A DNA stretch of 64,000 nucleotides from Lumbricus rubellus (taxonomy: Eukaryota; Annelida; Clitellata; Crassiclitellata; Lumbricidae): assembly GCA_945859605.1 (NCBI GenBank), contig OX243824.1, positions 24,993,814 through 25,057,813 of the forward strand. The letters run 5' to 3'. The notes below the pieces were generated by a model. It saw only the letters and a program-made list of their open reading frames with translations. It had not been told where the DNA came from and made no database searches. A program made the translations under genes and the position numbers. Below are positions 1 to 64,000 of the stretch, in pieces. The first letter of the stretch is position 1. The number at the start of each line of letters is the position of its first letter.

Positions 1-2442
1 GAGTGCCAATACACGGCTGGCATAAAGAAGGCTGATAGAGCTCCTTTAATCGAGGTTCCAATAATTGAAACACCGTTCGAAACCATCGTAATCGATGTAA
101 TGGGGCCATTGTCCATAAAGTCACCTTCGGGCAAACGATTTGTTTTAATCATCGTCGAACAGACTACCCATTGGATGGAGTTCATACCTCTTTCTAACGC
201 GACTGCTAAAAGCATTGCAAAGGCCCTTGTTGAGACTTTTGCTCGCACAGGTATCCCAAAATTTATCAAATCCGACAACGCCTCACACTTCAAGAACCAG
301 CTTGTACGAGGCCTAGAAGACTTGCTGGGAATTTCACCAGTCTTTTCGACGGTTGACCATCACCAATCGGCAGGAAGTGCCGAGCGGATGATTAGAGTCT
401 TGAGAGAAATGATGAGAAAAGTCATAGACGATGATCCGCGTTCATGGGAGCAGGCTCTTCCATTTCTGGCTTTCAGCTGCAGACAAATACCATCCACTGT
501 CACTGGCTCCTCTCCTTTCGAATTGTTATATTCACATGACGTCAGAGGTCCATTGCAGGTCGTACAAGACTCATGGACAGGTAAGCTACACACTGCCTCC
601 AACAAGAGAAGCGTAGTAGACTACTTGACAATGACGCAAAATCATATGAGAAAATGCTTAGAGTTAGCCACAGAGAACGCGAAGAAGGCTCGTCAGACAG
701 AAAAGACTTATTACGACAAGAAGTCTTCAAACAGAACACTGGAAATAGGCCAAGAGGTGCTGCTACTTAGACACTCTACAGAAGACAAGCTGCTTGCTAG
801 ATGGGACGGGCCTTTCGTAATTACCAGAAAACTATCTGCGGTCAATTACGAGATAATGACAGAAAAAGGGCCTAAGATATACCACATTAATATTCTGCGA
901 TTGTGGCATGCAAGGGCGTCGGATCCACACATCCCGCGAGTCAACGTAATTCTCACAGCCGAGCCATACGAAGACGACTTCGAGAGGCTTGGGTACATAG
1001 ACGATGAAGAAGAAGAAGAGGGCTCCGAAGAAGTAAACGTGTGTGATGAAAATTCATCTGAAGAGCAAAAACAGCAGCTGCAAATTCTAGTACGTGAATT
1101 TAGTGATCGCTTCACAGGAAAGTTAGGACGGACCACGTTGATCAAGCATTCGATCCATTTAAACACCGATAAACCAATTGCACCGCGATACTACAAAATT
1201 CCAGACAGTTTGCGCGAGCAGGTAAACGAGCAACTGCAACAGATGATTAATGATCAGATTATCGAGCCTTCAGAGTCACCATATGCATCTCCCATCGTCT
1301 GCGTAAGAAAGAAGGATCAATCAGTTCGCATATGTGCAGATCTGAGAGGGGTAAACGCCATCAGTGTTTCGGATGAATACCCAGCAAGTGACATGAGAGG
1401 GATTTTGGATCGGGCTGCTGGAGCCAAGTTCATAACGGGTCTAGATCTACAACAAGCGTTTTTCCAAGTGGAGCTTGATCAGAAGAGTCGACCATACACA
1501 GCGTTCAGGACGCCTTTCGGCTTGTATCAGTACACAGTTATGCCAAACGGAGCTAAGAATTTCAGTAAATGTTTTCAGCGACTGGCTGACAAAATTCTGA
1601 AGGGCGCTGAGAGTTATGCTGCCGCACACGTCGATGATTTTATAATATTTTCCACCACATGGGAGCAGCACTTACTCCACATCCGAGACGTTTTGACGAG
1701 GCTAAGAAATGCAAACCTGACCGTAAAATTAAAAAAATGTCAGTTTGCACGCAAAACAATCAAGATTCTCGGTCACGTGATTGAGGATGGCTGTGTCAAA
1801 CCTGACCCCGAAAAAGTGAATGCAATTTCGAACTACCCACTCCCAAAGACCAAGCGGCAAGTCAGGGCATTTTTGGGTATGGGAAACTTTTACAATAGGT
1901 TCATAAACAACTACGGCACCAAAGCAGCGCCCCTCACCGAACTATTGAGGAAGGACAAACCGGACAAAGTAAAATGGACGGACACGGAAGAAAATGCATT
2001 TAGAACTTTAAAAAGAGACTTGATGTCAGACAACATGCTGATACCAGCAGACATCAAGAAACCGTTCATCCTGCGCTGCGACGCAAGTGGTTCTGGGATC
2101 GGTTCGGTGCTTGCCCAGATCGATTCAAATGGCCAAGAACGACCCATAGGGTATGCAAGTAGGAAACTAATCGAAAGGGAAGCAAAAATGAGTACAGTTG
2201 AACGCGAACTCTTGTGTGTCGTCTGGTCGCTCAATCACTTCCAGCAATACACATACGGGACCAAGGTCAAGGTGTTTACCGACCATAATTGCTTAAAGTG
2301 GCTGCAAACAATGGCCAACCATAATCCTCGTTTAACTAGATGGTCCTTGGTAATTCAGCGCTACCAAATCGAGATAAATTATGTACCGGGAAAGCACAAC
2401 TCAATGGCAGACGGGTTATCTCGTTCATTCATTACCAATTGA
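1..2442 (+). CDS. Partial pol of a GMR1-like Ty3/Gypsy retrotransposon (integrase, then RT-RNase H)
   Basis: The frame is open from the window edge, so the true start is upstream of the first ATG at 100. In order one sees: the end of the integrase zinc-binding region; the integrase core with Asp in IDVMG, Asp in KSDNASHF and Glu in GSAERM; a GPY/F-like segment around WDGPFVITRKL; an acidic linker; reverse transcriptase with LDLQQAFFQ and an HVDD active site instead of the usual YxDD; then RNase H with LRCDASGSG and FTDHNCLKWL, ending at NSMADGLSRS. Integrase ahead of RT is the reverse of normal Ty3/Gypsy order and is known from the GMR1-like lineage. No internal stop is seen, so the copy could be fairly young. 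Gag, protease and the 5' LTR lie outside the window. Confidence 0.93.
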   Translation, partial: ECQYTAGIKKADRAPLIEVPIIETPFETIVIDVMGPLSIKSPSGKRFVLIIVEQTTHWMEFIPLSNATAKSIAKALVETFARTGIPKFIKSDNASHFKNQLVRGLEDLLGISPVFSTVDHHQSAGSAERMIRVLREMMRKVIDDDPRSWEQALPFLAFSCRQIPSTVTGSSPFELLYSHDVRGPLQVVQDSWTGKLHTASNKRSVVDYLTMTQNHMRKCLELATENAKKARQTEKTYYDKKSSNRTLEIGQEVLLLRHSTEDKLLARWDGPFVITRKLSAVNYEIMTEKGPKIYHINILRLWHARASDPHIPRVNVILTAEPYEDDFERLGYIDDEEEEEGSEEVNVCDENSSEEQKQQLQILVREFSDRFTGKLGRTTLIKHSIHLNTDKPIAPRYYKIPDSLREQVNEQLQQMINDQIIEPSESPYASPIVCVRKKDQSVRICADLRGVNAISVSDEYPASDMRGILDRAAGAKFITGLDLQQAFFQVELDQKSRPYTAFRTPFGLYQYTVMPNGAKNFSKCFQRLADKILKGAESYAAAHVDDFIIFSTTWEQHLLHIRDVLTRLRNANLTVKLKKCQFARKTIKILGHVIEDGCVKPDPEKVNAISNYPLPKTKRQVRAFLGMGNFYNRFINNYGTKAAPLTELLRKDKPDKVKWTDTEENAFRTLKRDLMSDNMLIPADIKKPFILRCDASGSGIGSVLAQIDSNGQERPIGYASRKLIEREAKMSTVERELLCVVWSLNHFQQYTYGTKVKVFTDHNCLKWLQTMANHNPRLTRWSLVIQRYQIEINYVPGKHNSMADGLSRSFITN

Positions 2443-2799
2443 ATCTGTTCAAACTATACATGTGTAGCGTGTACAGCTTTAAGTTCAGCATTTTGCATTG
2501 TTTTGAATTATTGTATTAATCACGTTAAGCGCTCGCTAACTGCTATAATTGTTTATCCGATTGATATTACTCGTCGTGTGTTTGTTTGTGCTTTATGTTC
2601 TAGATTAAACACTTAGGGACTCGTGTTTGCCTTGCAGCCTGGCGACGTCGCGAAACAACGGTGAAAAGACATTACGCTAATCGCCGTGCGACGGTTGTCT
2701 GTGCTCGTGTCAAATCATCGTCGACCAGTAACGAGCCCTCCTTAATGAGCCGACTTTTACTTGCTGAGACTCGTGCCTGGGGCCGTCAGCAAAAGAAAG
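2443..2799 (+). other. 3' untranslated part of the Gypsy element
   Basis: There is no open reading frame of note here. The segment ends in the purine-rich run AGCAAAAGAAAG, which is in the right place to be the polypurine tract that primes plus-strand synthesis just before a 3' LTR. Confidence 0.5.
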
Positions 2800-3436
2800 T
2801 GTGATGATGTAGTGAAAGATAGGGCAGTCGGCGATGATGATTATTATTGTATTATTGTATAACTATGTACTGTTTTTATAACTAATTTAGATTAACAGTA
2901 GGCCTAATCATAGGCTTAGATCGTTTTGTGAACACTAATTAATAGTCATTACCGACTAACTAGAGAAAGAGGGTGGGAGATGGAGACAGGGAGAGAGAGA
3001 GAGACAGAGATATGCAATGGGCGGGCAATGGGCGAACGCAGCAGCGTGCCCAGTGTACAGAGGGGGATGATTGACAGGTGAAAGGAAAGGGGTTAAAAAG
3101 GGACGCGACAGGAAAGCGGGATCATTCGCGAGGGATCATCGGCCAGCGAAGATTCGCCGGAGATTCGCGAAGGGATCGTTCGCCGACGACAGGCCTGCAA
3201 GCGACCCGGAGAGCTACATGTACATTGTAGGGTAGCATCTCTTAAACGGGGGACTTGGCAAGACAGAGCCTAGAGCGAAGGGCGAGATCGATAATAGTTT
3301 ATGACAAGTGTATCGCTAGTTAGCTTGTAAATACAGTGTACATACGTCGAAATCAATAAGCTTACAAGAAAGATTCAAAACTGTGTCGGATTCTCTGTGT
3401 GATCGAACGATAACCCACGTGCCGAGAGGAGCTACA
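2800..3436 (+). repeat. Candidate 3' LTR of the Gypsy element
   Basis: The segment begins TGTGATGATG after a purine tract and ends in CTACA, so it has TG...CA-type ends. It contains an AATAAG-type polyadenylation-like signal near 3354 and a GA-rich run at 2988-3010. The matching 5' LTR is outside the window, so neither boundary can be confirmed; both ends are guesses from terminal dinucleotides and position. Confidence 0.35.
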
Positions 3437-3559
3437 AGACCCCCGAAGACTTAGCCGCTACTCTTATCACCGCTAGCCACCAAGACTGGAAGACCACTAA
3501 ACATCTTCTCTTCCAGTACAGTAGGCTACTACAAAAGCAGGCCTTGTCTTTTAAGAAAC
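3437..3559. other. Short unassigned stretch between LTR and foldback element
   Basis: No gene, repeat or signal is recognised in this stretch. Confidence 0.4.
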
Positions 3560-4090
3560 GGTTACACGACAACTGCTTCACCGACAACTGGTTCAACGTC
3601 GTCAACGACAACTGGTTCACCAACAACTGGTACACCGACAGCTGGTTCACGACGATTGTTACACGACAATATTATTGGAGCTGTATTGATGAAAATGTTT
3701 TTGCTGAAATTGGAACTGGATTGATGAAAAACGTTCGTGAAATGGAAACTGGATAACGGTATTTTTATATCTGAAATAGAAGCTGGATTAATTAACAGAA
3801 TGGTTGATAAATGGAAGCTAGATTGATGATTTTCATTCATGTATTTCAACATGCATCCAGCTTCCATTTTTCAAGCGCTTTATGATTAATCCGGCTTCCA
3901 TTTCTCAAGCGTTATTTTTGTCAATCCAGCTTCTATTTCACCTATAAGGAACCTTCATCCAGCTACCATTCACCGTTTGCCGGTGAGCCAATAATATTGT
4001 CGTGAACCAATTGTCATGAACCAATTGTCGGTGAACGAATTGACCGTGAACCAGTTGTCGTTGAACCAGTTGTCGGTGAACCGTGACACC
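3560..4090. mobile_element. Foldback element with iterated arms
   Basis: The outer left arm (3560-3660) repeats units like CGACAACTGGTTCAC, and the outer right arm (about 3980-4090) carries the same units inverted (GTGAACCAGTTGTCG). Inner arms repeat AATGGAAGCTGGATTGATGA-like units at 3700-3825 and their complement at 3850-3965. The centre is near 3835. The ends read GGTTACAC and, inverted, GGTGTCAC. I find no clear target duplication. The structure resembles the iteron-armed elements at 27177-28028 and 42290-43074, which do have target duplications. There is no coding capacity. Confidence 0.7.
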
Positions 4091-4109
4091 GGTCTATCCA
4101 AGCACTTAC

Positions 4110-4299
4110 GCGAAGTCAGAGGATAGCTGGCGTAATAATTTATGGCAAATGGTTGAGTGCCGTCTATCTTTCTTACTCGCAGGACGAATGTTGTCTTATC
4201 GGTAAACATTGATGAGACCTCAGCGTCTGTCAGCGACACCAATGACATTGGAGTCAGAAACGTATAACCTCCGCCGTTCAGTCCCATCTCACAGTAGAC
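4110..4299 (-). pseudogene. Exon 4 of pseudogene copy A (fibrinogen-like secreted protein)
   Basis: The minus strand reads acceptor TTCTATAG, then VYCEMGLNGGGYTF and an RVRKIDGTQPFA segment, then donor GTAAGT. Copy B has the same exon (32184-32368) at 185 bp. Here it is 190 bp because of a 5-bp insertion near 4131-4135, which shifts the frame before the donor. No exon 5 follows, because the duplication ends a few bases downstream. With the lesions in exons 1 and 2, this copy is very probably a dead gene. Confidence 0.8.
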
Positions 4300-4865
4300 C
4301 TATAGAATATTGACAATGAGTCGAAAAAATAACTGAGTTGAATATAACCTAGGCCCATAGGCGTACGAGGCGGGGGTCCAGTGCGGGCAAATGCCCCCCT
4401 CCAACTTTCGGGCAAGTCTGGGTTTTCGGGCAAATACAGTCCCAAAGGACTAAAAAAAGGTCGTTAACTTTTTGCCGGATATATTTTTCGGGCAGAAGTT
4501 CAATCTTTGCCCCCCCCCTTCACTGCTGCTCCCGTACGCCTATGCCTAGGCCCCATGTTATCGATTATTTTTTTATGCATATATAATATAAGGCACAAAT
4601 TTGAATTTATTCAACAAGAAAAATTATATGTTGCTCTGATAATTTTTATGTGCATGAAATCAAGGAGAAGGCTGTTTTCCATAAGCTTACACTCTGACAA
4701 AGATTAGCGTCGCTTACAACATGTAAGCCAATTATCATGGTGGAACTTGGCGAGTGGAATCGACAAAACCTGCATTGGAGTTTCATGAATGGGATTAGAC
4801 TTTCGGCTATTTACATCCTGATCGTAATCGCGATAGTAATCTCAACATTTCTATAGCACCACTCA

Positions 4866-4992
4866 AAAGACAAGCTCAGGGCACAAGCCAATTCACGAGC
4901 GCTGATGCTTTGACGGCTGAAATGCTAGTGACTGACATTTCAGTCATCAGAACATCAGCGCTCGTGAATAAGCTGGTGCCTGAGCGTCAGCC
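4866..4992. repeat. Short foldback palindrome, copy A
   Basis: Two arms of about 60 bases are near-complementary around GACTGACATTTCAGTC. Each arm contains TTCACGAGCGCTGATG or its complement. The same hairpin is in copy B at 32935-33062, so it predates the duplication. A related half-arm occurs near 38262-38320. It is probably a small foldback MITE. Confidence 0.7.
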
Positions 4993-5126
4993 ACTTGTGC
5001 TAACGTTAAGCTTCCTAAAGTTGTTCGGCGACTTCTGCCCAGTGCACTGAAATCAATCTAATAACTTTCTGCAAAAGGCTTACAATATTCCACCACAGAC
5101 TTCCTGATAAAGACCGTGGATTTTAA

Positions 5127-5575
5127 CCCGTTGGAGGTGAGGTGGGGTGTGACACACCCCAGAGGTATTCTACTTTAATTTTTTGTGGAAAACGTCAAAC
5201 CAGCTTGGATTTTTTTTCTACCTTTGTGAATATGAAATACGGACACTACCAAAATTTCAGGAATTTTGAACGAACAGTTTTTTTAAATTTTAATGTATAT
5301 TTGAAGGAAATTGCGATTTTTCGTATACAAATCGAACTTACACGGGCAAAGTACACAGTGGATGGGTTCACGTTCAGGCCATCTAATAAGGATTGAAACC
5401 AGATATTTGTTCGTGATAATCGCCTGTTTAGTTGATAATTGACCATAGAAGAATAGTTTAATTCAAATTAATGTTTTCCATTAATATCCCGACTTGAAAA
5501 TAAAAATATGTGTCGGGGTTTGTCAGACCCCACCTCACCTCTAACGTTACAATGCATCACCTCACCTCCAACGGG
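5127..5575. mobile_element. piggyBac-type MITE with TTAA target duplication
   Basis: The 449-bp element starts CCCGTTGGAGGTGAGGTG and ends with its inverse, CACCTCACCTCCAACGGG. TTAA flanks it at 5123-5126 and 5576-5579. The equivalent place in copy B (33192-33195) has a single TTAA and no element, which is a natural empty site. Subterminal palindromes are present (GGGGTGTGACACACCCC near 5144-5160). There is no credible open reading frame, so it is non-autonomous. Confidence 0.92.
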
Positions 5576-5615
5576 TTAAAGAAAAGTGTTAGGCCTATAT
5601 GAAAACAAGTACTAG

Positions 5616-5621
5616 CAAACT
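5616..5621. repeat. Left target-site duplication of the Polinton (CAAACT)
   Basis: It is identical to 20366-20371 on the far side of the element. A 6-bp duplication is the expected product of a Polinton integrase. Confidence 0.93.
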
Positions 5622-6258
5622 AGTAGTAGTCTTTTTAATTCTTTGGGGGTGTTTTCCATTGAAGAAAAAATCAGTAAAATATAGGGTTAAATCCAGTTAA
5701 TTTCTTTGTCTTTTAGATAAGCTGCGCCTTTTTTTACAGAGGCTATAAATTATCAAATTACTTAATTGATGCTATAGAAACCAGTTAAATTCTTAGTCTT
5801 TTTAATTTTCTGGGGGTCTTTTATTATTTCCTGAGGGGGGTGCTCGGTAGTACAGTGGTTAGCGCGCTGAACTGTCAACCAAGAGGTCGGAGGTTCAATT
5901 CCCCGCCGGGGCAGAAATTTGTAACGAGATTTCTGTTCCTCTAGCCGACTCAGCTATGATGAGTACACGGTCAGTGGATGATGAGACGGCGAGGGAGAGG
6001 ATTGGTCACCGCCCTTTGGAAGTCTTTTATTATTTCGATCAGCAAGGAAATTAAGGTCGTAAGAATACTGTCGAAAAGTCTCTAGCTAATATATTTAGTG
6101 CGATGTGTGAATAAACGAATATCTCGAGAAAATCGGTATTGGATACGAAAATTATGCAACTACCGGTTGAATTGTTAAACGCAGCTCCCGTTCCCCCTCC
6201 GCCCGCAATTTGCATGTAATTCGCCCCATTTCTATACAGGTAGACGTTACCAGGAGCG
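5622..6258. repeat. Left terminal inverted repeat of the Polinton
   Basis: It is the reverse complement of 19729-20365, with the same length and no difference found in the stretches compared by eye. It contains a tRNA-like sequence (5841-5914) and the last 208 bases of the C1q-headed fibre gene (6051-6258). Near-identity suggests a recent insertion or homogenisation during protein-primed replication. Confidence 0.95.
5841..5914 (+). repeat. tRNA-Asp-like sequence (tRNA-derived SINE head) in left TIR
   Basis: About 73 bases resemble a tRNA. An A-box-like TAGTACAGTGGTTAGC, an anticodon loop CTGTCAA (anticodon GTC, Asp) and a B-box-like GGTTCAATTCC are spaced as in a tRNA. The acceptor and T stems contain mismatches, so a working tRNA is doubtful. 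About 110 further bases ending in CGCCCTTTGG may be SINE body. The sequence is duplicated in the other TIR. Confidence 0.55.
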
Positions 6259-7124
6259 GTACTACTGTTACCAAATTCTATGTACGTCGAAACGAAATAG
6301 TATCCGGCTTTACCGGGAGTGAAACGGGTCAGTCCCGCACTTATGACACCATCGGTTTTGAATCTTACACTATCGAAAGTAACTCTTGTGTGAGTTTTAG
6401 CGATTAAGAATTGCCAAGTTAAAGAATGAATGCTAAGCGCGGGACCGATTGAGATAGAATCTACATACTGCTTCGTAGCTGCATCGCTGGCGTTGTTGGG
6501 TTCGTGTAGTCCTGTAATGTAAGCATCATGCATAAAGATGGACTTATACACATTTATTTTAGACGGAGGAGTGCCATCGAGTGACTTAACCATCTCTAAC
6601 ATGATTTCATTGTTTATTCTAAAACGAAATCCATCCATCGATTGTAATGTAATAGGATTGTTTAACGAACATTGTAGTTTATTTCGTATACTACCTAAGA
6701 AAATAGTGAATTCTTTATTATCTCCTCTCAAGTCCTTACAACCCATTGAACGCAGACGATCGGAGCCAACGTTTAAGATTAGATCACCAGTCATGGTATC
6801 ACCAGTTTTAGACACCTTCAATGTAACTTGTTCATTAACGTATTTCTTATTCGTCAAATGATTATCGTTGGACGGAGAATCGTCGTGATTCGTTATCAAA
6901 TCAATGGCTTGACCCCAACTTAAGGCCTCATCCATTCCTGCTGTCAAAGGCTTCGTTGTGGGCAGTCCTTTAATTTTGTGACCACCCATTTTTAAATTTC
7001 CAGTCGCGATGTTTGCTCCATCCAATCGAAGAAAACTAGCATTTACTTGACTAAGAGTGACACCTCCAGCGATTACTCTTTGTGATGAACCAACATCGGT
7101 GTGACCGAATTTATCGACAGGCAT
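6051..7124 (-). CDS. Tail-fibre-like protein A with C1q-like head
   Basis: This 357-residue protein begins MPVDKFGHTD. Its N-terminal two thirds look like a trimeric phage-type fibre shaft: KTGDTMTGDL near residue 110, and a later DAATKQYVDS of the kind that ends fibre repeats. The last roughly 130 residues resemble a C1q/TNF-like jelly roll (VTFDSVRF, FTPGKAGYYFVST, then alternating beta segments). The start is supported by TATATAAA directly upstream. It lies 30 bp from a paralogue that shares the shaft but has another head. Its last 208 bases lie inside the left TIR. The probable role is attachment of the virion to its target; this is inference from architecture. Confidence 0.75.
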   Translation of the reverse strand: MPVDKFGHTDVGSSQRVIAGGVTLSQVNASFLRLDGANIATGNLKMGGHKIKGLPTTKPLTAGMDEALSWGQAIDLITNHDDSPSNDNHLTNKKYVNEQVTLKVSKTGDTMTGDLILNVGSDRLRSMGCKDLRGDNKEFTIFLGSIRNKLQCSLNNPITLQSMDGFRFRINNEIMLEMVKSLDGTPPSKINVYKSIFMHDAYITGLHEPNNASDAATKQYVDSISIGPALSIHSLTWQFLIAKTHTRVTFDSVRFKTDGVISAGLTRFTPGKAGYYFVSTYIEFGNSSTAPGNVYLYRNGANYMQIAGGGGTGAAFNNSTGSCIIFVSNTDFLEIFVYSHIALNILARDFSTVFLRP

Positions 7125-7154
7125 TTTATATATAATAATAATTTTTAATGCAGA

Positions 7155-8258
7155 TTAGTCATCGTATACATATAATTGCATTACTTGAATCCCTAGTGGA
7201 AGATCATCATCCTTTCCCTGTACTGCAACTTTATAATATTGACACGCATCCGTAGTAGAAACATTAACAAATGTCGGAACAGCCTCTGAAGGAGTTGAAG
7301 ATGTATGTAAGTGTGCAAACACTACTCCATCATTGCTAGCGTATAAATAAAAGAGAGATTCATTTACTGTTTTCAACGCAATTCTCCAAATTTTAACTGG
7401 CTCAGGACATTTAATTTGTAACCAAGGAATCATATCATCTTCACGCAAAGAACTCCAAGCTGCGTTAACATCGTCAGTGAGATTAGTGAAAGCATGGTAG
7501 GCTTTGTTTCCGGCAAAACAATCACTGGCACTAGCAACGAATCCTGTCACACTTACATCAGCTTCCAAGGGAGGAATATATCCAACGTGGCACTTTTTCA
7601 GAGATTTATCAACGTAATTCTTTGTAGCGGCATCTTGAGCTAAAAGAGGATCGCTTAAATCGTTGATATTATTACTATTCATTAGGATATTTTGATAAAC
7701 GTCGATTTTTCGATCGTTAGACGCTCTACCGATTCTCATTATATTTTCTACGCCTATTTTGCATAGTAATCCATCCGTCGATTGTAATGTAATAGGATTA
7801 TTTAACGAACATTGTAGTTTATTTCGTATACTACCTAAGAAAATAGTGAATTCTTTATTATCTCCTCTCAAGTCCTTACAACCCATTGAACGCAGACGAT
7901 CGGAGCCAACGTTTAAGAACAAGTCGCCAGTCATTGTATCACCAGTTTTAGACACTTTCGAAGCATCAACGTATTTCTTATTCGTCAAATGATTATCGTT
8001 GGACGGAGAATCGTTGTGATTCGTTATCAAATCAATGGCTTGTCCCCTACTTAAAGCTTCATCCATTCCGGCAGTCGAAGTATTCGTTACTGGGAGACCT
8101 TTTATCACATGTCCATTCATTTTTAAATTTCCAGTCGGCAGATTTGCTCCATCACATCGAAGAAAATTAGCATTTATTTGACTAAGAGTTACACCTCCAG
8201 CGATTACTCTTCGTGATGTTGCTCCAAAATCGGTGTGACCAAATTTATCGACAGGCAT
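7155..8258 (-). CDS. Tail-fibre-like protein B with discoidin-like head
   Basis: This 367-residue paralogue of protein A has the same MPVDKFGHTD start, the same GDTMTGDL repeat and a DAATKNYVDK shaft end. DNA in the shared shaft (about 7780-7990 versus 6650-6860) is almost identical, which suggests recent duplication or gene conversion. The last roughly 135 residues differ completely. AYHAFTNLTDD, WLQIKCPEPVKIWRIAL and FYLYASNDG resemble an F5/8-type (discoidin) carbohydrate-binding domain. The start is preceded by TATATAAAATG. Inferred role: an alternative receptor-binding fibre. Confidence 0.75.
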   Translation of the reverse strand: MPVDKFGHTDFGATSRRVIAGGVTLSQINANFLRCDGANLPTGNLKMNGHVIKGLPVTNTSTAGMDEALSRGQAIDLITNHNDSPSNDNHLTNKKYVDASKVSKTGDTMTGDLFLNVGSDRLRSMGCKDLRGDNKEFTIFLGSIRNKLQCSLNNPITLQSTDGLLCKIGVENIMRIGRASNDRKIDVYQNILMNSNNINDLSDPLLAQDAATKNYVDKSLKKCHVGYIPPLEADVSVTGFVASASDCFAGNKAYHAFTNLTDDVNAAWSSLREDDMIPWLQIKCPEPVKIWRIALKTVNESLFYLYASNDGVVFAHLHTSSTPSEAVPTFVNVSTTDACQYYKVAVQGKDDDLPLGIQVMQLYVYDD

Positions 8259-8277
8259 TTTATATATAAAATAATTT

Positions 8278-8703
8278 TTAATGCAAGCCGTTTATAACTT
8301 CTTGAAAATTCATTCCATCGTTCATCGTCTTCTTTAAGACGTACAAACATAAATGGCCGCAAAACACTTCGTTATCCGGCTGTATGCGTTCGCTGTTATA
8401 TAACACTGGACGGCGTAAATAGTTTATCAGTTCCAGAGGGGGAGGAAGACCGTAACTATCGAAATATATTTTCTCATTACCGCTCTTTAAGAAAGAGCAC
8501 CAGTGACTTCCCGCCCCATTAGAACCATCTAGATTCAATATCCCACACTCATTCCGTCCAGGTTTCTTCGGCAGCTCGTCTCTGAGAAATACTCCTCTAA
8601 AATTATTGATGTTTAGTTTCTTAGCCGCTTCGATTAGATCCACATTCGATAAAGCAATATTCGGTAGCACTACTCCACAAACATCGATTTGTTTGACGCT
8701 CAT
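8278..8703 (-). CDS. Adenain-like cysteine protease
   Basis: This 141-residue protein has the catalytic layout of the adenovirus maturation protease family (C5, Ulp1 fold): His in GSHWCSF, Asp in IYFDSYG, Gln in RIQPDNEVFCGHLC and Cys within FCGHLCLYVL. In Polintons and adenoviruses this enzyme cleaves capsid and core precursors during virion assembly. The length is normal for the Polinton version. It lies 17 bp downstream of polB on the same strand. The catalytic residues look intact. Confidence 0.88.
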   Translation of the reverse strand: MSVKQIDVCGVVLPNIALSNVDLIEAAKKLNINNFRGVFLRDELPKKPGRNECGILNLDGSNGAGSHWCSFLKSGNEKIYFDSYGLPPPLELINYLRRPVLYNSERIQPDNEVFCGHLCLYVLKKTMNDGMNFQEVINGLH

Positions 8704-8719
8704 TTATTTAATATAAACA

Positions 8720-11700
8720 TTAATTAAAAATTTTCAACGAGTAATGACCATAAGATAACGTACTAATTCCATCCTCCATTATTACCCGTTTATCGTCATC
8801 TGCAGATAATGCAACTTTATTGATTTCTTCTGTATAAATATCGTGATGATAAGATCTAATAACATTCATCGTTCGTTGTTGTTCTTTTTTGGTAAATAAG
8901 CAGTCTTTATAATCTTCGTGAGTAATAGTTTTCTGGACAACATTCTTCTTAATACCTTTACATTTCTTGTGCTCATCTCCAGCAGCCATCTTATAAGAAT
9001 ACAACTTTGCTCGCAACCCGATAAATTCTTTTATCTGTTTTCCACTAGCTTCATCCTTGAACATTCCAATAACTTTTTTATTTACTCCAACCTCAATACC
9101 AGATGGATGATCTCTCGGGTATTCACTCGTGTCGAATCGAGTCTTAATATCGTCTGCGATATCTGAGTAAAAGTCTTCAGTTTTAATTTCGTATGTCAAA
9201 GAATCTGTATCGGTAAATAATAATTTAGCTCTATTTCCGTATTTATCCTTGATGTAATTGTAATGAAATTCATACATCAACGTTTTGCTCAAGTCTAATA
9301 TACACATGCCAAGATATATAGGTTTATTATAGTACAATTTAGTTTTTTTCATGTGAACGGCTATTAGATTTTCATCGAAAATAGTACATCTCTCATAATT
9401 AGGTTTAGCGGCTAGTTCAATAGCCCTCTCCTCTTGACACACTAACTCTACATCAACACGATTTTCAATGTTCTCACAAGTTTTTCCAAAGACACTGTTA
9501 TTCATTAACTTGAAAAAGTCTTTCTCAAAGTCATTAGTAGCTTTCGTTCTAAGAGCTGTATTTAAATCGATATACTTTTTCAACCAATCACTTTCTTCGA
9601 ATAGTACACCTCTATGCACTTTTGTTATTTTCAAACCCAAGCTCTCATACAGCTTCAGATTATCGTAATGCAGCACATACTTCTTTTTATGGTTTAAGTT
9701 TGGAATTAACTTTTTGACTTTGTTAATCTCAATGCTTTCGGGGGCTAACGGAAAATCGTTATGCAGGTCGTGTAACTCTTTAGGATATTCCAAATCAACT
9801 TCCAATATGCATGGAATACTTCTCCAATTATTTAATTCATCTTCGTTCATCCATTTGAACCCGTGAGTAGGTAAATTTTTGATCATAGCCCATCCATATA
9901 GATTATTCGCATCCAGGTAAGTAATAAATGTAGAATTTTCGTTACTATTGAAATCGCTCATATATTTATTATTCGCTTTCCCGTAACGATTTGATATTGT
10001 GCTCACTCCTCCTCTCATCCCTTGCCTAAGCATCAGAATCATATCATAATCATTCAATAACTCCAATTTCACGCCTGTCAATTTTAAAGCGGCATCCCAG
10101 GCTAAACCAGGAGATGTAAAATACCATGCAGGGTCAAGCGTATAGTTCTTCATACACACATCTCTAAAGTTTTCGAAAACATCGGCAAGTAACAGAACAT
10201 CCGAAACGTTGTATAAATCGTGATATTCTCTGAATGTTTTGCATCCAAATTCCTTCCATACCGTTTTTGCATGCTCGTAGTCTTCATCGCTAATATTCGA
10301 ATCATTTAGCTTAGAATAGAATGCGGATTTTGGTGGTAGTTCGGTTTCATTAAAGGTAGTAAATGAATCGACGTAGTCATAAGGATATATGCCTTTTCTC
10401 AGCAAAAGATCGAGCTTCTTTCCAGTATATCGTTTCCCAATATTTTTACACTGGTCTTTGCTTAGGTTCCTCGATAAAGCATCAAGACTAGAAGCCATAA
10501 ATTTAAAACTGTCGATAAAACGCAGTTGTCGCTTGACGGTAATCTCTTTTCCCTCTTTATTTACAAACTTATCAACAACGACCTCTCTGCTAAAAGATAT
10601 ATACTTTTCCTCGTTATTAGGTATGCAATTAATTTTCTCTCCATTATTACCTCTCAGTTTCTTAATGAACAGATGACAATCGTACCCGGAAAGATTATGA
10701 AACACTACAGGGAAAAACTTGGGGACTTTATAGTTTACATTACAAATGTTATGAGCAGCCCCTCTAAATTTACCGCTAAGATGACAGTGATCTCTCACTC
10801 GGTCTTCGCCCAACGTTTTTTCACAGATATGACATATAGTAGCTCCATCAAAACACTTCTTGTCCTCTTCTGTAAATATCATCTTCTTAGGGAATTTAAA
10901 TTGATTATATATTTGTTTTATATTCTCTTCTAGTTTATCTACAAATATTTGACCAACATCATCATCTTCGCTTTCAGCCGTAAACGTCACAGGATCTTGA
11001 GAATATACACTATCGTCGAAACATTTTATGTGGTAACAAAAGGAGCTAGGAGTATGCTTTTGATATTTATTAGTGTACGACAACTCTGGATTTGGTTGGC
11101 ATGTATCGATCGGTTTTACAAAAGACTCAAAATCTGCGTAGACTATAAACGGAACCCTCATAGAATTGTTATAATTTTTAAAACTTAGCATAGTTCCTGG
11201 TTCTGGCATTTCTATTTTTTGTGCGTTATGTTGAGAGCAGTACTCATTATGGTTGTTAAGCGCTCCTGGCGTTGTGAAACCATTCATACACCTTTTACAA
11301 TAATACATCGAATTAGTCCGAAATCTCATCAATCGGTTAAAATTCTTTATCCAGCAATAATGTTTCCGTTCTCCGTTGGAAATAAGCAATAGATCTACAC
11401 AAATATCGCTTTCACAGTTAGACAGATAAAGCGGATAGACATGTTTTTCGTAACCAAATATATTACCACTAATATTATTATTTCTCTCGAATTTACCTAT
11501 CACATTAGCATGAGTCGCTACCGGAAACTCAATGCCACTCCAATTAAGTTTTTTCGATTGTTCTTTCAAAGCTTTCGTTATTTTTTCCGGATGGTCATCC
11601 ACCGGATTCAAAGCTCTAGTGATACACCATTTGAAGCATTCTTCATCGTCGTTTTTCATATTTATAATAGCCTTTTTATTAGCTAAAAAGTCGGGAAGTG

Positions 11701-12382
11701 GAATGTAAGAACTACCTCTTAAGGGGGTATATTTTACCGTATTTATATCTAATTTTACAACAGCTTTAAATCTCCAATTACTTCCTTGCATCTGAAAACT
11801 AGCAATAGACTCCATGATTTTATCCTTCTTTCTGCTGTATATTTCATTCAAGTCGGTTGCTTCTAAAATAACTTCTGCCCTGGAAACGAATGGTATATCC
11901 TCAGAAGTCACTATTCCAGATTTCATATCTACTCGTTCCATAGTACAAGTAAGAACCAAATTAGTCTTTGTCTGGCGATTACTCGACAACAGATTAACTA
12001 CCTGCGGTCTGACGAAATCAAGAAACGACGAGGCATCCATTCCATTAATTCCATCTATTCTATACTGCTTGGTGAATCCTTTAATAGCCGACGCTGTTTC
12101 CCGAATTTTAATTTTATCGAATATCCTGGAAACAGTTGACTTCAACGATTCTAGTTTTTCATTTACGACTTTATTGTCTCGTTCAGGCACATAACTAAGT
12201 AGCCAATCCGCAAATTCATTTATTTTTGTCCTAACCCTATTTTTGTATTTTCTCTTAGGCGCTACTGGTTTGTATTTACCAGGTGTGGGTGTAAGCGTAG
12301 GAACCTTAATGTCAGGAACCGATGAGTCGAGCAAGTGTTCAACATGGTTCATGTTTCTTAAACTACTTTTCTTTAAATACAT
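8720..12382 (-). CDS. Protein-primed family B DNA polymerase
   Basis: This 1220-residue replicative polymerase is of the DNA_pol_B_2 (organellar and viral) type. There is a C2H2-like finger near residues 360-382 (YCKRCMNGF). Exonuclease motif I is YADFES near 415, an HNH-like cysteine/histidine insert (CHICEKTL...DHCHLSGKFRG) lies near 517-550, exo II is FHNLSGYD and exo III is YNVSDVLLLAD. Polymerase motif A is YLDANNLYGW, motif B is KLMNNSVFGKT and motif C is FTDTDS. All key Asp residues are present and the frame has no stops, so the gene looks functional. It should copy the element from a terminal protein at the TIR ends. No separate terminal-protein gene is seen; the N-terminal 400 residues could supply that role. 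Confidence 0.95.
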   Translation of the reverse strand: MYLKKSSLRNMNHVEHLLDSSVPDIKVPTLTPTPGKYKPVAPKRKYKNRVRTKINEFADWLLSYVPERDNKVVNEKLESLKSTVSRIFDKIKIRETASAIKGFTKQYRIDGINGMDASSFLDFVRPQVVNLLSSNRQTKTNLVLTCTMERVDMKSGIVTSEDIPFVSRAEVILEATDLNEIYSRKKDKIMESIASFQMQGSNWRFKAVVKLDINTVKYTPLRGSSYIPLPDFLANKKAIINMKNDDEECFKWCITRALNPVDDHPEKITKALKEQSKKLNWSGIEFPVATHANVIGKFERNNNISGNIFGYEKHVYPLYLSNCESDICVDLLLISNGERKHYCWIKNFNRLMRFRTNSMYYCKRCMNGFTTPGALNNHNEYCSQHNAQKIEMPEPGTMLSFKNYNNSMRVPFIVYADFESFVKPIDTCQPNPELSYTNKYQKHTPSSFCYHIKCFDDSVYSQDPVTFTAESEDDDVGQIFVDKLEENIKQIYNQFKFPKKMIFTEEDKKCFDGATICHICEKTLGEDRVRDHCHLSGKFRGAAHNICNVNYKVPKFFPVVFHNLSGYDCHLFIKKLRGNNGEKINCIPNNEEKYISFSREVVVDKFVNKEGKEITVKRQLRFIDSFKFMASSLDALSRNLSKDQCKNIGKRYTGKKLDLLLRKGIYPYDYVDSFTTFNETELPPKSAFYSKLNDSNISDEDYEHAKTVWKEFGCKTFREYHDLYNVSDVLLLADVFENFRDVCMKNYTLDPAWYFTSPGLAWDAALKLTGVKLELLNDYDMILMLRQGMRGGVSTISNRYGKANNKYMSDFNSNENSTFITYLDANNLYGWAMIKNLPTHGFKWMNEDELNNWRSIPCILEVDLEYPKELHDLHNDFPLAPESIEINKVKKLIPNLNHKKKYVLHYDNLKLYESLGLKITKVHRGVLFEESDWLKKYIDLNTALRTKATNDFEKDFFKLMNNSVFGKTCENIENRVDVELVCQEERAIELAAKPNYERCTIFDENLIAVHMKKTKLYYNKPIYLGMCILDLSKTLMYEFHYNYIKDKYGNRAKLLFTDTDSLTYEIKTEDFYSDIADDIKTRFDTSEYPRDHPSGIEVGVNKKVIGMFKDEASGKQIKEFIGLRAKLYSYKMAAGDEHKKCKGIKKNVVQKTITHEDYKDCLFTKKEQQRTMNVIRSYHHDIYTEEINKVALSADDDKRVIMEDGISTLSYGHYSLKIFN

Positions 12383-12439
12383 TTTATCTTACCACGCAAA
12401 AATATTAAAATCCATAATACACTTTAATTTCATACCTTT

Positions 12440-12769
12440 CTATCTCTCATACACTTTAATTTCGTATCTATCTCTCCAGACATTTCCGTTATGATAAGCT
12501 ATTATACCAGCACTCTGACCATGCGCCTTAGCAGCTTTATACATCGATGGATACGAGGTAACAACGCCAGTCTCTCGATCTATAATATCTACTCTTCTCG
12601 GTTGTTTCCTGATACTACCCAACGTGTCATGTCGATATGACACAGACTTGTAGTCCGTCGGAAGAATATTCTTTTCAATCAGTACAGCTATCATTTGAGG
12701 TTTGTTGAGATGCGAAGTGCCTGTAACATCGTGATGCTTGGCTAACATTCTAAGCTCTGGTAGCTTCAT
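12440..12769 (-). CDS. SAP-like DNA-binding protein
   Basis: This 109-residue basic protein opens with KLPELRMLAKHHDV...LNKPQMIAVLIEK, the helix-turn-helix pattern of a SAP/Rho-N motif that binds AT-rich DNA. The C-terminal part (GVVTSYPSMYKAAKAHG...IAYHNGNVWRDRY) resembles NUMOD/IENR-type helix-turn-helix repeats found beside homing nucleases. Its ATG overlaps the stop of the upstream capsid fragment by four bases (ATGA). Role inferred: DNA binding in packaging or chromatin. No nuclease catalytic motif is seen. Confidence 0.6.
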   Translation of the reverse strand: MKLPELRMLAKHHDVTGTSHLNKPQMIAVLIEKNILPTDYKSVSYRHDTLGSIRKQPRRVDIIDRETGVVTSYPSMYKAAKAHGQSAGIIAYHNGNVWRDRYEIKVYER

Positions 12770-13275
12770 AATATATAAGTATTCTTTAAATCAATGAGAA
12801 AGCTTTGTCTAGTGGCAAAGCCGAGGTTGTCCGCAATAACAGCAGTCGCTCCAGTGTCTTTATACCACAGCTGATTTAAGCCTTGAGTCAACTGAAAATC
12901 GTTTGGATACGTAAGTAAACCGAGCATCGTTGTAGCTTGACCCGGATGAAATAGCGTTTCGATTTCTTGATTAGATAACTGATAGGATATTTGACTGAAT
13001 AGATACATAAGCCCATTATTCGTAAGAGCGACTAAATCGGCATTAACGTATGCGGTGTCATCAGCTTTAATTAGTCTTCCGTCGAATTGTAGATATGACT
13101 CTGCTGGGTGACTGTATAAGTCTTGTAATTCAATATTTATTCTAATTTCACCAGAACTGTTAAGGTTAGTTCTCGCTACAGGTTCGTACTCATGCCATTC
13201 GTATCGCTCGATACCTTCATCGATCAATGGTTGCTCTGTGAATCTTAGAATATCGGATTGCATTTTATTATACAT
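12766..13275 (-). pseudogene. Truncated hexon-like major capsid protein (N-terminal part)
   Basis: This 169-residue product is rich in beta strands (SGEIRINIELQDLY, AYVNADLVALTNNGLMYLF, HPGQATTMLGLLTYP). It resembles the first jelly roll of Polinton/adintovirus double-jelly-roll capsid proteins, which are normally well over twice this length. The match stops near residue 160, and the last residues look like intergenic AT-rich sequence read through to a stop that overlaps the next ATG. I infer an internal deletion that removed the second jelly roll. An expressed short form cannot be excluded. Confidence 0.72.
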
Positions 13276-13320
13276 ATATTTTTAAATAAGAAAATAAACT
13301 TAAGCAAAATAAATTTAAAC

Positions 13321-13674
13321 TTAAGCCATTTTCAAACCACCTCCGTTTAGGCGTTTTACTAGATCTTGAATTCTAATAGCTCCTCCCGTCATTTGCGGAT
13401 TCGACCCGAGTAATCTAGCTAGAATGACTTTAGTTTCCTGAGTTATCGGCTGCTGAACGGTGGTTGGTGGGAGTATCTTATTGAGTAATCGTTTTCCAAC
13501 GTCGATAGCCTTATCCTTAGCAACACTCCCAATCTCTTTGACAGCTGTGCTCGCAATTTGTTTGGCTGCATTCGAAGTTAGTAGCCTCTTGAGAAATCCT
13601 GCAATGGAATCGAATATTCCTGCTCCACCGACAACGTGTACTATTTTATAACTTCTTCTCGCAACGACCAGCAT
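13321..13674 (-). CDS. Small virion-type protein with adenain-like cleavage sites
   Basis: This 117-residue basic protein has an amphipathic alanine-rich middle (FLKRLLTSNAAKQIAS). Three glycine sites resemble the adenovirus protease consensus (M/I/L)xGG-x: VVGG before A near residue 18, MTGG before A near 97 and LNGG before G near 113. By position and composition it could be a core or membrane-lytic peptide like adenoviral pVI or pX, but sequence similarity alone does not decide this. Confidence 0.55.
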   Translation of the reverse strand: MLVVARRSYKIVHVVGGAGIFDSIAGFLKRLLTSNAAKQIASTAVKEIGSVAKDKAIDVGKRLLNKILPPTTVQQPITQETKVILARLLGSNPQMTGGAIRIQDLVKRLNGGGLKMA

Positions 13675-13715
13675 TTCTATATCATCAATTTTTAATTAGA
13701 TCATCAATTTTTAAA

Positions 13716-13916
13716 TTAGATCGTCAATTTTTTATATTCATCTTTGGTTATCACTCTTTGTCTTAGTAACTCATCCGTCATACCTACAATTTCATTTCTT
13801 ACACCCGTATTTCCCGCTTTGTAGCTATATATTCGCAACTCTAATTGTTTTACTAATTCGTTAGGATCTGAAGGAATGGTAATTATTCCGCTTCCTGTTT
13901 TACCTCTTAACTTCAT
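13716..13916 (-). pseudogene. C-terminal, out-of-frame part of the gene at 13955-14617
   Basis: The 66-residue frame (KLRGKTGSGIITIPSDPNEL and following) is open further upstream, through a Lys/Pro/Asn-rich linker to about 14010, where it overlaps the 3' end of the neighbouring frame. The two frames differ by one base (a -1 shift along the gene). The simplest reading is one gene broken by an indel near 14005-14015; a programmed shift is possible. The start codon at 13916 is therefore probably not a real start. Confidence 0.6.
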
Positions 13917-13954
13917 GTAATCGTCCCATATGGGTTTTATTATCTTTGCATATT

Positions 13955-14617
13955 TTACACTTCTAGACGATTTAGGTTTGTTTGGTTTATTTGGCTGACT
14001 CGCCTGGCATTCGTTTTAATTAGAATCTCGGCGTATTCTTCGAGATCACGATTATCATAAATTGAACTGTTTGGACTAGCTAACGTTAACAATTCCCATA
14101 ATCCTGGAGTTCCTTGATAAGTTGTGGTTCCAACTGTAATATCATTTCCTTGGATTGAGGCTTCGCTGTCACCGATGTAGAATTTTCCATCTCTTGATCT
14201 TAATCCGAATGTTGTATCCACAAGTCTTCTATCGGAAGCATATTTTTTAAGGTATTCAACTGCAATATTTCCTAATTCTAACCTTCTAATGTCTTCTAAT
14301 GGGCCATCGTCATCGTACGCCTCTATAGACGGGTACTGGGGAAATTGAATAGTTTTCAACGAATCTGGAAGTGATTTTAGAGCGAGTGATGTTGCTGCAG
14401 AGTTATCTTTTATTGTCGACAGCAAAGCGTTTTGTTCTTTCGAAATTGCTGATTGAGAGTCGACTATTGGTTTGTAGATTTTCGTTAATTCTCGTTGAAG
14501 TCCAAGATCGTCTATTCTCTCTGAAAGAAAGTTTTGTTTAATATTTTTTTTCGTTTTTAAAAACTCTTCGATAATAAAATCTCTTTTTGCAGGATCGCTA
14601 ATTTTCAGTAGCGACAT
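13955..14617 (-). CDS. Conserved Polinton structural-type protein, frameshifted at its 3' end
   Basis: This 220-residue frame opens MSLLKISDPAKRDFIIEEFL. It has a helical N-terminal half and a compact C-terminal module (YIGDSEASIQGNDI, YQGTPGLWELL). I do not recognise an enzyme. It lies between capsid-type genes and is probably a virion or morphogenesis protein. The natural C-terminus seems to continue in another frame through 13716. The start is supported by an A-rich TATA-like run (14618-14635). Confidence 0.6.
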   Translation of the reverse strand: MSLLKISDPAKRDFIIEEFLKTKKNIKQNFLSERIDDLGLQRELTKIYKPIVDSQSAISKEQNALLSTIKDNSAATSLALKSLPDSLKTIQFPQYPSIEAYDDDGPLEDIRRLELGNIAVEYLKKYASDRRLVDTTFGLRSRDGKFYIGDSEASIQGNDITVGTTTYQGTPGLWELLTLASPNSSIYDNRDLEEYAEILIKTNARRVSQINQTNLNRLEV

Positions 14618-14691
14618 TTTTTATTATAAGTATAATGTTTAAAACGTAAACATAAAACGTAAACATAAAACGTAAACATAAAACGTACAAT

Positions 14692-15078
14692 TTATGCATC
14701 GTAGTAATTAACGTAACATATGGAGTCTTTTTCGTTTATAGTAACTGCTGAATCGGAGTTGTTTTGTATTGTAATTATTATATCCTCTGCGTCCTCTAGT
14801 ACTGTACCATCTTGAAGACTCAGTCTGAGTTGTTTCAACTTCTGTCTAAGAGAGACTAGACACATTCCACTGGTCATTCGGACTCCAAGGCCTACTTCTA
14901 CTGTAATATTTGTCTTTGGTTCAATCGTTATCGCTTGCTGAGCAAAAATCTCATATCTGTCGCCTGCTCGTTGTCTTGCAGGAGCATGAGTGACCACTTT
15001 AGGCAACCAAATTATTGTACTCACACGAGGCTTCCGTTTGGTGATAAATTTGTGTATTGGGTGACCGTATCCAGACAT
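14692..15078 (-). CDS. dUTPase-fold-like small protein without catalytic motifs
   Basis: This 128-residue protein has an AGDRYEIF...ITIEPKTNITVEVGLGVRM...IIITIQNNSDSAVTINEKDSICYV pattern that follows the strand order of trimeric dUTPases: an AGxD-like start, a GxxV/I middle and a final N...I..GD-like turn. The active-site segments expected of a dUTPase (a GRSSL-type loop and a catalytic Asp-Tyr loop) are not visible. It may be a structural derivative of that fold. TATATAA lies directly before the ATG. A 17-base unit ending in AACATAAAACGT repeats about four times in the gap at 14640-14690. Confidence 0.45.
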   Translation of the reverse strand: MSGYGHPIHKFITKRKPRVSTIIWLPKVVTHAPARQRAGDRYEIFAQQAITIEPKTNITVEVGLGVRMTSGMCLVSLRQKLKQLRLSLQDGTVLEDAEDIIITIQNNSDSAVTINEKDSICYVNYYDA

Positions 15079-15094
15079 TTATATAAGAGATTGT

Positions 15095-15718
15095 TTAAAG
15101 TAACATTCCAAGAATAGGAATATTTTTAAATGGTGAATTGGGACCAAGTATAAGACCTTCACCGCTGATATATCCTGCTCCTCTTTTCATAAACAAACCA
15201 GAACCCGTTATTGAAGTACCCTTTTTCCACGGAGATAGAAAAAGACCTTCGCCAGCAGGCCTTATCTTACAGCATATTCCTCCTTTCTTAACGTAGAGCA
15301 CGCCAGATCCACTTACCGGGTGTGAGATCGAAGATCCACTAATTTTATCAACAATTTTGGAACCAGCTGCAGAACCCAATCCTGTTAAGGCTCCTGTGGC
15401 TAAACTCGGAAGAACACTAGACAGAAGAAACTTTCCGGCTGTTGCTAAGAACGGTAGAATAGCGCCAATAAATCCGCCTTCGACTCTCGCATTGTCTTCT
15501 AATTGCTTTTTACCCATTTTAATTGTCACTCCAGTTCCATTCTGATACGCTTTAGTTAACTTGTTGATTTGCCTCTGGTTTAGAGCTAATACATGCTCAC
15601 CAGTTATGTCTCCATGAGAAAGTCTTATACTCACTCCAGTTCCTACTTGAACAGCTTGCTTAATCTTCTCTTTTTGCCCTTCAGAAATATTAACTTTGAC
15701 CTTAGCGTAAGCGCTCAT
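15095..15718 (-). CDS. Glycine-rich minor virion protein with repeated adenain-like sites
   Basis: The 207-residue protein has a polar N-terminus (VKVNISEGQKEKIKQAVQVG), a hydrophobic glycine/alanine stretch near residues 90-125 (FIGAILPFLATAGKFLLSS) and a C-terminus with repeated GSG/GEG units. ITGS before G and ISGE before G match the second adenovirus protease consensus (M/I/L)xGx-G, and VSGS before G is close. It is probably a processed core or membrane-active protein; the family is not certain. It ends 17 bp before the next gene. Confidence 0.55.
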   Translation of the reverse strand: MSAYAKVKVNISEGQKEKIKQAVQVGTGVSIRLSHGDITGEHVLALNQRQINKLTKAYQNGTGVTIKMGKKQLEDNARVEGGFIGAILPFLATAGKFLLSSVLPSLATGALTGLGSAAGSKIVDKISGSSISHPVSGSGVLYVKKGGICCKIRPAGEGLFLSPWKKGTSITGSGLFMKRGAGYISGEGLILGPNSPFKNIPILGMLL

Positions 15719-15742
15719 CTTATATTAAATATAAACTTTAAA

Positions 15743-16516
15743 TTAAACCTCTCTTATGTGAAATCGTATCGACAATTCCTCACCTCTTAAATTAATTAGT
15801 TTTCCATTTTGGTCTATTAGTTTTGTTTCCATCGATGAAATAGAGTATAGCGTTATTGGAAGATATACGAGATTGTGAGGAGATTCGATTATCTTGTAAC
15901 CAGGCCCGACCGATGGAAAGAAAGAATAAATTATGTTCTCCGTAGTTCCGTTGGCATACGATGATCCTATTACATCACTCGTAACTCGTAAACTATTCAC
16001 GCTGTTTATATCGACTATGTGCTCGGATTCGTTATATCCTTCGGAGTATACACGACTCTGAAATCCTAGAACGGTGCTAATTGAATTTGGTACTGTAAAA
16101 TCAACTTTATAGTTCTCATCAATTTCCAAAACAGCCTTCAAAGTATTGTTATTTGGTTGCAACTTTATACATTGACCATGACCTTCTTCTTTTAGAATTC
16201 TCTGTATGTAATCGTTTAAGTCTTCGATTTCATAGCAACCGGTTGGAATGTCTAAATCTTCCCACGTTACACCGTTATCTGACGAATATACGAATTTATT
16301 ATTTGTTTCGTCTATATTGGGAAAACTGTAGTAAGTTTCAAGATTAACAAGGGCCATTTCATACTTCTTACTTTTGTCCAGTTCGATTAGTGGATTAAAT
16401 TTCGTTCGAATTCGTGTGCTCCTTTCGCTCAACAAAATGCAAAACGATTCTTTAGCCTCTGTGTTGCGTGCAATCGTTTGAGTATTAGATAAAATTTCGT
16501 CAAGAAGGGTTTCCAT
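15743..16516 (-). CDS. Penton-like minor capsid protein
   Basis: This 257-residue protein opens METLLDEILSN. It has an ETYYSFPNIDETNN segment, a CYEIEDLNDYIQRIL helix and many short beta strands to the end (LSIRFHIREV). The layout matches the single-jelly-roll minor capsid (penton) proteins of Polintons and adintoviruses, which form capsid vertices. The length is normal and no lesion is seen. It sits next to the packaging ATPase, as is usual in these elements. Confidence 0.72.
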   Translation of the reverse strand: METLLDEILSNTQTIARNTEAKESFCILLSERSTRIRTKFNPLIELDKSKKYEMALVNLETYYSFPNIDETNNKFVYSSDNGVTWEDLDIPTGCYEIEDLNDYIQRILKEEGHGQCIKLQPNNNTLKAVLEIDENYKVDFTVPNSISTVLGFQSRVYSEGYNESEHIVDINSVNSLRVTSDVIGSSYANGTTENIIYSFFPSVGPGYKIIESPHNLVYLPITLYSISSMETKLIDQNGKLINLRGEELSIRFHIREV

Positions 16517-16582
16517 TTTAGATAGCTATTTTTAAACCTAGAATATAAAATCTTAAATTTTGTTATCATTTTATTATTGCTT

Positions 16583-17359
16583 TTATTTAATGTAAAATGT
16601 ATCTAATCCAGATCTGTACCTGCCCTTATTTGTTTTACTAGTAAGGTCTATAACCACAAAACCATGCGTTTCATCCCATGCAGTTTTGCATAGTTTACGA
16701 AATTCTTCAATAGTCATATCATCTACACCTATATGATCGCTGTATATGTGGTTAATATTTTTAAGGTCTTGAGGGAACAAACATATAAAGTTGGCATTCT
16801 CTCTTATAGTTTGTCTGGGCAGCTTGAAATAATTTTGTGCTAGGTAAAAGCAGTCTACATTACTATGCCTACCTCTTATATAATAGGATTCGCATTTATT
16901 TTGTCGCTCTAACTGTAAATCATCAAAAATCATGAGATTCTTCTTATCTCGACTTAAGTCTCGTGGATCTGGAACATCTTCAGAGGTTTCAAAGAACTTG
17001 CATTCTATATCCGATTTCTTTTCCATGTTTTTAGACATCTCCTCGACTACGGCGGTCGGTGATACATTTAATTTCATTATCTCATCTCTATTATCGAAAA
17101 GTCTTATAATTGCTTCCTTTGGTAATTTCTCTTCGAATGCTTTCTTTAGTATCTTGTATTCTGATTGAAAAAGACTTTTTCCAAAGATATGTAGGTTATC
17201 GTAATCTAACCAACCAGGTCTCAGTAATAAATTAAGTAGTAATATTGTCTTGCCGCATTGAGACTTACCTACGATCAAACCTCTGATGCTTCTTGGTAGG
17301 AGAGGACTGTTAAAGCGTTTAGATGTATCTTCATTCCATGACAGGTCATGGACTTCCAT
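16583..17359 (-). CDS. FtsK/HerA-type genome packaging ATPase (A32-like)
   Basis: This 258-residue protein has Walker A in GLIVGKSQCGKTILLLNLL (residues 29-47) and Walker B in NLMIFDDLQLERQ (about 140-152). A downstream FYLAQNYFKLP stretch fits the sensor region. These ATPases pump viral DNA into preformed capsids. Size and motifs are normal. It is divergently placed from the PLA2 gene with only 20 bp between the start codons. Confidence 0.92.
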   Translation of the reverse strand: MEVHDLSWNEDTSKRFNSPLLPRSIRGLIVGKSQCGKTILLLNLLLRPGWLDYDNLHIFGKSLFQSEYKILKKAFEEKLPKEAIIRLFDNRDEIMKLNVSPTAVVEEMSKNMEKKSDIECKFFETSEDVPDPRDLSRDKKNLMIFDDLQLERQNKCESYYIRGRHSNVDCFYLAQNYFKLPRQTIRENANFICLFPQDLKNINHIYSDHIGVDDMTIEEFRKLCKTAWDETHGFVVIDLTSKTNKGRYRSGLDTFYIK

Positions 17360-17379
17360 TTTAATTATATTATATTAAA
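17360..17379. promoter_or_regulatory. Compact bidirectional promoter region
   Basis: The 20-base gap between the divergent ATPase and PLA2 start codons is wholly A/T (TTAATTATATTATATTAAA). It offers TATA-like sequence to both strands. Most other genes of the element also have a TATA-like run within about 12 bases of the ATG, so transcripts may have very short leaders. Confidence 0.55.
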
Positions 17380-17916
17380 ATGGAGCACAACTCGTATTGC
17401 GTAAAATGTAAGCGACAAACTCAATCCCAAGATATTCAACGAGTTGTCAGTAAGAATGGCAGACCTATGCTTAGATGTGTATGTGTTGAGTGTGGCGCTA
17501 GAAAAACTCAGTTTACTAAAATGTCCACTGCTACAGGTGGTGATTTGGTATCAGCTCTCAATTCTGCTACTTCTAATATTAAACTTCCATGGGCAAAGTA
17601 CCCGGGTGAAATGCATCTTCCAGGACATTCTTTCACGGGTCCAGGTACTCGATTGGATTTGAGATTGAATCCTGATGGAACACCAAAAGATTGGAGTAAA
17701 CCAGTAGATAGGGTTGATGCAGCAGCCTATCGTCATGACCTGGCTTATGCTAAACATACTGATACAGCAGGTAGAAACGTCGCTGACAGAGCTATGATAG
17801 ATGAATTAAATAATATACCTAATCCTTCTTTCCGCGAACGCGTTGAAAGATCTATAGTTAAACCAATTTTATCAACGAAAACCCATTTTGGAATGGGGTT
17901 GAAAAAAAAAATCTGA
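17380..17916 (+). CDS. Zinc-ribbon plus phospholipase A2-like protein
   Basis: This 178-residue protein has an N-terminal zinc ribbon (YCVKC ... RCVCVECGARK, residues 7-41), then a parvovirus-VP1-like secreted PLA2 domain. The calcium loop is FTGPGTRL and the catalytic His-Asp pair is in YRHDLAY. In parvoviruses this enzyme lets virions escape endosomes; adintoviruses carry similar domains. The frame ends at a run of ten A residues (17902-17911), and the integrase lies in the -1 frame directly after it, so the two may be made as one fusion by frameshifting. Confidence 0.82.
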   Translation: MEHNSYCVKCKRQTQSQDIQRVVSKNGRPMLRCVCVECGARKTQFTKMSTATGGDLVSALNSATSNIKLPWAKYPGEMHLPGHSFTGPGTRLDLRLNPDGTPKDWSKPVDRVDAAAYRHDLAYAKHTDTAGRNVADRAMIDELNNIPNPSFRERVERSIVKPILSTKTHFGMGLKKKI

Positions 17917-17942
17917 GATGGACAGACGAACTTGCTGACGAA

Positions 17943-18833
17943 TTGCATAAACCTATAGTCAGGAAGTTTAGGAAGCGAGTTGTTTATGTTCAGGGAGTGG
18001 ACAAATTTTGGGCGGCTGACTTGATTGACATGCAGGCTTATGCTAAATTTAATTCTGGTGTGAAATATTTGTTAAGCGTCATTGATATATTCTCCAAGTA
18101 TGCATTTATTCAGCCGTTAAAAGATAAGCGCGGAGAATCTGTGGCAGATGCTTTCGTTAAAATATTTAATACGAGCAAAAGAAGGGGTGAAAAACTTTGG
18201 GTCGATAAAGGAACAGAATTCTATAATAAACAGGTAAAATCATTAGGTATGCAGTTGTACTCAACTGAGAATGAAGAGAAATCTTGTATCGTAGAAAGAT
18301 TTAATAGAACAGTAAAAGAGAAGATGTTTAAATATTTTACAGCAAACTCAACTCAGAGATATATCGATGTTTTAGATAATATGGTTAATTTATACAACAA
18401 CACAAGACATTCTTCCATAAAAATGACTCCTGTTAAAGCGAGTATCAAAGCAAACGAATGGGTTGTGTGGATGAATCTATATGGGGACGCTGTACCTGAA
18501 ACTGTTAAACCTAAATTTTCAGTAGGAGATAAAGTAAGAATTTCTAAGAAGAAAAAGACATTTGAGAAAGGCTACACAAATCGTTGGACACAGGAAGTTT
18601 TTACTATAACACACATTCAGTACACAGACCCTTTAACCTATAAAATCTCTGACTATCATGGAGAAGAAATAAAAGGGACATTTTATGAAGCTGAGTTACA
18701 ATCGACAACGCAAGATACATTTAAAATAGAAAAGATTATAAGGAAAAGAGGAAATCGGTCTTTGGTGAAATGGTTAGGCTATGATGATTCATTCAATTCA
18801 TGGATTGATAATAAAAACTTGATGTCATTGTGA
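17943..18833 (+). CDS. Retroviral-type integrase with chromodomain
   Basis: The catalytic D, D, E triad is visible: AADLIDM, WVDKGTEFYN and CIVERFNRT. A C-terminal chromodomain (IEKIIRKRGNRSLVKWLGY...SWI) should direct insertion to marked chromatin. No ATG precedes the core. The frame is open upstream through WTDELADELHKPI to the A10 run at 17902-17911, and 17943 is only a TTG. The protein is therefore likely read through from the PLA2 frame by a -1 shift, or a former fusion has been broken by an indel. It makes the 6-bp target duplication seen at the ends. The usual HHCC zinc finger is missing from this reading. Confidence 0.9.
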   Translation: MHKPIVRKFRKRVVYVQGVDKFWAADLIDMQAYAKFNSGVKYLLSVIDIFSKYAFIQPLKDKRGESVADAFVKIFNTSKRRGEKLWVDKGTEFYNKQVKSLGMQLYSTENEEKSCIVERFNRTVKEKMFKYFTANSTQRYIDVLDNMVNLYNNTRHSSIKMTPVKASIKANEWVVWMNLYGDAVPETVKPKFSVGDKVRISKKKKTFEKGYTNRWTQEVFTITHIQYTDPLTYKISDYHGEEIKGTFYEAELQSTTQDTFKIEKIIRKRGNRSLVKWLGYDDSFNSWIDNKNLMSL

Positions 18834-19003
18834 ATTTACTACTACTATTAGCAAATTGTTTTTACTGCAGCTCTTGTGCAATCATTACTTTTGTATGAAT
18901 AAGAACACGCTTTAATAACAAGTTATACTGTACATTCGCAGCCTGTTCTAAGAAGAAAAAGACATTCGAGAAAACAAAATTCTTGACTTTTTGGAACGGA
19001 TGA

Positions 19004-19007
<4 letters not shown>
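18834..19007. other. Non-coding spacer after integrase
   Basis: AT-rich. The phrase AAGAAAAAGACATT (near 18951) echoes a stretch of the integrase gene (18549-18562), a hint of local duplication. No gene is seen. Confidence 0.4.
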
Positions 19008-19038
<31 letters not shown>

Positions 19039-19440
19039 AAAAAAAAACCTAGGAAAAAAAATTAGAAAAAAAACCTAGGGAAAAAAAAAAAAAAAAAAAA
19101 ACCTAAAAAAAACCTAGAAAAAAAAGTTAGAAAAAAACCTAGAAAAAAGTTAGAAACAAAAAACTAGGAAAAAAAATTAGAAAAAAAAACCTAGAAAAAA
19201 AGTTAGAAAAAAAGTTAGAAAAAAAACCTAGAAAAAAAAAAACTTAGAAAAAAAAACCTAGAAAAAAACTTAGAAAAAAAAACCTAGGAAAAAAAAATTA
19301 GAAAAAAAAACCTAGGGAAAAAAAACCTAGAAAAAAAAACCTAGAAAAAAAGTTAGAAAAAAAAACCTAGGAAAAAAAACTTAGAAAAAAAACCTAGAAA
19401 AAAATCCTAGAAAAAAAGTTAGAAAAAAAAGTTAGAAATT
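19008..19440. repeat. Poly(A)/CCTAG minisatellite
   Basis: About 430 bases of A-runs are punctuated every 8-20 bases by CCTAG, CCTAGG or GTTAG. CCTAGG is palindromic. The array is wholly one-sided, with A on the plus strand. It lies between the integrase and the right TIR and is the only large non-coding block of the element. The assembly may be unreliable here. Confidence 0.9.
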
Positions 19441-19728
19441 TTTTTTTGTTCTTCTTGTCCTGTAAAGTTGCCTATCTCGGGACAAAAATTTATCTTGGGG
19501 ACAGAACCGGAAGTTTGGGGACATAACCGGAAGTTTGGGGACAGATTCAGAGGTGAAGGACGATTTTTCAACAAATTGCACCGCGTAGGATAAGACTTTA
19601 TCGCATTGCACCGCGTGTCATAAGATCTATCGTATTGTGCTCTGTGTGAAGTGTCAACGATGTTATAGGCCGGTTGCTGCGTGGCTTTTAATAGGTAGCA
19701 GGTGTGCACTGTTGCTGTATCTAACCAT
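19441..19728. other. Subterminal non-coding region with short tandem repeats
   Basis: It contains two to three copies of a unit near GGAAGTTTGGGGACA (19505-19545) and two copies of a unit like GCATTGCACCGCGTG (19574-19620). No gene is recognised. Confidence 0.55.
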
Positions 19729-19936
19729 CGCTCCTGGTAACGTCTACCTGTATAGAAATGGGGCGAATTACATGCAAATTGCGGGCGGAGGGGGAACGGG
19801 AGCTGCGTTTAACAATTCAACCGGTAGTTGCATAATTTTCGTATCCAATACCGATTTTCTCGAGATATTCGTTTATTCACACATCGCACTAAATATATTA
19901 GCTAGAGACTTTTCGACAGTATTCTTACGACCTTAA
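19729..19936 (+). pseudogene. Headless-5' copy of the C1q-like fibre head in the right TIR
   Basis: The plus strand encodes the final 68-69 residues of fibre A, from about APGNVYLYRNGAN to STVFLRP, because the TIR covers the 3' end of that gene. No shaft or start belongs to it. It cannot be expressed as a fibre, but it is an intact sequence donor for the left end. Confidence 0.85.
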
Positions 19937-20072
19937 TTTCCTTGCTGATCGAAATAATAAAAGACTTCCAAAGGGCGGTGACCAATCCTCTCCCTCGCCG
20001 TCTCATCATCCACTGACCGTGTACTCATCATAGCTGAGTCGGCTAGAGGAACAGAAATCTCGTTACAAATTT

Positions 20073-20146
20073 CTGCCCCGGCGGGGAATTGAACCTCCGA
20101 CCTCTTGGTTGACAGTTCAGCGCGCTAACCACTGTACTACCGAGCA
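20073..20146 (-). repeat. tRNA-Asp-like sequence in right TIR
   Basis: This is the mirror copy of 5841-5914 on the minus strand, carried by the right inverted repeat, with the same box A, anticodon loop and box B. Confidence 0.55.
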
Positions 20147-20365
20147 CCCCCCTCAGGAAATAATAAAAGACCCCCAGAAAATTAAAAAGACTAAGAATTT
20201 AACTGGTTTCTATAGCATCAATTAAGTAATTTGATAATTTATAGCCTCTGTAAAAAAAGGCGCAGCTTATCTAAAAGACAAAGAAATTAACTGGATTTAA
20301 CCCTATATTTTACTGATTTTTTCTTCAATGGAAAACACCCCCAAAGAATTAAAAAGACTACTACT

Positions 20366-20371
20366 CAAACT
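20366..20371. repeat. Right target-site duplication of the Polinton (CAAACT)
   Basis: It is identical to 5616-5621. The host sequence that follows continues the segmental duplication in register with copy B after 33250. Confidence 0.93.
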
Positions 20372-20569
20372 AAAACATAAATAGCCATAGGCCTAAGTAT
20401 AGTACTGTAACATCTAATTTCGTAACGTGGCGGAAGCCTGCACACTGTACACTGTATAGTAAATAGAAATGAAGGAATATAATTATTACATTCACAACAA
20501 TGTAGGCCTTCCTAAGTTCTGCCGCATTTAGGAGAAATGCAAAGCAAGTCGAATAAGTGTTTTACCTAC

Positions 20570-20673
20570 CGATATCAAGTCTCCAGAGCTGGTCGTCATC
20601 GTGTATGTTCCGCTTGGTGCATTAGGTTTCTTCTTTAGGATATTCTTGCAAGTTGTCCCTGCTGAAAACACAT
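20570..20673 (-). pseudogene. Exon 3 of pseudogene copy A
   Basis: A 104-bp exon with acceptor GCTTTGCAG and donor GTAGGT, the same length as copy B exon 3 (33466-33569). It encodes a CKNILKKKPNAPSGTY-type segment in frame. The exon itself is intact, but the exons on either side are not. Confidence 0.82.
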
Positions 20674-21228
20674 CTGCAAAGCAACACTTAGACATAATAA
20701 TTATGTAGGCTAGGCAGACTCGATGCTGATTATAAAAAAAATTACTTGCAAAAATATCTATTTTAAAACAATAGGAGGCTGTTCAACTTACGGATCTTTG
20801 TCAAATGAGATACTGCACAGGCCCTAGTAGGCCTATTTAGTATCCGGTAATTAGTGTGTAAATCATAGGCCCTATATAACTCGGGGCAATAAAACAAAAT
20901 AGGACTAATAATAATAATGTAAATAATAATATGCTGAGCAGGATAAGTTACTGATTAGCACGGGAATTGTAGAATTGTTGTAAAATGGTTATTATAGTGC
21001 TAAGTAAGTGCAGAGGAAACTCTTCATGTAGACTATAATAATTCTCGTTTATTCTACAATCCGATTGACAGACCGCAATCGGTTATTGTGCACATTTATG
21101 CATGCCGTTATCTTAATTAACAGCAAACTTAACCCTCAGGCTAGGAAGCTTTTTGTAACATAGAACACCATTATTATGTTTATCTTAGGGTTGGCCAACT
21201 CTCAATATCTTCACAAATATGCACGCCC

Positions 21229-21450
21229 CAAGCAAGGTGACCCTCTCGGCCCTCTGCTATTTTGCCTGCCTCTGCAACCCATTCTTCGCTCTTTGCAGCC
21301 GACATTCCGATTTAGGATACTTGGATGATCTCTCTTTGGGAGATCCTGAGGAGGAGACAGTAACTCGGGATGTCGAACTGATCGCGGTGCTGCAATGGTT
21401 CTCCATCTGAACTGTGGCAAATGTGAGTAGTGCTCCAGAAGCGGGGCTTC
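21229..21450 (+). pseudogene. Fragment of an RLE-type non-LTR reverse transcriptase (copy A)
   Basis: Plus-strand frames encode QGDPLGPLLFCLPL (RT motif B region) and then, after a frameshift, GYLDDLSLGDP (motif C). They match the retroelement at 40312-42289. The same fragment is in copy B at 34341-34545, so it entered intron 2 before the duplication. Confidence 0.8.
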
Positions 21451-21731
21451 GGGGTCCATCACCGCTGGTGATCGACCCCGAAGCATATAAGAGGAAGGCG
21501 ACACCAATTTTTCTTGATAGATTGGGGGGTGGGGCAGATGGCCGTTAAACAGCAACATACAAGCGTGCATGTGAGTTTTGAATGAGTCGCAAGCAAGACG
21601 TTCGGCCGTATTACATGTAGGCCTATATTGCATTTGCATGGAAGTGACTGTGTAGCCCACTATAATGTGTCATTGTGTAAGGTAGTGTGACCGAAAAGAG
21701 TGCAAAGAAAAGAGCGTCATGCAAAACGTAC

Positions 21732-21808
21732 CTTTTTCGCTACCGGTACCTTGATATGTTTCTGGTTTTAATTTTCCCCGGACTTCATTCTGTAGTCGGC
21801 AACGAGTT
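21732..21808 (-). pseudogene. Exon 2 of pseudogene copy A
   Basis: The acceptor TGACATTACAG and donor GTACGT are conserved, but the exon is 77 bp against 66 in copy B. The 11-base difference shifts the frame, and a TAA follows 13 codons in. This lesion inactivates the copy. Confidence 0.82.
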
Positions 21809-22285
21809 CTGTAATGTCAGAAACAAGAGAATTGTATAACTTTTGTATATGGTCCACTGTTGTATTGTACAATTATGAGAATTTATAAAACACCCCTTAG
21901 GCCTACAGCCCCTTCTATTCAGAGGCGCTATCAGCGTGACAGTCTAGAAGAAATGAGAAAGACTTCAAGCAGAGGAGAGCTGAAGACGACACCCCAGATA
22001 CGGATAGATGGAGGGTAGTCATTCCACATAGAAGGGCCTACAGTGGCAAAGGCGCACATTTGAACTGCACATTTTGTGCAGAACTGCACGCTAAAAAGCC
22101 CTGCATTTCAGTCGCCATTATAATCTCAACACGCGAGCCATAAATATTGTAACTCATATCTTGTGTCTGAATAATTGCGTAAAACGTTGGTTTGGATCTC
22201 CTTGTTCTCTGCAGAACGATGACAAAGCAAGTCTCCAACTTAGATCAGTTTGTATTGCTAGACACATAAAACACAGTCTACATGC

Positions 22286-22421
22286 CATTCCAAGAAGTTT
22301 GATACTTGGTCTGTTGGTCGAGTTTCATGGTGGTCCTCGAAGCTGTTTTTCCGTTTTTCGTGGAATTCTGTCGGCTTTCTGTTGCTGAAATCATCAGCAC
22401 AAGGAGGATCAACTTGAACAT
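22286..22421 (-). pseudogene. Exon 1 of pseudogene copy A (signal peptide)
   Basis: The ATG at 22421 opens MFKLILLVLMISATES, a signal peptide, followed by a Ser/Thr/Lys-rich stretch. The phase matches copy B. The donor reads GCATGT where copy B has GTATGT, which would weaken splicing. A TATA box (TATAAAAT, 22506-22513) is about 85 bases upstream. Confidence 0.82.
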
Positions 22422-22525
22422 TTTCGATCGATTTTTCCACGTTGCAGATCTTTGAAATCTTCTCCCGACGAAAGGGCTTTGCGCTGACGTGTCGTTTGCT
22501 TGTCTATTTTATAGGCCTACCGTTT

Positions 22526-23056
22526 CATGTAACGAAGTATCAGAAAAATTAAATACTTTTACTTTCAACGAAGTAAAACTTTACCCATGTTTCAGTACTT
22601 TTACTTCGTTACAATTTATGTGACACTCGTTACAATATTCGTTACTTCAAATGCGCTAATTAAAATTTCTATTCACTAACTTAAAGCTGAAACAGCTTAT
22701 TTAAATTTGCATGCCTAAAAATAGATTTTCGATGGGTGGCGTAGGTTGGATGCACTGCCATTTCTGCAGCAGAACGACTCTTCAGCTGTGCATTGTGCTA
22801 ACAATGAATCGGAAGCGTGCGTACTCAACGATAAGTGCCATTTTGAGAATTTAGTATTTTTGTAGGTTAAGATTGAGTTATAGAAAGACTCGGTACTTTT
22901 ACTTTTTACTTAAAAAGTATTATTGGAAGGGGATACTTTTTACTTTTACTTAAGTATTATATGTGATGAGTACTTTTACTTTTACTTAAGTAATTAAAAT
23001 TCATTTTACTTTTACTTTTACTTAAGTACATTTGCCCGGTACTTTCAACAACACTG
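22526..23056. mobile_element. 5'-truncated hAT MITE (same family as 30615-31213)
   Basis: It is almost identical to 30690-31213, ending in TTCAACAACACTG. The left end is missing and abuts the promoter side of pseudogene exon 1. It is full of self-complementary ACTTTTACTTAAGT motifs. Confidence 0.88.
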
Positions 23057-23309
23057 CATGTTTTTGCCATGCTTTGAAGCTGCGAAAGTTTACACGAAAC
23101 TTCAAGTGCTCGGTGGCAAAGTTAGATGCAATAATTTTGATGCAATTTATATTTAGTTCTTTCATTTAGTATCCGGAGCAACCTTTTAAGTTATGCCAAA
23201 GTTCATTTTAAACCAAAACATTTTTCTTGCTATGCCCTATTGATCATCGCTTGATTTTTATAAAACTTTACGACACAGACTCAATGTACCACATACTCTA
23301 TTTAATATA

Positions 23310-24715
23310 CAGGGTGGCTCAAAAAAAAATGTACCACCGGATAAAATGCGATAACTTCGCAACCGACTGACATTTTTCTGTGAAAATTTTACAATTTGCA
23401 GGGGAATGAATTTCCAACAATCCCTGAAAGTTTCACTTGAAAATTTTCATGTTAGCAAAAGTTACAGCTGTTCAAACTTAAAATTTCGTTTTTTCAAATA
23501 TCCGGAGAATCAAGCTCCAATACAATGTGATTTCATTAAGATTTTTTGAAAATTACATCAAAAGAAATGATGATGATGTCCTACGACCTCACTAAGAGCT
23601 GTAAAGAAGCTGTTTGTGAAGCAAACTGTTGGTATTTAGTGATATTTTATAGATTAAGGACTCAATTCGTGAATCCATTACTGAACGTCATGGGCAAAGT
23701 TTCTGCGGAAGATAAAGTGGAAACTCGGACGCTGCGTGAACAGAGACTGGGACATCGCGTAATCATAGCAAAATACCCAGTGAAAAGTGGAGCCTGAGCA
23801 TATTGAAGGCTATCTGTAAACATGTTTATGTAACGAAGTTCAGATATTGGAAGCGAGGCTGGAAGTGGTCGCTTGGTCTGATGGAAAAAGTACGATTTTC
23901 AAGAAATTCGCTTCCTAATCGAAAGGGTCAAGTTTGCAAAGCACATCGTGGTTTCAACATCAGATATGATGGGGTGTCACGACTGCAAGAAAAGACTGCA
24001 TTTAATCCCATTCAGTAGGTTGGATGTCAAATTCATCTTTGAACTCTCTTACCCAGACTCATTGAAGACCAGGTATGCTGTAACATCTGGTTTTATTTTC
24101 CAGCAGGACGGGGCGCCTGCTTGCTCGCACGGCAAGTTTGATTATTATGGCGCTACCTTATTGCCATCAACTGAAGTAAATGCATTGGCAAAGATGACTA
24201 ACAAACTCGCCGGACCTCAGCCCTCTTGCTTATCACGTCTGGTGAGCTATTCTGGAACGCTGCAAGACATTTCATCCCAAGTTGGAGAACATTGGCCAGC
24301 TGAAGCAAGTCTTGCTGCTAATTTGGGGTCAGTTGCCACAGGACCCGACCAACAAGGCCGTACTGAGCTTCACAAAAAGACGTTGAGCTTGTTCTAAGGC
24401 AGGGAGTGGACACTCTCATTATACCTTACAATAAATTGCAAAACGAAATTCTGAGGTTGTAGTGAAAAGTGATATCATTTGACATGGAAATCTACAAGAC
24501 TTAGTGACGTTAATTATCCGCGAAAATTTCAAAAAACAAAATTTTAAGTTTGAACAGCTGTAACTTTTGCAAACATGAAAAGTTTCAACTGAAACTTTCA
24601 GGGGTTGTTGGAAATTCATTCCCCTGCAAATTGGAAAATTTTCGCAGAAAAAGGTCAATCGATTGCGAAGATATCGCATTTTATCCTGTTGTATATTTTT
24701 TTTTGAGCCACCCTG
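23310..24715 (+). mobile_element. Mariner/Tc1-like element, decayed
   Basis: The inverted ends begin CAGGGTGGCTCAAAAAA and run for well over 100 bases. TA dinucleotides flank them (23308-23309 and 24716-24717). The interior (about 23546-24397, plus) retains a broken transposase. FIFQQDGAPA near 24092-24121 is the conserved second-Asp motif, and HWPAEASLAANLG near 24290 is the region before the third acidic residue. Frameshifts and stops show it is inactive. Confidence 0.85.
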
Positions 24716-24976
24716 TACATGTAGCCTAATCGAATAATAATACGAAGTGAAATGCGAAAACATAGGCTATATTTGATGGACTGCGCTGGACCTTGGTGAA
24801 GAACAAAAAGAGGTTTATTTGGAATGCGTAGGCTACTTCATAATTGTGATATGCTATTTCATGTAGCCTAGGCCTACATGTATGCAGGTCTACATATAAG
24901 AATTAAAAGAAGCCGACGATGTTTATCTTTACTAGCGGTAAATACTACATTTTCTTTCATCATTAGTTAATAAATT
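24716..24976. other. Unassigned host or repeat sequence
   Basis: No gene is seen. There are several TAGGCCTA-type palindromes. Confidence 0.4.
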
Positions 24977-25116
24977 TAAGTCACCACACGGCCGGTGATC
25001 AATCGTCCGGTGGTCAACCGTTCGGGGATCAATCGGTCGATGATCAAACGTCCGCAGTGGTCAATCGTCCGGTGGTCAAACGGCAGGTGGTCAACCGTCC
25101 GGTGGTCAATAATCCG
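24977..25116. repeat. Degenerate iteron array (GGTGGTCAACCGTCC-type)
   Basis: About eight to nine units of 14-17 bases resemble CCGGTGGTCAACCGT. I see no inverted partner within the next kilobase, so this may be a single arm of an iteron-armed foldback element like that at 42290-43074. Confidence 0.7.
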
Positions 25117-25308
25117 CGCACCCCCATGGAATGGCGAATAATTTACCATACTCAAAAACACGTTTACCGACCCTTATTTTGACAACGTGTTTTCTAAGCG
25201 TCCGTCATAACGGACGCTGGGCACTAATGGGTTTAGCAGAAAGGACATAGGCCTACTGTACGCTAATATCCTACGTCTGTAGCCTATGTCCTAGGTAAAA
25301 ACGGTGTC
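25117..25308. other. Spacer with a small hairpin
   Basis: AGCGTCCGTCATAACGGACGCT (25198-25219) forms a short hairpin. Nothing else is recognised. Confidence 0.4.
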
Positions 25309-26766
25309 TTGTCAGGCTTTTGTACGAGGCTAGGGCCGTTAAGATCAGAAGTTGCAAAAGCGATAAGACAGGTCGCTAGCGGCAAAACGGCAGGACCAGA
25401 CGGCAGAGTTATTCAAATATGGAGGATTGGAGGGGAGAAGACAATAGCAAAAATGCATCTTATCTGCACAGCGCTATGGGAGGATGGGGAATGGCCAGAT
25501 GATTGGACAGAATTCATTTTCGTTCCCATGCCAAAGAAAGGAGATGCCAGACAATGCTCGAATCACAGAACAGTGGCCTTGGTCGCACATGCCAGTAAGA
25601 ATATATTGAGGAATATTTTAGAAAGAATAAGGAACCAGACAGAGACAGAAGTGACAGAGGAACAAGCGGGTTTTCGGAGAGCAAGAGGGACTAGGGACCA
25701 GATCACGAACTTGCGAATTATTATGCAAAAGGCCAACGAGCACCAACAACCTCTTTTCATGTGTTTCGTCGACTTCAAAAAGCGTTCGACTCAATAGCTC
25801 GTGAAACTCTTTAAATGACAATGATAGAAATGGGGTTCCCAGGACATAATAAATTTGCTAACACAACAGACTCTACAAAAAGCAAAAAGCGAAGGTGAAA
25901 GTGGCAGGAACTTTATCGAAAGAGTTTAGAGTCAGACGTGGAGTGAGACAGAGATGTGTCCGGTCTCCAAGTTTGTTTAACATCTTGGCCGAGAGAGTGA
26001 TGAGAGAAACATTGGAGGGATATGATAGAGGAGTGCAGATAGGGGGAAGGCGGTTGACAAACTTGCAATACGCTGATGATATTGTCCTTCTGACAAACTC
26101 GGAGGAAGAGTTACAACTATTGATTGAGAGATTGTACAGGGTGAGCAAGAAATATGGAATGCAGATTAACACGGGCAAGACGCAGGTCATGACAACAACA
26201 GCAACTCAATGTAAAATTATGATCAACCAAGAAGAACTGGAACAGGTGGACAAATACACGTACATGTATTTGGGTTCGACGATTGATGAAGACAGCGACT
26301 GCGGTACAGAAATCAGAGCACGATTGGCAAAGGGATATGCAATAGCTACAGACCTCAAAAGGATTTGAAGAGTCACGACCTAACAAATGCAACTAAGATA
26401 AAGCTATTGAGGACACTGGTGTGGCCAGTGGCCATATACGGCTGTGATAGTTGGACAGTGAGGAAAGAGTAAGAGAGAAGAATAGAAGCCTTCGAGATGA
26501 AGTGTCTGAGATTAATAATGAAAATATAATGGACGGAAAAACGGACAAATGAATGGGTGCTGGGGGCGGCAGGAGTGGAGAGGAGTCTGCTGAAGACAGT
26601 AAAAGAAAGAAAAAAGATTTATTTTGGACACATCATGAGAAGAGAGGGAACATGCGTTGAGAAAGACATCATGCAGGGCACAATGCCAGGAAACCGGAAA
26701 AGAGGAAGACCTAGAACAAACTGGCTGGACAGCATTAAGGAGTGGACTGGATTGACATTGGGATAA
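25309..26766 (+). pseudogene. 5'-truncated LINE reverse transcriptase, frameshifted
   Basis: Three frames together cover an RT. The first (25309-25797) has GKTAGPDG, a PMPKKGDARQCSNHRTVAL segment and CFVDFKK. The second (25895-26368) has RRGVRQRC, then QYADDIVLL and LGSTIDEDSD. The third (26557-26766) has the C-terminal FGHIMRREG and KRGRPRTNWLD, which are typical of APE-type LINEs. Gaps and stops show decay. Clade (RTE-like or related) is not resolved by eye. The 3' end is near 26890. Confidence 0.85.
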
Positions 26767-27168
26767 ATGATAAGATTGACGGAGGACAGGAAGCGTTTGA
26801 GGAACATTGTACATGATGCGGCCGACCCTCGGATCGAGGATGGCTGAGAACAGAACAGGGCCGTTAGGCCCACACATTTTCTGTACTGTGTTAATTTGAT
26901 GAACGCGGTTTTTCCGCAAAAACTGGTTGTCTTTAAATTTGTTAGTAAATAATGGCAACAACGGACCGGATCATAATCAAATGTGTGCCAGTAGGGGAGA
27001 GTGCTACAAGATGCCCAGGACGAGTAAGATGCCCAATCCTATAAAACGAATGAAAAGATTATATAAATATATATAATTATATATATACTCACGTTTTAGT
27101 TGTATCTTTGTATGCACCGACATCTTGTGAACCTTCCATAACAGTAGTGTTTCAGTATTCAAGATGCT
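26767..27168. other. LINE 3' tail and unassigned sequence
   Basis: The first 100 bases are probably LINE 3' UTR. The remainder includes AT-rich TATATAAT runs. No gene is seen. Confidence 0.4.
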
Positions 27169-27176
27169 GATGCCAT

Positions 27177-28028
27177 GGTTCCCTATCATTTGGTCGTAGG
27201 CCTAAGTGATTTCGTCGTAGTCAATTCGTCGCAATTTATGTCGTCGTTAATAATTCGTCGCTATGTAATTCGTCGCATGCAAGTCGTCGTATTCAGTCCG
27301 TCGTTTTTCATGTCGTCGTCCAATAATATAGTCGCAGTTTATTTCGTATTAGGCCTATATAGGCCTATCTTTTGTAGCACAAACAAATTTCATTAATGTG
27401 CCAAACTAATTTTAAAAATGACATTTAATTAAATTCATGGTCACATAGCTAAGTAAAAAGTAGGTTAAAAGGACAATAAAACGTAAGCACGATATGTAGG
27501 CCTAACTCTTACTTAGGCCGATTGAGTCAATTTCAAAATGCAATGCAGTGAGCAAAGTTTCTCAGGTATTGCAAAATGTTGTCATTGTTGTATGAATCCA
27601 CTGTTTTGATCCTGTTAGGCCTATAAACAGCTTTATATTTCTTCTTGTTTTGCTGAGTGGGATGACCTGCACGAATTCTTTCATTTCACATCGCCAATTA
27701 TGTCTTCCCGCGCACGTCTCTCTCTTTTGTATATATATACATGTAACCCTCATAGACTAGTGATTTCCTCTGCTACTCGTAACAAACGTTAAATTTGACA
27801 TTGTGGTGATTACTAGGCGTACCTTAGATTATTGGGTTTATATAGCCTACGTCGACACGAAGTTTGAGATGACAGACGCTCATTACGACCAATTGAAGAA
27901 TAACTAATTGATTTACGACCAATACAACTAAATGATCGCGACTAGTTGCCTGCGACGATATTGAGGGCGACCAATTGATTAGCGACCAATTAACGACTAC
28001 TTGATCTGCGACGATATGGATGGTCACC
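27177..28028. mobile_element. Iteron-armed foldback transposon with 8-bp target duplication
   Basis: GATGCCAT flanks the element on both sides (27169-27176 and 28029-28036). The ends read GGTTCCCTATCATTTGGTCG and, inverted, GGTGACCATCCATATCGTCG. The left arm (27188-27345) repeats ATTCGTCG/GTCGTCG units every 12-18 bases. The right arm (27875-28020) repeats the complementary GCGACCAATTGA/GCGACGAT units. There is no coding capacity. An 8-9-bp duplication and long arms suggest a MULE-like or hAT-like mobiliser. Confidence 0.8.
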
Positions 28029-28341
28029 GATGCCATAAATGCCATAAATCAATTTTCTAAAATTTTCACCACTTTTGCGTTAAGTCCACATTTACGAATC
28101 TTCTTAATTTTCTCTTAAGCCTAATGCAGTAAAAATTCGTGCACTTCAATGTTTATTTTGGATTCATTTATAGTTGTTTTAATGGTTTTGCCTATCTCGT
28201 AAACATTGACCTCATTAAATAAAATGGCGTAAGTAGAGAAGGGCTCGAAAATTACAAAAAGCCCATGGGCGTCCTGAATGCATGAGACGCATGGACATTA
28301 CAAGATGCTCATGAGCGTCTTGGATACAATTAGCAAATGGC

Positions 28342-28720
28342 CATGGGCGGAGACTTGGACGGAGACTTGCGGGGGACGAATGAGTGGCCCAATGAAGGAC
28401 GCGAGATTTTGGGTGGACGAATGGTTGAGTTGCAGACGAAATTTTCCATCTTCTTGCCTGAAAATAATTTTCTTTTCGTTTGATCGAAATTTCTTTTAAA
28501 ACATAGCATTTCCGACCAAAATATCTGATGACCCTTTTTAGTCGCTACGTCATTTCTTCGAAGATCTCTTCCTATAACGTTATAACCTCACAGCAGTGTG
28601 TTCGTGAAGTATATTTGCCCTAACACCTAACGATTGGGGGTGAGACAAATGCATGGGCCGTCCCCCCACCACATCCGTTGAGGGGGACCGTCCCATTATA
28701 CCCCTAAGTCTCCGCCCATG
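28342..28720. mobile_element. Short TIR transposon with 8-bp target duplication
   Basis: The ends are CATGGGCGGAGACTT and, inverted, CATGGGCGGAGACTT. CAAATGGC flanks both sides (28334-28341 and 28721-28728). It is 379 bp with no gene. CATG-starting ends with an 8-bp duplication would suit a P-like or hAT-like MITE. Confidence 0.75.
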
Positions 28721-28728
28721 CAAATGGC

Positions 28729-29194
28729 CAAGAATTGGTGCCTATCATATGACACCACCTTCTACTCAGCAATATTCTGAGCCGGCAAATTTGTCGGTGT
28801 TTTTTTAATGCTGCGAGGGAAGATATGGAAGTATAAGAGATGGTGTCATGAAGAATGTAGGCCTACAGACAGATGAAAAATAATAGCCTGGAAGCCATTT
28901 CTCCAAGTAACTTCAGCGGCGATTTAGTATTTTAGTTACAGATGAAAATATTGATAACAAACCACGAAGTGGGATGACGGATGAAAATCTTCAGACCAAA
29001 ACAAGAAACGGAATCTTTTTTCTGATATTTTTTGTGCAATAAATGCGATGACTGATGCAAATTACAGTTTGCAGGGGGTAATGTTTAGAAGGGGTAATTT
29101 GACACCTTTACACCGGCGTAGGTTTTTGGCCCAGTTATGATTTCATTTATTTCGCGCTTGGCTCAAGATTAGCCCACCCTGTATAAGATGTAAA
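28729..29194. other. Unassigned sequence
   Basis: Nothing is recognised apart from scattered TAGGCCTA palindromes. Confidence 0.4.
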
Positions 29195-29335
29195 GTCTCT
29201 CTGTGTCTCTGTCTCTGTCTGTCTATCTCTGTTTCTCTGTCTATGTCTGTGTGTGTCTTTTTCTGTCTCTGTCTCACTGTCTCTTTGTCTGTCTGTCCAA
29301 CTCTCTGTATGTGTCTGTGTGTCTGTCTCTCTCTT
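29195..29335. repeat. TCTGTC-type microsatellite
   Basis: Pyrimidine-rich repeats of CTCTGT and GTCTGT. The frames that read through it are artefacts. Confidence 0.9.
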
Positions 29336-29600
29336 AAAAGTGTTTCTTTCATGGATTTCGCACTGAGAGAGTTACTGATTGAAATGGTTGGCTGTGATCG
29401 GCGTTATACAGAAATCACATTTTAGGAGCGCAGGACATGGATAATTGGATTTAGTAGATGCCATAAATAAAACCATACTCAGAACTGTTTAGAGAATGTC
29501 AAGTTAAATCCCCATCGCCTTGATGGACGAGAGATTATATATAATTGCAATATTGTCTTAACCACATTACAGTGCCTTATTATAGTGGCAATGATAACCA
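29336..29600. repeat. Inverted repeat arm, left
   Basis: It is close to the reverse complement of about 31326-31590, including the GATCGGCGTTATACAGAAAT segment and a microsatellite at its outer edge. The pair brackets exon 5 of the copy B gene. Confidence 0.8.
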
Positions 29601-30118
29601 TTGTGACGATTATGAGGATAATGATGATGATCGTGATGACGACGATGGTTATTATGATGATGAATAGGTCTATGATGACAAGGACGATGGCAATGTATGA
29701 TGCGAATGATGATGATTAGGATTGATATAAAAACAAGATATTGAATTTTATATTGCTCATTTATTAGAACTGGATGAATATAGCTGTTTTAACATTTCTT
29801 TGCTTACATTGAAATGCATGCTGATTATAATGCCAATCAATGCGCCATTCAGGGAAAATATCTCTCCACTTGACACAGGGATGGAATCTTCTTTGAACCG
29901 AAAAGTCAGCAAGATCGACTTTAAAATCTCAGAAGGATAGATCTGATAGCCTAACCTCCACAATCTTCATTGACAACTGGCAAAATAAATAATCTGGTTG
30001 ATGACTATAAACTAATATAGAATGTCGTATAGATAAATATTATAGCATACATAATTTCTTAACTAGTTTCTTTTCTGTTGTGGCACGGTCGACCAATCAT
30101 GAGCGATGCTCTAGCCAT
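29601..30118. other. Sequence downstream of the copy B gene
   Basis: A degenerate GAT repeat (29590-29720) is followed by AT-rich sequence with an AATAAAT polyadenylation-like signal near 29983 on the plus strand. No clear gene is seen. Confidence 0.4.
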
Positions 30119-30542
30119 CTATCTGAAGCCAATGATGAATCCGGTGATGTTCGCAAACTGATTGGACTGGATGAAGCATCCGCATCCTCCCCAGAGCGTC
30201 TCCCCAAAGAAGAAGAACTCTGAAGGAATCACGCGACCAGATGGAATTTGTTGGAGGCTGGCGAACAAGTGGTCGCAGAATTCACCACGATACACAACGG
30301 TCAACGGCTGCTGTTCTTCGAAATTCGAGAATAGCGCAAAATGGCTGTGGCGCCAGTCAGCGCAGTTTTTAAATTTGAGTGATCTCCCGTTTGATGTTAA
30401 ACCGATAGTGCTGTCCATGGAGTAATTAGTGAGAGGCACAAAGCCGAAGAAGAGGAACGGTGGCTTGAGAGTATTGTCTTCTATGTTGAGCGGTGGACTG
30501 AATCCAGCGTAGCTGTTCAGCCTCAATGTCAAAGGAATCGTT
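30119..30542 (-). CDS. Exon 5 (last) of secreted fibrinogen-like gene, copy B
   Basis: The exon is 424 bp with acceptor GCGTTTGTAG and stop TAG at 30121-30119. It begins in phase 2, which matches the end of exon 4. It encodes about 140 residues with few charged clusters and paired cysteines (NCADW, GEFCDH, LWGGCGCF) and ends ITGFIIGFR. I do not recognise the domain by name. It looks like a compact disulfide-bonded extracellular domain and may be the ligand-binding part. Its open frame and exact phase argue that the gene is real. Confidence 0.8.
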
Positions 30543-30614
30543 CTACAAACGCAATATATCAGTGGCTGTAATTAATAATTATTGCATGACATTCCATTAA
30601 CTATATATCATATA

Positions 30615-31213
30615 CAGTGTTGTACAGTAACGAAGTAAAAGTAACTCGTTACTGTACTTAAGTAAAAGTTTGAATACTTTCACATGTAACGAAGTATCAG
30701 AAAAATTAAATACTTTTACTTTCAACGAAGTAAAACTTTACCCATGTTTCAGTACTTTTACTTCGTTACAATTTATGTGACACTCGTTACAATATTCGTT
30801 ACTTCAAATGCGCTAATTAAAATTTCTATTCACTAACTTAAAGCTGAAACAGCTTATTTAAATTTGCATGCCTAAAAATAGATTTTCGATGGGTGGCGTA
30901 GGTTGGATGCACTGCCATTTCTGCAGCAGAACGACTCTTCAGCTGTGCATTGTGCTAACAATGAATCGGAAGCGTGCGTACTCAACGATAAGTGCCATTT
31001 TGAGAATTTAGTATTTTTGAAGGTTAAGATTGAGTTATAGAAAGACTCGGTACTTTTACTTTTTACTTAAAAAGTATTATTGGAAGGGGATACTTTTTAC
31101 TTTTACTTAAGTATTATATGTGATGAGTACTTTTACTTTTACTTAAGTAATTAAAATCCATTTTATTTTTACTTTTACTTAAGTACATTTGCCCGGTACT
31201 TTCAACAACACTG
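30615..31213. mobile_element. hAT MITE with 8-bp target duplication
   Basis: The ends are CAGTGTTGT and, inverted, CAGTGTTGT. ATCATATA flanks both sides (30607-30614 and 31214-31221). Internally it is a run of self-complementary AGTAAAAGT/ACTTAAGT motifs near both ends. It lies in intron 4 of the copy B gene. A truncated sister is at 22526-23056. Confidence 0.9.
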
Positions 31214-31325
31214 ATCATATAACCTATGAGAAAATTGAAGCAACACGCATGGTATAAGCGGAATAAGCCGCAATATTCATGTGATAAATGATGACCATAC
31301 ATTAATTGGTTAAGCCGGTACAGTT

Positions 31326-31590
31326 TATCATTGCCACTATTATAAGGCACTGTGATGTGGTGAAGACAATATTGCAATTAAATATAATCTCTCGTCCTTC
31401 AAGGCGATGGGGATTTAACCTGACATTCTCTCAACAGTTCTGAGTTTTATTTATGGCATCTACATGTAGGCTACCAAATCCAATTATCCATGTCCTGCGC
31501 TCCTAAAATGTGATTTCTGTATAACGCCGATCACAGCCAACCATTTCAATCAGTAGCTCTCTCAGTGCGAAAACCATGAAAGAAATACTT
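31326..31590. repeat. Inverted repeat arm, right
   Basis: Mirror of 29336-29600. It is followed by a GACA/GAGA microsatellite, as the left arm is in mirror image. Confidence 0.8.
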
Positions 31591-31910
31591 TCAAGAGAGA
31601 GACAGACACACAGACACATACAGAGAGTTAGACAGACAGGCAGAGAGACATACATAAAGAAAGAAATAGACACACACAGACAGAGATAGCGAAACAGAGA
31701 CAGATAGACACAGACGGACAGAGACGGAAACCGTGAAAGAGACAGTGAGACAGAGACAGACAGACAGCGACAGATACAGAGACAGATAGAAAGACAGAGC
31801 GATACAGACAGAGACAGAGACACAGAGAGAGAAAGAGAATGTGTGAGAGACAGGGAAGCAGAGCGAGACAGATGCAGCGACAGAGAGAGATACCGAAAGA
31901 GAAAGAGAGT

Positions 31911-31912
<2 letters not shown>
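31591..31912. repeat. GACAGA-type microsatellite
   Basis: Purine-rich GACA and GAGA repeats. The Ser/Leu-rich frames on the minus strand are artefacts. Confidence 0.92.

Positions 31913-31913
<1 letters not shown>

Positions 31914-31951
<38 letters not shown>
31914..31951. repeat. (TA)n microsatellite
   Basis: About 18 TA units. Confidence 0.92.
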
Positions 31952-31955
<4 letters not shown>

Positions 31956-32183
31956 CACCGTGAGGCATAAAAAACAAAGCCCCTAGAAAAACCGTTAATA
32001 TTTTGACAATATTCAAGCAATGTCGATGAAATTCAGGAAAGTTATACCTAAATAGCAGGCAATGCAAAATGTTTTTCAGTTTGTAGTCAAACTGTCCGCC
32101 TTTAGCTTCTACGCATGCGCGAAGTCGCTTGCGCCATTCACGCACCGCCAAGTCAATAAATTTGATGGTCAAGGCGGACTTAC

Positions 32184-32368
32184 GCAAAGTCAGGGGATAG
32201 CTGGCGTAATATGGCAAATGGCTGGGTGCCGTCTATTTTTCTTACTCGCAGGACGAAGGTTGTCCTATCGGTAAACATTGATGAGACCTCAGCGTCTGTC
32301 AGCGACACCAATGACATTGGAGTCAGAAACGTATAACCTCCGCCGTTCAGTCCCATCTCACAGTAGAC
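32184..32368 (-). CDS. Exon 4 of secreted fibrinogen-like gene, copy B
   Basis: The 185-bp exon has acceptor TTCTATAG and donor GTAAGT. It enters in phase 0 and leaves in phase 2. It encodes VYCEMGLNGGGYTF, which closely follows the xYCDMxxxGGGWT core of fibrinogen-related domains, and then a region with FVLRVRKIDGTQPFA. Copy A has the same exon with a 5-bp frameshifting insertion. Confidence 0.85.
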
Positions 32369-32934
32369 CTATAGAATATTGACAATGAGTCGAAAAAATA
32401 ACTGAGTTGAATATAACCTAGGCCCATAGGCGTACGAGGCGGGGGTCCAGTGCGGGCAAATGCCCCTCCCCCAACTTTCGGGCAAGTCTGGGTTTTCGGG
32501 CAAATACAGTCCCAAACGACTAAAAAAGGTCGTTAACTTTCTGCCGGATATATTTTTCGGGCAGAAGTTCAATCTTTGCCCCCCCCACTGCTGCTCCCGT
32601 ACGCCTATGCCTAGGCCCCATGTTATCGATTATTTTTTATGCATATATAATATAAGGCACAAATTTGAATTTATTCAACAATAAAAATTATATGTTGCTC
32701 TGATAATTTTCATGTGCATGAAATCAAGGAGAAGGCTGTTTTTCCATAGGCTTACACTCTGACTAAGATTAGCGTCGCTTACAACATGCAAGCTGATTAT
32801 CATGGTGGAGCTTGGCGAGAGGAATCGACAAAACCTGCATTGGAGCTTCATGAATAGCTAGGATTAGACTTCCGGCTATTTACATCCTGATCGTAATCGC
32901 GATAGTAATCTCAACATTTCTAAAGCACCACTCA

Positions 32935-33062
32935 AAAGACAAGCTCAGGGCACCAGCCAATTCACGAGCGCTTATGCTTTGGCGGCTGAAATGCTAGTGA
33001 CTGACATTTCAGTCGTCAGAGCATCAGCGCTCGTGAATAAGCTGGTGCCTGAGCGTCAGCCA
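32935..33062. repeat. Short foldback palindrome, copy B
   Basis: Counterpart of 4866-4992, with a few substitutions and the same hairpin. Confidence 0.7.
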
Positions 33063-33465
33063 CTTGCGCTAACGTTAAGCTTCCTAAAGTTGTTCGGTGA
33101 CTTCTGCCCAGTGCAGTGAGATCAATCTAATAACTTTCTGCAAAAGGCTTTCAATATTCCACCACATGCTTCCTGAAAAAGACTGTGGATTTTAAAAGAA
33201 AGAGTAGGCCTGTTAGGCCTATATAAAAACAAGTAGGCTACTAGCAAACTCAACCATAAATAGCCATAACTATAGGCCTAGTAGCCTACTGTAGCATCCA
33301 ATTTCGTAACGTGGCAAAACCTACAGCGGAAGCCTGCACACTGTACACTGTACAGTAAATAGAAATGAAGGAATATATTACATTCACAACAATGTAGGCC
33401 TTCCTAAGTTCTGCCGCATTTAGGAGAAATGCAAAACAAGACAGTCGAATAAGTGTTTTATCTAC

Positions 33466-33569
33466 CGATATCAAGTCTCCAGAGCTGGTCGTCATCGTGT
33501 ATGTTCCGCTTGGTGCATTAGGTTTCTTCTTTAAGATATTCTTGCAAGTTGTCCCTGCTGAGAACACAT
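33466..33569 (-). CDS. Exon 3 of secreted fibrinogen-like gene, copy B
   Basis: The 104-bp exon has acceptor GCTTTGCAG and donor GTAGAT, entering in phase 1 and leaving in phase 0. It encodes TTCKNILKKKPNAPSGTY and then MTTSSGDLIS, the cysteine plus SGxY pattern that begins fibrinogen-related domains; exon 4 continues with the YC core. Confidence 0.85.
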
Positions 33570-34340
33570 CTGCAAAGCAAAAATTAGACATAATAATTAT
33601 GTAGGCTAGGCAGACTCGATGCTGATTGTAAATTTGTAAAATAAATACTTGCAAAAATGTCTATTGTAAAACAATAGGAAGCTTTTCACCTTACATATCT
33701 TTGTCAAATGAGAGACACAGGCCCTAGTATTTAGTATCCGGTAATTAGTGTGTAAGTCCCTCAGGAATCATAATATATAACTCGGGGCAATAAATCAAAA
33801 TAGGCCTAATAATAATAATGCAAATAATAATATGCTGAGCAGGATAAGTTAGGCTACTGATTAGCACGGGAATTGTAGAATTCTTGTAAAATATTTATTA
33901 TAGTGCTACGTAAATGCAGAGGAAACAGTTCATATAGGCTAAACTATAATCTTCCTCTTTCTGTTTTCTGCCCTTAGGCAGGTTCACCATGGGCAGGTTC
34001 GAATGTTTGACGTCTCCTTTGTTGAATTCGTCATGCATTTTAGCTTGGAAATTTTAGGGAGATGGTTTCCCATTTGCCTTTCTCCCGGTGTTTTAAGGAG
34101 GCATCATCTCCTATAATAAACTATTATAAATATAAAAACTATAATAATTCTCGTTTATTCTACAATCCGATTGACAGACCGCAATCGGTTATTGTGCACA
34201 TTTATGCATGCCGTTATCTTATAATTAACAGCAAACTTAACCCTCAGGCTAGGAAGCTTTTTGTAACATAGAACACCATTATTATGTTTATCTTAGGGTT
34301 GGCCAATTCTCAATATCTTCACAAATATGCACGCCCCAAG

Positions 34341-34545
34341 CAAGGTGACCCTCTCGGCCCTCTGCTATTTTGCCTGCCTCTGCAACCCATCCTTCGCTCT
34401 TTGCAGACGACAATTTCCGATTAGGATACTTGGATGATCTCTCTATGGGAGATCCTGAGGAGGAGACAGTCACTCGGGATGTCGAACTGATTCACGATCG
34501 CGGTGCTGCAATGGGTCTCCATCTGAACTGTGGCAAATGCGAGTG
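34341..34545 (+). pseudogene. Fragment of an RLE-type reverse transcriptase (copy B)
   Basis: Same fragment as 21229-21450, with the GDPLGPLLFCLPL and YLDDLS motifs, in intron 2 and opposite to the host gene. Confidence 0.78.
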
Positions 34546-34855
34546 GTAGCCTACTCCCGCAACGGGGACTTCGGGGTCCATCACCGCTGGTGATCGACCC
34601 CGAAGCATATAAGAGGAAGGTTGACACCAATTATTCTTGATAGATTGGGTGGGGGAGATGGCCGTTAAACAGCAACATATGTATACAAGCATGCATGTGA
34701 GTTTTGAACAAGTCGCAAGCAAGACGTTCGGCCGTATTACATGTAGGCCTATATTGCAATTGCATGGAAGTGACTGTGTACTTTTATATTGTGTCATTGT
34801 GTAAGGTAGTGGGACCGAAAAGAGTTCAAAGAAAAGAGCGTCATGCGAAACGTAC

Positions 34856-34921
34856 CTTTCTCGCTACCTTGGTATGTTTCTGGTTTTTTCCCAGACATAG
34901 TTTTGTAGCTGGAAACGAGTT
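34856..34921 (-). CDS. Exon 2 of secreted fibrinogen-like gene, copy B
   Basis: The 66-bp symmetric phase 1-1 exon has acceptor TGACATTACAG and donor GTACGT. It encodes a short hydrophilic linker (ELVSSYKTMSGKKPETYQGS). The equivalent exon is broken in copy A and intact, 6 bp longer, in copy C (62114-62185). A symmetric exon can be added or lost without changing frame. Confidence 0.82.
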
Positions 34922-35114
34922 CTGTAATGTCAGAAACAAGAGAATTGTATAACTTTTGTATTATGGGCCACTGTTGTATTGTATAATTATGAGAATTTAT
35001 AAAACACCCCTTAGGCCTACAGCCCCTTCTATTCAGAGGCGCTATCAGCGTGACAGTCTAGATGAAATTAGAAAGACTTCAAGCAGCGAAGAGCTGATGA
35101 CGACACCCCAGATA

Positions 35115-36418
35115 GGGGAAGGTTGCCAAAGATGGACCACGTAAGTATATATGATCGTCCGTTTTCGCCACAAATTATGAGAAAATGATTATGCAACACG
35201 GTCGTTACATAGATTAGGTGTTGATACACCATTGGATGCAATAAAATTTTCATTTAAATAAATAGAAAGGAAAAAATTTAAAAAATAAAAAATTGCAAAA
35301 GTGGTCCATCTTAGGAGCATGGGCGCCAAAGATGGACCATGGAAAAAATGTATTGTTAAAGGCGGACAAACAGTCTTAATTCATCAACCATTTCTGCTAA
35401 AATGAACTTACATTAAACAGTACATATTATGCAATTTTTCAATAAGTAATAAAAAGGGGAAAAACTTAATTGTCATTTTTTTCATGAAAAAACTCAAAAA
35501 TGCATTTAAAAAAAATAAAAACAAAGAATTTTCCAATTTTTCTCACAGTTTAACAATGTCCACATCACTGTCGATAATAAATTACAAATGCTAGCCTAGT
35601 AGAATATATTTAAGTAAATAATAAAAAAGAAAATTTTTTAAATTGTCGTTTTATTTATTAAAAATAGATAAAAAATAATTTTTAAAAATTTGAACAAAGA
35701 ATTTTCCAATTTTTCTCACAGTTTAACACTGTCCAAATCACTGTTGATAATAAATTACAAATGCTAGCCTAGTAAAATATATTTCAGTAAATTATAAAAA
35801 AGAAAAAATATTAAATTGTCAGTTTTTACTTTAAAAAATAAAAAAATAATTTAAAAAATCATAAACAAAGATTTTTCTAATTTTTTTCACAGTTCAACTT
35901 TCACAACGTCACTGTCTATAATAAATTACAACTGCTAGCTTAGTAGAATATATAGAAGTTAATTGCATTAGTAGTAATGGGCATCAATGATGATTGGACC
36001 GTGTTCATGCATAGTTGCCTAACATGGACCACACGTGTTTCATCTTAGGCAACTTGCACACACCCACTTCCAACTCATTTAACTTTTTATGCAGTTCTGA
36101 TATTGGATTTTCTGGTATGGTATCTTGTAAAGAATTGAAAAACTTAGTTCATAGACCAATTTCGAACTTTTCAGCAGGTTCGGCCTTGATTTTTTACTCA
36201 TTTTACCCCCAAACCATTATTTTATCAAGCAATGTCAATTAACGTTTTTTCTGTTTTCTCGAAGGTTTTTCTGTGTAGCGGATGTCTAATCATTTCATTC
36301 AATCTATCTTGTGACCTGCTAGATACGACAGCATCACATTACAATATAGTTTCAATCTTTGTGGCCAATCACGGAGTGGTCCATCTTTGGCGCTGGTCCA
36401 TCTTTGGCAACCTTCCCC
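35115..36418. mobile_element. TA-target DNA transposon, 1.3 kb, non-coding
   Basis: The ends are GGGGAAGGTTGCCAAAGATG and its inverse. TA flanks at 35113-35114 and 36419-36420; copy A has one TA (21999-22000) and no insert. The motif CCAAAGATGGACCA recurs inside (near 35324 and, inverted, near 36378 and 36395). Three copies of a roughly 175-bp unit sit at about 35525, 35695 and 35865, each containing a CACAGTTTAAC-like phrase. No transposase is recognised. Confidence 0.85.
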
Positions 36419-36639
36419 TACGGATACATAGATGGAGGGTGGTCATTCCACATAGAAGGGCCTACAATGGCAAAGGCGCACATTTGGGCCATGGTAGTTC
36501 TTGTGCGGGGAACAAGGTGATCACGTCGATCAGCAGACCGGTGAGGGCGGAAAGAGACTGTGGAGAGGGGTCCGTGCATCAAGTCATGAAGGTACTTATA
36601 AGGAGCTTGTCATTTTGAGTTCTTGAGACTATGATCAGT

Positions 36640-36930
36640 ACGTTGAAGTGGATACGAGACGCAACAGGAAGTCAGTGTAGAACTTCAGTCTTGTAGGTGG
36701 AAATGTGGGAATATAGAGGGAGACGAGCAATGAGAATAACTACCGAATTCACAACTGACTGAAGGGAGAAAAAGCGTACTTTGGGGGGCCCAGTAAATAG
36801 TGAGTTGCAGTAGTCGATTCGACAGCAGACAAAAGCATGAAAAGTGGACATAAAGACACAGGATGAAACAGATTTTCTGATGACTTTCAGGCGCCGCAAG
36901 TGATAAGAATATGCGCTATTCAATTGCAAG
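36640..36930 (-). pseudogene. LINE reverse transcriptase fragment in intron 1 (copy B)
   Basis: The minus strand encodes HLRRLKVIRKSVSS and RIDYCNSLF followed by decayed sequence, equivalent to the YQLRQLRV...RIDHCCSIL region of the LINE at 58150-59650. The same remnant is in copy C (62543-62836). A LINE-tail hairpin (GCGCCTCT...AGAGGCGC) follows at 36998-37040. Confidence 0.75.
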
Positions 36931-37641
36931 AGATGGTGAGAGAACTAGTGTTGACTCGTCAGTGTTTTGTAGGTTCCTTAGACCTATATCAGCGTGGTTG
37001 GATTGGGAGCGCCTCTGACTGAACTTCTAGAAGAGGCGCTATATAAAATCTTGAAAAGAATAAATGAATGAATGAATGATACAATACAATTTTTTCGAAA
37101 GAGAGTTTCTGGGTAGATAGGCCTACACTACCCTACAGTATTTCAATCAGGGAGACTATGTTGTGGGAAGACTTTAAAAAGTTTGTAGGCTAGCCTATCT
37201 GACACAGGTAAGTGATACCAGGGCGTAGAAATGCCAAAGATATAGGATACTGGTTGCGTCACAAACACCTGCTTACAATGTATGACATCTCGGCAAGGCA
37301 CTTTATATAAGAAATTTTTATTACACAACCATGTATTCTCTCCCTTTCCATCGTGTTGCCTACATCCTGCATCCTGTGCTTCTACAAATGCAAAATTCAG
37401 TTAGAACTGCACATATGTTTGTGCAGAACTGTAAAAAGCCCTGCATTTCATTCGCCATTAGGCCTATAATCTCAACACGCGAGCCATAAATATTGTAACT
37501 CATATCTTGTGTCTGAATAATTGCGTAAAACGTTGGCTAATTTTGGAACTTCTTGTTCTCTGCGGAACGATGACAAAGCAAGTCTCCAACTTAGAACAGT
37601 CTGTATTGCTAGAAACATATGCTAAAACCCAGTCTACATAC

Positions 37642-37786
37642 CATTCCAGGCAGTTGGATACTTGGTCTGCTGGTCGAGTTTCGGACGAACATCTTTCCCG
37701 GTGGTCGTCGAAGCTGTTTTTTTAGTGGAATTCTGTCGGCTTTCTGTTGCTGCAAGCAACATCACCAGGAGGATCAGCTTGAACAT
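37642..37786 (-). CDS. Exon 1 of secreted fibrinogen-like gene, copy B (signal peptide)
   Basis: The ATG at 37786 opens MFKLILLVMLLAATES, a clear signal peptide, followed by a Ser/Thr/Lys-rich linker to TKYPTAWN. The donor is GTATGT in phase 1. A TATA box (TATAAAAG, 37874-37881) is about 90 bases upstream. Summing the five exons (145+66+104+185+424) gives 924 bases, exactly 308 codons including the stop, so the predicted secreted protein is 307 residues. All four junctions are in phase and use GT-AG. The fibrinogen-like middle suggests a secreted recognition or adhesion protein; function is not known. Confidence 0.85.
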
Positions 37787-37873
37787 TCTTTTCGATTTCT
37801 CCGCGAAGGCTGCACGTCTTTGAAATCTTCTTCAGACGAATCGACTTTGCGCTGACGTGTCGTTTGATTGTCT

Positions 37874-37881
37874 CTTTTATA
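37874..37881 (-). promoter_or_regulatory. TATA box of copy B gene
   Basis: TATAAAAG on the minus strand, about 90 bases before the ATG. The neighbouring sequence is conserved in copy A (22506-22513 TATAAAAT). Confidence 0.65.
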
Positions 37882-37900
37882 GCGTTTCATTCAACGGTTG

Positions 37901-38637
37901 GGCCATTAATTCAATTGTTATCTTTGCACTGGAAAGCAATAACTTTACATGTATCAGCGCCCATGCTTAGGCTACTTGGACTATTAGCATACAATGACTA
38001 GGCCTATGAACATCTGGTATTAAACTGCTACAGATATGCAAACGCAGAAAAACATATCATTAATCTTGCACAGCGAACGACTGCAGGCTGTGCAACTATT
38101 ACAAACCACAAAGTGCAAATGCATATCTATAGGCTAGGCCTAATATCATTGACAAATGCATTAAATAATCAATCGGTAAAGTTAACTACGTTCGTTTGTG
38201 CATTTAAATTTAAGTGTGGTTGCTACCCGTAATAATAATCGAATAATATAAAAATTTATAAAACGCCACTCGAAAGGCCATTAAGTGCATGGCACAATCT
38301 TATTCACGAGCGCTGTGCATAGTCAGAATGGCTGTCCAGAAGAGTAGCCCGAAGGAGATCGTAGTCCGGTCACCAAAGAAAAGGCGATGGCTGAAGCATT
38401 GTTAGGCATTGGTGGCATTTAGGTCGAGTACGCTATTGGGAGGTAGAGGATCAGGTAGACAGACAGAGAAAGAGATAAAGAAAAATACAGAGACAGAGAC
38501 ATGTTGAAACAGTCTTCCACTGGACATCAAATCAAAGCTTAAATCTTATGTGTTTGCTAAAGCTTATCCCGCAACTAACCTTTTATGAGGAGCCCTTCCA
38601 GCGATATGGCCGCATTGCGGCGCCATACAAATTGTCG

Positions 38638-38639
<2 letters not shown>
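37901..38639. other. Upstream region of copy B gene, no gene seen
   Basis: A half-arm of the small foldback (TATTCACGAGCGCTG) occurs near 38302 and a short GACAGAGA repeat at 38455-38505. Otherwise nothing is assigned. Confidence 0.4.
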
Positions 38640-38700
<61 letters not shown>

Positions 38701-38702
38701 TA
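38640..38702. repeat. (ATT)n microsatellite
   Basis: About 20 ATT units directly before a hAT element. Confidence 0.92.
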
Positions 38703-39209
38703 TATTACTACTCAGGGCCTCCGACAGGATTTGAAGGCCCAGGGCCACAACAAATTTTTTAGGCCTTTTTCAAATATCTTTTGAAAACTCAACGGAAAGG
38801 TTCAAATCATCCTTCGAATCTTCAAAGTCACGAATTTATCGACAATGCTTTGATAATCTAAAGTTCTAGCGATATCAGAATTAGGCCTAATGCTTAACAT
38901 AGCCAATCCATTTGCTTTTTTTTCAATAAAATTGACAATGTGGTCAATTTAGTCAAATTGACTAAGTTTATTGCTGCTATAGTGTAGGGCTGTAGGCTAT
39001 TGTGTAGGCTACACATTGCAAAGCGAATCGGACGATAAGAACAATATATTCATATAAAAATAATTATTATAATATTATTTAGGTTTGAGTGTTTTACTTA
39101 CGACTTACGAGTAATGAACTATGATAGCTTAGACTGCATGTTGACTCTTGCCAAGTCTTGGTGAGTGTCGACATTGACAATTTTTCAATTTTGCAACTAA
39201 ATTAACTCA

Positions 39210-39825
39210 TATCTTTATATATAAAAATGTAACCGCGTTTGTGTCGGCTTCAAAGATCTCCGAACTTTCTTCGCAGATTGGTTTCAAAACTATACCAAAA
39301 CGTTTAGTTCCAACACGGCCGGGTTTGCAGAATGCTTTTTGGGGAAAAGCGCAATCTTTTGAACAAAAAAAAGCAAATTTGCAAATTCTACCGTTTTCAA
39401 CACATACGCCCGTTGATAAGTGTGTTCCGTTTATGTAGCGCATTTCAACACATTCGATTGCGGCCTAAAAATAGCAAAGTTTCAAATTCTACCGTTTTCA
39501 ACACATGCGCCCGTCGATAAGCCTTGCCTTTCATATCGTGCGCGTTTCAAACGGTGGTTCAATTGCGTTCCGTTTATGTAGCGCATTTCAACACATTTGA
39601 TTGCGGCCTTTTTTACTTACGCGCTTTAGGGCGCTATCCGCGTCGCTGTCCGGGGAGGGGAAAGGGGAGGAAGGGCAGGGAGAAGGGGAGGGGAGCGGAA
39701 GGAGGGGAGGGGAGGGGAGGGAGGGGGTGGGGGAGGGGGTTGGGGAGAAAGGGAGGGGGTGGGAGAGGGGAGGACGGTCTTTTCTGCCACAGCAACGCGT
39801 GGCCGGGTTCAGCTAGTTAGATATA
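39210..39825. mobile_element. Possible Helitron/Helentron-like non-autonomous insert
   Basis: It begins near ATCTTTATATATAAAAATG and ends near GGCCGGGTTCAGCTAGTT, a combination reminiscent of non-autonomous Helentron families in invertebrates. No rolling-circle replicase is present. It contains two diverged copies of a TTCAACACAT-rich unit and ends in a G-rich tract. Confidence 0.35.
39650..39778. repeat. G-rich polypurine tract
   Basis: About 130 bases of GGGGAGGGGAAAGGGGAGG-type sequence with very few pyrimidines. Many G-runs of three or more could form G-quadruplexes or triplex DNA. Gly/Arg-rich frames here are artefacts. Confidence 0.9.
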
Positions 39826-40311
39826 CGAATTTTTCAGTTTGCAATTTAGCGTCAGCGATTTCGTCACGAAATAATTAGAATTTGTATAGCGTAGGCACTA
39901 TAGCGCTATATTTCGATGAATTCATCATGAAATAATTAGAATTTGTAGAGCGCTACATTTCAATGACAATGTGGTCAATTTAGTCAAACTCCTTAATTCC
40001 GTAATTCCTCGTTTCAATAAATAACTCCGTAATTTGTAAATTCCGAGGCCCTTTATCAAGTGAGACCTGGGGCCAAATGGCCCCGGTGGCCCCCTGTCGG
40101 AGACCCTGCTACTACTACTACTAACACCACCACCACCACTATTATTATTATTTTTTAAAAAAAATTATTATTATTATTATTATTTAACACCATCTTTTAT
40201 TTCCGTTTCAAGCAGTGCGAACACCAACTGGCTGTCCCTGATATACACTGAACCGCTGTCAAAACACTAGCATAGTGTGCAACAAATGTACATGCATTAA
40301 TGAGTGTGTGA

Positions 40312-42289
40312 TCAGTCGTCCTCGACCCCGGCGAGTTGTGCAAATGTGCCCATGAAGGCTATGGCGTTAAATCTTTGAGTGCAAATAGATAAACGTTGAA
40401 ACAGGTGCAAAGTCTCCCGAGGGTCTCCAGAGACGGTGTTCATGCGGCGACCCAACTCCATAAAAAACTCGCGTCCTGATCGGTTGACGGGGCCCAGCGA
40501 TTCGATGGCGACGGGGACAAAATCATGGGTGGCTGGAAGAGTTGAATATTTGGCGCATTTCCTGTTCGCAGCGTGTTCGGATGCCCCTCCAGGTATTGCT
40601 GACGTGATGTTGAGGTAGGATGTAGCGCAAGTATGGATTGGTGTTGCATCCCATGCGACATACCTGCCCCTCGCCCAGGGGACCAATGTGGCTCCGTCCG
40701 GTCTCTTGCCATCTATGCGGATCAGGCCCGGTGGTTCCTTCGAACTTGGAATGTCAGCTTTTACGAGGGCTCTCCAGATGACATCATTCACGGCGAAGTG
40801 GCGTGCGGCTCTCCCTGCAGATCGTCGGCATACAAGCCCGTGGTGACCTCCGGGATCGGCGATCTCGCCGCACTGGCATTGAAGCGGCGCACAGAGGTCG
40901 AGTCCTAGACGGAGGCCAACCGCTACTCGCACGGCCTCGTTGCTGATACCCAATCCGCAAGCAACCACGGGTACAGTCGAGAGCCAGTCTTCTGCGTGGG
41001 GCGATGTCACCGCGCCCAACCTTGCCCGGTTGAGTGGGTCGATGTTGGCAGACCACACTGCAGCCTTTTCAACGTCAATCAGAGGCCTGTCCCAGGCCTT
41101 CTGGCTGGTGAGGGCTGGTTCCTCTCCTCCCGGGCGCGTTGATTCGCGGGCCTCCAGGGTTTCCTCCTCGTATGCGTCACTCCACTCCTCCGTGTTGAGC
41201 ACGGTGTCCACGAGCGACTTGGTTGATGCAGCTGAGGCCAAATAGGCTGAAGAAGCCAGCATCGAAACGCGTCTGATCCCGAGTCCGCCGTCTCTAATCG
41301 GAAGAGTGGCTTGTGTCCATTGCATATCGCGGAGCCCGATGTTGATGATCTTTTCCAGTCCAATCCGCATTTTTTCGTCCATCTTCAACAGTAAGGGGTG
41401 GTTCCAGCACGGTGCTACTCGTAAGAGATATGTCATTTTGGTCGCTCCAAAGCACGATCGAAGCAGCACTAGAGCTGCCTGTGCTTGGAGGCATGCCAGA
41501 TCCATCAAAGCCCGGTCGAGTGAATCGCAGTGCACGAGGAGCGCTTCGTCGAGAGGATCCCCTTTGAACAGTGGGGCGCCAAGGAGGGTCAATGAGTCGC
41601 GGTCCACCCTCCGGAAGCCATCAAATTCCTCGCCTCCTAGTTCGACTTCCGAGCAGTATTCGCATTTGTTTCTGTTCAAACGAATGCCGAGGGTTGTTTC
41701 CAGCTCTTTCATAACGGTCAGGTCCTGTCGTACATCTTCCAGCCCTCCGCCCAGCGAGAGGTCGTCCAGGAAGCCGAGTCTGAAACCGGACCGCAACGAA
41801 TGGAGGGTCGACTGCAACGGCAGACAGAATAGCAGAGGACCCAAAGGGTCACCCTGTTGCGGCCCCAACTGAGACCGTACCACAAAGGGACCGAACTGTA
41901 GAAGGGACTGTGCTGAGTACGCCTGATGGATAAATGCGTAGAGTTCCGGGATAGTTTCGTGAACTGCCTTTAGCATGACATCCCTTCGCAAGGTGTTAAA
42001 AGCGTTAGCAAAGTCGAGCTTCACAAAGACGTGGTCTTGAGGCATATCCGAAACGTAGCTTCTAGCGGCGCGAACCGCAGCCTCAGCGCCTCCCGATACC
42101 GCTATGTCCACCTGGAATGGGGCGAAGAACGATCCCAGTCGAGCCAAAGCGTATTTGTTGGCGCACTTCGCGGCCAGTCTTCTCCAAGCGTATCCGATCG
42201 CTATTGGCCGGAGTCCTCCTGACTTTTTGGAAAGGGTGATGAGAGTGCCACCGTACAAGAGTTCGCGTACTTCATGTGGGCATTCACCC
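40312..42289 (-). CDS. Non-LTR reverse transcriptase with CCHC finger and RLE-like domain (3' part)
   Basis: A long intact frame of about 655 residues. RT motifs include KKSGGLRPIAIGY, FVKLDFANAFNTLRR (A), GPQQGDPLGPLLF (B) and LGFLDDLSLG (C, with FLDD). The C-terminal part has a CQCGEIADPGGHHGLVC zinc knuckle and then RPDGATLVPWARG...AWDAT. This is plausibly a PD-(D/E)xK restriction-like endonuclease as in R2/NeSL/CRE-type elements. The N-terminal RT half lies beyond the insertion at 42290-43074; residues read from inside the insertion (42290-42450) are not part of the gene. Confidence 0.8.
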
Positions 42290-43074
42290 GGCACCCCGAC
42301 AAAACGGCGCAGGACAAAACGGCGCCGACATAACGGCGCCGACAAAACGGCGCACCCACAAAACGGCGCACCGACAAAACGGCGCCGACAAAACCGCGCA
42401 TTTTCAAAGCAAATTATTTTATTAGTACTTTGTTTAGTTGGTACAAACACTCAGATAATCAAGTAATATAGTTAACAGACGTTTTTATAGCAGTAATAGT
42501 CAAAATATACTAAACTAGGAAATAGAATAAACTGATCATCTTCATCAAGTCCTGAAGTTAAAATACGAACGGTATAGTAGTAGAAGTAGTAAACAAATTA
42601 TAATAACCTAATAAATATAGTCTAATCAACTGATCATCTGCATCAAGTCTTAGGCCTTTAGTTCAAATACGAACGTCATAGTAGTAGAAATTAGAAGTCA
42701 AAAAATATAGATTTTCAAAGGCGAGTAACATCAAAAGATCGCATTGCGATAAGCGATAACACCGTTTGTAAGTTCTGTGGACGTTGAGTGCATACCATGT
42801 GAGAAGTTCTTCTTTCTAATTGCGTATTAGGCCTACTGGCATTCAAATTGATGTAGTCTATGTTCGAATTGATCTTGTAACAATGGGCAGCAATCTTTGA
42901 AAGCCTATAATTATAAGCAAACAATTACTAAACGGGTATCGTAGTCTTTGTACAGCGCCGTTATGTCGGCGCCGTTTTGTCGGGGTGCTTTGTACAGCGC
43001 CGTTATGTCGGCGCCGTTTTGTCGGCGCCGTTATGTCGGCGCCGTTTTGTCCTGCGCCCTTTTGTCGGCGCACC
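42290..43074. mobile_element. Iteron-armed DNA transposon inserted in the RT gene
   Basis: The target duplication is CATTCACCC (42281-42289) and CATTCGCCC (43075-43083), 9 bp with one mismatch. The ends are GGCACCCCGACAAAACGG and, inverted, GGTGCGCCGACAAAAGGG. The left arm (42298-42400) and right arm (42950-43070) are tandem GACAAAACGGCGCC units in opposite orientation. The core is about 550 bases and non-coding. It interrupts the RT reading frame. Confidence 0.88.
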
Positions 43075-44225
43075 CATTCGCCCCTCAGCATCACATTGAT
43101 GAAACATGTGAGTGCCTGAAGGAGAGACTCTGATGACTCGCGGTCGTTGAGCAGATCAAGCAGATGCTGGGGACGCATTCCATCCGGCCCCCCGGAAGAG
43201 CCAACCGGAAACGATCTTACCGCGTCCGCAACCTCTTTCTCCGTCACCTGGAATGGAACCGCCTGCGACACCTCTGGCAAATCGGCCAGATTAGCCGCCC
43301 AGTTGTCCATCGGATGCCTTTCCTGCATGGCTGCAAAGGATTCTGGCGACGCTTTGACCGGGTAGTCTTGACTGCAGAGGATGCGGGTGGCGGCTCAAAT
43401 ATTGCCCTCCTCGAGTTTGGCACCTACAGCAGCCAGGCTACAACAAGAGATCCCATGGTAAATATATATGTTAAAAGGGGTTGGTTACAGGTTTAACCCC
43501 TCACTCACATTGTTGTGACAGCTTGTGCTTTTTGCAGAGGAAATGATATTATTCCCAGTTTTTCGCATGCCAGGCCTGGTAGTAGGAATCGATTGGTTCT
43601 CCCATCAACGCCATCCTCCCGCTCGCCATCGTCCCTCGTTCGCAGCACATCATGGTTGTCGAATGTCGATACGTTTCTTGATGACATTGACCGTGTTTCG
43701 TCTGCGGCCCGCACGCGATGGCTTAGCCAGGATGTTTGAAGCAAACCAGATCAGTTTGCGCCATTCCTCGCTGCTGTCCGGTTTGTTGTTTATAGACTGC
43801 AGGATGTCGGTGAGTGCTCTGGAACATGCGAATCGGGCCCCTCTCGGAATATGCTTTAACACTTTGCCACTATTTTGTCTCGGGTGCCGAACCAGACCAT
43901 CATCTGCATCCACAGCATCAAACACCAGTTCCACGCCTGCTGGAACGCAGGGGCGAGAACTCCGTGGGGAAGACACCTGTAGCCCCCCGCCGGCTTCTTC
44001 CGATACCGAGCCACCTTCGACCTGACATCTTTGCGCCTGCGCCGAGGTCAGCGGCGGCTGCCGTGACCCCGGGCACGGGCTGCTCCGTGGACCGTGCAAG
44101 TGTACAGTGCCATCGCGCAGGTGTAATTGTCTGACCGCCAGGCAATGACTGCACACACCACTGGCCTTGTTTGAAGTGTACGCTTCGCCAACGCTGGTCT
44201 GTGATTGGCTGGACCGTCTCGACAT
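43075..44225 (-). pseudogene. N-terminal part of the same non-LTR element, frameshifted
   Basis: Frames on the minus strand: 44225-43650 has a CSHCLAVRQLHL...LHGPRSSPC zinc-finger-like start and a helical SSEEWRKLIWFASNIL region; 43744-43505 is Arg/Asp-rich; 43328-43075 holds SSGGPDGMRPQHLLDLL just ahead of the RT core. They are joined by frameshifts and a possible small insert at about 43440-43505. Together with 40312-42289 they make one RLE-type element. Confidence 0.72.
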
Positions 44226-44414
44226 TAAACTATCCTGTACTATCGCCCATCTGTGTTCAGAGTGTTGACCATGAAAATATCCAAAATATTCGAATAGAGT
44301 GAAAACTGACTAAACCAACCAGTTCCGACGAGAGTCATTACTTAAACCGAGAAACAAAACTGAAAAAAATTCTGTGAAACGTGTTTATAACTATTTAAAT
44401 CCAGTGAAAACTTT
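44226..44414. other. Upstream of the non-LTR element, nothing seen
   Basis: No feature is recognised. Confidence 0.4.
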
Positions 44415-44416
44415 TA

Positions 44417-44482
<66 letters not shown>

Positions 44483-44511
44483 GTTATTATTATTGTTATT
44501 ATTATTATTTG
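44415..44511. repeat. (ATT)n microsatellite
   Basis: About 30 ATT units with a few GTT interruptions. Confidence 0.92.
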
Positions 44512-44515
44512 TAAC

Positions 44516-45464
<949 letters not shown>

Positions 45465-45465
<1 letters not shown>

Positions 45466-46084
45466 CCCACCCACAGAAGCTGCGTGCTGCATCCGTGTTA
45501 TCATGGTTGCACTCACAACAGCGGTTATAATGAGCATTGAAACGCGAAGGGCTTGTATCGACTGGTCGGGCGTCATGCTGCATTGTTTAAATAAACATGT
45601 CAAAACTAAGATGTCGCTTTAAGCTTTTGTTTAAAAGTGTTAATGAATATTTTCATCCACGCTGTGCGTGTCATGCGGTGCATGGACGTGGCAGAAGTTT
45701 CAGTGCAACGTCACTGTGTGATAACAAAGATCATTAGCATTGTGACAATTAGTCCAGGCCATTTACAGTTTGACCTGGGCAAAATTGCTTCAGAAGGTTT
45801 TTTAAACGGTTAAACGGTTTCCTGCTCAGAATCGTTTGCTGAACAACATATCCAAAATCGGACAAAATCGGACCATGGGTCACCCTTTCAAAATGGGAGA
45901 GAATATAACGATTTTGTGTGTGTGTTATATGTATTGTCGGATTGCTGATGACTTCAACGTGCTAGAAAGTGATGTCTTTTAACAAAATTGTTTAATAATT
46001 TATTGCTTTCAGAACATTAATAAGTATACCTATCTACCGACAGTGAAATTTGGAGGGGGGAATTGGGGCACATACCCCGCCCCA
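45465..46084. other. Unassigned stretch
   Basis: No gene, TIR or microsatellite is recognised. Confidence 0.4.
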
Positions 46085-46088
46085 ATGT

Positions 46089-46188
46089 GGGGCGCGGTGG
46101 TCTAGTGGTGGCGTCGTTGCCTTGGAGCCGGAAGGTCCGAGGTTCGAATCCACCTCCCCGCGTAAGGACCTTGGGCAAGTCCTTCACT
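46089..46188 (+). mobile_element. tRNA-derived SINE head
   Basis: Box A (GGTGGTCTAGTGG) and box B (GGTTCGAATCC) have tRNA spacing within about 75 bases, and TTGGGCAAGTCCTTCAC follows, a phrase common just after the tRNA part of SINEs. It ends at a TA-target transposon. It could instead be a tRNA pseudogene. Confidence 0.65.
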
Positions 46189-46190
46189 TA

Positions 46191-48357
46191 CAATTCGCCG
46201 CCTGTGAGTTATAATGCTCTATCATGAATTTTTGAAAAAATCGAGTTTGGTATCAATTTCATCAGGGTAGCATTTGCTCTATCATTAGACAAAGAAGCTA
46301 GCTGAATGAAGCAGTCGTTTCTTAGTTATAAGTCAGTATTTAAAAGCTCTATCTTGCGAAACTGTTTCCAATCTAGACTTTCTTAGGGTTATAATGCTCT
46401 ATCATTAGCCTACTCGTCGGCAGCCAATCACAAGGCTGCTTTGACTATGATAGAGCAAAGTTTCACTGAATAAAAAATTTCAGGGTATAAATGCTCTATC
46501 ATCATCATAGGCGAAACCATTACGCTGAGTTAGAGCAAAAGCATACTCGCAGTGTATGATAGAGCAATATAATACTGAAGACGCGATTAGAATAAATACT
46601 TCTTGTATTACTTAACGTGGTCAAATTGACTATGTCTGATCGAAACGTTTTGCTGTAACATATATTTTTGCATTTTCTTAAATTTTTCTATATTTTTTAC
46701 TTTTGTTTAGGGCTGTTGTTCGATTGAAAATTTTAATCGAAATTAATCGCGCGATTAATTTTTTTAATCGCAATTAACGCCAAACTAATCGCAATGCATT
46801 TCCGTCAAATATATTAATCTTACTATTTACTAAGGACCCCTGAAGCATATAATTTTAATTACTGAATGCATTTTTTCTATTGCAAACATATTCAATCACC
46901 TTTGGCTTAGGCCTATTTAATCTGCATTTAGTTTATTGAACAGTTTTGTATGACAGACAGAATTGAATTGAAACACAGTTCAAATCAGTCAAAACCTCAA
47001 AATCCCGTTATTTTTTCATTTGAGCCACCTTTAATTAAAATGATATAGACCTAAATAAAAATTAGGCAACCGTTTTCTGACTATCAAAATTAATTATTTA
47101 TTCAGCCAATTGTATATGCAGACCAGTTTACTTACATCAAATCAAATCAAATCAAATCAAATCAAATTTTTTTATTGAGCCAGAGAAAAGCACACAAGGT
47201 ACATATCATCACATAAAAATAAAACATGAATGTTATTGGCAACAAAAGGAAACCCAGAAGGGACTGCAGAGTCCCGCTGGTTAGGGCCACCTAAGCACAT
47301 TTTCAGGTTCTAGGCGTTAACAAATTCAGCACAATAAAATTATATTCTATTTTCCATCATATATGCAATAAATCAAAAATAAATCAAAACTTAACTACGA
47401 AAATTAAACGTTCCAAATTTTAACATCACGATATTACATAATATGAATATCTAAACATGATGTTAAGCAAACACGTCTTAATTTTAAAAATAAATCAATA
47501 CCAAACTGAAAAAAGTAAGAATACTTTAAGTAAAAAACATAAAGCCTTAACTAAGTAGGGAGGAGGAAGTTTAAAGTATGAACCCGACTAACAGTTCTGG
47601 TTAATCAACCATAAATCCAAGCTACGCTTAAATGACTTAAGAATTGGGATTGGTCGGTTCAAGGGATGTTCTTATTAATTAACAACCGTAGGCCTACTAG
47701 ATCTATATTGAACCTCATTATTTAGTCACAATTTTCACCAGAGGTTACGGTTCTTGCCAAACCTCGTCTCAGTTGTCCTTCTGTAAACATTATCATTTGA
47801 AACCTGGATCCAATGGTCTTGCCATCTCCTGGAGTTCAACCAATGTAGTCTGACGGGGTGAGGAAACAACTTTAGTGGACGATGCGATGCGGCGTTAGCG
47901 TTTAACGCATGTTAGACGATAATTGAGCAAAGAATTGCTACGATAATTATAGCCCACTCAAATTCTTTTTGGAATAGTTGCACTTGCCAATGAATGTATC
48001 ACTAGTTTTAATTAAGTATGAGCCTTCCGTTTAAAACGAGTTTTTCTGCCTCTGATTACATTTTAATCAGGTCGAATTAACGCGTGCGATTAATGCGTTA
48101 AAAATGTTAATCGCAATTTTTTTAACGCGTTAATCGCACGCGTTAACGCGATTAAATCACCAGCCCTACTTTTGTTCAACAAAATATATATTTTTTCAAA
48201 ACAAGTCACTGGCAGGAATCTAAAAATTATAGAATTATACTGCAAAACAATGAAATTAAGAATTTTGGGCCTAAAACAGTGACCAAACTTTAAAGTCGTT
48301 TTTCTCGGTTTCGCCAAAAGCTATGAAAGAGCATTATAACTCTAGGGTGGCGAATTG
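46191..48357. mobile_element. TA-target transposon with GCTCTATCAT iterons
   Basis: The ends are CAATTCGCC...GAGTTATAATGCTCT and the inverse, with TA on both sides (46189-46190 and 48358-48359). Within about 370 bases of the left end, GCTCTATCAT or its complement ATGATAGAGC occurs about seven times in both orientations, which could serve as binding sites for a transposase or host factor. No transposase is visible. A hAT element is nested inside. Confidence 0.75.
46708..48168. mobile_element. Nested hAT element with perfect 8-bp target duplication
   Basis: The ends are TAGGGCTG and its inverse CAGCCCTA. CTTTTGTT flanks both sides (46700-46707 and 48169-48176). Subterminal AATCGCGCGATTAA and ACGCGTTAATCGC palindromes are dense at both ends. 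The interior has an (AAATC)n run at 47136-47167 and no recognised transposase. Confidence 0.9.
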
Positions 48358-48379
48358 TATGTATGTATGTATATGTATG

Positions 48380-48411
<32 letters not shown>

Positions 48412-48600
48412 TGTATGTATGTATGTATGTATGTATGTATGTATGTATGTATGTATGTATGTATGTATGTATGTATGTATGTATGTATGTATGTATGTAT
48501 GTATGTATGTATGTATGTATGTATGTATGTATGAATGTATGTATGTATGTATGTATGTATGTATGTATGTATGTATGTATGTATGTATGTATGTATGTAT
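48358..48600. repeat. (ATGT)n microsatellite
   Basis: About 60 ATGT units with one interruption. Met-Tyr-Val-Cys or Ile-His-Thr-Tyr frames are artefacts. Confidence 0.95.
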
Positions 48601-48736
48601 ATGAACATTTTTATAGCGCCTTATAATAACCTCACGAAGGCGCTTAACGTAGCTACCGGACAGTTCTAAACAAGTGCGTCTTAATTGTCCTTGAGAATGT
48701 TTCATGAGATACAAACAATGCAGTATCACGAATTGT
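48601..48736. other. LINE-tail-like hairpin sequence
   Basis: AGCGCCTT...AAGGCGCT (48616-48642) resembles the tail hairpins at 37000, 58195 and 61180, followed by unique sequence up to the truncated LTR. Confidence 0.4.
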
Positions 48737-49012
48737 TAGTAGGCTGATGAAGTTAGTTGTTATGATAACGCAAGTGTAGTCGTTGTCGTGTTGTTGCTGC
48801 TGTTATCATTTTACGTTGGATTTGATTTATAATATACTATTAACCTGTCGTCGTTGTCGTTGAGGTAAAACAGTGAAAGACTGTAGATTCTTTTACCTAG
48901 CCATTAGCTAATGAAACAGTTATTCTAGGGATAGGCCTAGGCTACCACGAACTGAAACGAAGAAGCTTCCGAAGAGACTGAAGGTCACACGAGAGTTGGT
49001 GGAGTGGTGACA
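48737..49012 (+). repeat. 5' LTR of second Gypsy element, truncated
   Basis: It matches 55173-55405, the last half of the 3' LTR, ending GGTGACA. About 237 bases are missing at its left and about 45 bases are inserted near 48892-48942. Loss of the LTR start would remove part of the promoter. Confidence 0.85.
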
Positions 49013-49359
49013 TTTGGTGACAGCGGTGGGATAACGATCCAAGTTGCAGGAGAACGATCCTAGTTACGAACGGCGGGTCTACGTGCCAAGTTACGAACGG
49101 ATGGATTCTATCCAATCCAATCAACAGACGTTGTGGAGGAACGGACGCTGTGAATTTATCGAGGAGCCGAGCACACGGGAGAAGCAACGATACATCGAGC
49201 ATCCGTACGACAGTGAGAAACGACAACACAACGACTACAAGGTAGAAAAAACTTGCTTGTCTATTGAAGTTTGCTTAAAGAATTGAAGTCAGTCAATTGC
49301 AAACATTTGAAGAGTAGCCTACTATTTATCGACTAGCATCAGTAAAGTAAAGAAGTAAG
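49013..49359 (+). other. Primer-binding site region and leader of second Gypsy element
   Basis: TTTGGTGACAGCGG directly follows the LTR and is in position for a tRNA primer-binding site. The remainder is untranslated leader up to the gag ATG at 49360. Confidence 0.5.
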
Positions 49360-52300
49360 ATGGAGAAACTTACGGAGAAAAAGCAAGCAAATATTAAAAA
49401 GATGTCTACTGATAGACTGATAAAACTGCTAATTGAAGCAGATCTAGACGCAGAAGAAGTCAAACAGATGTCGAGGGAAGAGTTGATGAGAACTTTAGCC
49501 GAGGTTTGGGCTAAGAAAGAAGAAGAAGAAGAAGGTGCTGTCGGAGGCGCTGCGGAGAAGCCAGTGGAGAAGCCTGAGGCACCGATGTCCATGGAGGCGT
49601 TGCTACAATTCATGATGATGAGTAGACAAGAGGAGAAAAAAAAAGAGGAGCAGCGTCGTCAAGAAAAGAAAGAACGTAAACAAGAGGAGAAAGAAAAAGC
49701 AGAACAAGCAGAGAAGATTAGACTGGAAAAAGAAGAGCAACGTAGGCAAGAGGAGAAAGAGAAAGAGGAACAGCGCCGACAAGAGGAAAAGGAAAGAGCA
49801 GAAAGAGCAGACAGGCTGCGACAACAAAAGATAGACATGCAGAAGCAGCAGTTCCAGATACAACTAGAACAAATGAGACTAGATCGTGACGAATCAGAAC
49901 GGAGACGGACTGAGTTAATGATAGAGTACGAAAAAGCAAGAAAAAGCGACGAAGAAATACGAAAACAGCAGATTGAGGACAAAAAGGCTCGCGAGGAAGA
50001 AAAAGAAAAGATGCGTTTACAGGAACTGGAGAGAGCAGAAGAAATTCGTCAGGAAGAATTTCAAGCCGAAAAAGACAATTTGGAAAAAATAGAAAAAGAA
50101 AGAGAAGAGCAGATGCAGTTAGAACAAAAGAAACTTGCTATCAAGGAGGCTCAACTTAAAGAAATGGCTATTGAAAAGGAAGAACGCAGAAAACAGTTAG
50201 AACTGTTACAGAAGAAGATAGAACAGGAAGAACTGCGGAGAATCGAAGATCAAGATCGACTGAAGAAACGAGACGATGATGATCGTAAGAGTCGAGAAGT
50301 GTCAGAACAGAATAGGCTCAGAGAAAGTGAGACAATGGTGTCCAAGATTAAGAAGATAGGTGACGCAATGAAGCACGTGTTACCGAAGATGCCGTATGAT
50401 ATGATGGAAGTGCCATTATATTTTGAGACAGTGGAAAATGCATTCAATAGTTTCGCGGTGGAAAAACAATATTGGGTGAAATTGTTATTGCCACTTATGA
50501 CTTCGAAAGCGCGAACTGTATTGAACCGTGTATCTTTTGATGACTTAGACAAGTACGATGTCGTCAAAGAGCATTTATTGAAAGAATTCAAGCTAACTGC
50601 TCGAGAGTACAGATCCAGATTTGCAGAGGCCAAAAAGACAGTCGAAGAAACGTATACGATGTTTACGGCAAGGTTAAAGAATCTGTTGAATTATTATGTC
50701 AGAAGTAGACGAGTGGGCAAAGACTACGAGAAGCTGTTTGATTTGTTAGTGGCGGATAAGCTGATAGAATGTTTACCACCAGGTTCACTACAGTTTGTCT
50801 TAGCGAAAGAGGGTACAGAATGTTTAGAAGCTAGTAACGTGGCAGACCTTGCAGACATACATGTGAACAATCGAATTGGTGTAATGTTTCAAGAAAAACC
50901 GAAATATGATGCATGGGTCAATAATCCAAAGCAGACCAAGTGGAACAGCACTGCCAAAGAAACTGGAGGCCAAGCCAAAGGTAGTGATGTCAAAAAAGAT
51001 AATTTCTCTGGAAAGCAGTGGTGGCAAGATAAAAAGCAGTCAACGTGGGACAGAAAAGCCTACAATCAAGCTCCACCATTGGGAAACCCAAAAGAAGGCA
51101 ATGCATCGTACAATCCGTACAACAAGTGGGAGAACAATGAGCAAAGAGGTTTTGTCAAAAAACGTTGCCACAACTGTCAGTCCGACAAACACCTAATAAA
51201 ACACTGCCAAGCACCAAGAGCGGCAAATCTGAGAAAGAGCTTTAGTAGGAGTGCAGAGAATTTGAGAGTAAACCAGATCCAAGTGATAAATGCACCTCCT
51301 GGTTGGGAAGAACAATACAACCGAGAAACGGAAGTGAAGTCGGTGATGAAATGTACACCACGGTTTATAATACAAAGTAAAGATGATTTTTCACTTATAA
51401 AGAAGATAGCATTGCAGCATGTGACGGTAGAAATACGTGGAAATGATGGTCAGCCTATGCGAGTCAAAGCATTGAGTGACTCTGGAACCGAGATACCAGT
51501 AATCAACGAGGAACTACTGAAAGGAACGACAGTAGAAGAAATCGCCAGAGTTCATTTGCAATGTGTAGCTGGAGAGCCGATTCCAGCTAAGTTGGTGAAA
51601 ATCGAAGTGCGGATGAGCGGTCGTAACGAAGAAACAGCTACAGAGGACAGGACAATAAACATCGCGCCATATTTAACTTTAGTGTGTGCCAGCATTCCAG
51701 CGGATCTGTGCAAAGAAAATAAAGAAAAGTTCCTGCTACATCCAGAGATAATTGCAGAACTGAAAGAGATTCCACCAGTCAGTGTATTGCAAGGAGAACT
51801 ACAAGCGAACGTGACTACCAGAGCGCAGAGTCGGAGAACAGAAGTCGAAGACGAAGAAGAGGAACAGTTAAATGAAAGGTTGCTAGACGATGACACTGAA
51901 AGCGAAGATGAACACAGTATTCAAGAAGAAGAAGGAATAACATCTGAGAACAATGAAAATGAAGAAGAGATGGCTGCATGTGACCGAAATGATAGTGAAG
52001 ATTGTGGAAGTGATGTGGAAATGGATACGAGCATGAGAGAATTGTTTATGGAGAATACGAATGATGAAAGACAGCTGGAAGATGCGAAGAAATTCGAGGA
52101 GCAACAGAGAAATGACGAGTCACTGAAGTCGTGGTGGAGGATCGCTGAAGACAAAGGGTCAGAGTTTAGCGTGGTGAATGGATTGATGTATAAGAAACAT
52201 CAAATGCTGGATCAGTTGGTGTACCAGTTGGTGTTGCCGAAAGAAAGACGAATTCAAGTGATGGAACTAGCACACGAATCAGTATTTGGTGGACACTTGG

Positions 52301-53064
52301 GGGAGGAGAAGACACGAGAAAGAATCAAGATGTCCTTTGTCTGGCCAAAGATGCGGCGAGACGTGGTGAAATTTTGTAAGTCCTGTGAGAAGTGTCAGCT
52401 GAAGGCACGAAGTTTGGTGATGGATCGAGTGCCGATTACACCAATTCCAAGGGAAGATGTTCCATTCCGACGGATGACCATGGACGTGGTAGGCCCAATA
52501 GAACCGAAGTCAGCAGCAGGGCATAAGTATTGCTTGTGCATAGTGGATTCATGTACAAGATGGCCGACAATCTTTTTGCTGAAGTCATTGACTGCCCAGG
52601 CTGTATGCGAAGCTTTGATGAAGCTATTCATGGACGTAGGCGTGCCGTCAGTAATCACAAGCGACAGAGGCACAAATTTTACAGCCAGTCTTACAAGAGA
52701 ATTTTTGAAATTGATGGGATGCTGTCCTAGATTTGATTCGCCAGGGCATCCTGAGGCAGCAGGATTAGTGGAGAGATGGAACCAGACGTTCAAGAAGATG
52801 GTTCATCATGTCATTGTGGAAAATCCGAAACAGTGGCATAAGATCATTCCATTTACCGTGTGGGCATTGCGGGAAGTGCCTAATGCAACGACCGGGGTGG
52901 CACCGTACATGTTGGTGTACGGAAAGTTACCAAGAGGACCATTAACAATCCTAAAGGAAAGCTGGACAAAAGAAATAAATCTACCGCCAAACATTGGAGT
53001 ACAACCAGCAAAGTACCTGAAGAACTTAAGAGCAGACATGGGAAAAAGCCCTGATATTCGCTGA
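49360..53064 (+). CDS. Gag-protease-integrase polyprotein of GMR1-like Gypsy element
   Basis: A frame of 1234 residues. In order: a very long charged coiled coil (residues about 85-325, E/K/R/Q-rich), a capsid-like region, a zinc knuckle CHNCQSDKHLIKHC near 605, an aspartic protease with LSDSGTEIPVI near 705, an acidic spacer, an integrase zinc finger (HESVFGGH...CKSCEKCQ near 970-1015), and the integrase core with TMDVVGP, ITSDRGTNF and GLVERWNQ. It ends at a stop about ten codons after a G3A5 run at 53040-53047. The integrase C-terminus and RT continue in the +1 frame. Confidence 0.92.
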   Translation: MEKLTEKKQANIKKMSTDRLIKLLIEADLDAEEVKQMSREELMRTLAEVWAKKEEEEEGAVGGAAEKPVEKPEAPMSMEALLQFMMMSRQEEKKKEEQRRQEKKERKQEEKEKAEQAEKIRLEKEEQRRQEEKEKEEQRRQEEKERAERADRLRQQKIDMQKQQFQIQLEQMRLDRDESERRRTELMIEYEKARKSDEEIRKQQIEDKKAREEEKEKMRLQELERAEEIRQEEFQAEKDNLEKIEKEREEQMQLEQKKLAIKEAQLKEMAIEKEERRKQLELLQKKIEQEELRRIEDQDRLKKRDDDDRKSREVSEQNRLRESETMVSKIKKIGDAMKHVLPKMPYDMMEVPLYFETVENAFNSFAVEKQYWVKLLLPLMTSKARTVLNRVSFDDLDKYDVVKEHLLKEFKLTAREYRSRFAEAKKTVEETYTMFTARLKNLLNYYVRSRRVGKDYEKLFDLLVADKLIECLPPGSLQFVLAKEGTECLEASNVADLADIHVNNRIGVMFQEKPKYDAWVNNPKQTKWNSTAKETGGQAKGSDVKKDNFSGKQWWQDKKQSTWDRKAYNQAPPLGNPKEGNASYNPYNKWENNEQRGFVKKRCHNCQSDKHLIKHCQAPRAANLRKSFSRSAENLRVNQIQVINAPPGWEEQYNRETEVKSVMKCTPRFIIQSKDDFSLIKKIALQHVTVEIRGNDGQPMRVKALSDSGTEIPVINEELLKGTTVEEIARVHLQCVAGEPIPAKLVKIEVRMSGRNEETATEDRTINIAPYLTLVCASIPADLCKENKEKFLLHPEIIAELKEIPPVSVLQGELQANVTTRAQSRRTEVEDEEEEQLNERLLDDDTESEDEHSIQEEEGITSENNENEEEMAACDRNDSEDCGSDVEMDTSMRELFMENTNDERQLEDAKKFEEQQRNDESLKSWWRIAEDKGSEFSVVNGLMYKKHQMLDQLVYQLVLPKERRIQVMELAHESVFGGHLGEEKTRERIKMSFVWPKMRRDVVKFCKSCEKCQLKARSLVMDRVPITPIPREDVPFRRMTMDVVGPIEPKSAAGHKYCLCIVDSCTRWPTIFLLKSLTAQAVCEALMKLFMDVGVPSVITSDRGTNFTASLTREFLKLMGCCPRFDSPGHPEAAGLVERWNQTFKKMVHHVIVENPKQWHKIIPFTVWALREVPNATTGVAPYMLVYGKLPRGPLTILKESWTKEINLPPNIGVQPAKYLKNLRADMGKSPDIR

Positions 53065-54820
53065 GAATTGTGCAGAGGAAAAGCAAAAACAATATGCCAG
53101 TCAATACAACAAGAGGGCCAAAGATAAAGAATTCGAACCAGGAGAAAACGTCATCGTCCTGTATCCAACGTCAACCAATAAATTGATCTCACGATGGCAT
53201 GGTCCATGTACAGTGCTACAACGAAGATCCAGGTATTCGTATCTGGTGTATATGAATGAAAACGGCCGACGAATCGTCCATGCCAACAAAATGAGGAAGT
53301 TCATCGCAAGAACATTATCGTGTGGTCTCATCGTGGAAGAGGACGACGAATTCGGATCAGTGGTAGAGCTACCATTGAAAGAAGACCATGTAGAGACGAC
53401 ACAGAAGTCGCTGCAATTGGACTATGAACAAATCGGACATCTTACGTGCGAGCAACAGAAACAGCTACTGGACGTACTGAACCGTTATGCAGACAGATTT
53501 TCGGACAAACCTGGATTATGTACATTGGTAGAACACGAAGTGGTGCTGAGACCGGACTTTCGAGAGAAAGAGTTCATGGCTTATCGAATACCGCTGATAT
53601 ACCGCGCAGAAGTGGACAAACAAATACAAGAGATGCTGAAAGCAAACATCATTCAACCGTCGTCGAGCAGAATGGCAAGTCCTCTGGTCATCGTCAAGAA
53701 GAAGGACGGATCATTGAGACTCGCGTGCGACTACAGGTACGTGAATTCATATACTGAAAATTGTCGATATCCCATGCCGATCGTCAACGATGTGCTGAGC
53801 AAAGTCGGGAAATCCAAGTTCATTTCCGTTTTGGACTGTCGCAGTGCTTACTGGACTTGTCCTGTGAAGAAATCCGACCAATGGAAAACCGCATTTGTTA
53901 CCCATAATGGACTGTACGAATTTACACGTGTCCCTTTTGGCATGATTAACTCTGGACGGACTTTTGTAAAAGCGATTAACATGATTTTACAACCGATTAA
54001 TGCATTTACTGAACCCTATGTAGATGACATTGCAGTACATTCTGATGATTGGAACATTCATTTGAAACATTTAGAATTGTTTTTGAAACAAATAAGACTG
54101 CATAATGTAACCTTGAACTTGAAGAAATGTGTGTTTGGTAAGAGTGAGGTGAAATTCATCGGTCACCTCATAGGATCAGGGAAGAAGATGATGAATCCAG
54201 ATAGGATTGACAGTTTGATTAATTTAAAAAACCCTGAAACGAAGAAGCAAGTGAAGCAAGTGTTAGGATTTTTTGGTTTCTACAGACAATTTATTTGTAA
54301 TTTTGCTGAAATTGCTAAACCATTGACAGATTTAACTAGCAAGCAGACACCTGAGAACATTGTTTGGACTGAGGAACACCAGAAATCTTTTGATTCTCTT
54401 AAAGAAATTGTTTTATCAAATGTGATTTTATACATGTTCGAGGTTGGCAAACCATTTAATTTGTATTGTGATAGCAGTGACTTTGCTGTGGGAGCTGTGT
54501 TGTCACAGGTGGACAACGAAGGGATAGAACGTCCCGTTTCATTTATCAGTCAGAAGCTGACTGATACCCAGAGGAGATGGGCGACGATTGAGAAGGAAGC
54601 CTATGCAATCATATGGGCTTTAAACAAATTGAAGGAAATTATTATTGGATCTAAGATTAATGTGTTTACAGATCACAATCCTTTAGTTTATTTGACTGAA
54701 TCAATGTCGAAGTCTGCTAAGTTAGTCAGATGGTCTTTATCATTGCAAAATTTTGACATTCTGTTGAACTATAAGAAGGGAAAGCTGAATGTAGTAGCGG
54801 ACTGCTTATCGAGATTGTAG
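53042..54820 (+). CDS. Integrase C-terminus and RT-RNase H of the same Gypsy element
   Basis: The frame is open from at least 53042 and overlaps the end of the upstream frame. It has a GPY/F-like module (WHGPCTVLQRRSRYSYLV), then RT with LDCRSAYWTCPV and YVDDIAVHS, RNase H with LYCDSSDFAVGAVLSQ and FTDHNPLVYL, ending NVVADCLSRL. The +1 displacement relative to the first frame may be a one-base insertion in the G-run or a programmed shift. The integrase-RT order is the same as in the element at 1-2442. Confidence 0.92.
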   Translation, partial: EKALIFAENCAEEKQKQYASQYNKRAKDKEFEPGENVIVLYPTSTNKLISRWHGPCTVLQRRSRYSYLVYMNENGRRIVHANKMRKFIARTLSCGLIVEEDDEFGSVVELPLKEDHVETTQKSLQLDYEQIGHLTCEQQKQLLDVLNRYADRFSDKPGLCTLVEHEVVLRPDFREKEFMAYRIPLIYRAEVDKQIQEMLKANIIQPSSSRMASPLVIVKKKDGSLRLACDYRYVNSYTENCRYPMPIVNDVLSKVGKSKFISVLDCRSAYWTCPVKKSDQWKTAFVTHNGLYEFTRVPFGMINSGRTFVKAINMILQPINAFTEPYVDDIAVHSDDWNIHLKHLELFLKQIRLHNVTLNLKKCVFGKSEVKFIGHLIGSGKKMMNPDRIDSLINLKNPETKKQVKQVLGFFGFYRQFICNFAEIAKPLTDLTSKQTPENIVWTEEHQKSFDSLKEIVLSNVILYMFEVGKPFNLYCDSSDFAVGAVLSQVDNEGIERPVSFISQKLTDTQRRWATIEKEAYAIIWALNKLKEIIIGSKINVFTDHNPLVYLTESMSKSAKLVRWSLSLQNFDILLNYKKGKLNVVADCLSRL

Positions 54821-54915
54821 TATAAGATATTGTGTAATGCATTTAGTATAAGAATTGTTTGTATTATTTTAAGCATTGTGCGTTCGCTAATTTTTAAGAT
54901 TAATTAGCTCTCTTC

Positions 54916-54932
54916 AAAAGAAAGGAAGGAGG
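54916..54932 (+). promoter_or_regulatory. Polypurine tract of second Gypsy element
   Basis: AAAAGAAAGGAAGGAGG lies directly before the 3' LTR. It primes plus-strand DNA synthesis in LTR retrotransposons. Confidence 0.75.
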
Positions 54933-54935
54933 TAA

Positions 54936-55405
54936 TGTAAGCTAATTTAATCAGTGCACAGCGATTGTCGTACGACAGCGGACGGCGGAGACAGGCCAGC
55001 TGCAAATTGGCGCGCGGCGTCTGGACAGGTGATTGTCTGGACAGCGCGTGATGTCTAGACGAGCGTACGTTGAGTGTACAAGGAGGGAGTGAGAGTGAAG
55101 AAGGAGAGTTGTGTATTGAGAGCTGTTGAGATAGGCTGTAGTAGTTGTGGGAGAGTTGTTGAGTTGAGTTAGTAGTAGGCTGATGAAGTTAGTTGTTATG
55201 ATAACGCAAGTGTAGTCGTTGTTGTGTTGTTGCTGCTGTTATCATTTTACGTTGGATTTGATTTATAATATACTATTAACCTGTCGTCGTTGTCGTTGAG
55301 GTAAAACAGTGAAAGACTGTAGATTCTTTAGACGCTACCACGAACTGAAACGAAGAAGCTTCCGAAGAGACTGAAGGTCACACGAGAGTTGGTGGAGTGG
55401 TGACA
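54936..55405 (+). repeat. 3' LTR of second Gypsy element
   Basis: It begins TGTAAGC right after the polypurine tract and ends GTGACA, giving TG...CA ends over 470 bp. Its second half matches 48737-49012. Confidence 0.8.
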
Positions 55406-56439
55406 GCAATTTTGCTTTAGAAGTTTAGATTACAGCTTAAAATGCTGCCAGCTCAGTGTGGAAACTTGAAAATTTCTTATGTGAAGGGGCACATCCCTTC
55501 TTAAAGCCCCTGCCCTATCGGCATCTCGTGCTTCGGAGATTTTCCATCGGAAGCTCGCTTTTCTCCAGAAAGTTTGATTCCCACATAAGGGTCTAGATAA
55601 AACAAAGGCACGAAGCCAATGCCGACTAGGGGTCTGAGGGAGCTGGTCATTGGAGGAGGGGCTAGGTTAAACAATGGTTGTTAATTCTGCCACTCGCGGG
55701 CTATAGGGCCTAGGTCTACGACCCCTTGACTTATCTAAAGAAATGGGAAAAGGCATTTTTGAAGTCTTCAACCATGTTTTCCAGAAGTTGTCATGACTTA
55801 ATCGCTCATAAATAAGCTGGCAGACAAGAGCCTGAAACGTGCTCTAGCTGATGTCAAAGTAAAAAAATGCGTTGGTTTCTGGGGCTCCGCTCCAGACCCG
55901 TGGGGAGCTTTCGACGCTCCTCCAGACCCCTAGTCGGCATTGGCTTCGTGCCTTCGGCACTCGCTGCTTCGCACCTACGGCGCTTGCAATAACAATTCTG
56001 AGCAAACCCCCCCCCCAAGGAAAATGTTCTGGTTGAGCCTCTGGCTATGGCTCAGTCTCGATCATTGGCCTCAATTGTTCAGGACTTCTCTTTGGAATGC
56101 ACTTTCTCCTTCTGTTAACTGCAGGCCTACACTTCTGACGTTTACCCACTTCTGTCTGGCAGTCTTTCTTTTTCATCGTCTCTTCTCAAAATTTGCTTCA
56201 TCTCGCGTGGCCTTGCGCACATGGAGCGCATCTGAACAGTTCACACTACATCAAAATTCGCAAAAGCCAACGGGCGCTGTAGGCACTATTTTTAGGCCAA
56301 CCGCGTCTTCACTAAAATTCGGGTTCTGTTTTGAATCAAAGTATGATCTCAATTTGCAAGGCTTTAGAAAATTTATAACATTAGGCCTACATTCCGCAGC
56401 TTCAGCGGGTCAAAACTAGCTACAGGTAGCCTAATTTAA
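55406..56439. other. Non-coding region with inverted repeat
   Basis: GGCACGAAGCCAATGCCGAC (about 55607-55642) recurs inverted at 55920-55952. Short GCTTCGTGCC/CTTCGGCAC palindromes cluster near 55945-55975. It may be an unclassified MITE of about 350 bp. No gene is seen. Confidence 0.45.
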
Positions 56440-57083
56440 CCCTCGGAGGCTAACCTATAAAAAGTCACATATTGGATAACCTGGGGTATATTTTTCACCC
56501 CACATCATTTGAGGCCTATGATATAAAATTAGACCATGTTTGATCAACAACGGCACTAAATTCAACTTCAGCATGACATTGACAAACTATGAAGCCTAAC
56601 TAAGTTAAAATATCAGCACAATCATCGAGTCTGCGGTCATCTATAATAGGCCTACAGGAGTAACGCTTTGTTGCATGCTTTTCACATACAACGTTGCAAC
56701 ACGTAGGGTAGGTCTATGACATCATCGATTTCAACAGTATCTGACTCTGTGACATCATTACAATCCACAAACTCTACATTATCCTCATCACTGTCATCAT
56801 TTTCAACCCATTGATATCAATTCTGATATCAGTTTAGCGGTATTGGCTGCTGATAACCGTCGAAACTTCTTCAACACAATACAGTATTAATAACAATGGC
56901 CATTATATGACGTCAGTCACGTGACCATGCATTCAATTTAATTTTTTTAAAATGTTGAATTAAGCAAAAATCATCTCTGAACAGATACACAAAAGCGCAA
57001 AGCTTAATTTCCAAGCAGTAAAAAATTTCAGGGCAAATACTAACAGCGGGGTGAAAAAAACACCCCAGGTTAGCCTCCGAGGG
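56440..57083. mobile_element. piggyBac-type MITE with TTAA target duplication (second family)
   Basis: The 644-bp element has ends CCCTCGGAGGCTAACCT and its inverse. TTAA lies at 56436-56439 and 57084-57087. Subterminal GGGGT/ACCCC inverted segments occur at both ends, as in 5127-5575. It is non-coding. Confidence 0.9.
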
Positions 57084-57252
57084 TTAAATTGATGAAACAA
57101 ACACAAATGGTGTGACCGATCATCTGATTTAATGCAACTTGAAAGAAAACTCGTCTTTTAAGCGTGCCTGAAATTATACCAATCTTTGTCTTTTAAGAGC
57201 GTGCCTGAAAATTACACCAATTAGGTTAGCCTACACATCGAGAAATATCAAT

Positions 57253-57509
57253 TTAGGTTGCTCTTTTCGCAATCTGGCACAGAACACAATAGCTCCGTGA
57301 ACAATCTTGATCGTTGAAGTGGAATTCGTGTGTACTGCCCATTTCAACGCATTTTTCGTGGTTAAAATGTTCGCTGCAGTCCGGTTCTCCAGTATACCAG
57401 TCTGTGTACGTCATTTGAATCTGATAGGCATCATAGTAGGACCAAACAAATGGTTTATCGCAATCTCTGTCTTGTCTTTCTCCGCTGGTCCAAAATATCA
57501 TACCATAAT
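57253..57509 (-). CDS. Last exon of C-type lectin gene (copy C)
   Basis: The acceptor is TGTATTTCAG and the exon starts in phase 1, matching the previous exon. It encodes the second half of a C-type lectin domain: IFWTSGERQD, FVWSYYDAY, YTDWYTGEPD near the calcium/sugar site, EKCVEM, FNDQDCSRSYCVLCQ. The sugar-binding triplet is EPD (neither the usual EPN nor QPD), and the later WND is FND. The stop follows QIAKRAT. Cysteines fit the two conserved disulfides. Confidence 0.88.
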
Positions 57510-58149
57510 CTGAAATACAGTTGCGTGCGATCCCTGGAAAGTAAGAAGCTCATTGTAGACTTAGAAGAAATAATGTTACATTTTGCACAAAATTTTTGGA
57601 CCAATATGTTTGATGAACAACTCGCGAGTCAGATCTTGTGAAATCGAAGAAGAAGGTCCACAACAGGAAAACCATTTATTGATATTTTCCATCATCATTT
57701 TAATGCAACATAGATGCGGGTCCACAGGTTTGTAGTATAGTAGCATAGGCTACAAGACATTGTGTACAGGTCCACAAATCTCAATTCGCGCCAGCAGAGC
57801 TATCATGATCAGATCAGGGTCGAATCCAGGGGGGTCAAATCCAGGCATGGCCCCATGCGATATTTTCTAATTTTTCACCAGCTATTCTGGCGGGCAAAAT
57901 GGCCGTGCCCCCCATACTACAGGTTCGATGATGCAATTCGAAAGGCGACAGAGAATAAAGAGAGAAGAAATTCAGAGTAGGCCTATGACTAAAAAATTTC
58001 ATCAGCCTTTATGGCGTGCAAAGCGGAATCTTTTTCCCAGAGATTTGGACCGAAGGACTAAATAAAGTCACGAGATTTTTCGGCCAAAGACCAAGGAAAT
58101 TTTGTCCAGACCCGACCGCAAAAGTTTAGGTTTCCCCTTCGAAAATGTC
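57510..58149. other. Intron of the C-type lectin gene
   Basis: Intron sequence between the two CTLD exons. No other gene is seen here; TE fragments follow. Confidence 0.5.
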
Positions 58150-59650
58150 TAGAATAGATTCAATCATTCATTCATTATTAGAATTTATATAGCGCCTCTT
58201 CAAGAAACTACTCAGAGGCGCTCCCAGCCCAGCCACGACCAAAGAAAAAAGATTTAAGAGACTTGAGAAATAAAGATTGACTAGACAGGTGGAGGAAATG
58301 GAGGTTTGGGGGGAGGTCATTCCAGATTGACGGTCCCACAACCGAGAAGGCTCGGCGCTGTCTGGTAGCTAAGCGAGCTCGTGGAACAAGCAGTTGTCCC
58401 TTCGCAGCGGAGCGAAGGGCCCGACGCGCTTCAATGTCAGAGACAGGACGACAGAGAACGCGCAGATAAGATGGAGCACAACCAAGAATGCAGCGAGAAA
58501 CAAGGGCAGCAATGCGGTAATTGATGCGTTGGGCTATAATTGGCAGCCAATGCAGCACATCACGCATGTAAGCAGAGACAGGCAAAAATTTAGGAATTCG
58601 TCCGATGAGTCGGGCAGCAGAGCGTAGAACCCGATCTAACCGTCCCAGAACCCCAAGGGGAAGGCCAACAAGGATTGAGCAGCAATGGTCAATACGACTA
58701 GTTACAATGGCGTGAACAAGCACAACTAGCGCATCATGAGAGAGAGAGCGAGCATTCACTCGGAGTTGACGAAGCTGATAATAACAGCTTCGAGCAACAA
58801 GGTTAACATGCTGGGTGAGACTGAGTTCACAGTCAAGGGTGACACCCAGGTCACGGACCGTGGAAGAGAAAGTAACATCCGGGAACAGTTGAGCTAGCAG
58901 AGGCAGATCAATATTCTCAAGTTGCCGACGGCCGCCCAGCCAAATGAATTGCGTTTTACTGGGATTTAAGAGAAGCCGGTTTGACGCCATCCAAGAGGAA
59001 AGGACGTCAACAGTCAGGCACATCAGGCGCACAGTGTTAACTGAGTCAAATGGGCTAGAATGTATGTAAGCTTGAGTGTCATCAGCAAAGATTTGGTGAA
59101 GGAGCCCCTGGGATGACAGAGATCAGCCGTGTAGAGAAGATATAACAGAGGGCCAAGTACGGAGCCCTGAGGTACACCAAGGGGAGCCGGAACCCAGAGG
59201 GACCTAGAGGAACCAATAACCACACAGTTTGAACGGTCGGATAAGAAGGAACGCAGCTATTCTAGAGGCTGGCCAACTAGCCCAAAGGATGTAGAAAGAC
59301 GTTGTAAGAGGATGGAGTGGTCCACAGAATCGAGTGCAGAAGAAACATCGAAGAGAGCCAAGAGTGTAACCTGACCGCGGTCCATAGCAGAGTACAGGTC
59401 AGAAAGCAGTCTGAGCAAAAGGGTCTCTGTGGAGTGGTACCTCCGGAAGCCCGACTGCTGCGAAGGGATCAGCTCATTAACATCTAAATATGCAATCAAC
59501 TGATTAGCAACAATGCGCTCTAGAAGTTTAGAGAGAAAAGTTACATTTGCAATCGGACGATAGTTAGCTGGATCATTCACATCTAAACCATCACGCTTAA
59601 GAACAGGCAGAAGAATCGATCGTTTCTGTGAAGCTGGTAAACATGTCTCA
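58150..59650 (-). pseudogene. CR1/L2-like LINE, 5'-truncated, in the lectin intron
   Basis: The minus strand has NDPANYRPIANVTFLSKLLE, SGFRRYHSTETLLL, VPQGSVLGPLLYLLY, then FADDTQAY in another frame, a long C-terminal frame (59032-58208) with RDLGVTLD and RIDHCCSIL, and WNDLPPNL near the end. Lesions: an in-frame TAG near 59260 and a frameshift near 59103. The 3' tail has the hairpin GCGCCTCT...AGAGGCGC (58192-58222) and an ATTCATTC-type microsatellite end. It reads with the host gene. Confidence 0.87.
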
Positions 59651-60613
59651 CTGATAGATTACTTATCCGACTAATTGTTTAATTTAACGCTGCTAAAATA
59701 TTGTAATGCCATCGATGTCCATGACAACTTGCAACAATGCAGCTTACATTTAAGGAGAAAAGTTTAAGCTTAATCAGTCAAAATTCTATTTAAGCAGTAA
59801 ATAAATCCATCCATAAGATATTTTCAATTTATATTTAATCTTAAATTTTATCAACAATTCAACTCCTGCGTGTAGGCCTACGATATTCTTTTCAACCAAT
59901 CCCGCATCTATTCAGGTAAAAACTTCATGTAGGCTAGGCCTATCCTGCTTGCACCAAAGCAAAAAACGTACATGTAGTTTCATTAATCCGGCTTCTATTT
60001 ACGGAAAAAATTATTTCAATCAATCTAAACAATCAAAGATGATATCCAAGGCCGTATCTAGGCGTTGTTTTGGGTGTTTGAACACCGCCCGAAATGAAAA
60101 ATGTCAAAATAATATAATGCGTTTACTAGTAGGCTACATAATGTAGGCTAAGAATAACAGTGTGCAATGTATTGACAGCCCAGAATCTGCAGAAGATCGC
60201 GATTTTAGAAGAAAAAAGCATGAAATTAGATGGCTTTTCGGGCGAAAAATCCCTCGGCAGGTCATCAGAAGTTTCGACGTCTAAAAAAGATCGTCAGAAA
60301 ATTGGAGTCAAAGGTTGGTAAGCATCTCCCCGAAATTAAATTCTGGCTGCGGCCTTGGTGATAGCCAAGCCTGCTTGTCTCACCCCGCCGATCTGGTAGG
60401 CTATATGGTTAAAAACCGTGTACTCTTGTACGCCTTCTGTGCTTTTTAAGGTTCGTTAAAACATGTATTAGGCTAAACGTCGGCGGGCACACCAAAAAAG
60501 TTAAGACTTTTCACTACATAGCCTACAATAGTAGGCCTAATTATGGCCTATGTCAAATGGGTAATCTCACTGATTGGCTATTTTCGTGAGCGGCTCAGCA
60601 AAATACGACTCAC
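59651..60613. other. Intron of the C-type lectin gene, remaining part
   Basis: No gene is seen. Several TAGGCCTA palindromes. The 5' splice site GTGAGT lies at 60613-60608 on the minus strand. Confidence 0.5.
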
Positions 60614-60814
60614 CCGAATCATTAACCAATTGAAAGAGAAGAGTTCGAATGATGCTATTTTCTGCTTCATTCAATATCATGGCCGCCCTTGCACCGCTAG
60701 CAAGACCATCGCACAATCCGCGCCCCAAATTCCACGGAACTTTCATGTCAACGACGGCATAACAGTATGCCGAACCATCCACGTTAATGAATCCTCGCGG
60801 ACAAGGAGAGCCGG
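60614..60814 (-). CDS. First CTLD exon of C-type lectin gene (copy C)
   Basis: A 201-bp symmetric phase 1-1 exon with acceptor TTTGCGCACAG and donor GTGAGT. It encodes the first half of a C-type lectin domain: SPCPRGFINVDGSAYCY, VPWNLGRGLCDGL and AAMILNEAENSII, with the N-terminal cysteine pair of long-form CTLDs. It joins in phase to the exon at 57509-57253, and upstream to exon 2 at 62185-62114. Confidence 0.86.
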
Positions 60815-60877
60815 CTGTGCGCAAATTTAAATAATTTTGTCAAGTGCAGACACAACATGATCTATCAAACATAAACT

Positions 60878-60930
60878 ACTACTATTACTGCTGCTACTAC
60901 CACTACTACCACTACTACTACTACTACCAA

Positions 60931-60985
<55 letters not shown>

Positions 60986-61034
60986 GCTACCACTACTACT
61001 ACTACTACTACTACCACTACCACTACTACTACTG

Positions 61035-61110
<76 letters not shown>

Positions 61111-61165
61111 CAGGCCTACTACTACTACCAGGCCTACTACTACTGCTACTATACTGTACTATTGT
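60878..61165. repeat. (TAC/CTA)n microsatellite
   Basis: Nearly 290 bases of CTA triplets with a few CAC, TGC and AGGCC interruptions. It is the simple-repeat tail beside a LINE 3' end. Poly-Tyr and poly-Ser frames are artefacts. Confidence 0.93.
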
Positions 61166-61560
61166 GTGATTTATAAAGCGCCTCTCACGGAACAATCTAA
61201 TCAGAGGCGCTCCCAGTGCGAAGATCCCCTTGGAAAAAGAAACAGTTTTAAGGAAACGCACAGAAACAGCAGTGCTTCCAGATAAGATCTGAGTACGATT
61301 AATAGTAGGAATACTAGGCCTACTCCATAGCAAAGGACCGATAGAAGCAAAGGCACGATGCTGGGCAGTAACAGTCCGAGACCATGGAACAAGAAGATCA
61401 TGGCGGTCTAAAGAGCGGAGAGGATGTCCAGAGGTAGCTGAGATAGGCCGCCTTACGAGATCATAGAGGTAGGCCTATATAGCGAGGAGCTTGACCCAAG
61501 AACATCTTGCAGGTAAGAAGACAATTTTATATTGAATCCGGGCAGTTAGGGGAAGCCAAT
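61166..61560 (-). pseudogene. LINE 3' fragment
   Basis: A minus-strand frame matches the C-terminal region of the LINE at 58150-59650, with FLKTVSFSKGIFALGAPL near the end and a tail hairpin GCGCCTCT...AGAGGCGC at 61179-61209. It is 5'-truncated. Confidence 0.7.
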
Positions 61561-61954
61561 GAAAGTGTTCTTAATTTCTGCTTTGCAGTTCAAGCTTCTC
61601 AAAAAATGTAAACGCGACCATTGTGTTTTGCCCCTCCTGCAAAAAATCTATGCGGGCGCCCATGTCTATTGTGTTGTGTTTTCTCCTCCGTCTTTTAGCA
61701 TAGCCTAAGTTACTTGATTGTACTTTTTCACTTTTGTTAATCACTGTGTTAATTTTGCAAAATTTCGTCGTTGCCACCTCACATCATCAACTCAATGTAT
61801 TAGTTGGTGTCCGTAGACAGCGGACTTACTTCGTCCATTTAGGGCCTCCAATTTTGTAACCAATGAGCAAGATGTGTAGCCTATTGTGTAAACCATGTAT
61901 ACCTTGGCTGCAAAATAAAATATTTGATTGATTGGTTGCTTGATTGATACAAGC
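61561..61954. other. Intron or intergenic sequence, nothing seen
   Basis: Short TTGATTGATTGG repeats near 61922-61946. No gene. Confidence 0.4.
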
Positions 61955-63385
61955 GCGCATCACCATATAAGTTCTGAACGCGTCGCAAGCAAGACGTTCG
62001 GCCGTATTAAATTGCATTTGCATGGCAATGACTGTGTACTATAATACCGTGTCATTGTGTAAGGTAGTGTGACTGAAAAAAACGCAAAGAACAGAACGCC
62101 ATTCGAAACGAACCTTTTTCGTTCCATTGATAGGTCTGTATTTTTATTTTTCCCCCAGATTTTCCTGCCTTGTTGGCAACGAGTTCTGTAATGTCAGAAA
62201 CAAGGGAATTGTAAAACTTTTGCAGATAGGCCACTGTTGTATTGTACGGTATATGAGAATTTATAAAACATCACTTACAGCCCTATTAGTCCAGAAGAAA
62301 TGAGAAAGACTTCAAAGCAGCAAAGGGTTTAACACGACACCCCAGATACGGATAGATGGAGGGAGGTCATTCCAAATAGAAGGGCCTACAATGGCAAAGT
62401 CGCACATTTGGGCCATGGTAGTTTTGCCCGGGGAACTAGGTGATCACGTCGATCAGCAGACCGGTGAGGGGGGAGATAGGTTTGTGCATCAAGTCGCGAA
62501 GGTACTTATGAGCTTGTCCGTTTTGAGTTCTTGAGACTGTGATCAGTACCCGAATTGGATACTAGAGGCAACAGGAAGCCAGTGTAGAACATCAGTCATG
62601 TAGGTGGAAATGTGGGAGTAGAGAGGGAGACGAGCAATGAGAATAACTGCCGAGTTCATAACTGACTTTGTGAGGATAAGCGTACTTTGGGAAGCCCAGC
62701 AAATAGTGAGTTGCAGTAGTCGATTCGACAGCAGATAAAAGCATGAACACTGAACAGTGGTCGTGAAGACAAAGGATGAAACTGATTTTCGGATGACTCT
62801 CAGGCGCCGCAGGTGATAGTAATATGCGCTCGTCAATAATATTGCAAGAGATGTTCAGAGAACAGTTAGTGTTGACTCGTCAGTGTTTTGTAGGTTCCTT
62901 GTATCAGAGTGGTTGGATTGGGAGCGCCTCTGACTGAACTTCTTGAAGAGGCGCTATATAATATCTTGAAATGAATAAATGAATGATTGAATTATAGGCT
63001 ACCAGAAAACTGTTGCAATATAGAGTTTCCGGGTAGATACAGTATTTCAATCAGGGAGACTCTGCTGTGAAAAGACTTTATAACAGTTTGTAGGCTAGCC
63101 TATCTGACACAGGCAGTGACACCACGGCGTAGAAATGCCAATGATATTATACGATAGGGCCTACCGGTTGCGTCACAAACACCTGCTTACATAGTATGAC
63201 ATCTCAACATCAACAAGGCATTTTAGATAAGAATTTTTTTATTACACAACCATGCTCTCCTTTTCCATCGTTTAGCCTACATGCTGCATCCTGTGCTTCT
63301 ACAATTATTGCAAAATTTAGTTAGAACTGCACATATTTTTTGTGCGGAACTGCACGCTAAAAAGCCCTGCATTTCATTCGCCATT
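61955..63385. repeat. Segmental duplication copy C
   Basis: It matches copy B from about 34690 to 35114 and 36421 to 37470, and copy A where present. It includes the LINE RT remnant (62543-62836, minus) and shared exon 2. Homology stops at 63385, where a plus-strand LINE begins. Confidence 0.85.
62114..62185 (-). CDS. Shared exon 2 joined to C-type lectin exons (copy C)
   Basis: The 72-bp symmetric phase 1-1 exon has acceptor TGACATTACAG and donor GTTCGT. It encodes ELVANKAGKSGGKIKIQTYQ, the counterpart of copy B exon 2 (66 bp) plus two codons. The next in-phase acceptor downstream is that of the CTLD exon at 60814. The signal-peptide exon would lie above 63385 but is displaced by a LINE or lies outside the window. 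Confidence 0.75.
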
Positions 63386-63387
63386 AC

Positions 63388-64000
63388 ATGTATAATCTCA
63401 ACCAAACCGATCTAATTAATGTGCCAGGCTATCGATTTATAGGTAAATCTAGAGGCGATGAGAGGGAGGGTGGCGGTGTGGGGTTCTTAATAAAACAGGA
63501 AACTTCCTTTGAGGTCCTTACGGATATATGGGAAGCTTCTTCCTCCCGTTCGTTTGAAGGATTATTTATCCGTTTACCACTAAACCGAGGATCGTCGATA
63601 ATAGGCGTAATATACAGACCTCCTTATCAAAACTTAGATGACTTTACCACTGAGATAGAACCCGTAATATAAAAAAATATCAAAGAAATCTAAGGAATTA
63701 TTCATTGTTGGAGATTTCAATGCTGACCTATTAAAAGTCAATCACCACAAACCTACAGAGGGCCTATATAACTGTATGTTATCGCACCATTTCCTCCCAT
63801 CAATAACTAAACCAACCAGAATTACGGAACACTCCTCCACTTTAATTGATAATATTTATACCAACGCCTGGCGTAAACTCTTTGGCTCCTCAATCGTAAT
63901 TAGCGACATATCCGACCATCTTCCTATCCTAGCCCAATTCGAATATGAACCAAAGTTCTCTAACAAGCCCCAGCCTCGAATTCACAGGTTAATCACCCAG
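63388..64000 (+). pseudogene. LINE with AP-endonuclease domain, 5'-truncated, runs off window
   Basis: The first frame (63388-63672) has GGGVGFLIKQE and IIGVIYRPPYQ. After a one-base shift near 63672-63685 the frame continues with ELFIVGDFNADLL, STLIDNIYTN and ISDHLPILAQF. These are the central and catalytic motifs of APE-type LINE endonucleases. The RT is presumably beyond 64000. It starts abruptly at the edge of copy C. Confidence 0.85.

What the first reader, a model, noticed from the sequence alone, without database searches (positions are those of the whole stretch)
6051..8258. Twin tail fibres: one shaft, two unrelated heads (C1q-like and discoidin-like)
Two adjacent genes share the MPVDKFGHTD start and a nearly identical shaft with GDTMTGDL and DAATK-YVD motifs, then end in different domains: one reads like C1q, the other like F5/8 discoidin. 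Both head types are animal lectin or recognition folds. This looks like a modular host-recognition cassette in a Polinton, comparable to phage receptor-binding diversification.
Basis: partly seen in the sequence, partly recalled or inferred. Interest (0 to 1): 0.9.

Follow-up and report, generated by a model that had tools for sequence, protein, structure and literature searches.

The report
Virus-like transposon with swappable fibre heads
A virus-like mobile element in an animal-type genome carries two neighbouring genes for spike-like fibres that share a phage-type stalk but end in two different recognition domains, and relatives show that such heads have been swapped repeatedly, as expected of a virus that changes what it sticks to.

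Summary
Two intact genes (6051-7124 and 7155-8258, minus strand) lie at the left end of a 14.7-kb Polinton/Maverick with 637-bp identical terminal repeats and a 6-bp target duplication. They share an upstream box, an N-terminal peptide (MPVDKFGHTD) and an upper shaft (87.8% DNA identity over 500 columns). The lower shaft is diverged and the heads are unrelated. Structure prediction puts head A in the C1q/TNF fold and head B in the discoidin/CBM32 fold. The shaft matches phage tail-fibre families. A 118-bp identical tract points to recent recombination between the twins. Of 250 related proteins plus these two, 198 with a usable head fall into 12 head clusters, ten with anchored members. On shaft trees the two head types need 7-8 changes, and trees holding the C1q-type heads together are rejected. 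In the clearest pair the shaft ends are 92% identical and the heads 15%, switching right after the DAATKxYVD-type motif. The best reading is a modular receptor-binding fibre cassette. Phage-like modular fibres are already reported in protist Polinton-like viruses, so this is a new variant of a known kind. Receptor binding, trimerisation and capsid attachment are inferred; this copy's capsid gene may be incomplete.

The parts
5616..5621 (.). left target-site duplication CAAACT
   Evidence: read and compared; identical 6 bp at the right end
5622..6258 (.). left terminal inverted repeat, 637 bp, 100% identical to the right one; holds the last 68 codons and stop of fibre gene A
6051..7124 (-). fibre gene A (357 aa): anchor, shaft, C1q/TNF-fold head
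6054..6458 (-). head of A (residues 223-357), C1q/TNF fold; pLDDT of 10-residue blocks from 231 on is 60-90
7020..7124 (-). N-terminal anchor of A (residues 1-35, MPVDKFGHTD...)
   Evidence: this type of motif near the N-terminus of 212 of 252 proteins
6661..6778 (-). 118-bp tract of A identical to B (A residues 116-155): recent recombination or gene conversion
   Evidence: 1 of 20000 shuffles as long; codon window 121-150 has 0 of 19.7 synonymous sites changed
7125..7151 (-). upstream box GCATTAAAAATTATTATTATATATAAA of A, shared with B
7155..8258 (-). fibre gene B (367 aa): anchor, shaft, discoidin/CBM32-fold head
7158..7607 (-). head of B (residues 218-367), discoidin/F5-F8 type C/CBM32 fold
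7801..7918 (-). counterpart in B of the 118-bp identical tract
   Evidence: offset of 1140 bp from repeat family D3 applied
8154..8258 (-). N-terminal anchor of B (residues 1-35)
8259..8284 (-). upstream box GCATTAAAAATTATTTTATATATAAA of B
8278..8703 (-). 141-aa ORF, adenain-like cysteine protease by recall (no Pfam match)
8720..12382 (-). 1220-aa ORF, protein-primed type DNA polymerase B by size, place and recall
   Evidence: Pfam gives only weak, unrelated stretches below cut-off
15743..16516 (-). 257-aa ORF, penton-type minor capsid protein by recall
   Evidence: no Pfam family above cut-off
16583..17359 (-). genome-packaging ATPase (Pox_A32, E 4.8e-7)
17943..18833 (+). retrovirus-like integrase with chromodomain
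   Evidence: rve E 4.9e-6, Chromo E 2.3e-4, both just below the Pfam cut-off
19729..19936 (+). second copy of the 3' end of gene A, inside the right terminal repeat
19729..20365 (.). right terminal inverted repeat
20366..20371 (.). right target-site duplication CAAACT

Best explanation
The two genes encode paired receptor-binding fibres of a Polinton (a virus-like transposon). Each fibre is modular: a conserved N-terminal peptide that docks on the particle, a phage-type shaft built from GDTMTG/DAATKxYVD units, and a C-terminal head that binds the target cell. One shaft carries a C1q/TNF-type knob and the other a discoidin/CBM32-type sugar-binding domain, so one element can present two binding specificities. 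New heads come in by recombination at the seam right behind the last DAATKxYVD, and the twin shafts also recombine with each other. Shown here: the shared anchor and shaft, the two folds (predicted), kinship of the shaft to phage tail fibres, repeated head exchange (by trees and pairs), and recombination between the twins. Inferred: trimer formation, attachment to the capsid, receptor binding, and expression of both fibres.
For: Different predicted folds for the heads and family-level Pfam support: PF00754 in 29 of 39, C1q in 3 of 20, BclA_C in 3 of 20. Shaft matches to phage tail-fibre families. 198 heads in 12 sequence clusters, ten with anchored members; none of 66 cluster pairs above 14.7% HHalign probability, while halves of the same cluster give 99.9-100%. 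Head types A and B need 7-8 changes on four shaft trees of 61 proteins; trees holding the A heads together rejected on three segments, p-AU 4e-11, 6e-73 and 4e-4. P0073 (discoidin) and P0124 (C1q) share 92% of the last 60 shaft residues with 15% head identity. 118-bp identical tract between the twins. Shared upstream box, seen only before A and B among the 14 ORFs looked at. Polinton ends and target duplication.
Against: No binding, trimer or particle data. The shaft part of both models is mostly low confidence (blocks of pLDDT 31-77), and only monomers were predicted. A itself has no C1q Pfam match (only BclA_C at E 0.1) and B itself no Pfam hit; the folds rest on prediction and on relatives. 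No full-length major capsid ORF was seen in this copy. The genomic context of the relatives could not be read, so that they sit in Polintons is assumed. Trees are short (51-220 columns), by the quick method, with long branches, and head types are still more clustered on them than shuffled labels. Some 'heads' in the census include leftover shaft where the motif pattern missed a degenerate repeat (seen examples).
Confidence: 0.76

Rival explanations
1. A and B are not two independent fibres but subunits of one mixed fibre: the matching shafts co-assemble into heterotrimers with two kinds of head, as proposed for the three consecutive tail proteins of virophage DSLV2.
For: Adjacent genes, shared upstream box, upper shaft kept alike with one tract fully identical. 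Precedent: abstract and section 22 of PMC12724248.
Against: The lower shaft next to the heads has diverged (29 of 64), where trimer contacts should matter. C1q/TNF-type heads form trimers by themselves in known cases (established knowledge). Whether relatives also come in pairs could not be seen, as their contigs were not readable.
Confidence: 0.13
2. The heads bind something other than the cell that carries the element, for example bacterial or microbial surface glycans used for hitch-hiking or for another role.
For: Phage-type shaft, phage C1q-type knobs at about equal structural distance, CBM32-like fold known from bacterial sugar-binding modules. DSLV2 virophage tails bind cyanobacterial lipopolysaccharide (abstract of PMC12724248).
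Against: The discoidin and C1q folds also occur in animal recognition proteins. The named anchored relatives come from animal genomes (Nematostella, Dreissena). No evidence for a bacterial stage.
Confidence: 0.15
3. These are relics: fibre genes once used by a virus, now carried passively by a decaying transposon, with the head differences of no present use.
For: The element seems to lack a full major capsid gene (no ORF over 258 aa between 12440 and 17359) and has a satellite-like array near its right end.
Against: Both fibre ORFs are intact and the terminal repeats are 100% identical, which fits a recent insertion. Decay of this copy would not touch the family-wide head exchange.
Confidence: 0.12
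4. Artefact: an assembly error or tandem duplication joined unrelated sequences.
For: None beyond the single-assembly origin of the window.
Against: P0050 is 74% identical to A over its full length, and full-length proteins up to 58% identical to B have B's architecture, so each head-shaft join is seen in other datasets.
Confidence: 0.02

Closest known systems
Phage-like modular fibre proteins of protist Polinton-like viruses (PMC12220804, section 13, part 1 of 2 read)
   Same: Virus-like integrated elements with phage-type fibre repeats and C-terminal recognition domains; discoidin domains reported, mainly in Rhizaria and glaucophyte elements.
   Different: Those described are often large proteins with laminin G, collagen or endosialidase-chaperone modules, from protists. 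Here the element is a Polinton with integrase and packaging ATPase in an animal-type genome. The two fibres are short twins with one anchor and different heads, and head exchange at a fixed seam is traced on trees.
Tail fibres of tailed phages (PHROG 1640, 8378, 26630; PF03906)
   Same: GDTMTG and DAATKxYVD shaft units; variable C-terminal heads including C1q-like knobs.
   Different: No tail is known for Polintons (recall). The MPVDKFG anchor lies outside the best matched stretches with one exception (P0171 residues 4-68 to phrog_25848, E 5.9e-6).
Adenovirus fibre, including adenoviruses with two fibre genes (recalled)
   Same: Works alike: N-terminal docking peptide, thin shaft, C-terminal trimeric head; two fibre genes side by side in some.
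   Different: Shaft repeat family and head folds differ (recall for adenovirus); no adenovirus fibre family was listed in Pfam at E up to 1.
Tripartite tail proteins of virophage DSLV2 (PMC12724248; abstract, outline and section 22 seen)
   Same: Consecutive phage-like tail genes in a small DNA virus; modelled to stick out from the capsid.
   Different: Three different subunits proposed as a heterotrimer related to T4 gp37; head exchange on one shaft is not in the parts I saw.
Tail fibres of extracellular contractile injection systems (PMC12923769, passages seen)
   Same: Fixed N-terminal docking domain with exchangeable C-terminal domains, C1q among them.
   Different: Bacterial and archaeal injection machines, not eukaryotic mobile elements.

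Membership tests
Polinton/Maverick | terminal inverted repeats of hundreds of bp and 6-bp target duplication | tested here: met
   637 bp, identical; CAAACT on both sides
Polinton/Maverick | integrase with chromodomain and packaging ATPase | tested here: met
   Pox_A32 E 4.8e-7 above cut-off; rve and Chromo just below cut-off but in order
Polinton/Maverick | protein-primed family B DNA polymerase | tested here: inconclusive
   1220-aa ORF in place; Pfam gave no polymerase match; assignment by recall
Polinton/Maverick | double jelly-roll major capsid gene | tested here: inconclusive
   no ORF of the expected length; 169-aa ORF 12766-13275 resembles its N-terminal part by recall; one search found no relative in viral contigs, only chance-level PDB hits
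Phage-type tail fibre (DAATK shaft) | sequence match to phage tail-fibre families | tested here: met
Phage-type tail fibre (DAATK shaft) | homotrimeric beta-structured shaft | not tested
   monomer models show short strands (A about 104-192, B about 136-198) with low to middling confidence
C1q/TNF fold (head A) | compact jelly-roll fold | tested here: met
C1q family PF00386 (head A) | Pfam profile match | tested here: inconclusive
   A itself no match; 3 of 20 alignment members, best E 2.9e-4
F5/8 type C / discoidin PF00754 (head B) | Pfam profile match in the family and fold | tested here: met
F5/8 type C / discoidin (head B) | carbohydrate or lipid binding | not testable with these tools
   needs a binding assay
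Adenovirus fibre | adenovirus fibre shaft or knob profile | tested here: inconclusive
   no Pfam adenovirus fibre family listed at E up to 1 for A or B

The most novel reading that the evidence does not exclude
Polintons of animals run a head-exchange system: one anchor-and-shaft chassis on which at least ten unrelated heads are traded at the DAATKxYVD seam, helped by keeping two fibre genes side by side whose shafts recombine, and by placing the outer fibre gene partly inside the terminal repeat, where ends of different copies can convert each other. That would make them host-range-shifting viruses with an infectious phase.
Probability: 0.35. Interest if true: 0.82.

Novelty: new variant of a known kind. 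Interest (0 to 1): 0.68.

Why it matters
Whether animal Polintons ever leave the cell as viruses is open as far as I know; one abstract seen in a search listing says of Polintons that an extracellular form had yet to be detected (PMC7805220, 2021). A fibre family with a constant docking end and heads exchanged repeatedly is what selection for binding new cells would leave behind. It gives concrete proteins, two small heads predicted to fold well, to test for receptors. It also places a phage tail-fibre shaft in an element of an animal-type genome.

Tried and rejected
Own-genome survey: the genome search (own) was asked ten times with the same request and never answered, so sister copies in the genome are unknown.

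The anchor as a DNA pattern gave 6 stretches, none a fibre by translation. The 169-aa ORF, the polymerase and two relatives gave no usable locus. So no second Polinton with its gene order could be read.

Artefact or tandem duplication: rejected because both architectures are found elsewhere.

'Heads share one fold': rejected by the two models; the A and B head profiles give HHalign probability 0.9%. All 66 cluster pairs were answered, highest 14.7% (which also ran the positive controls).

tRNA gene in the terminal repeat: ARAGORN finds none in 5500-20500.

First alignments A1 and A2 were cut one codon wrong at the start and were replaced by A3 and A4.

Papers: no hits for the fibre words asked in PMC11071308, PMC10120064 or PMC9952930; one passing mention of fibre genes in PMC11071296; PMC8905726 only counts Mavericks in a clam (passages). 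My ten library searches listed no paper, by title and start of abstract, on paired fibre genes with exchanged heads in animal Polintons; some searches showed only the top 20, 12 and 12 of longer lists, and subscription papers are not held.

Full report
What is there. The window holds a 14,744-bp Polinton at 5622-20365. Its terminal inverted repeats are 637 bp long and identical, flanked by the 6-bp duplication CAAACT on both sides. Inside are ORFs for a packaging ATPase (Pox_A32, E 4.8e-7) and an integrase with chromodomain. A 1220-aa polymerase-sized ORF, a protease-like ORF and a penton-like ORF are named by recall; Pfam did not identify them. The two fibre genes, A (6051-7124) and B (7155-8258), lie at the left end, next to the protease-like ORF. 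Both are intact.

The twins compared. A and B share an upstream box ending TATATATAAA directly before the ATG. Among the 14 ORFs of the element looked at, only these two have it. Over 500 alignment columns the DNA is 87.8% identical. Per segment the protein identity is 93/112 (A 1-115), 39/40 (116-155), 29/64 (156-222) and 24/116 in the heads. In the same segments A against its nearest full-length relative P0050 is 105/115, 20/39, 46/63 and 93/135. So A is P0050-like at both ends and B-like in the middle. At the DNA level this middle is a 118-bp fully identical run (A nt 347-464), reached in 1 of 20,000 shuffles of the mismatch columns. The codon window 121-150 has no synonymous change in 19.7 sites, while the other five windows up to A residue 180 have synonymous differences of 0.14-0.42. 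This points to recent recombination or gene conversion between the twins. The middle-segment tree joins A to B and next to discoidin-type relatives, which suggests B as the donor there. In the upper segment it is B that groups with A and the C1q-headed P0050 (97% SH-aLRT), so B's upper shaft is itself of the other lineage: both twins are mosaics.

The shaft. A and B match PHROG tail-fibre families around GDTMTGDL and DAATKxYVD (best shaft match 2.5e-9 for A, 6.5e-7 for B). Relatives do so much more strongly (PHROG 1640 to 5.6e-27) and pass the PF03906 cut-off in 5 of the 10 scanned. tblastn against 50,697 phage records gave 8 weak hits for A and 1 for B, 7 of these 9 in genes annotated as tail fibre; one of the A hits covers the head (residues 224-338, E 1e-4, hypothetical protein of a Methylophilales phage). 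The shaft is thus kin to phage fibre repeats. Trimer formation was not modelled.

The family. Three searches (227, 244 and 208 hits; the best 120 of each listed) gave 250 different proteins. With A and B, 212 of 252 carry the MPVDKFG-type anchor within the first 60 residues. 34 lack a DAATK-like motif and 20 have heads under 70 aa, and these 54 were dropped. The remaining 198 heads fall into 12 sequence clusters by single linkage: 111 joined to head B, 40, 23, 12 joined to head A, 5 and seven singletons. Ten clusters contain anchored members. None of the 66 pairs of cluster profiles exceeded 14.7% HHalign probability, while alternate halves of the five larger clusters gave 99.9-100% (for the three largest clusters only the last 150 residues were used, 93 of 111, 40 of 40 and 22 of 23 heads). 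Singletons make weak profiles, some 'heads' hold leftover shaft, and some clusters may share a fold. Only Nematostella vectensis and Dreissena polymorpha are named as animal sources, plus one archaeal MAG protein (P0210) without the anchor; many others lie on unnamed contigs of 0.1-9 Mb.

Head exchange. On 61 proteins with A- or B-type heads (11 and 50), the upper, middle, lower and whole shaft trees need 8, 8, 7 and 7 changes of head type, of which well-supported branches force 6, 3, 3 and 6. Holding the A heads together is rejected on the three segments tested (p-AU 4.4e-11, 6.3e-73, 4.4e-4). These are quick trees on 51-220 columns with long branches, so the count is a guide; the labels are still more clustered than random (shuffled mean about 10.3). 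The plain pairs are more telling: P0073 (discoidin) and P0124 (C1q) agree in 92% of the last 60 shaft residues and in 15% of the head, and the agreement stops right after AATKKYVD. Of 12,202 pairs with different head clusters, 135 have at least 60% identity in the last 60 shaft residues, in seven cluster combinations.

Place at the end. The left terminal repeat covers the last 68 codons and stop of A, so the right end carries a second copy of that head fragment (19729-19936). If terminal repeats of such elements are kept alike by copying, the outer head would be exposed to exchange between copies. That is inference.

Reading. The best account is paired, modular receptor-binding fibres with heads traded at a fixed seam. 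It works like adenovirus fibres and phage fibres without being shown to be either. Known precedents are the phage-like fibres of protist Polinton-like viruses (PMC12220804, section 13 part 1), virophage DSLV2 tails (PMC12724248) and contractile injection system fibres (PMC12923769, passages). New here, as far as my searches show, are the twin arrangement in a Polinton of an animal-type genome, the shared anchor across ten head clusters, and traced exchange and conversion. Against an active role of this copy: no ORF long enough for a full major capsid protein was seen; the 169-aa ORF at 12766-13275 looks, by recall, like its N-terminal part. The host species is not known to me; 'animal-type' rests on the named relatives and, by recall, on the surrounding Gypsy-like elements.

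Noticed in passing
12766-13275 (-): 169-aa ORF that by recall resembles the N-terminal part of a Polinton major capsid protein; no full-length capsid ORF seen, so this copy may lack a working capsid gene. Described only.
   Followed up: partly
19729-19936 (+): Second copy of the 3' end of fibre gene A inside the right terminal repeat, a head fragment without shaft.
   Followed up: yes
17380-17916 (+): 178-aa protein with DUF5679 (E 6.5e-12) followed by a phospholipase A2-like domain PF08398 (E 5.5e-10; parvovirus-type by recall), a candidate membrane-escape enzyme.
   Followed up: no
18945-19455: A-rich array of roughly 13-bp units (AAAAAACCTAG-like) between integrase and right terminal repeat; a 28-bp piece of the integrase gene (18542) is repeated at 18946.
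   Followed up: no
5850-5915 and its mirror in the right repeat: tRNA-like or SINE-like stretch (by eye) inside both terminal repeats; ARAGORN does not call a tRNA in 5500-20500.
   Followed up: partly
100-2442 and 49360-54820 (+): Gypsy-like retrotransposon ORFs (by recall) on both sides of the Polinton; not scanned.
   Followed up: no
14692-15078 (-): 128-aa ORF with a weak dUTPase match (PF00692 E 0.019, below cut-off).
   Followed up: no
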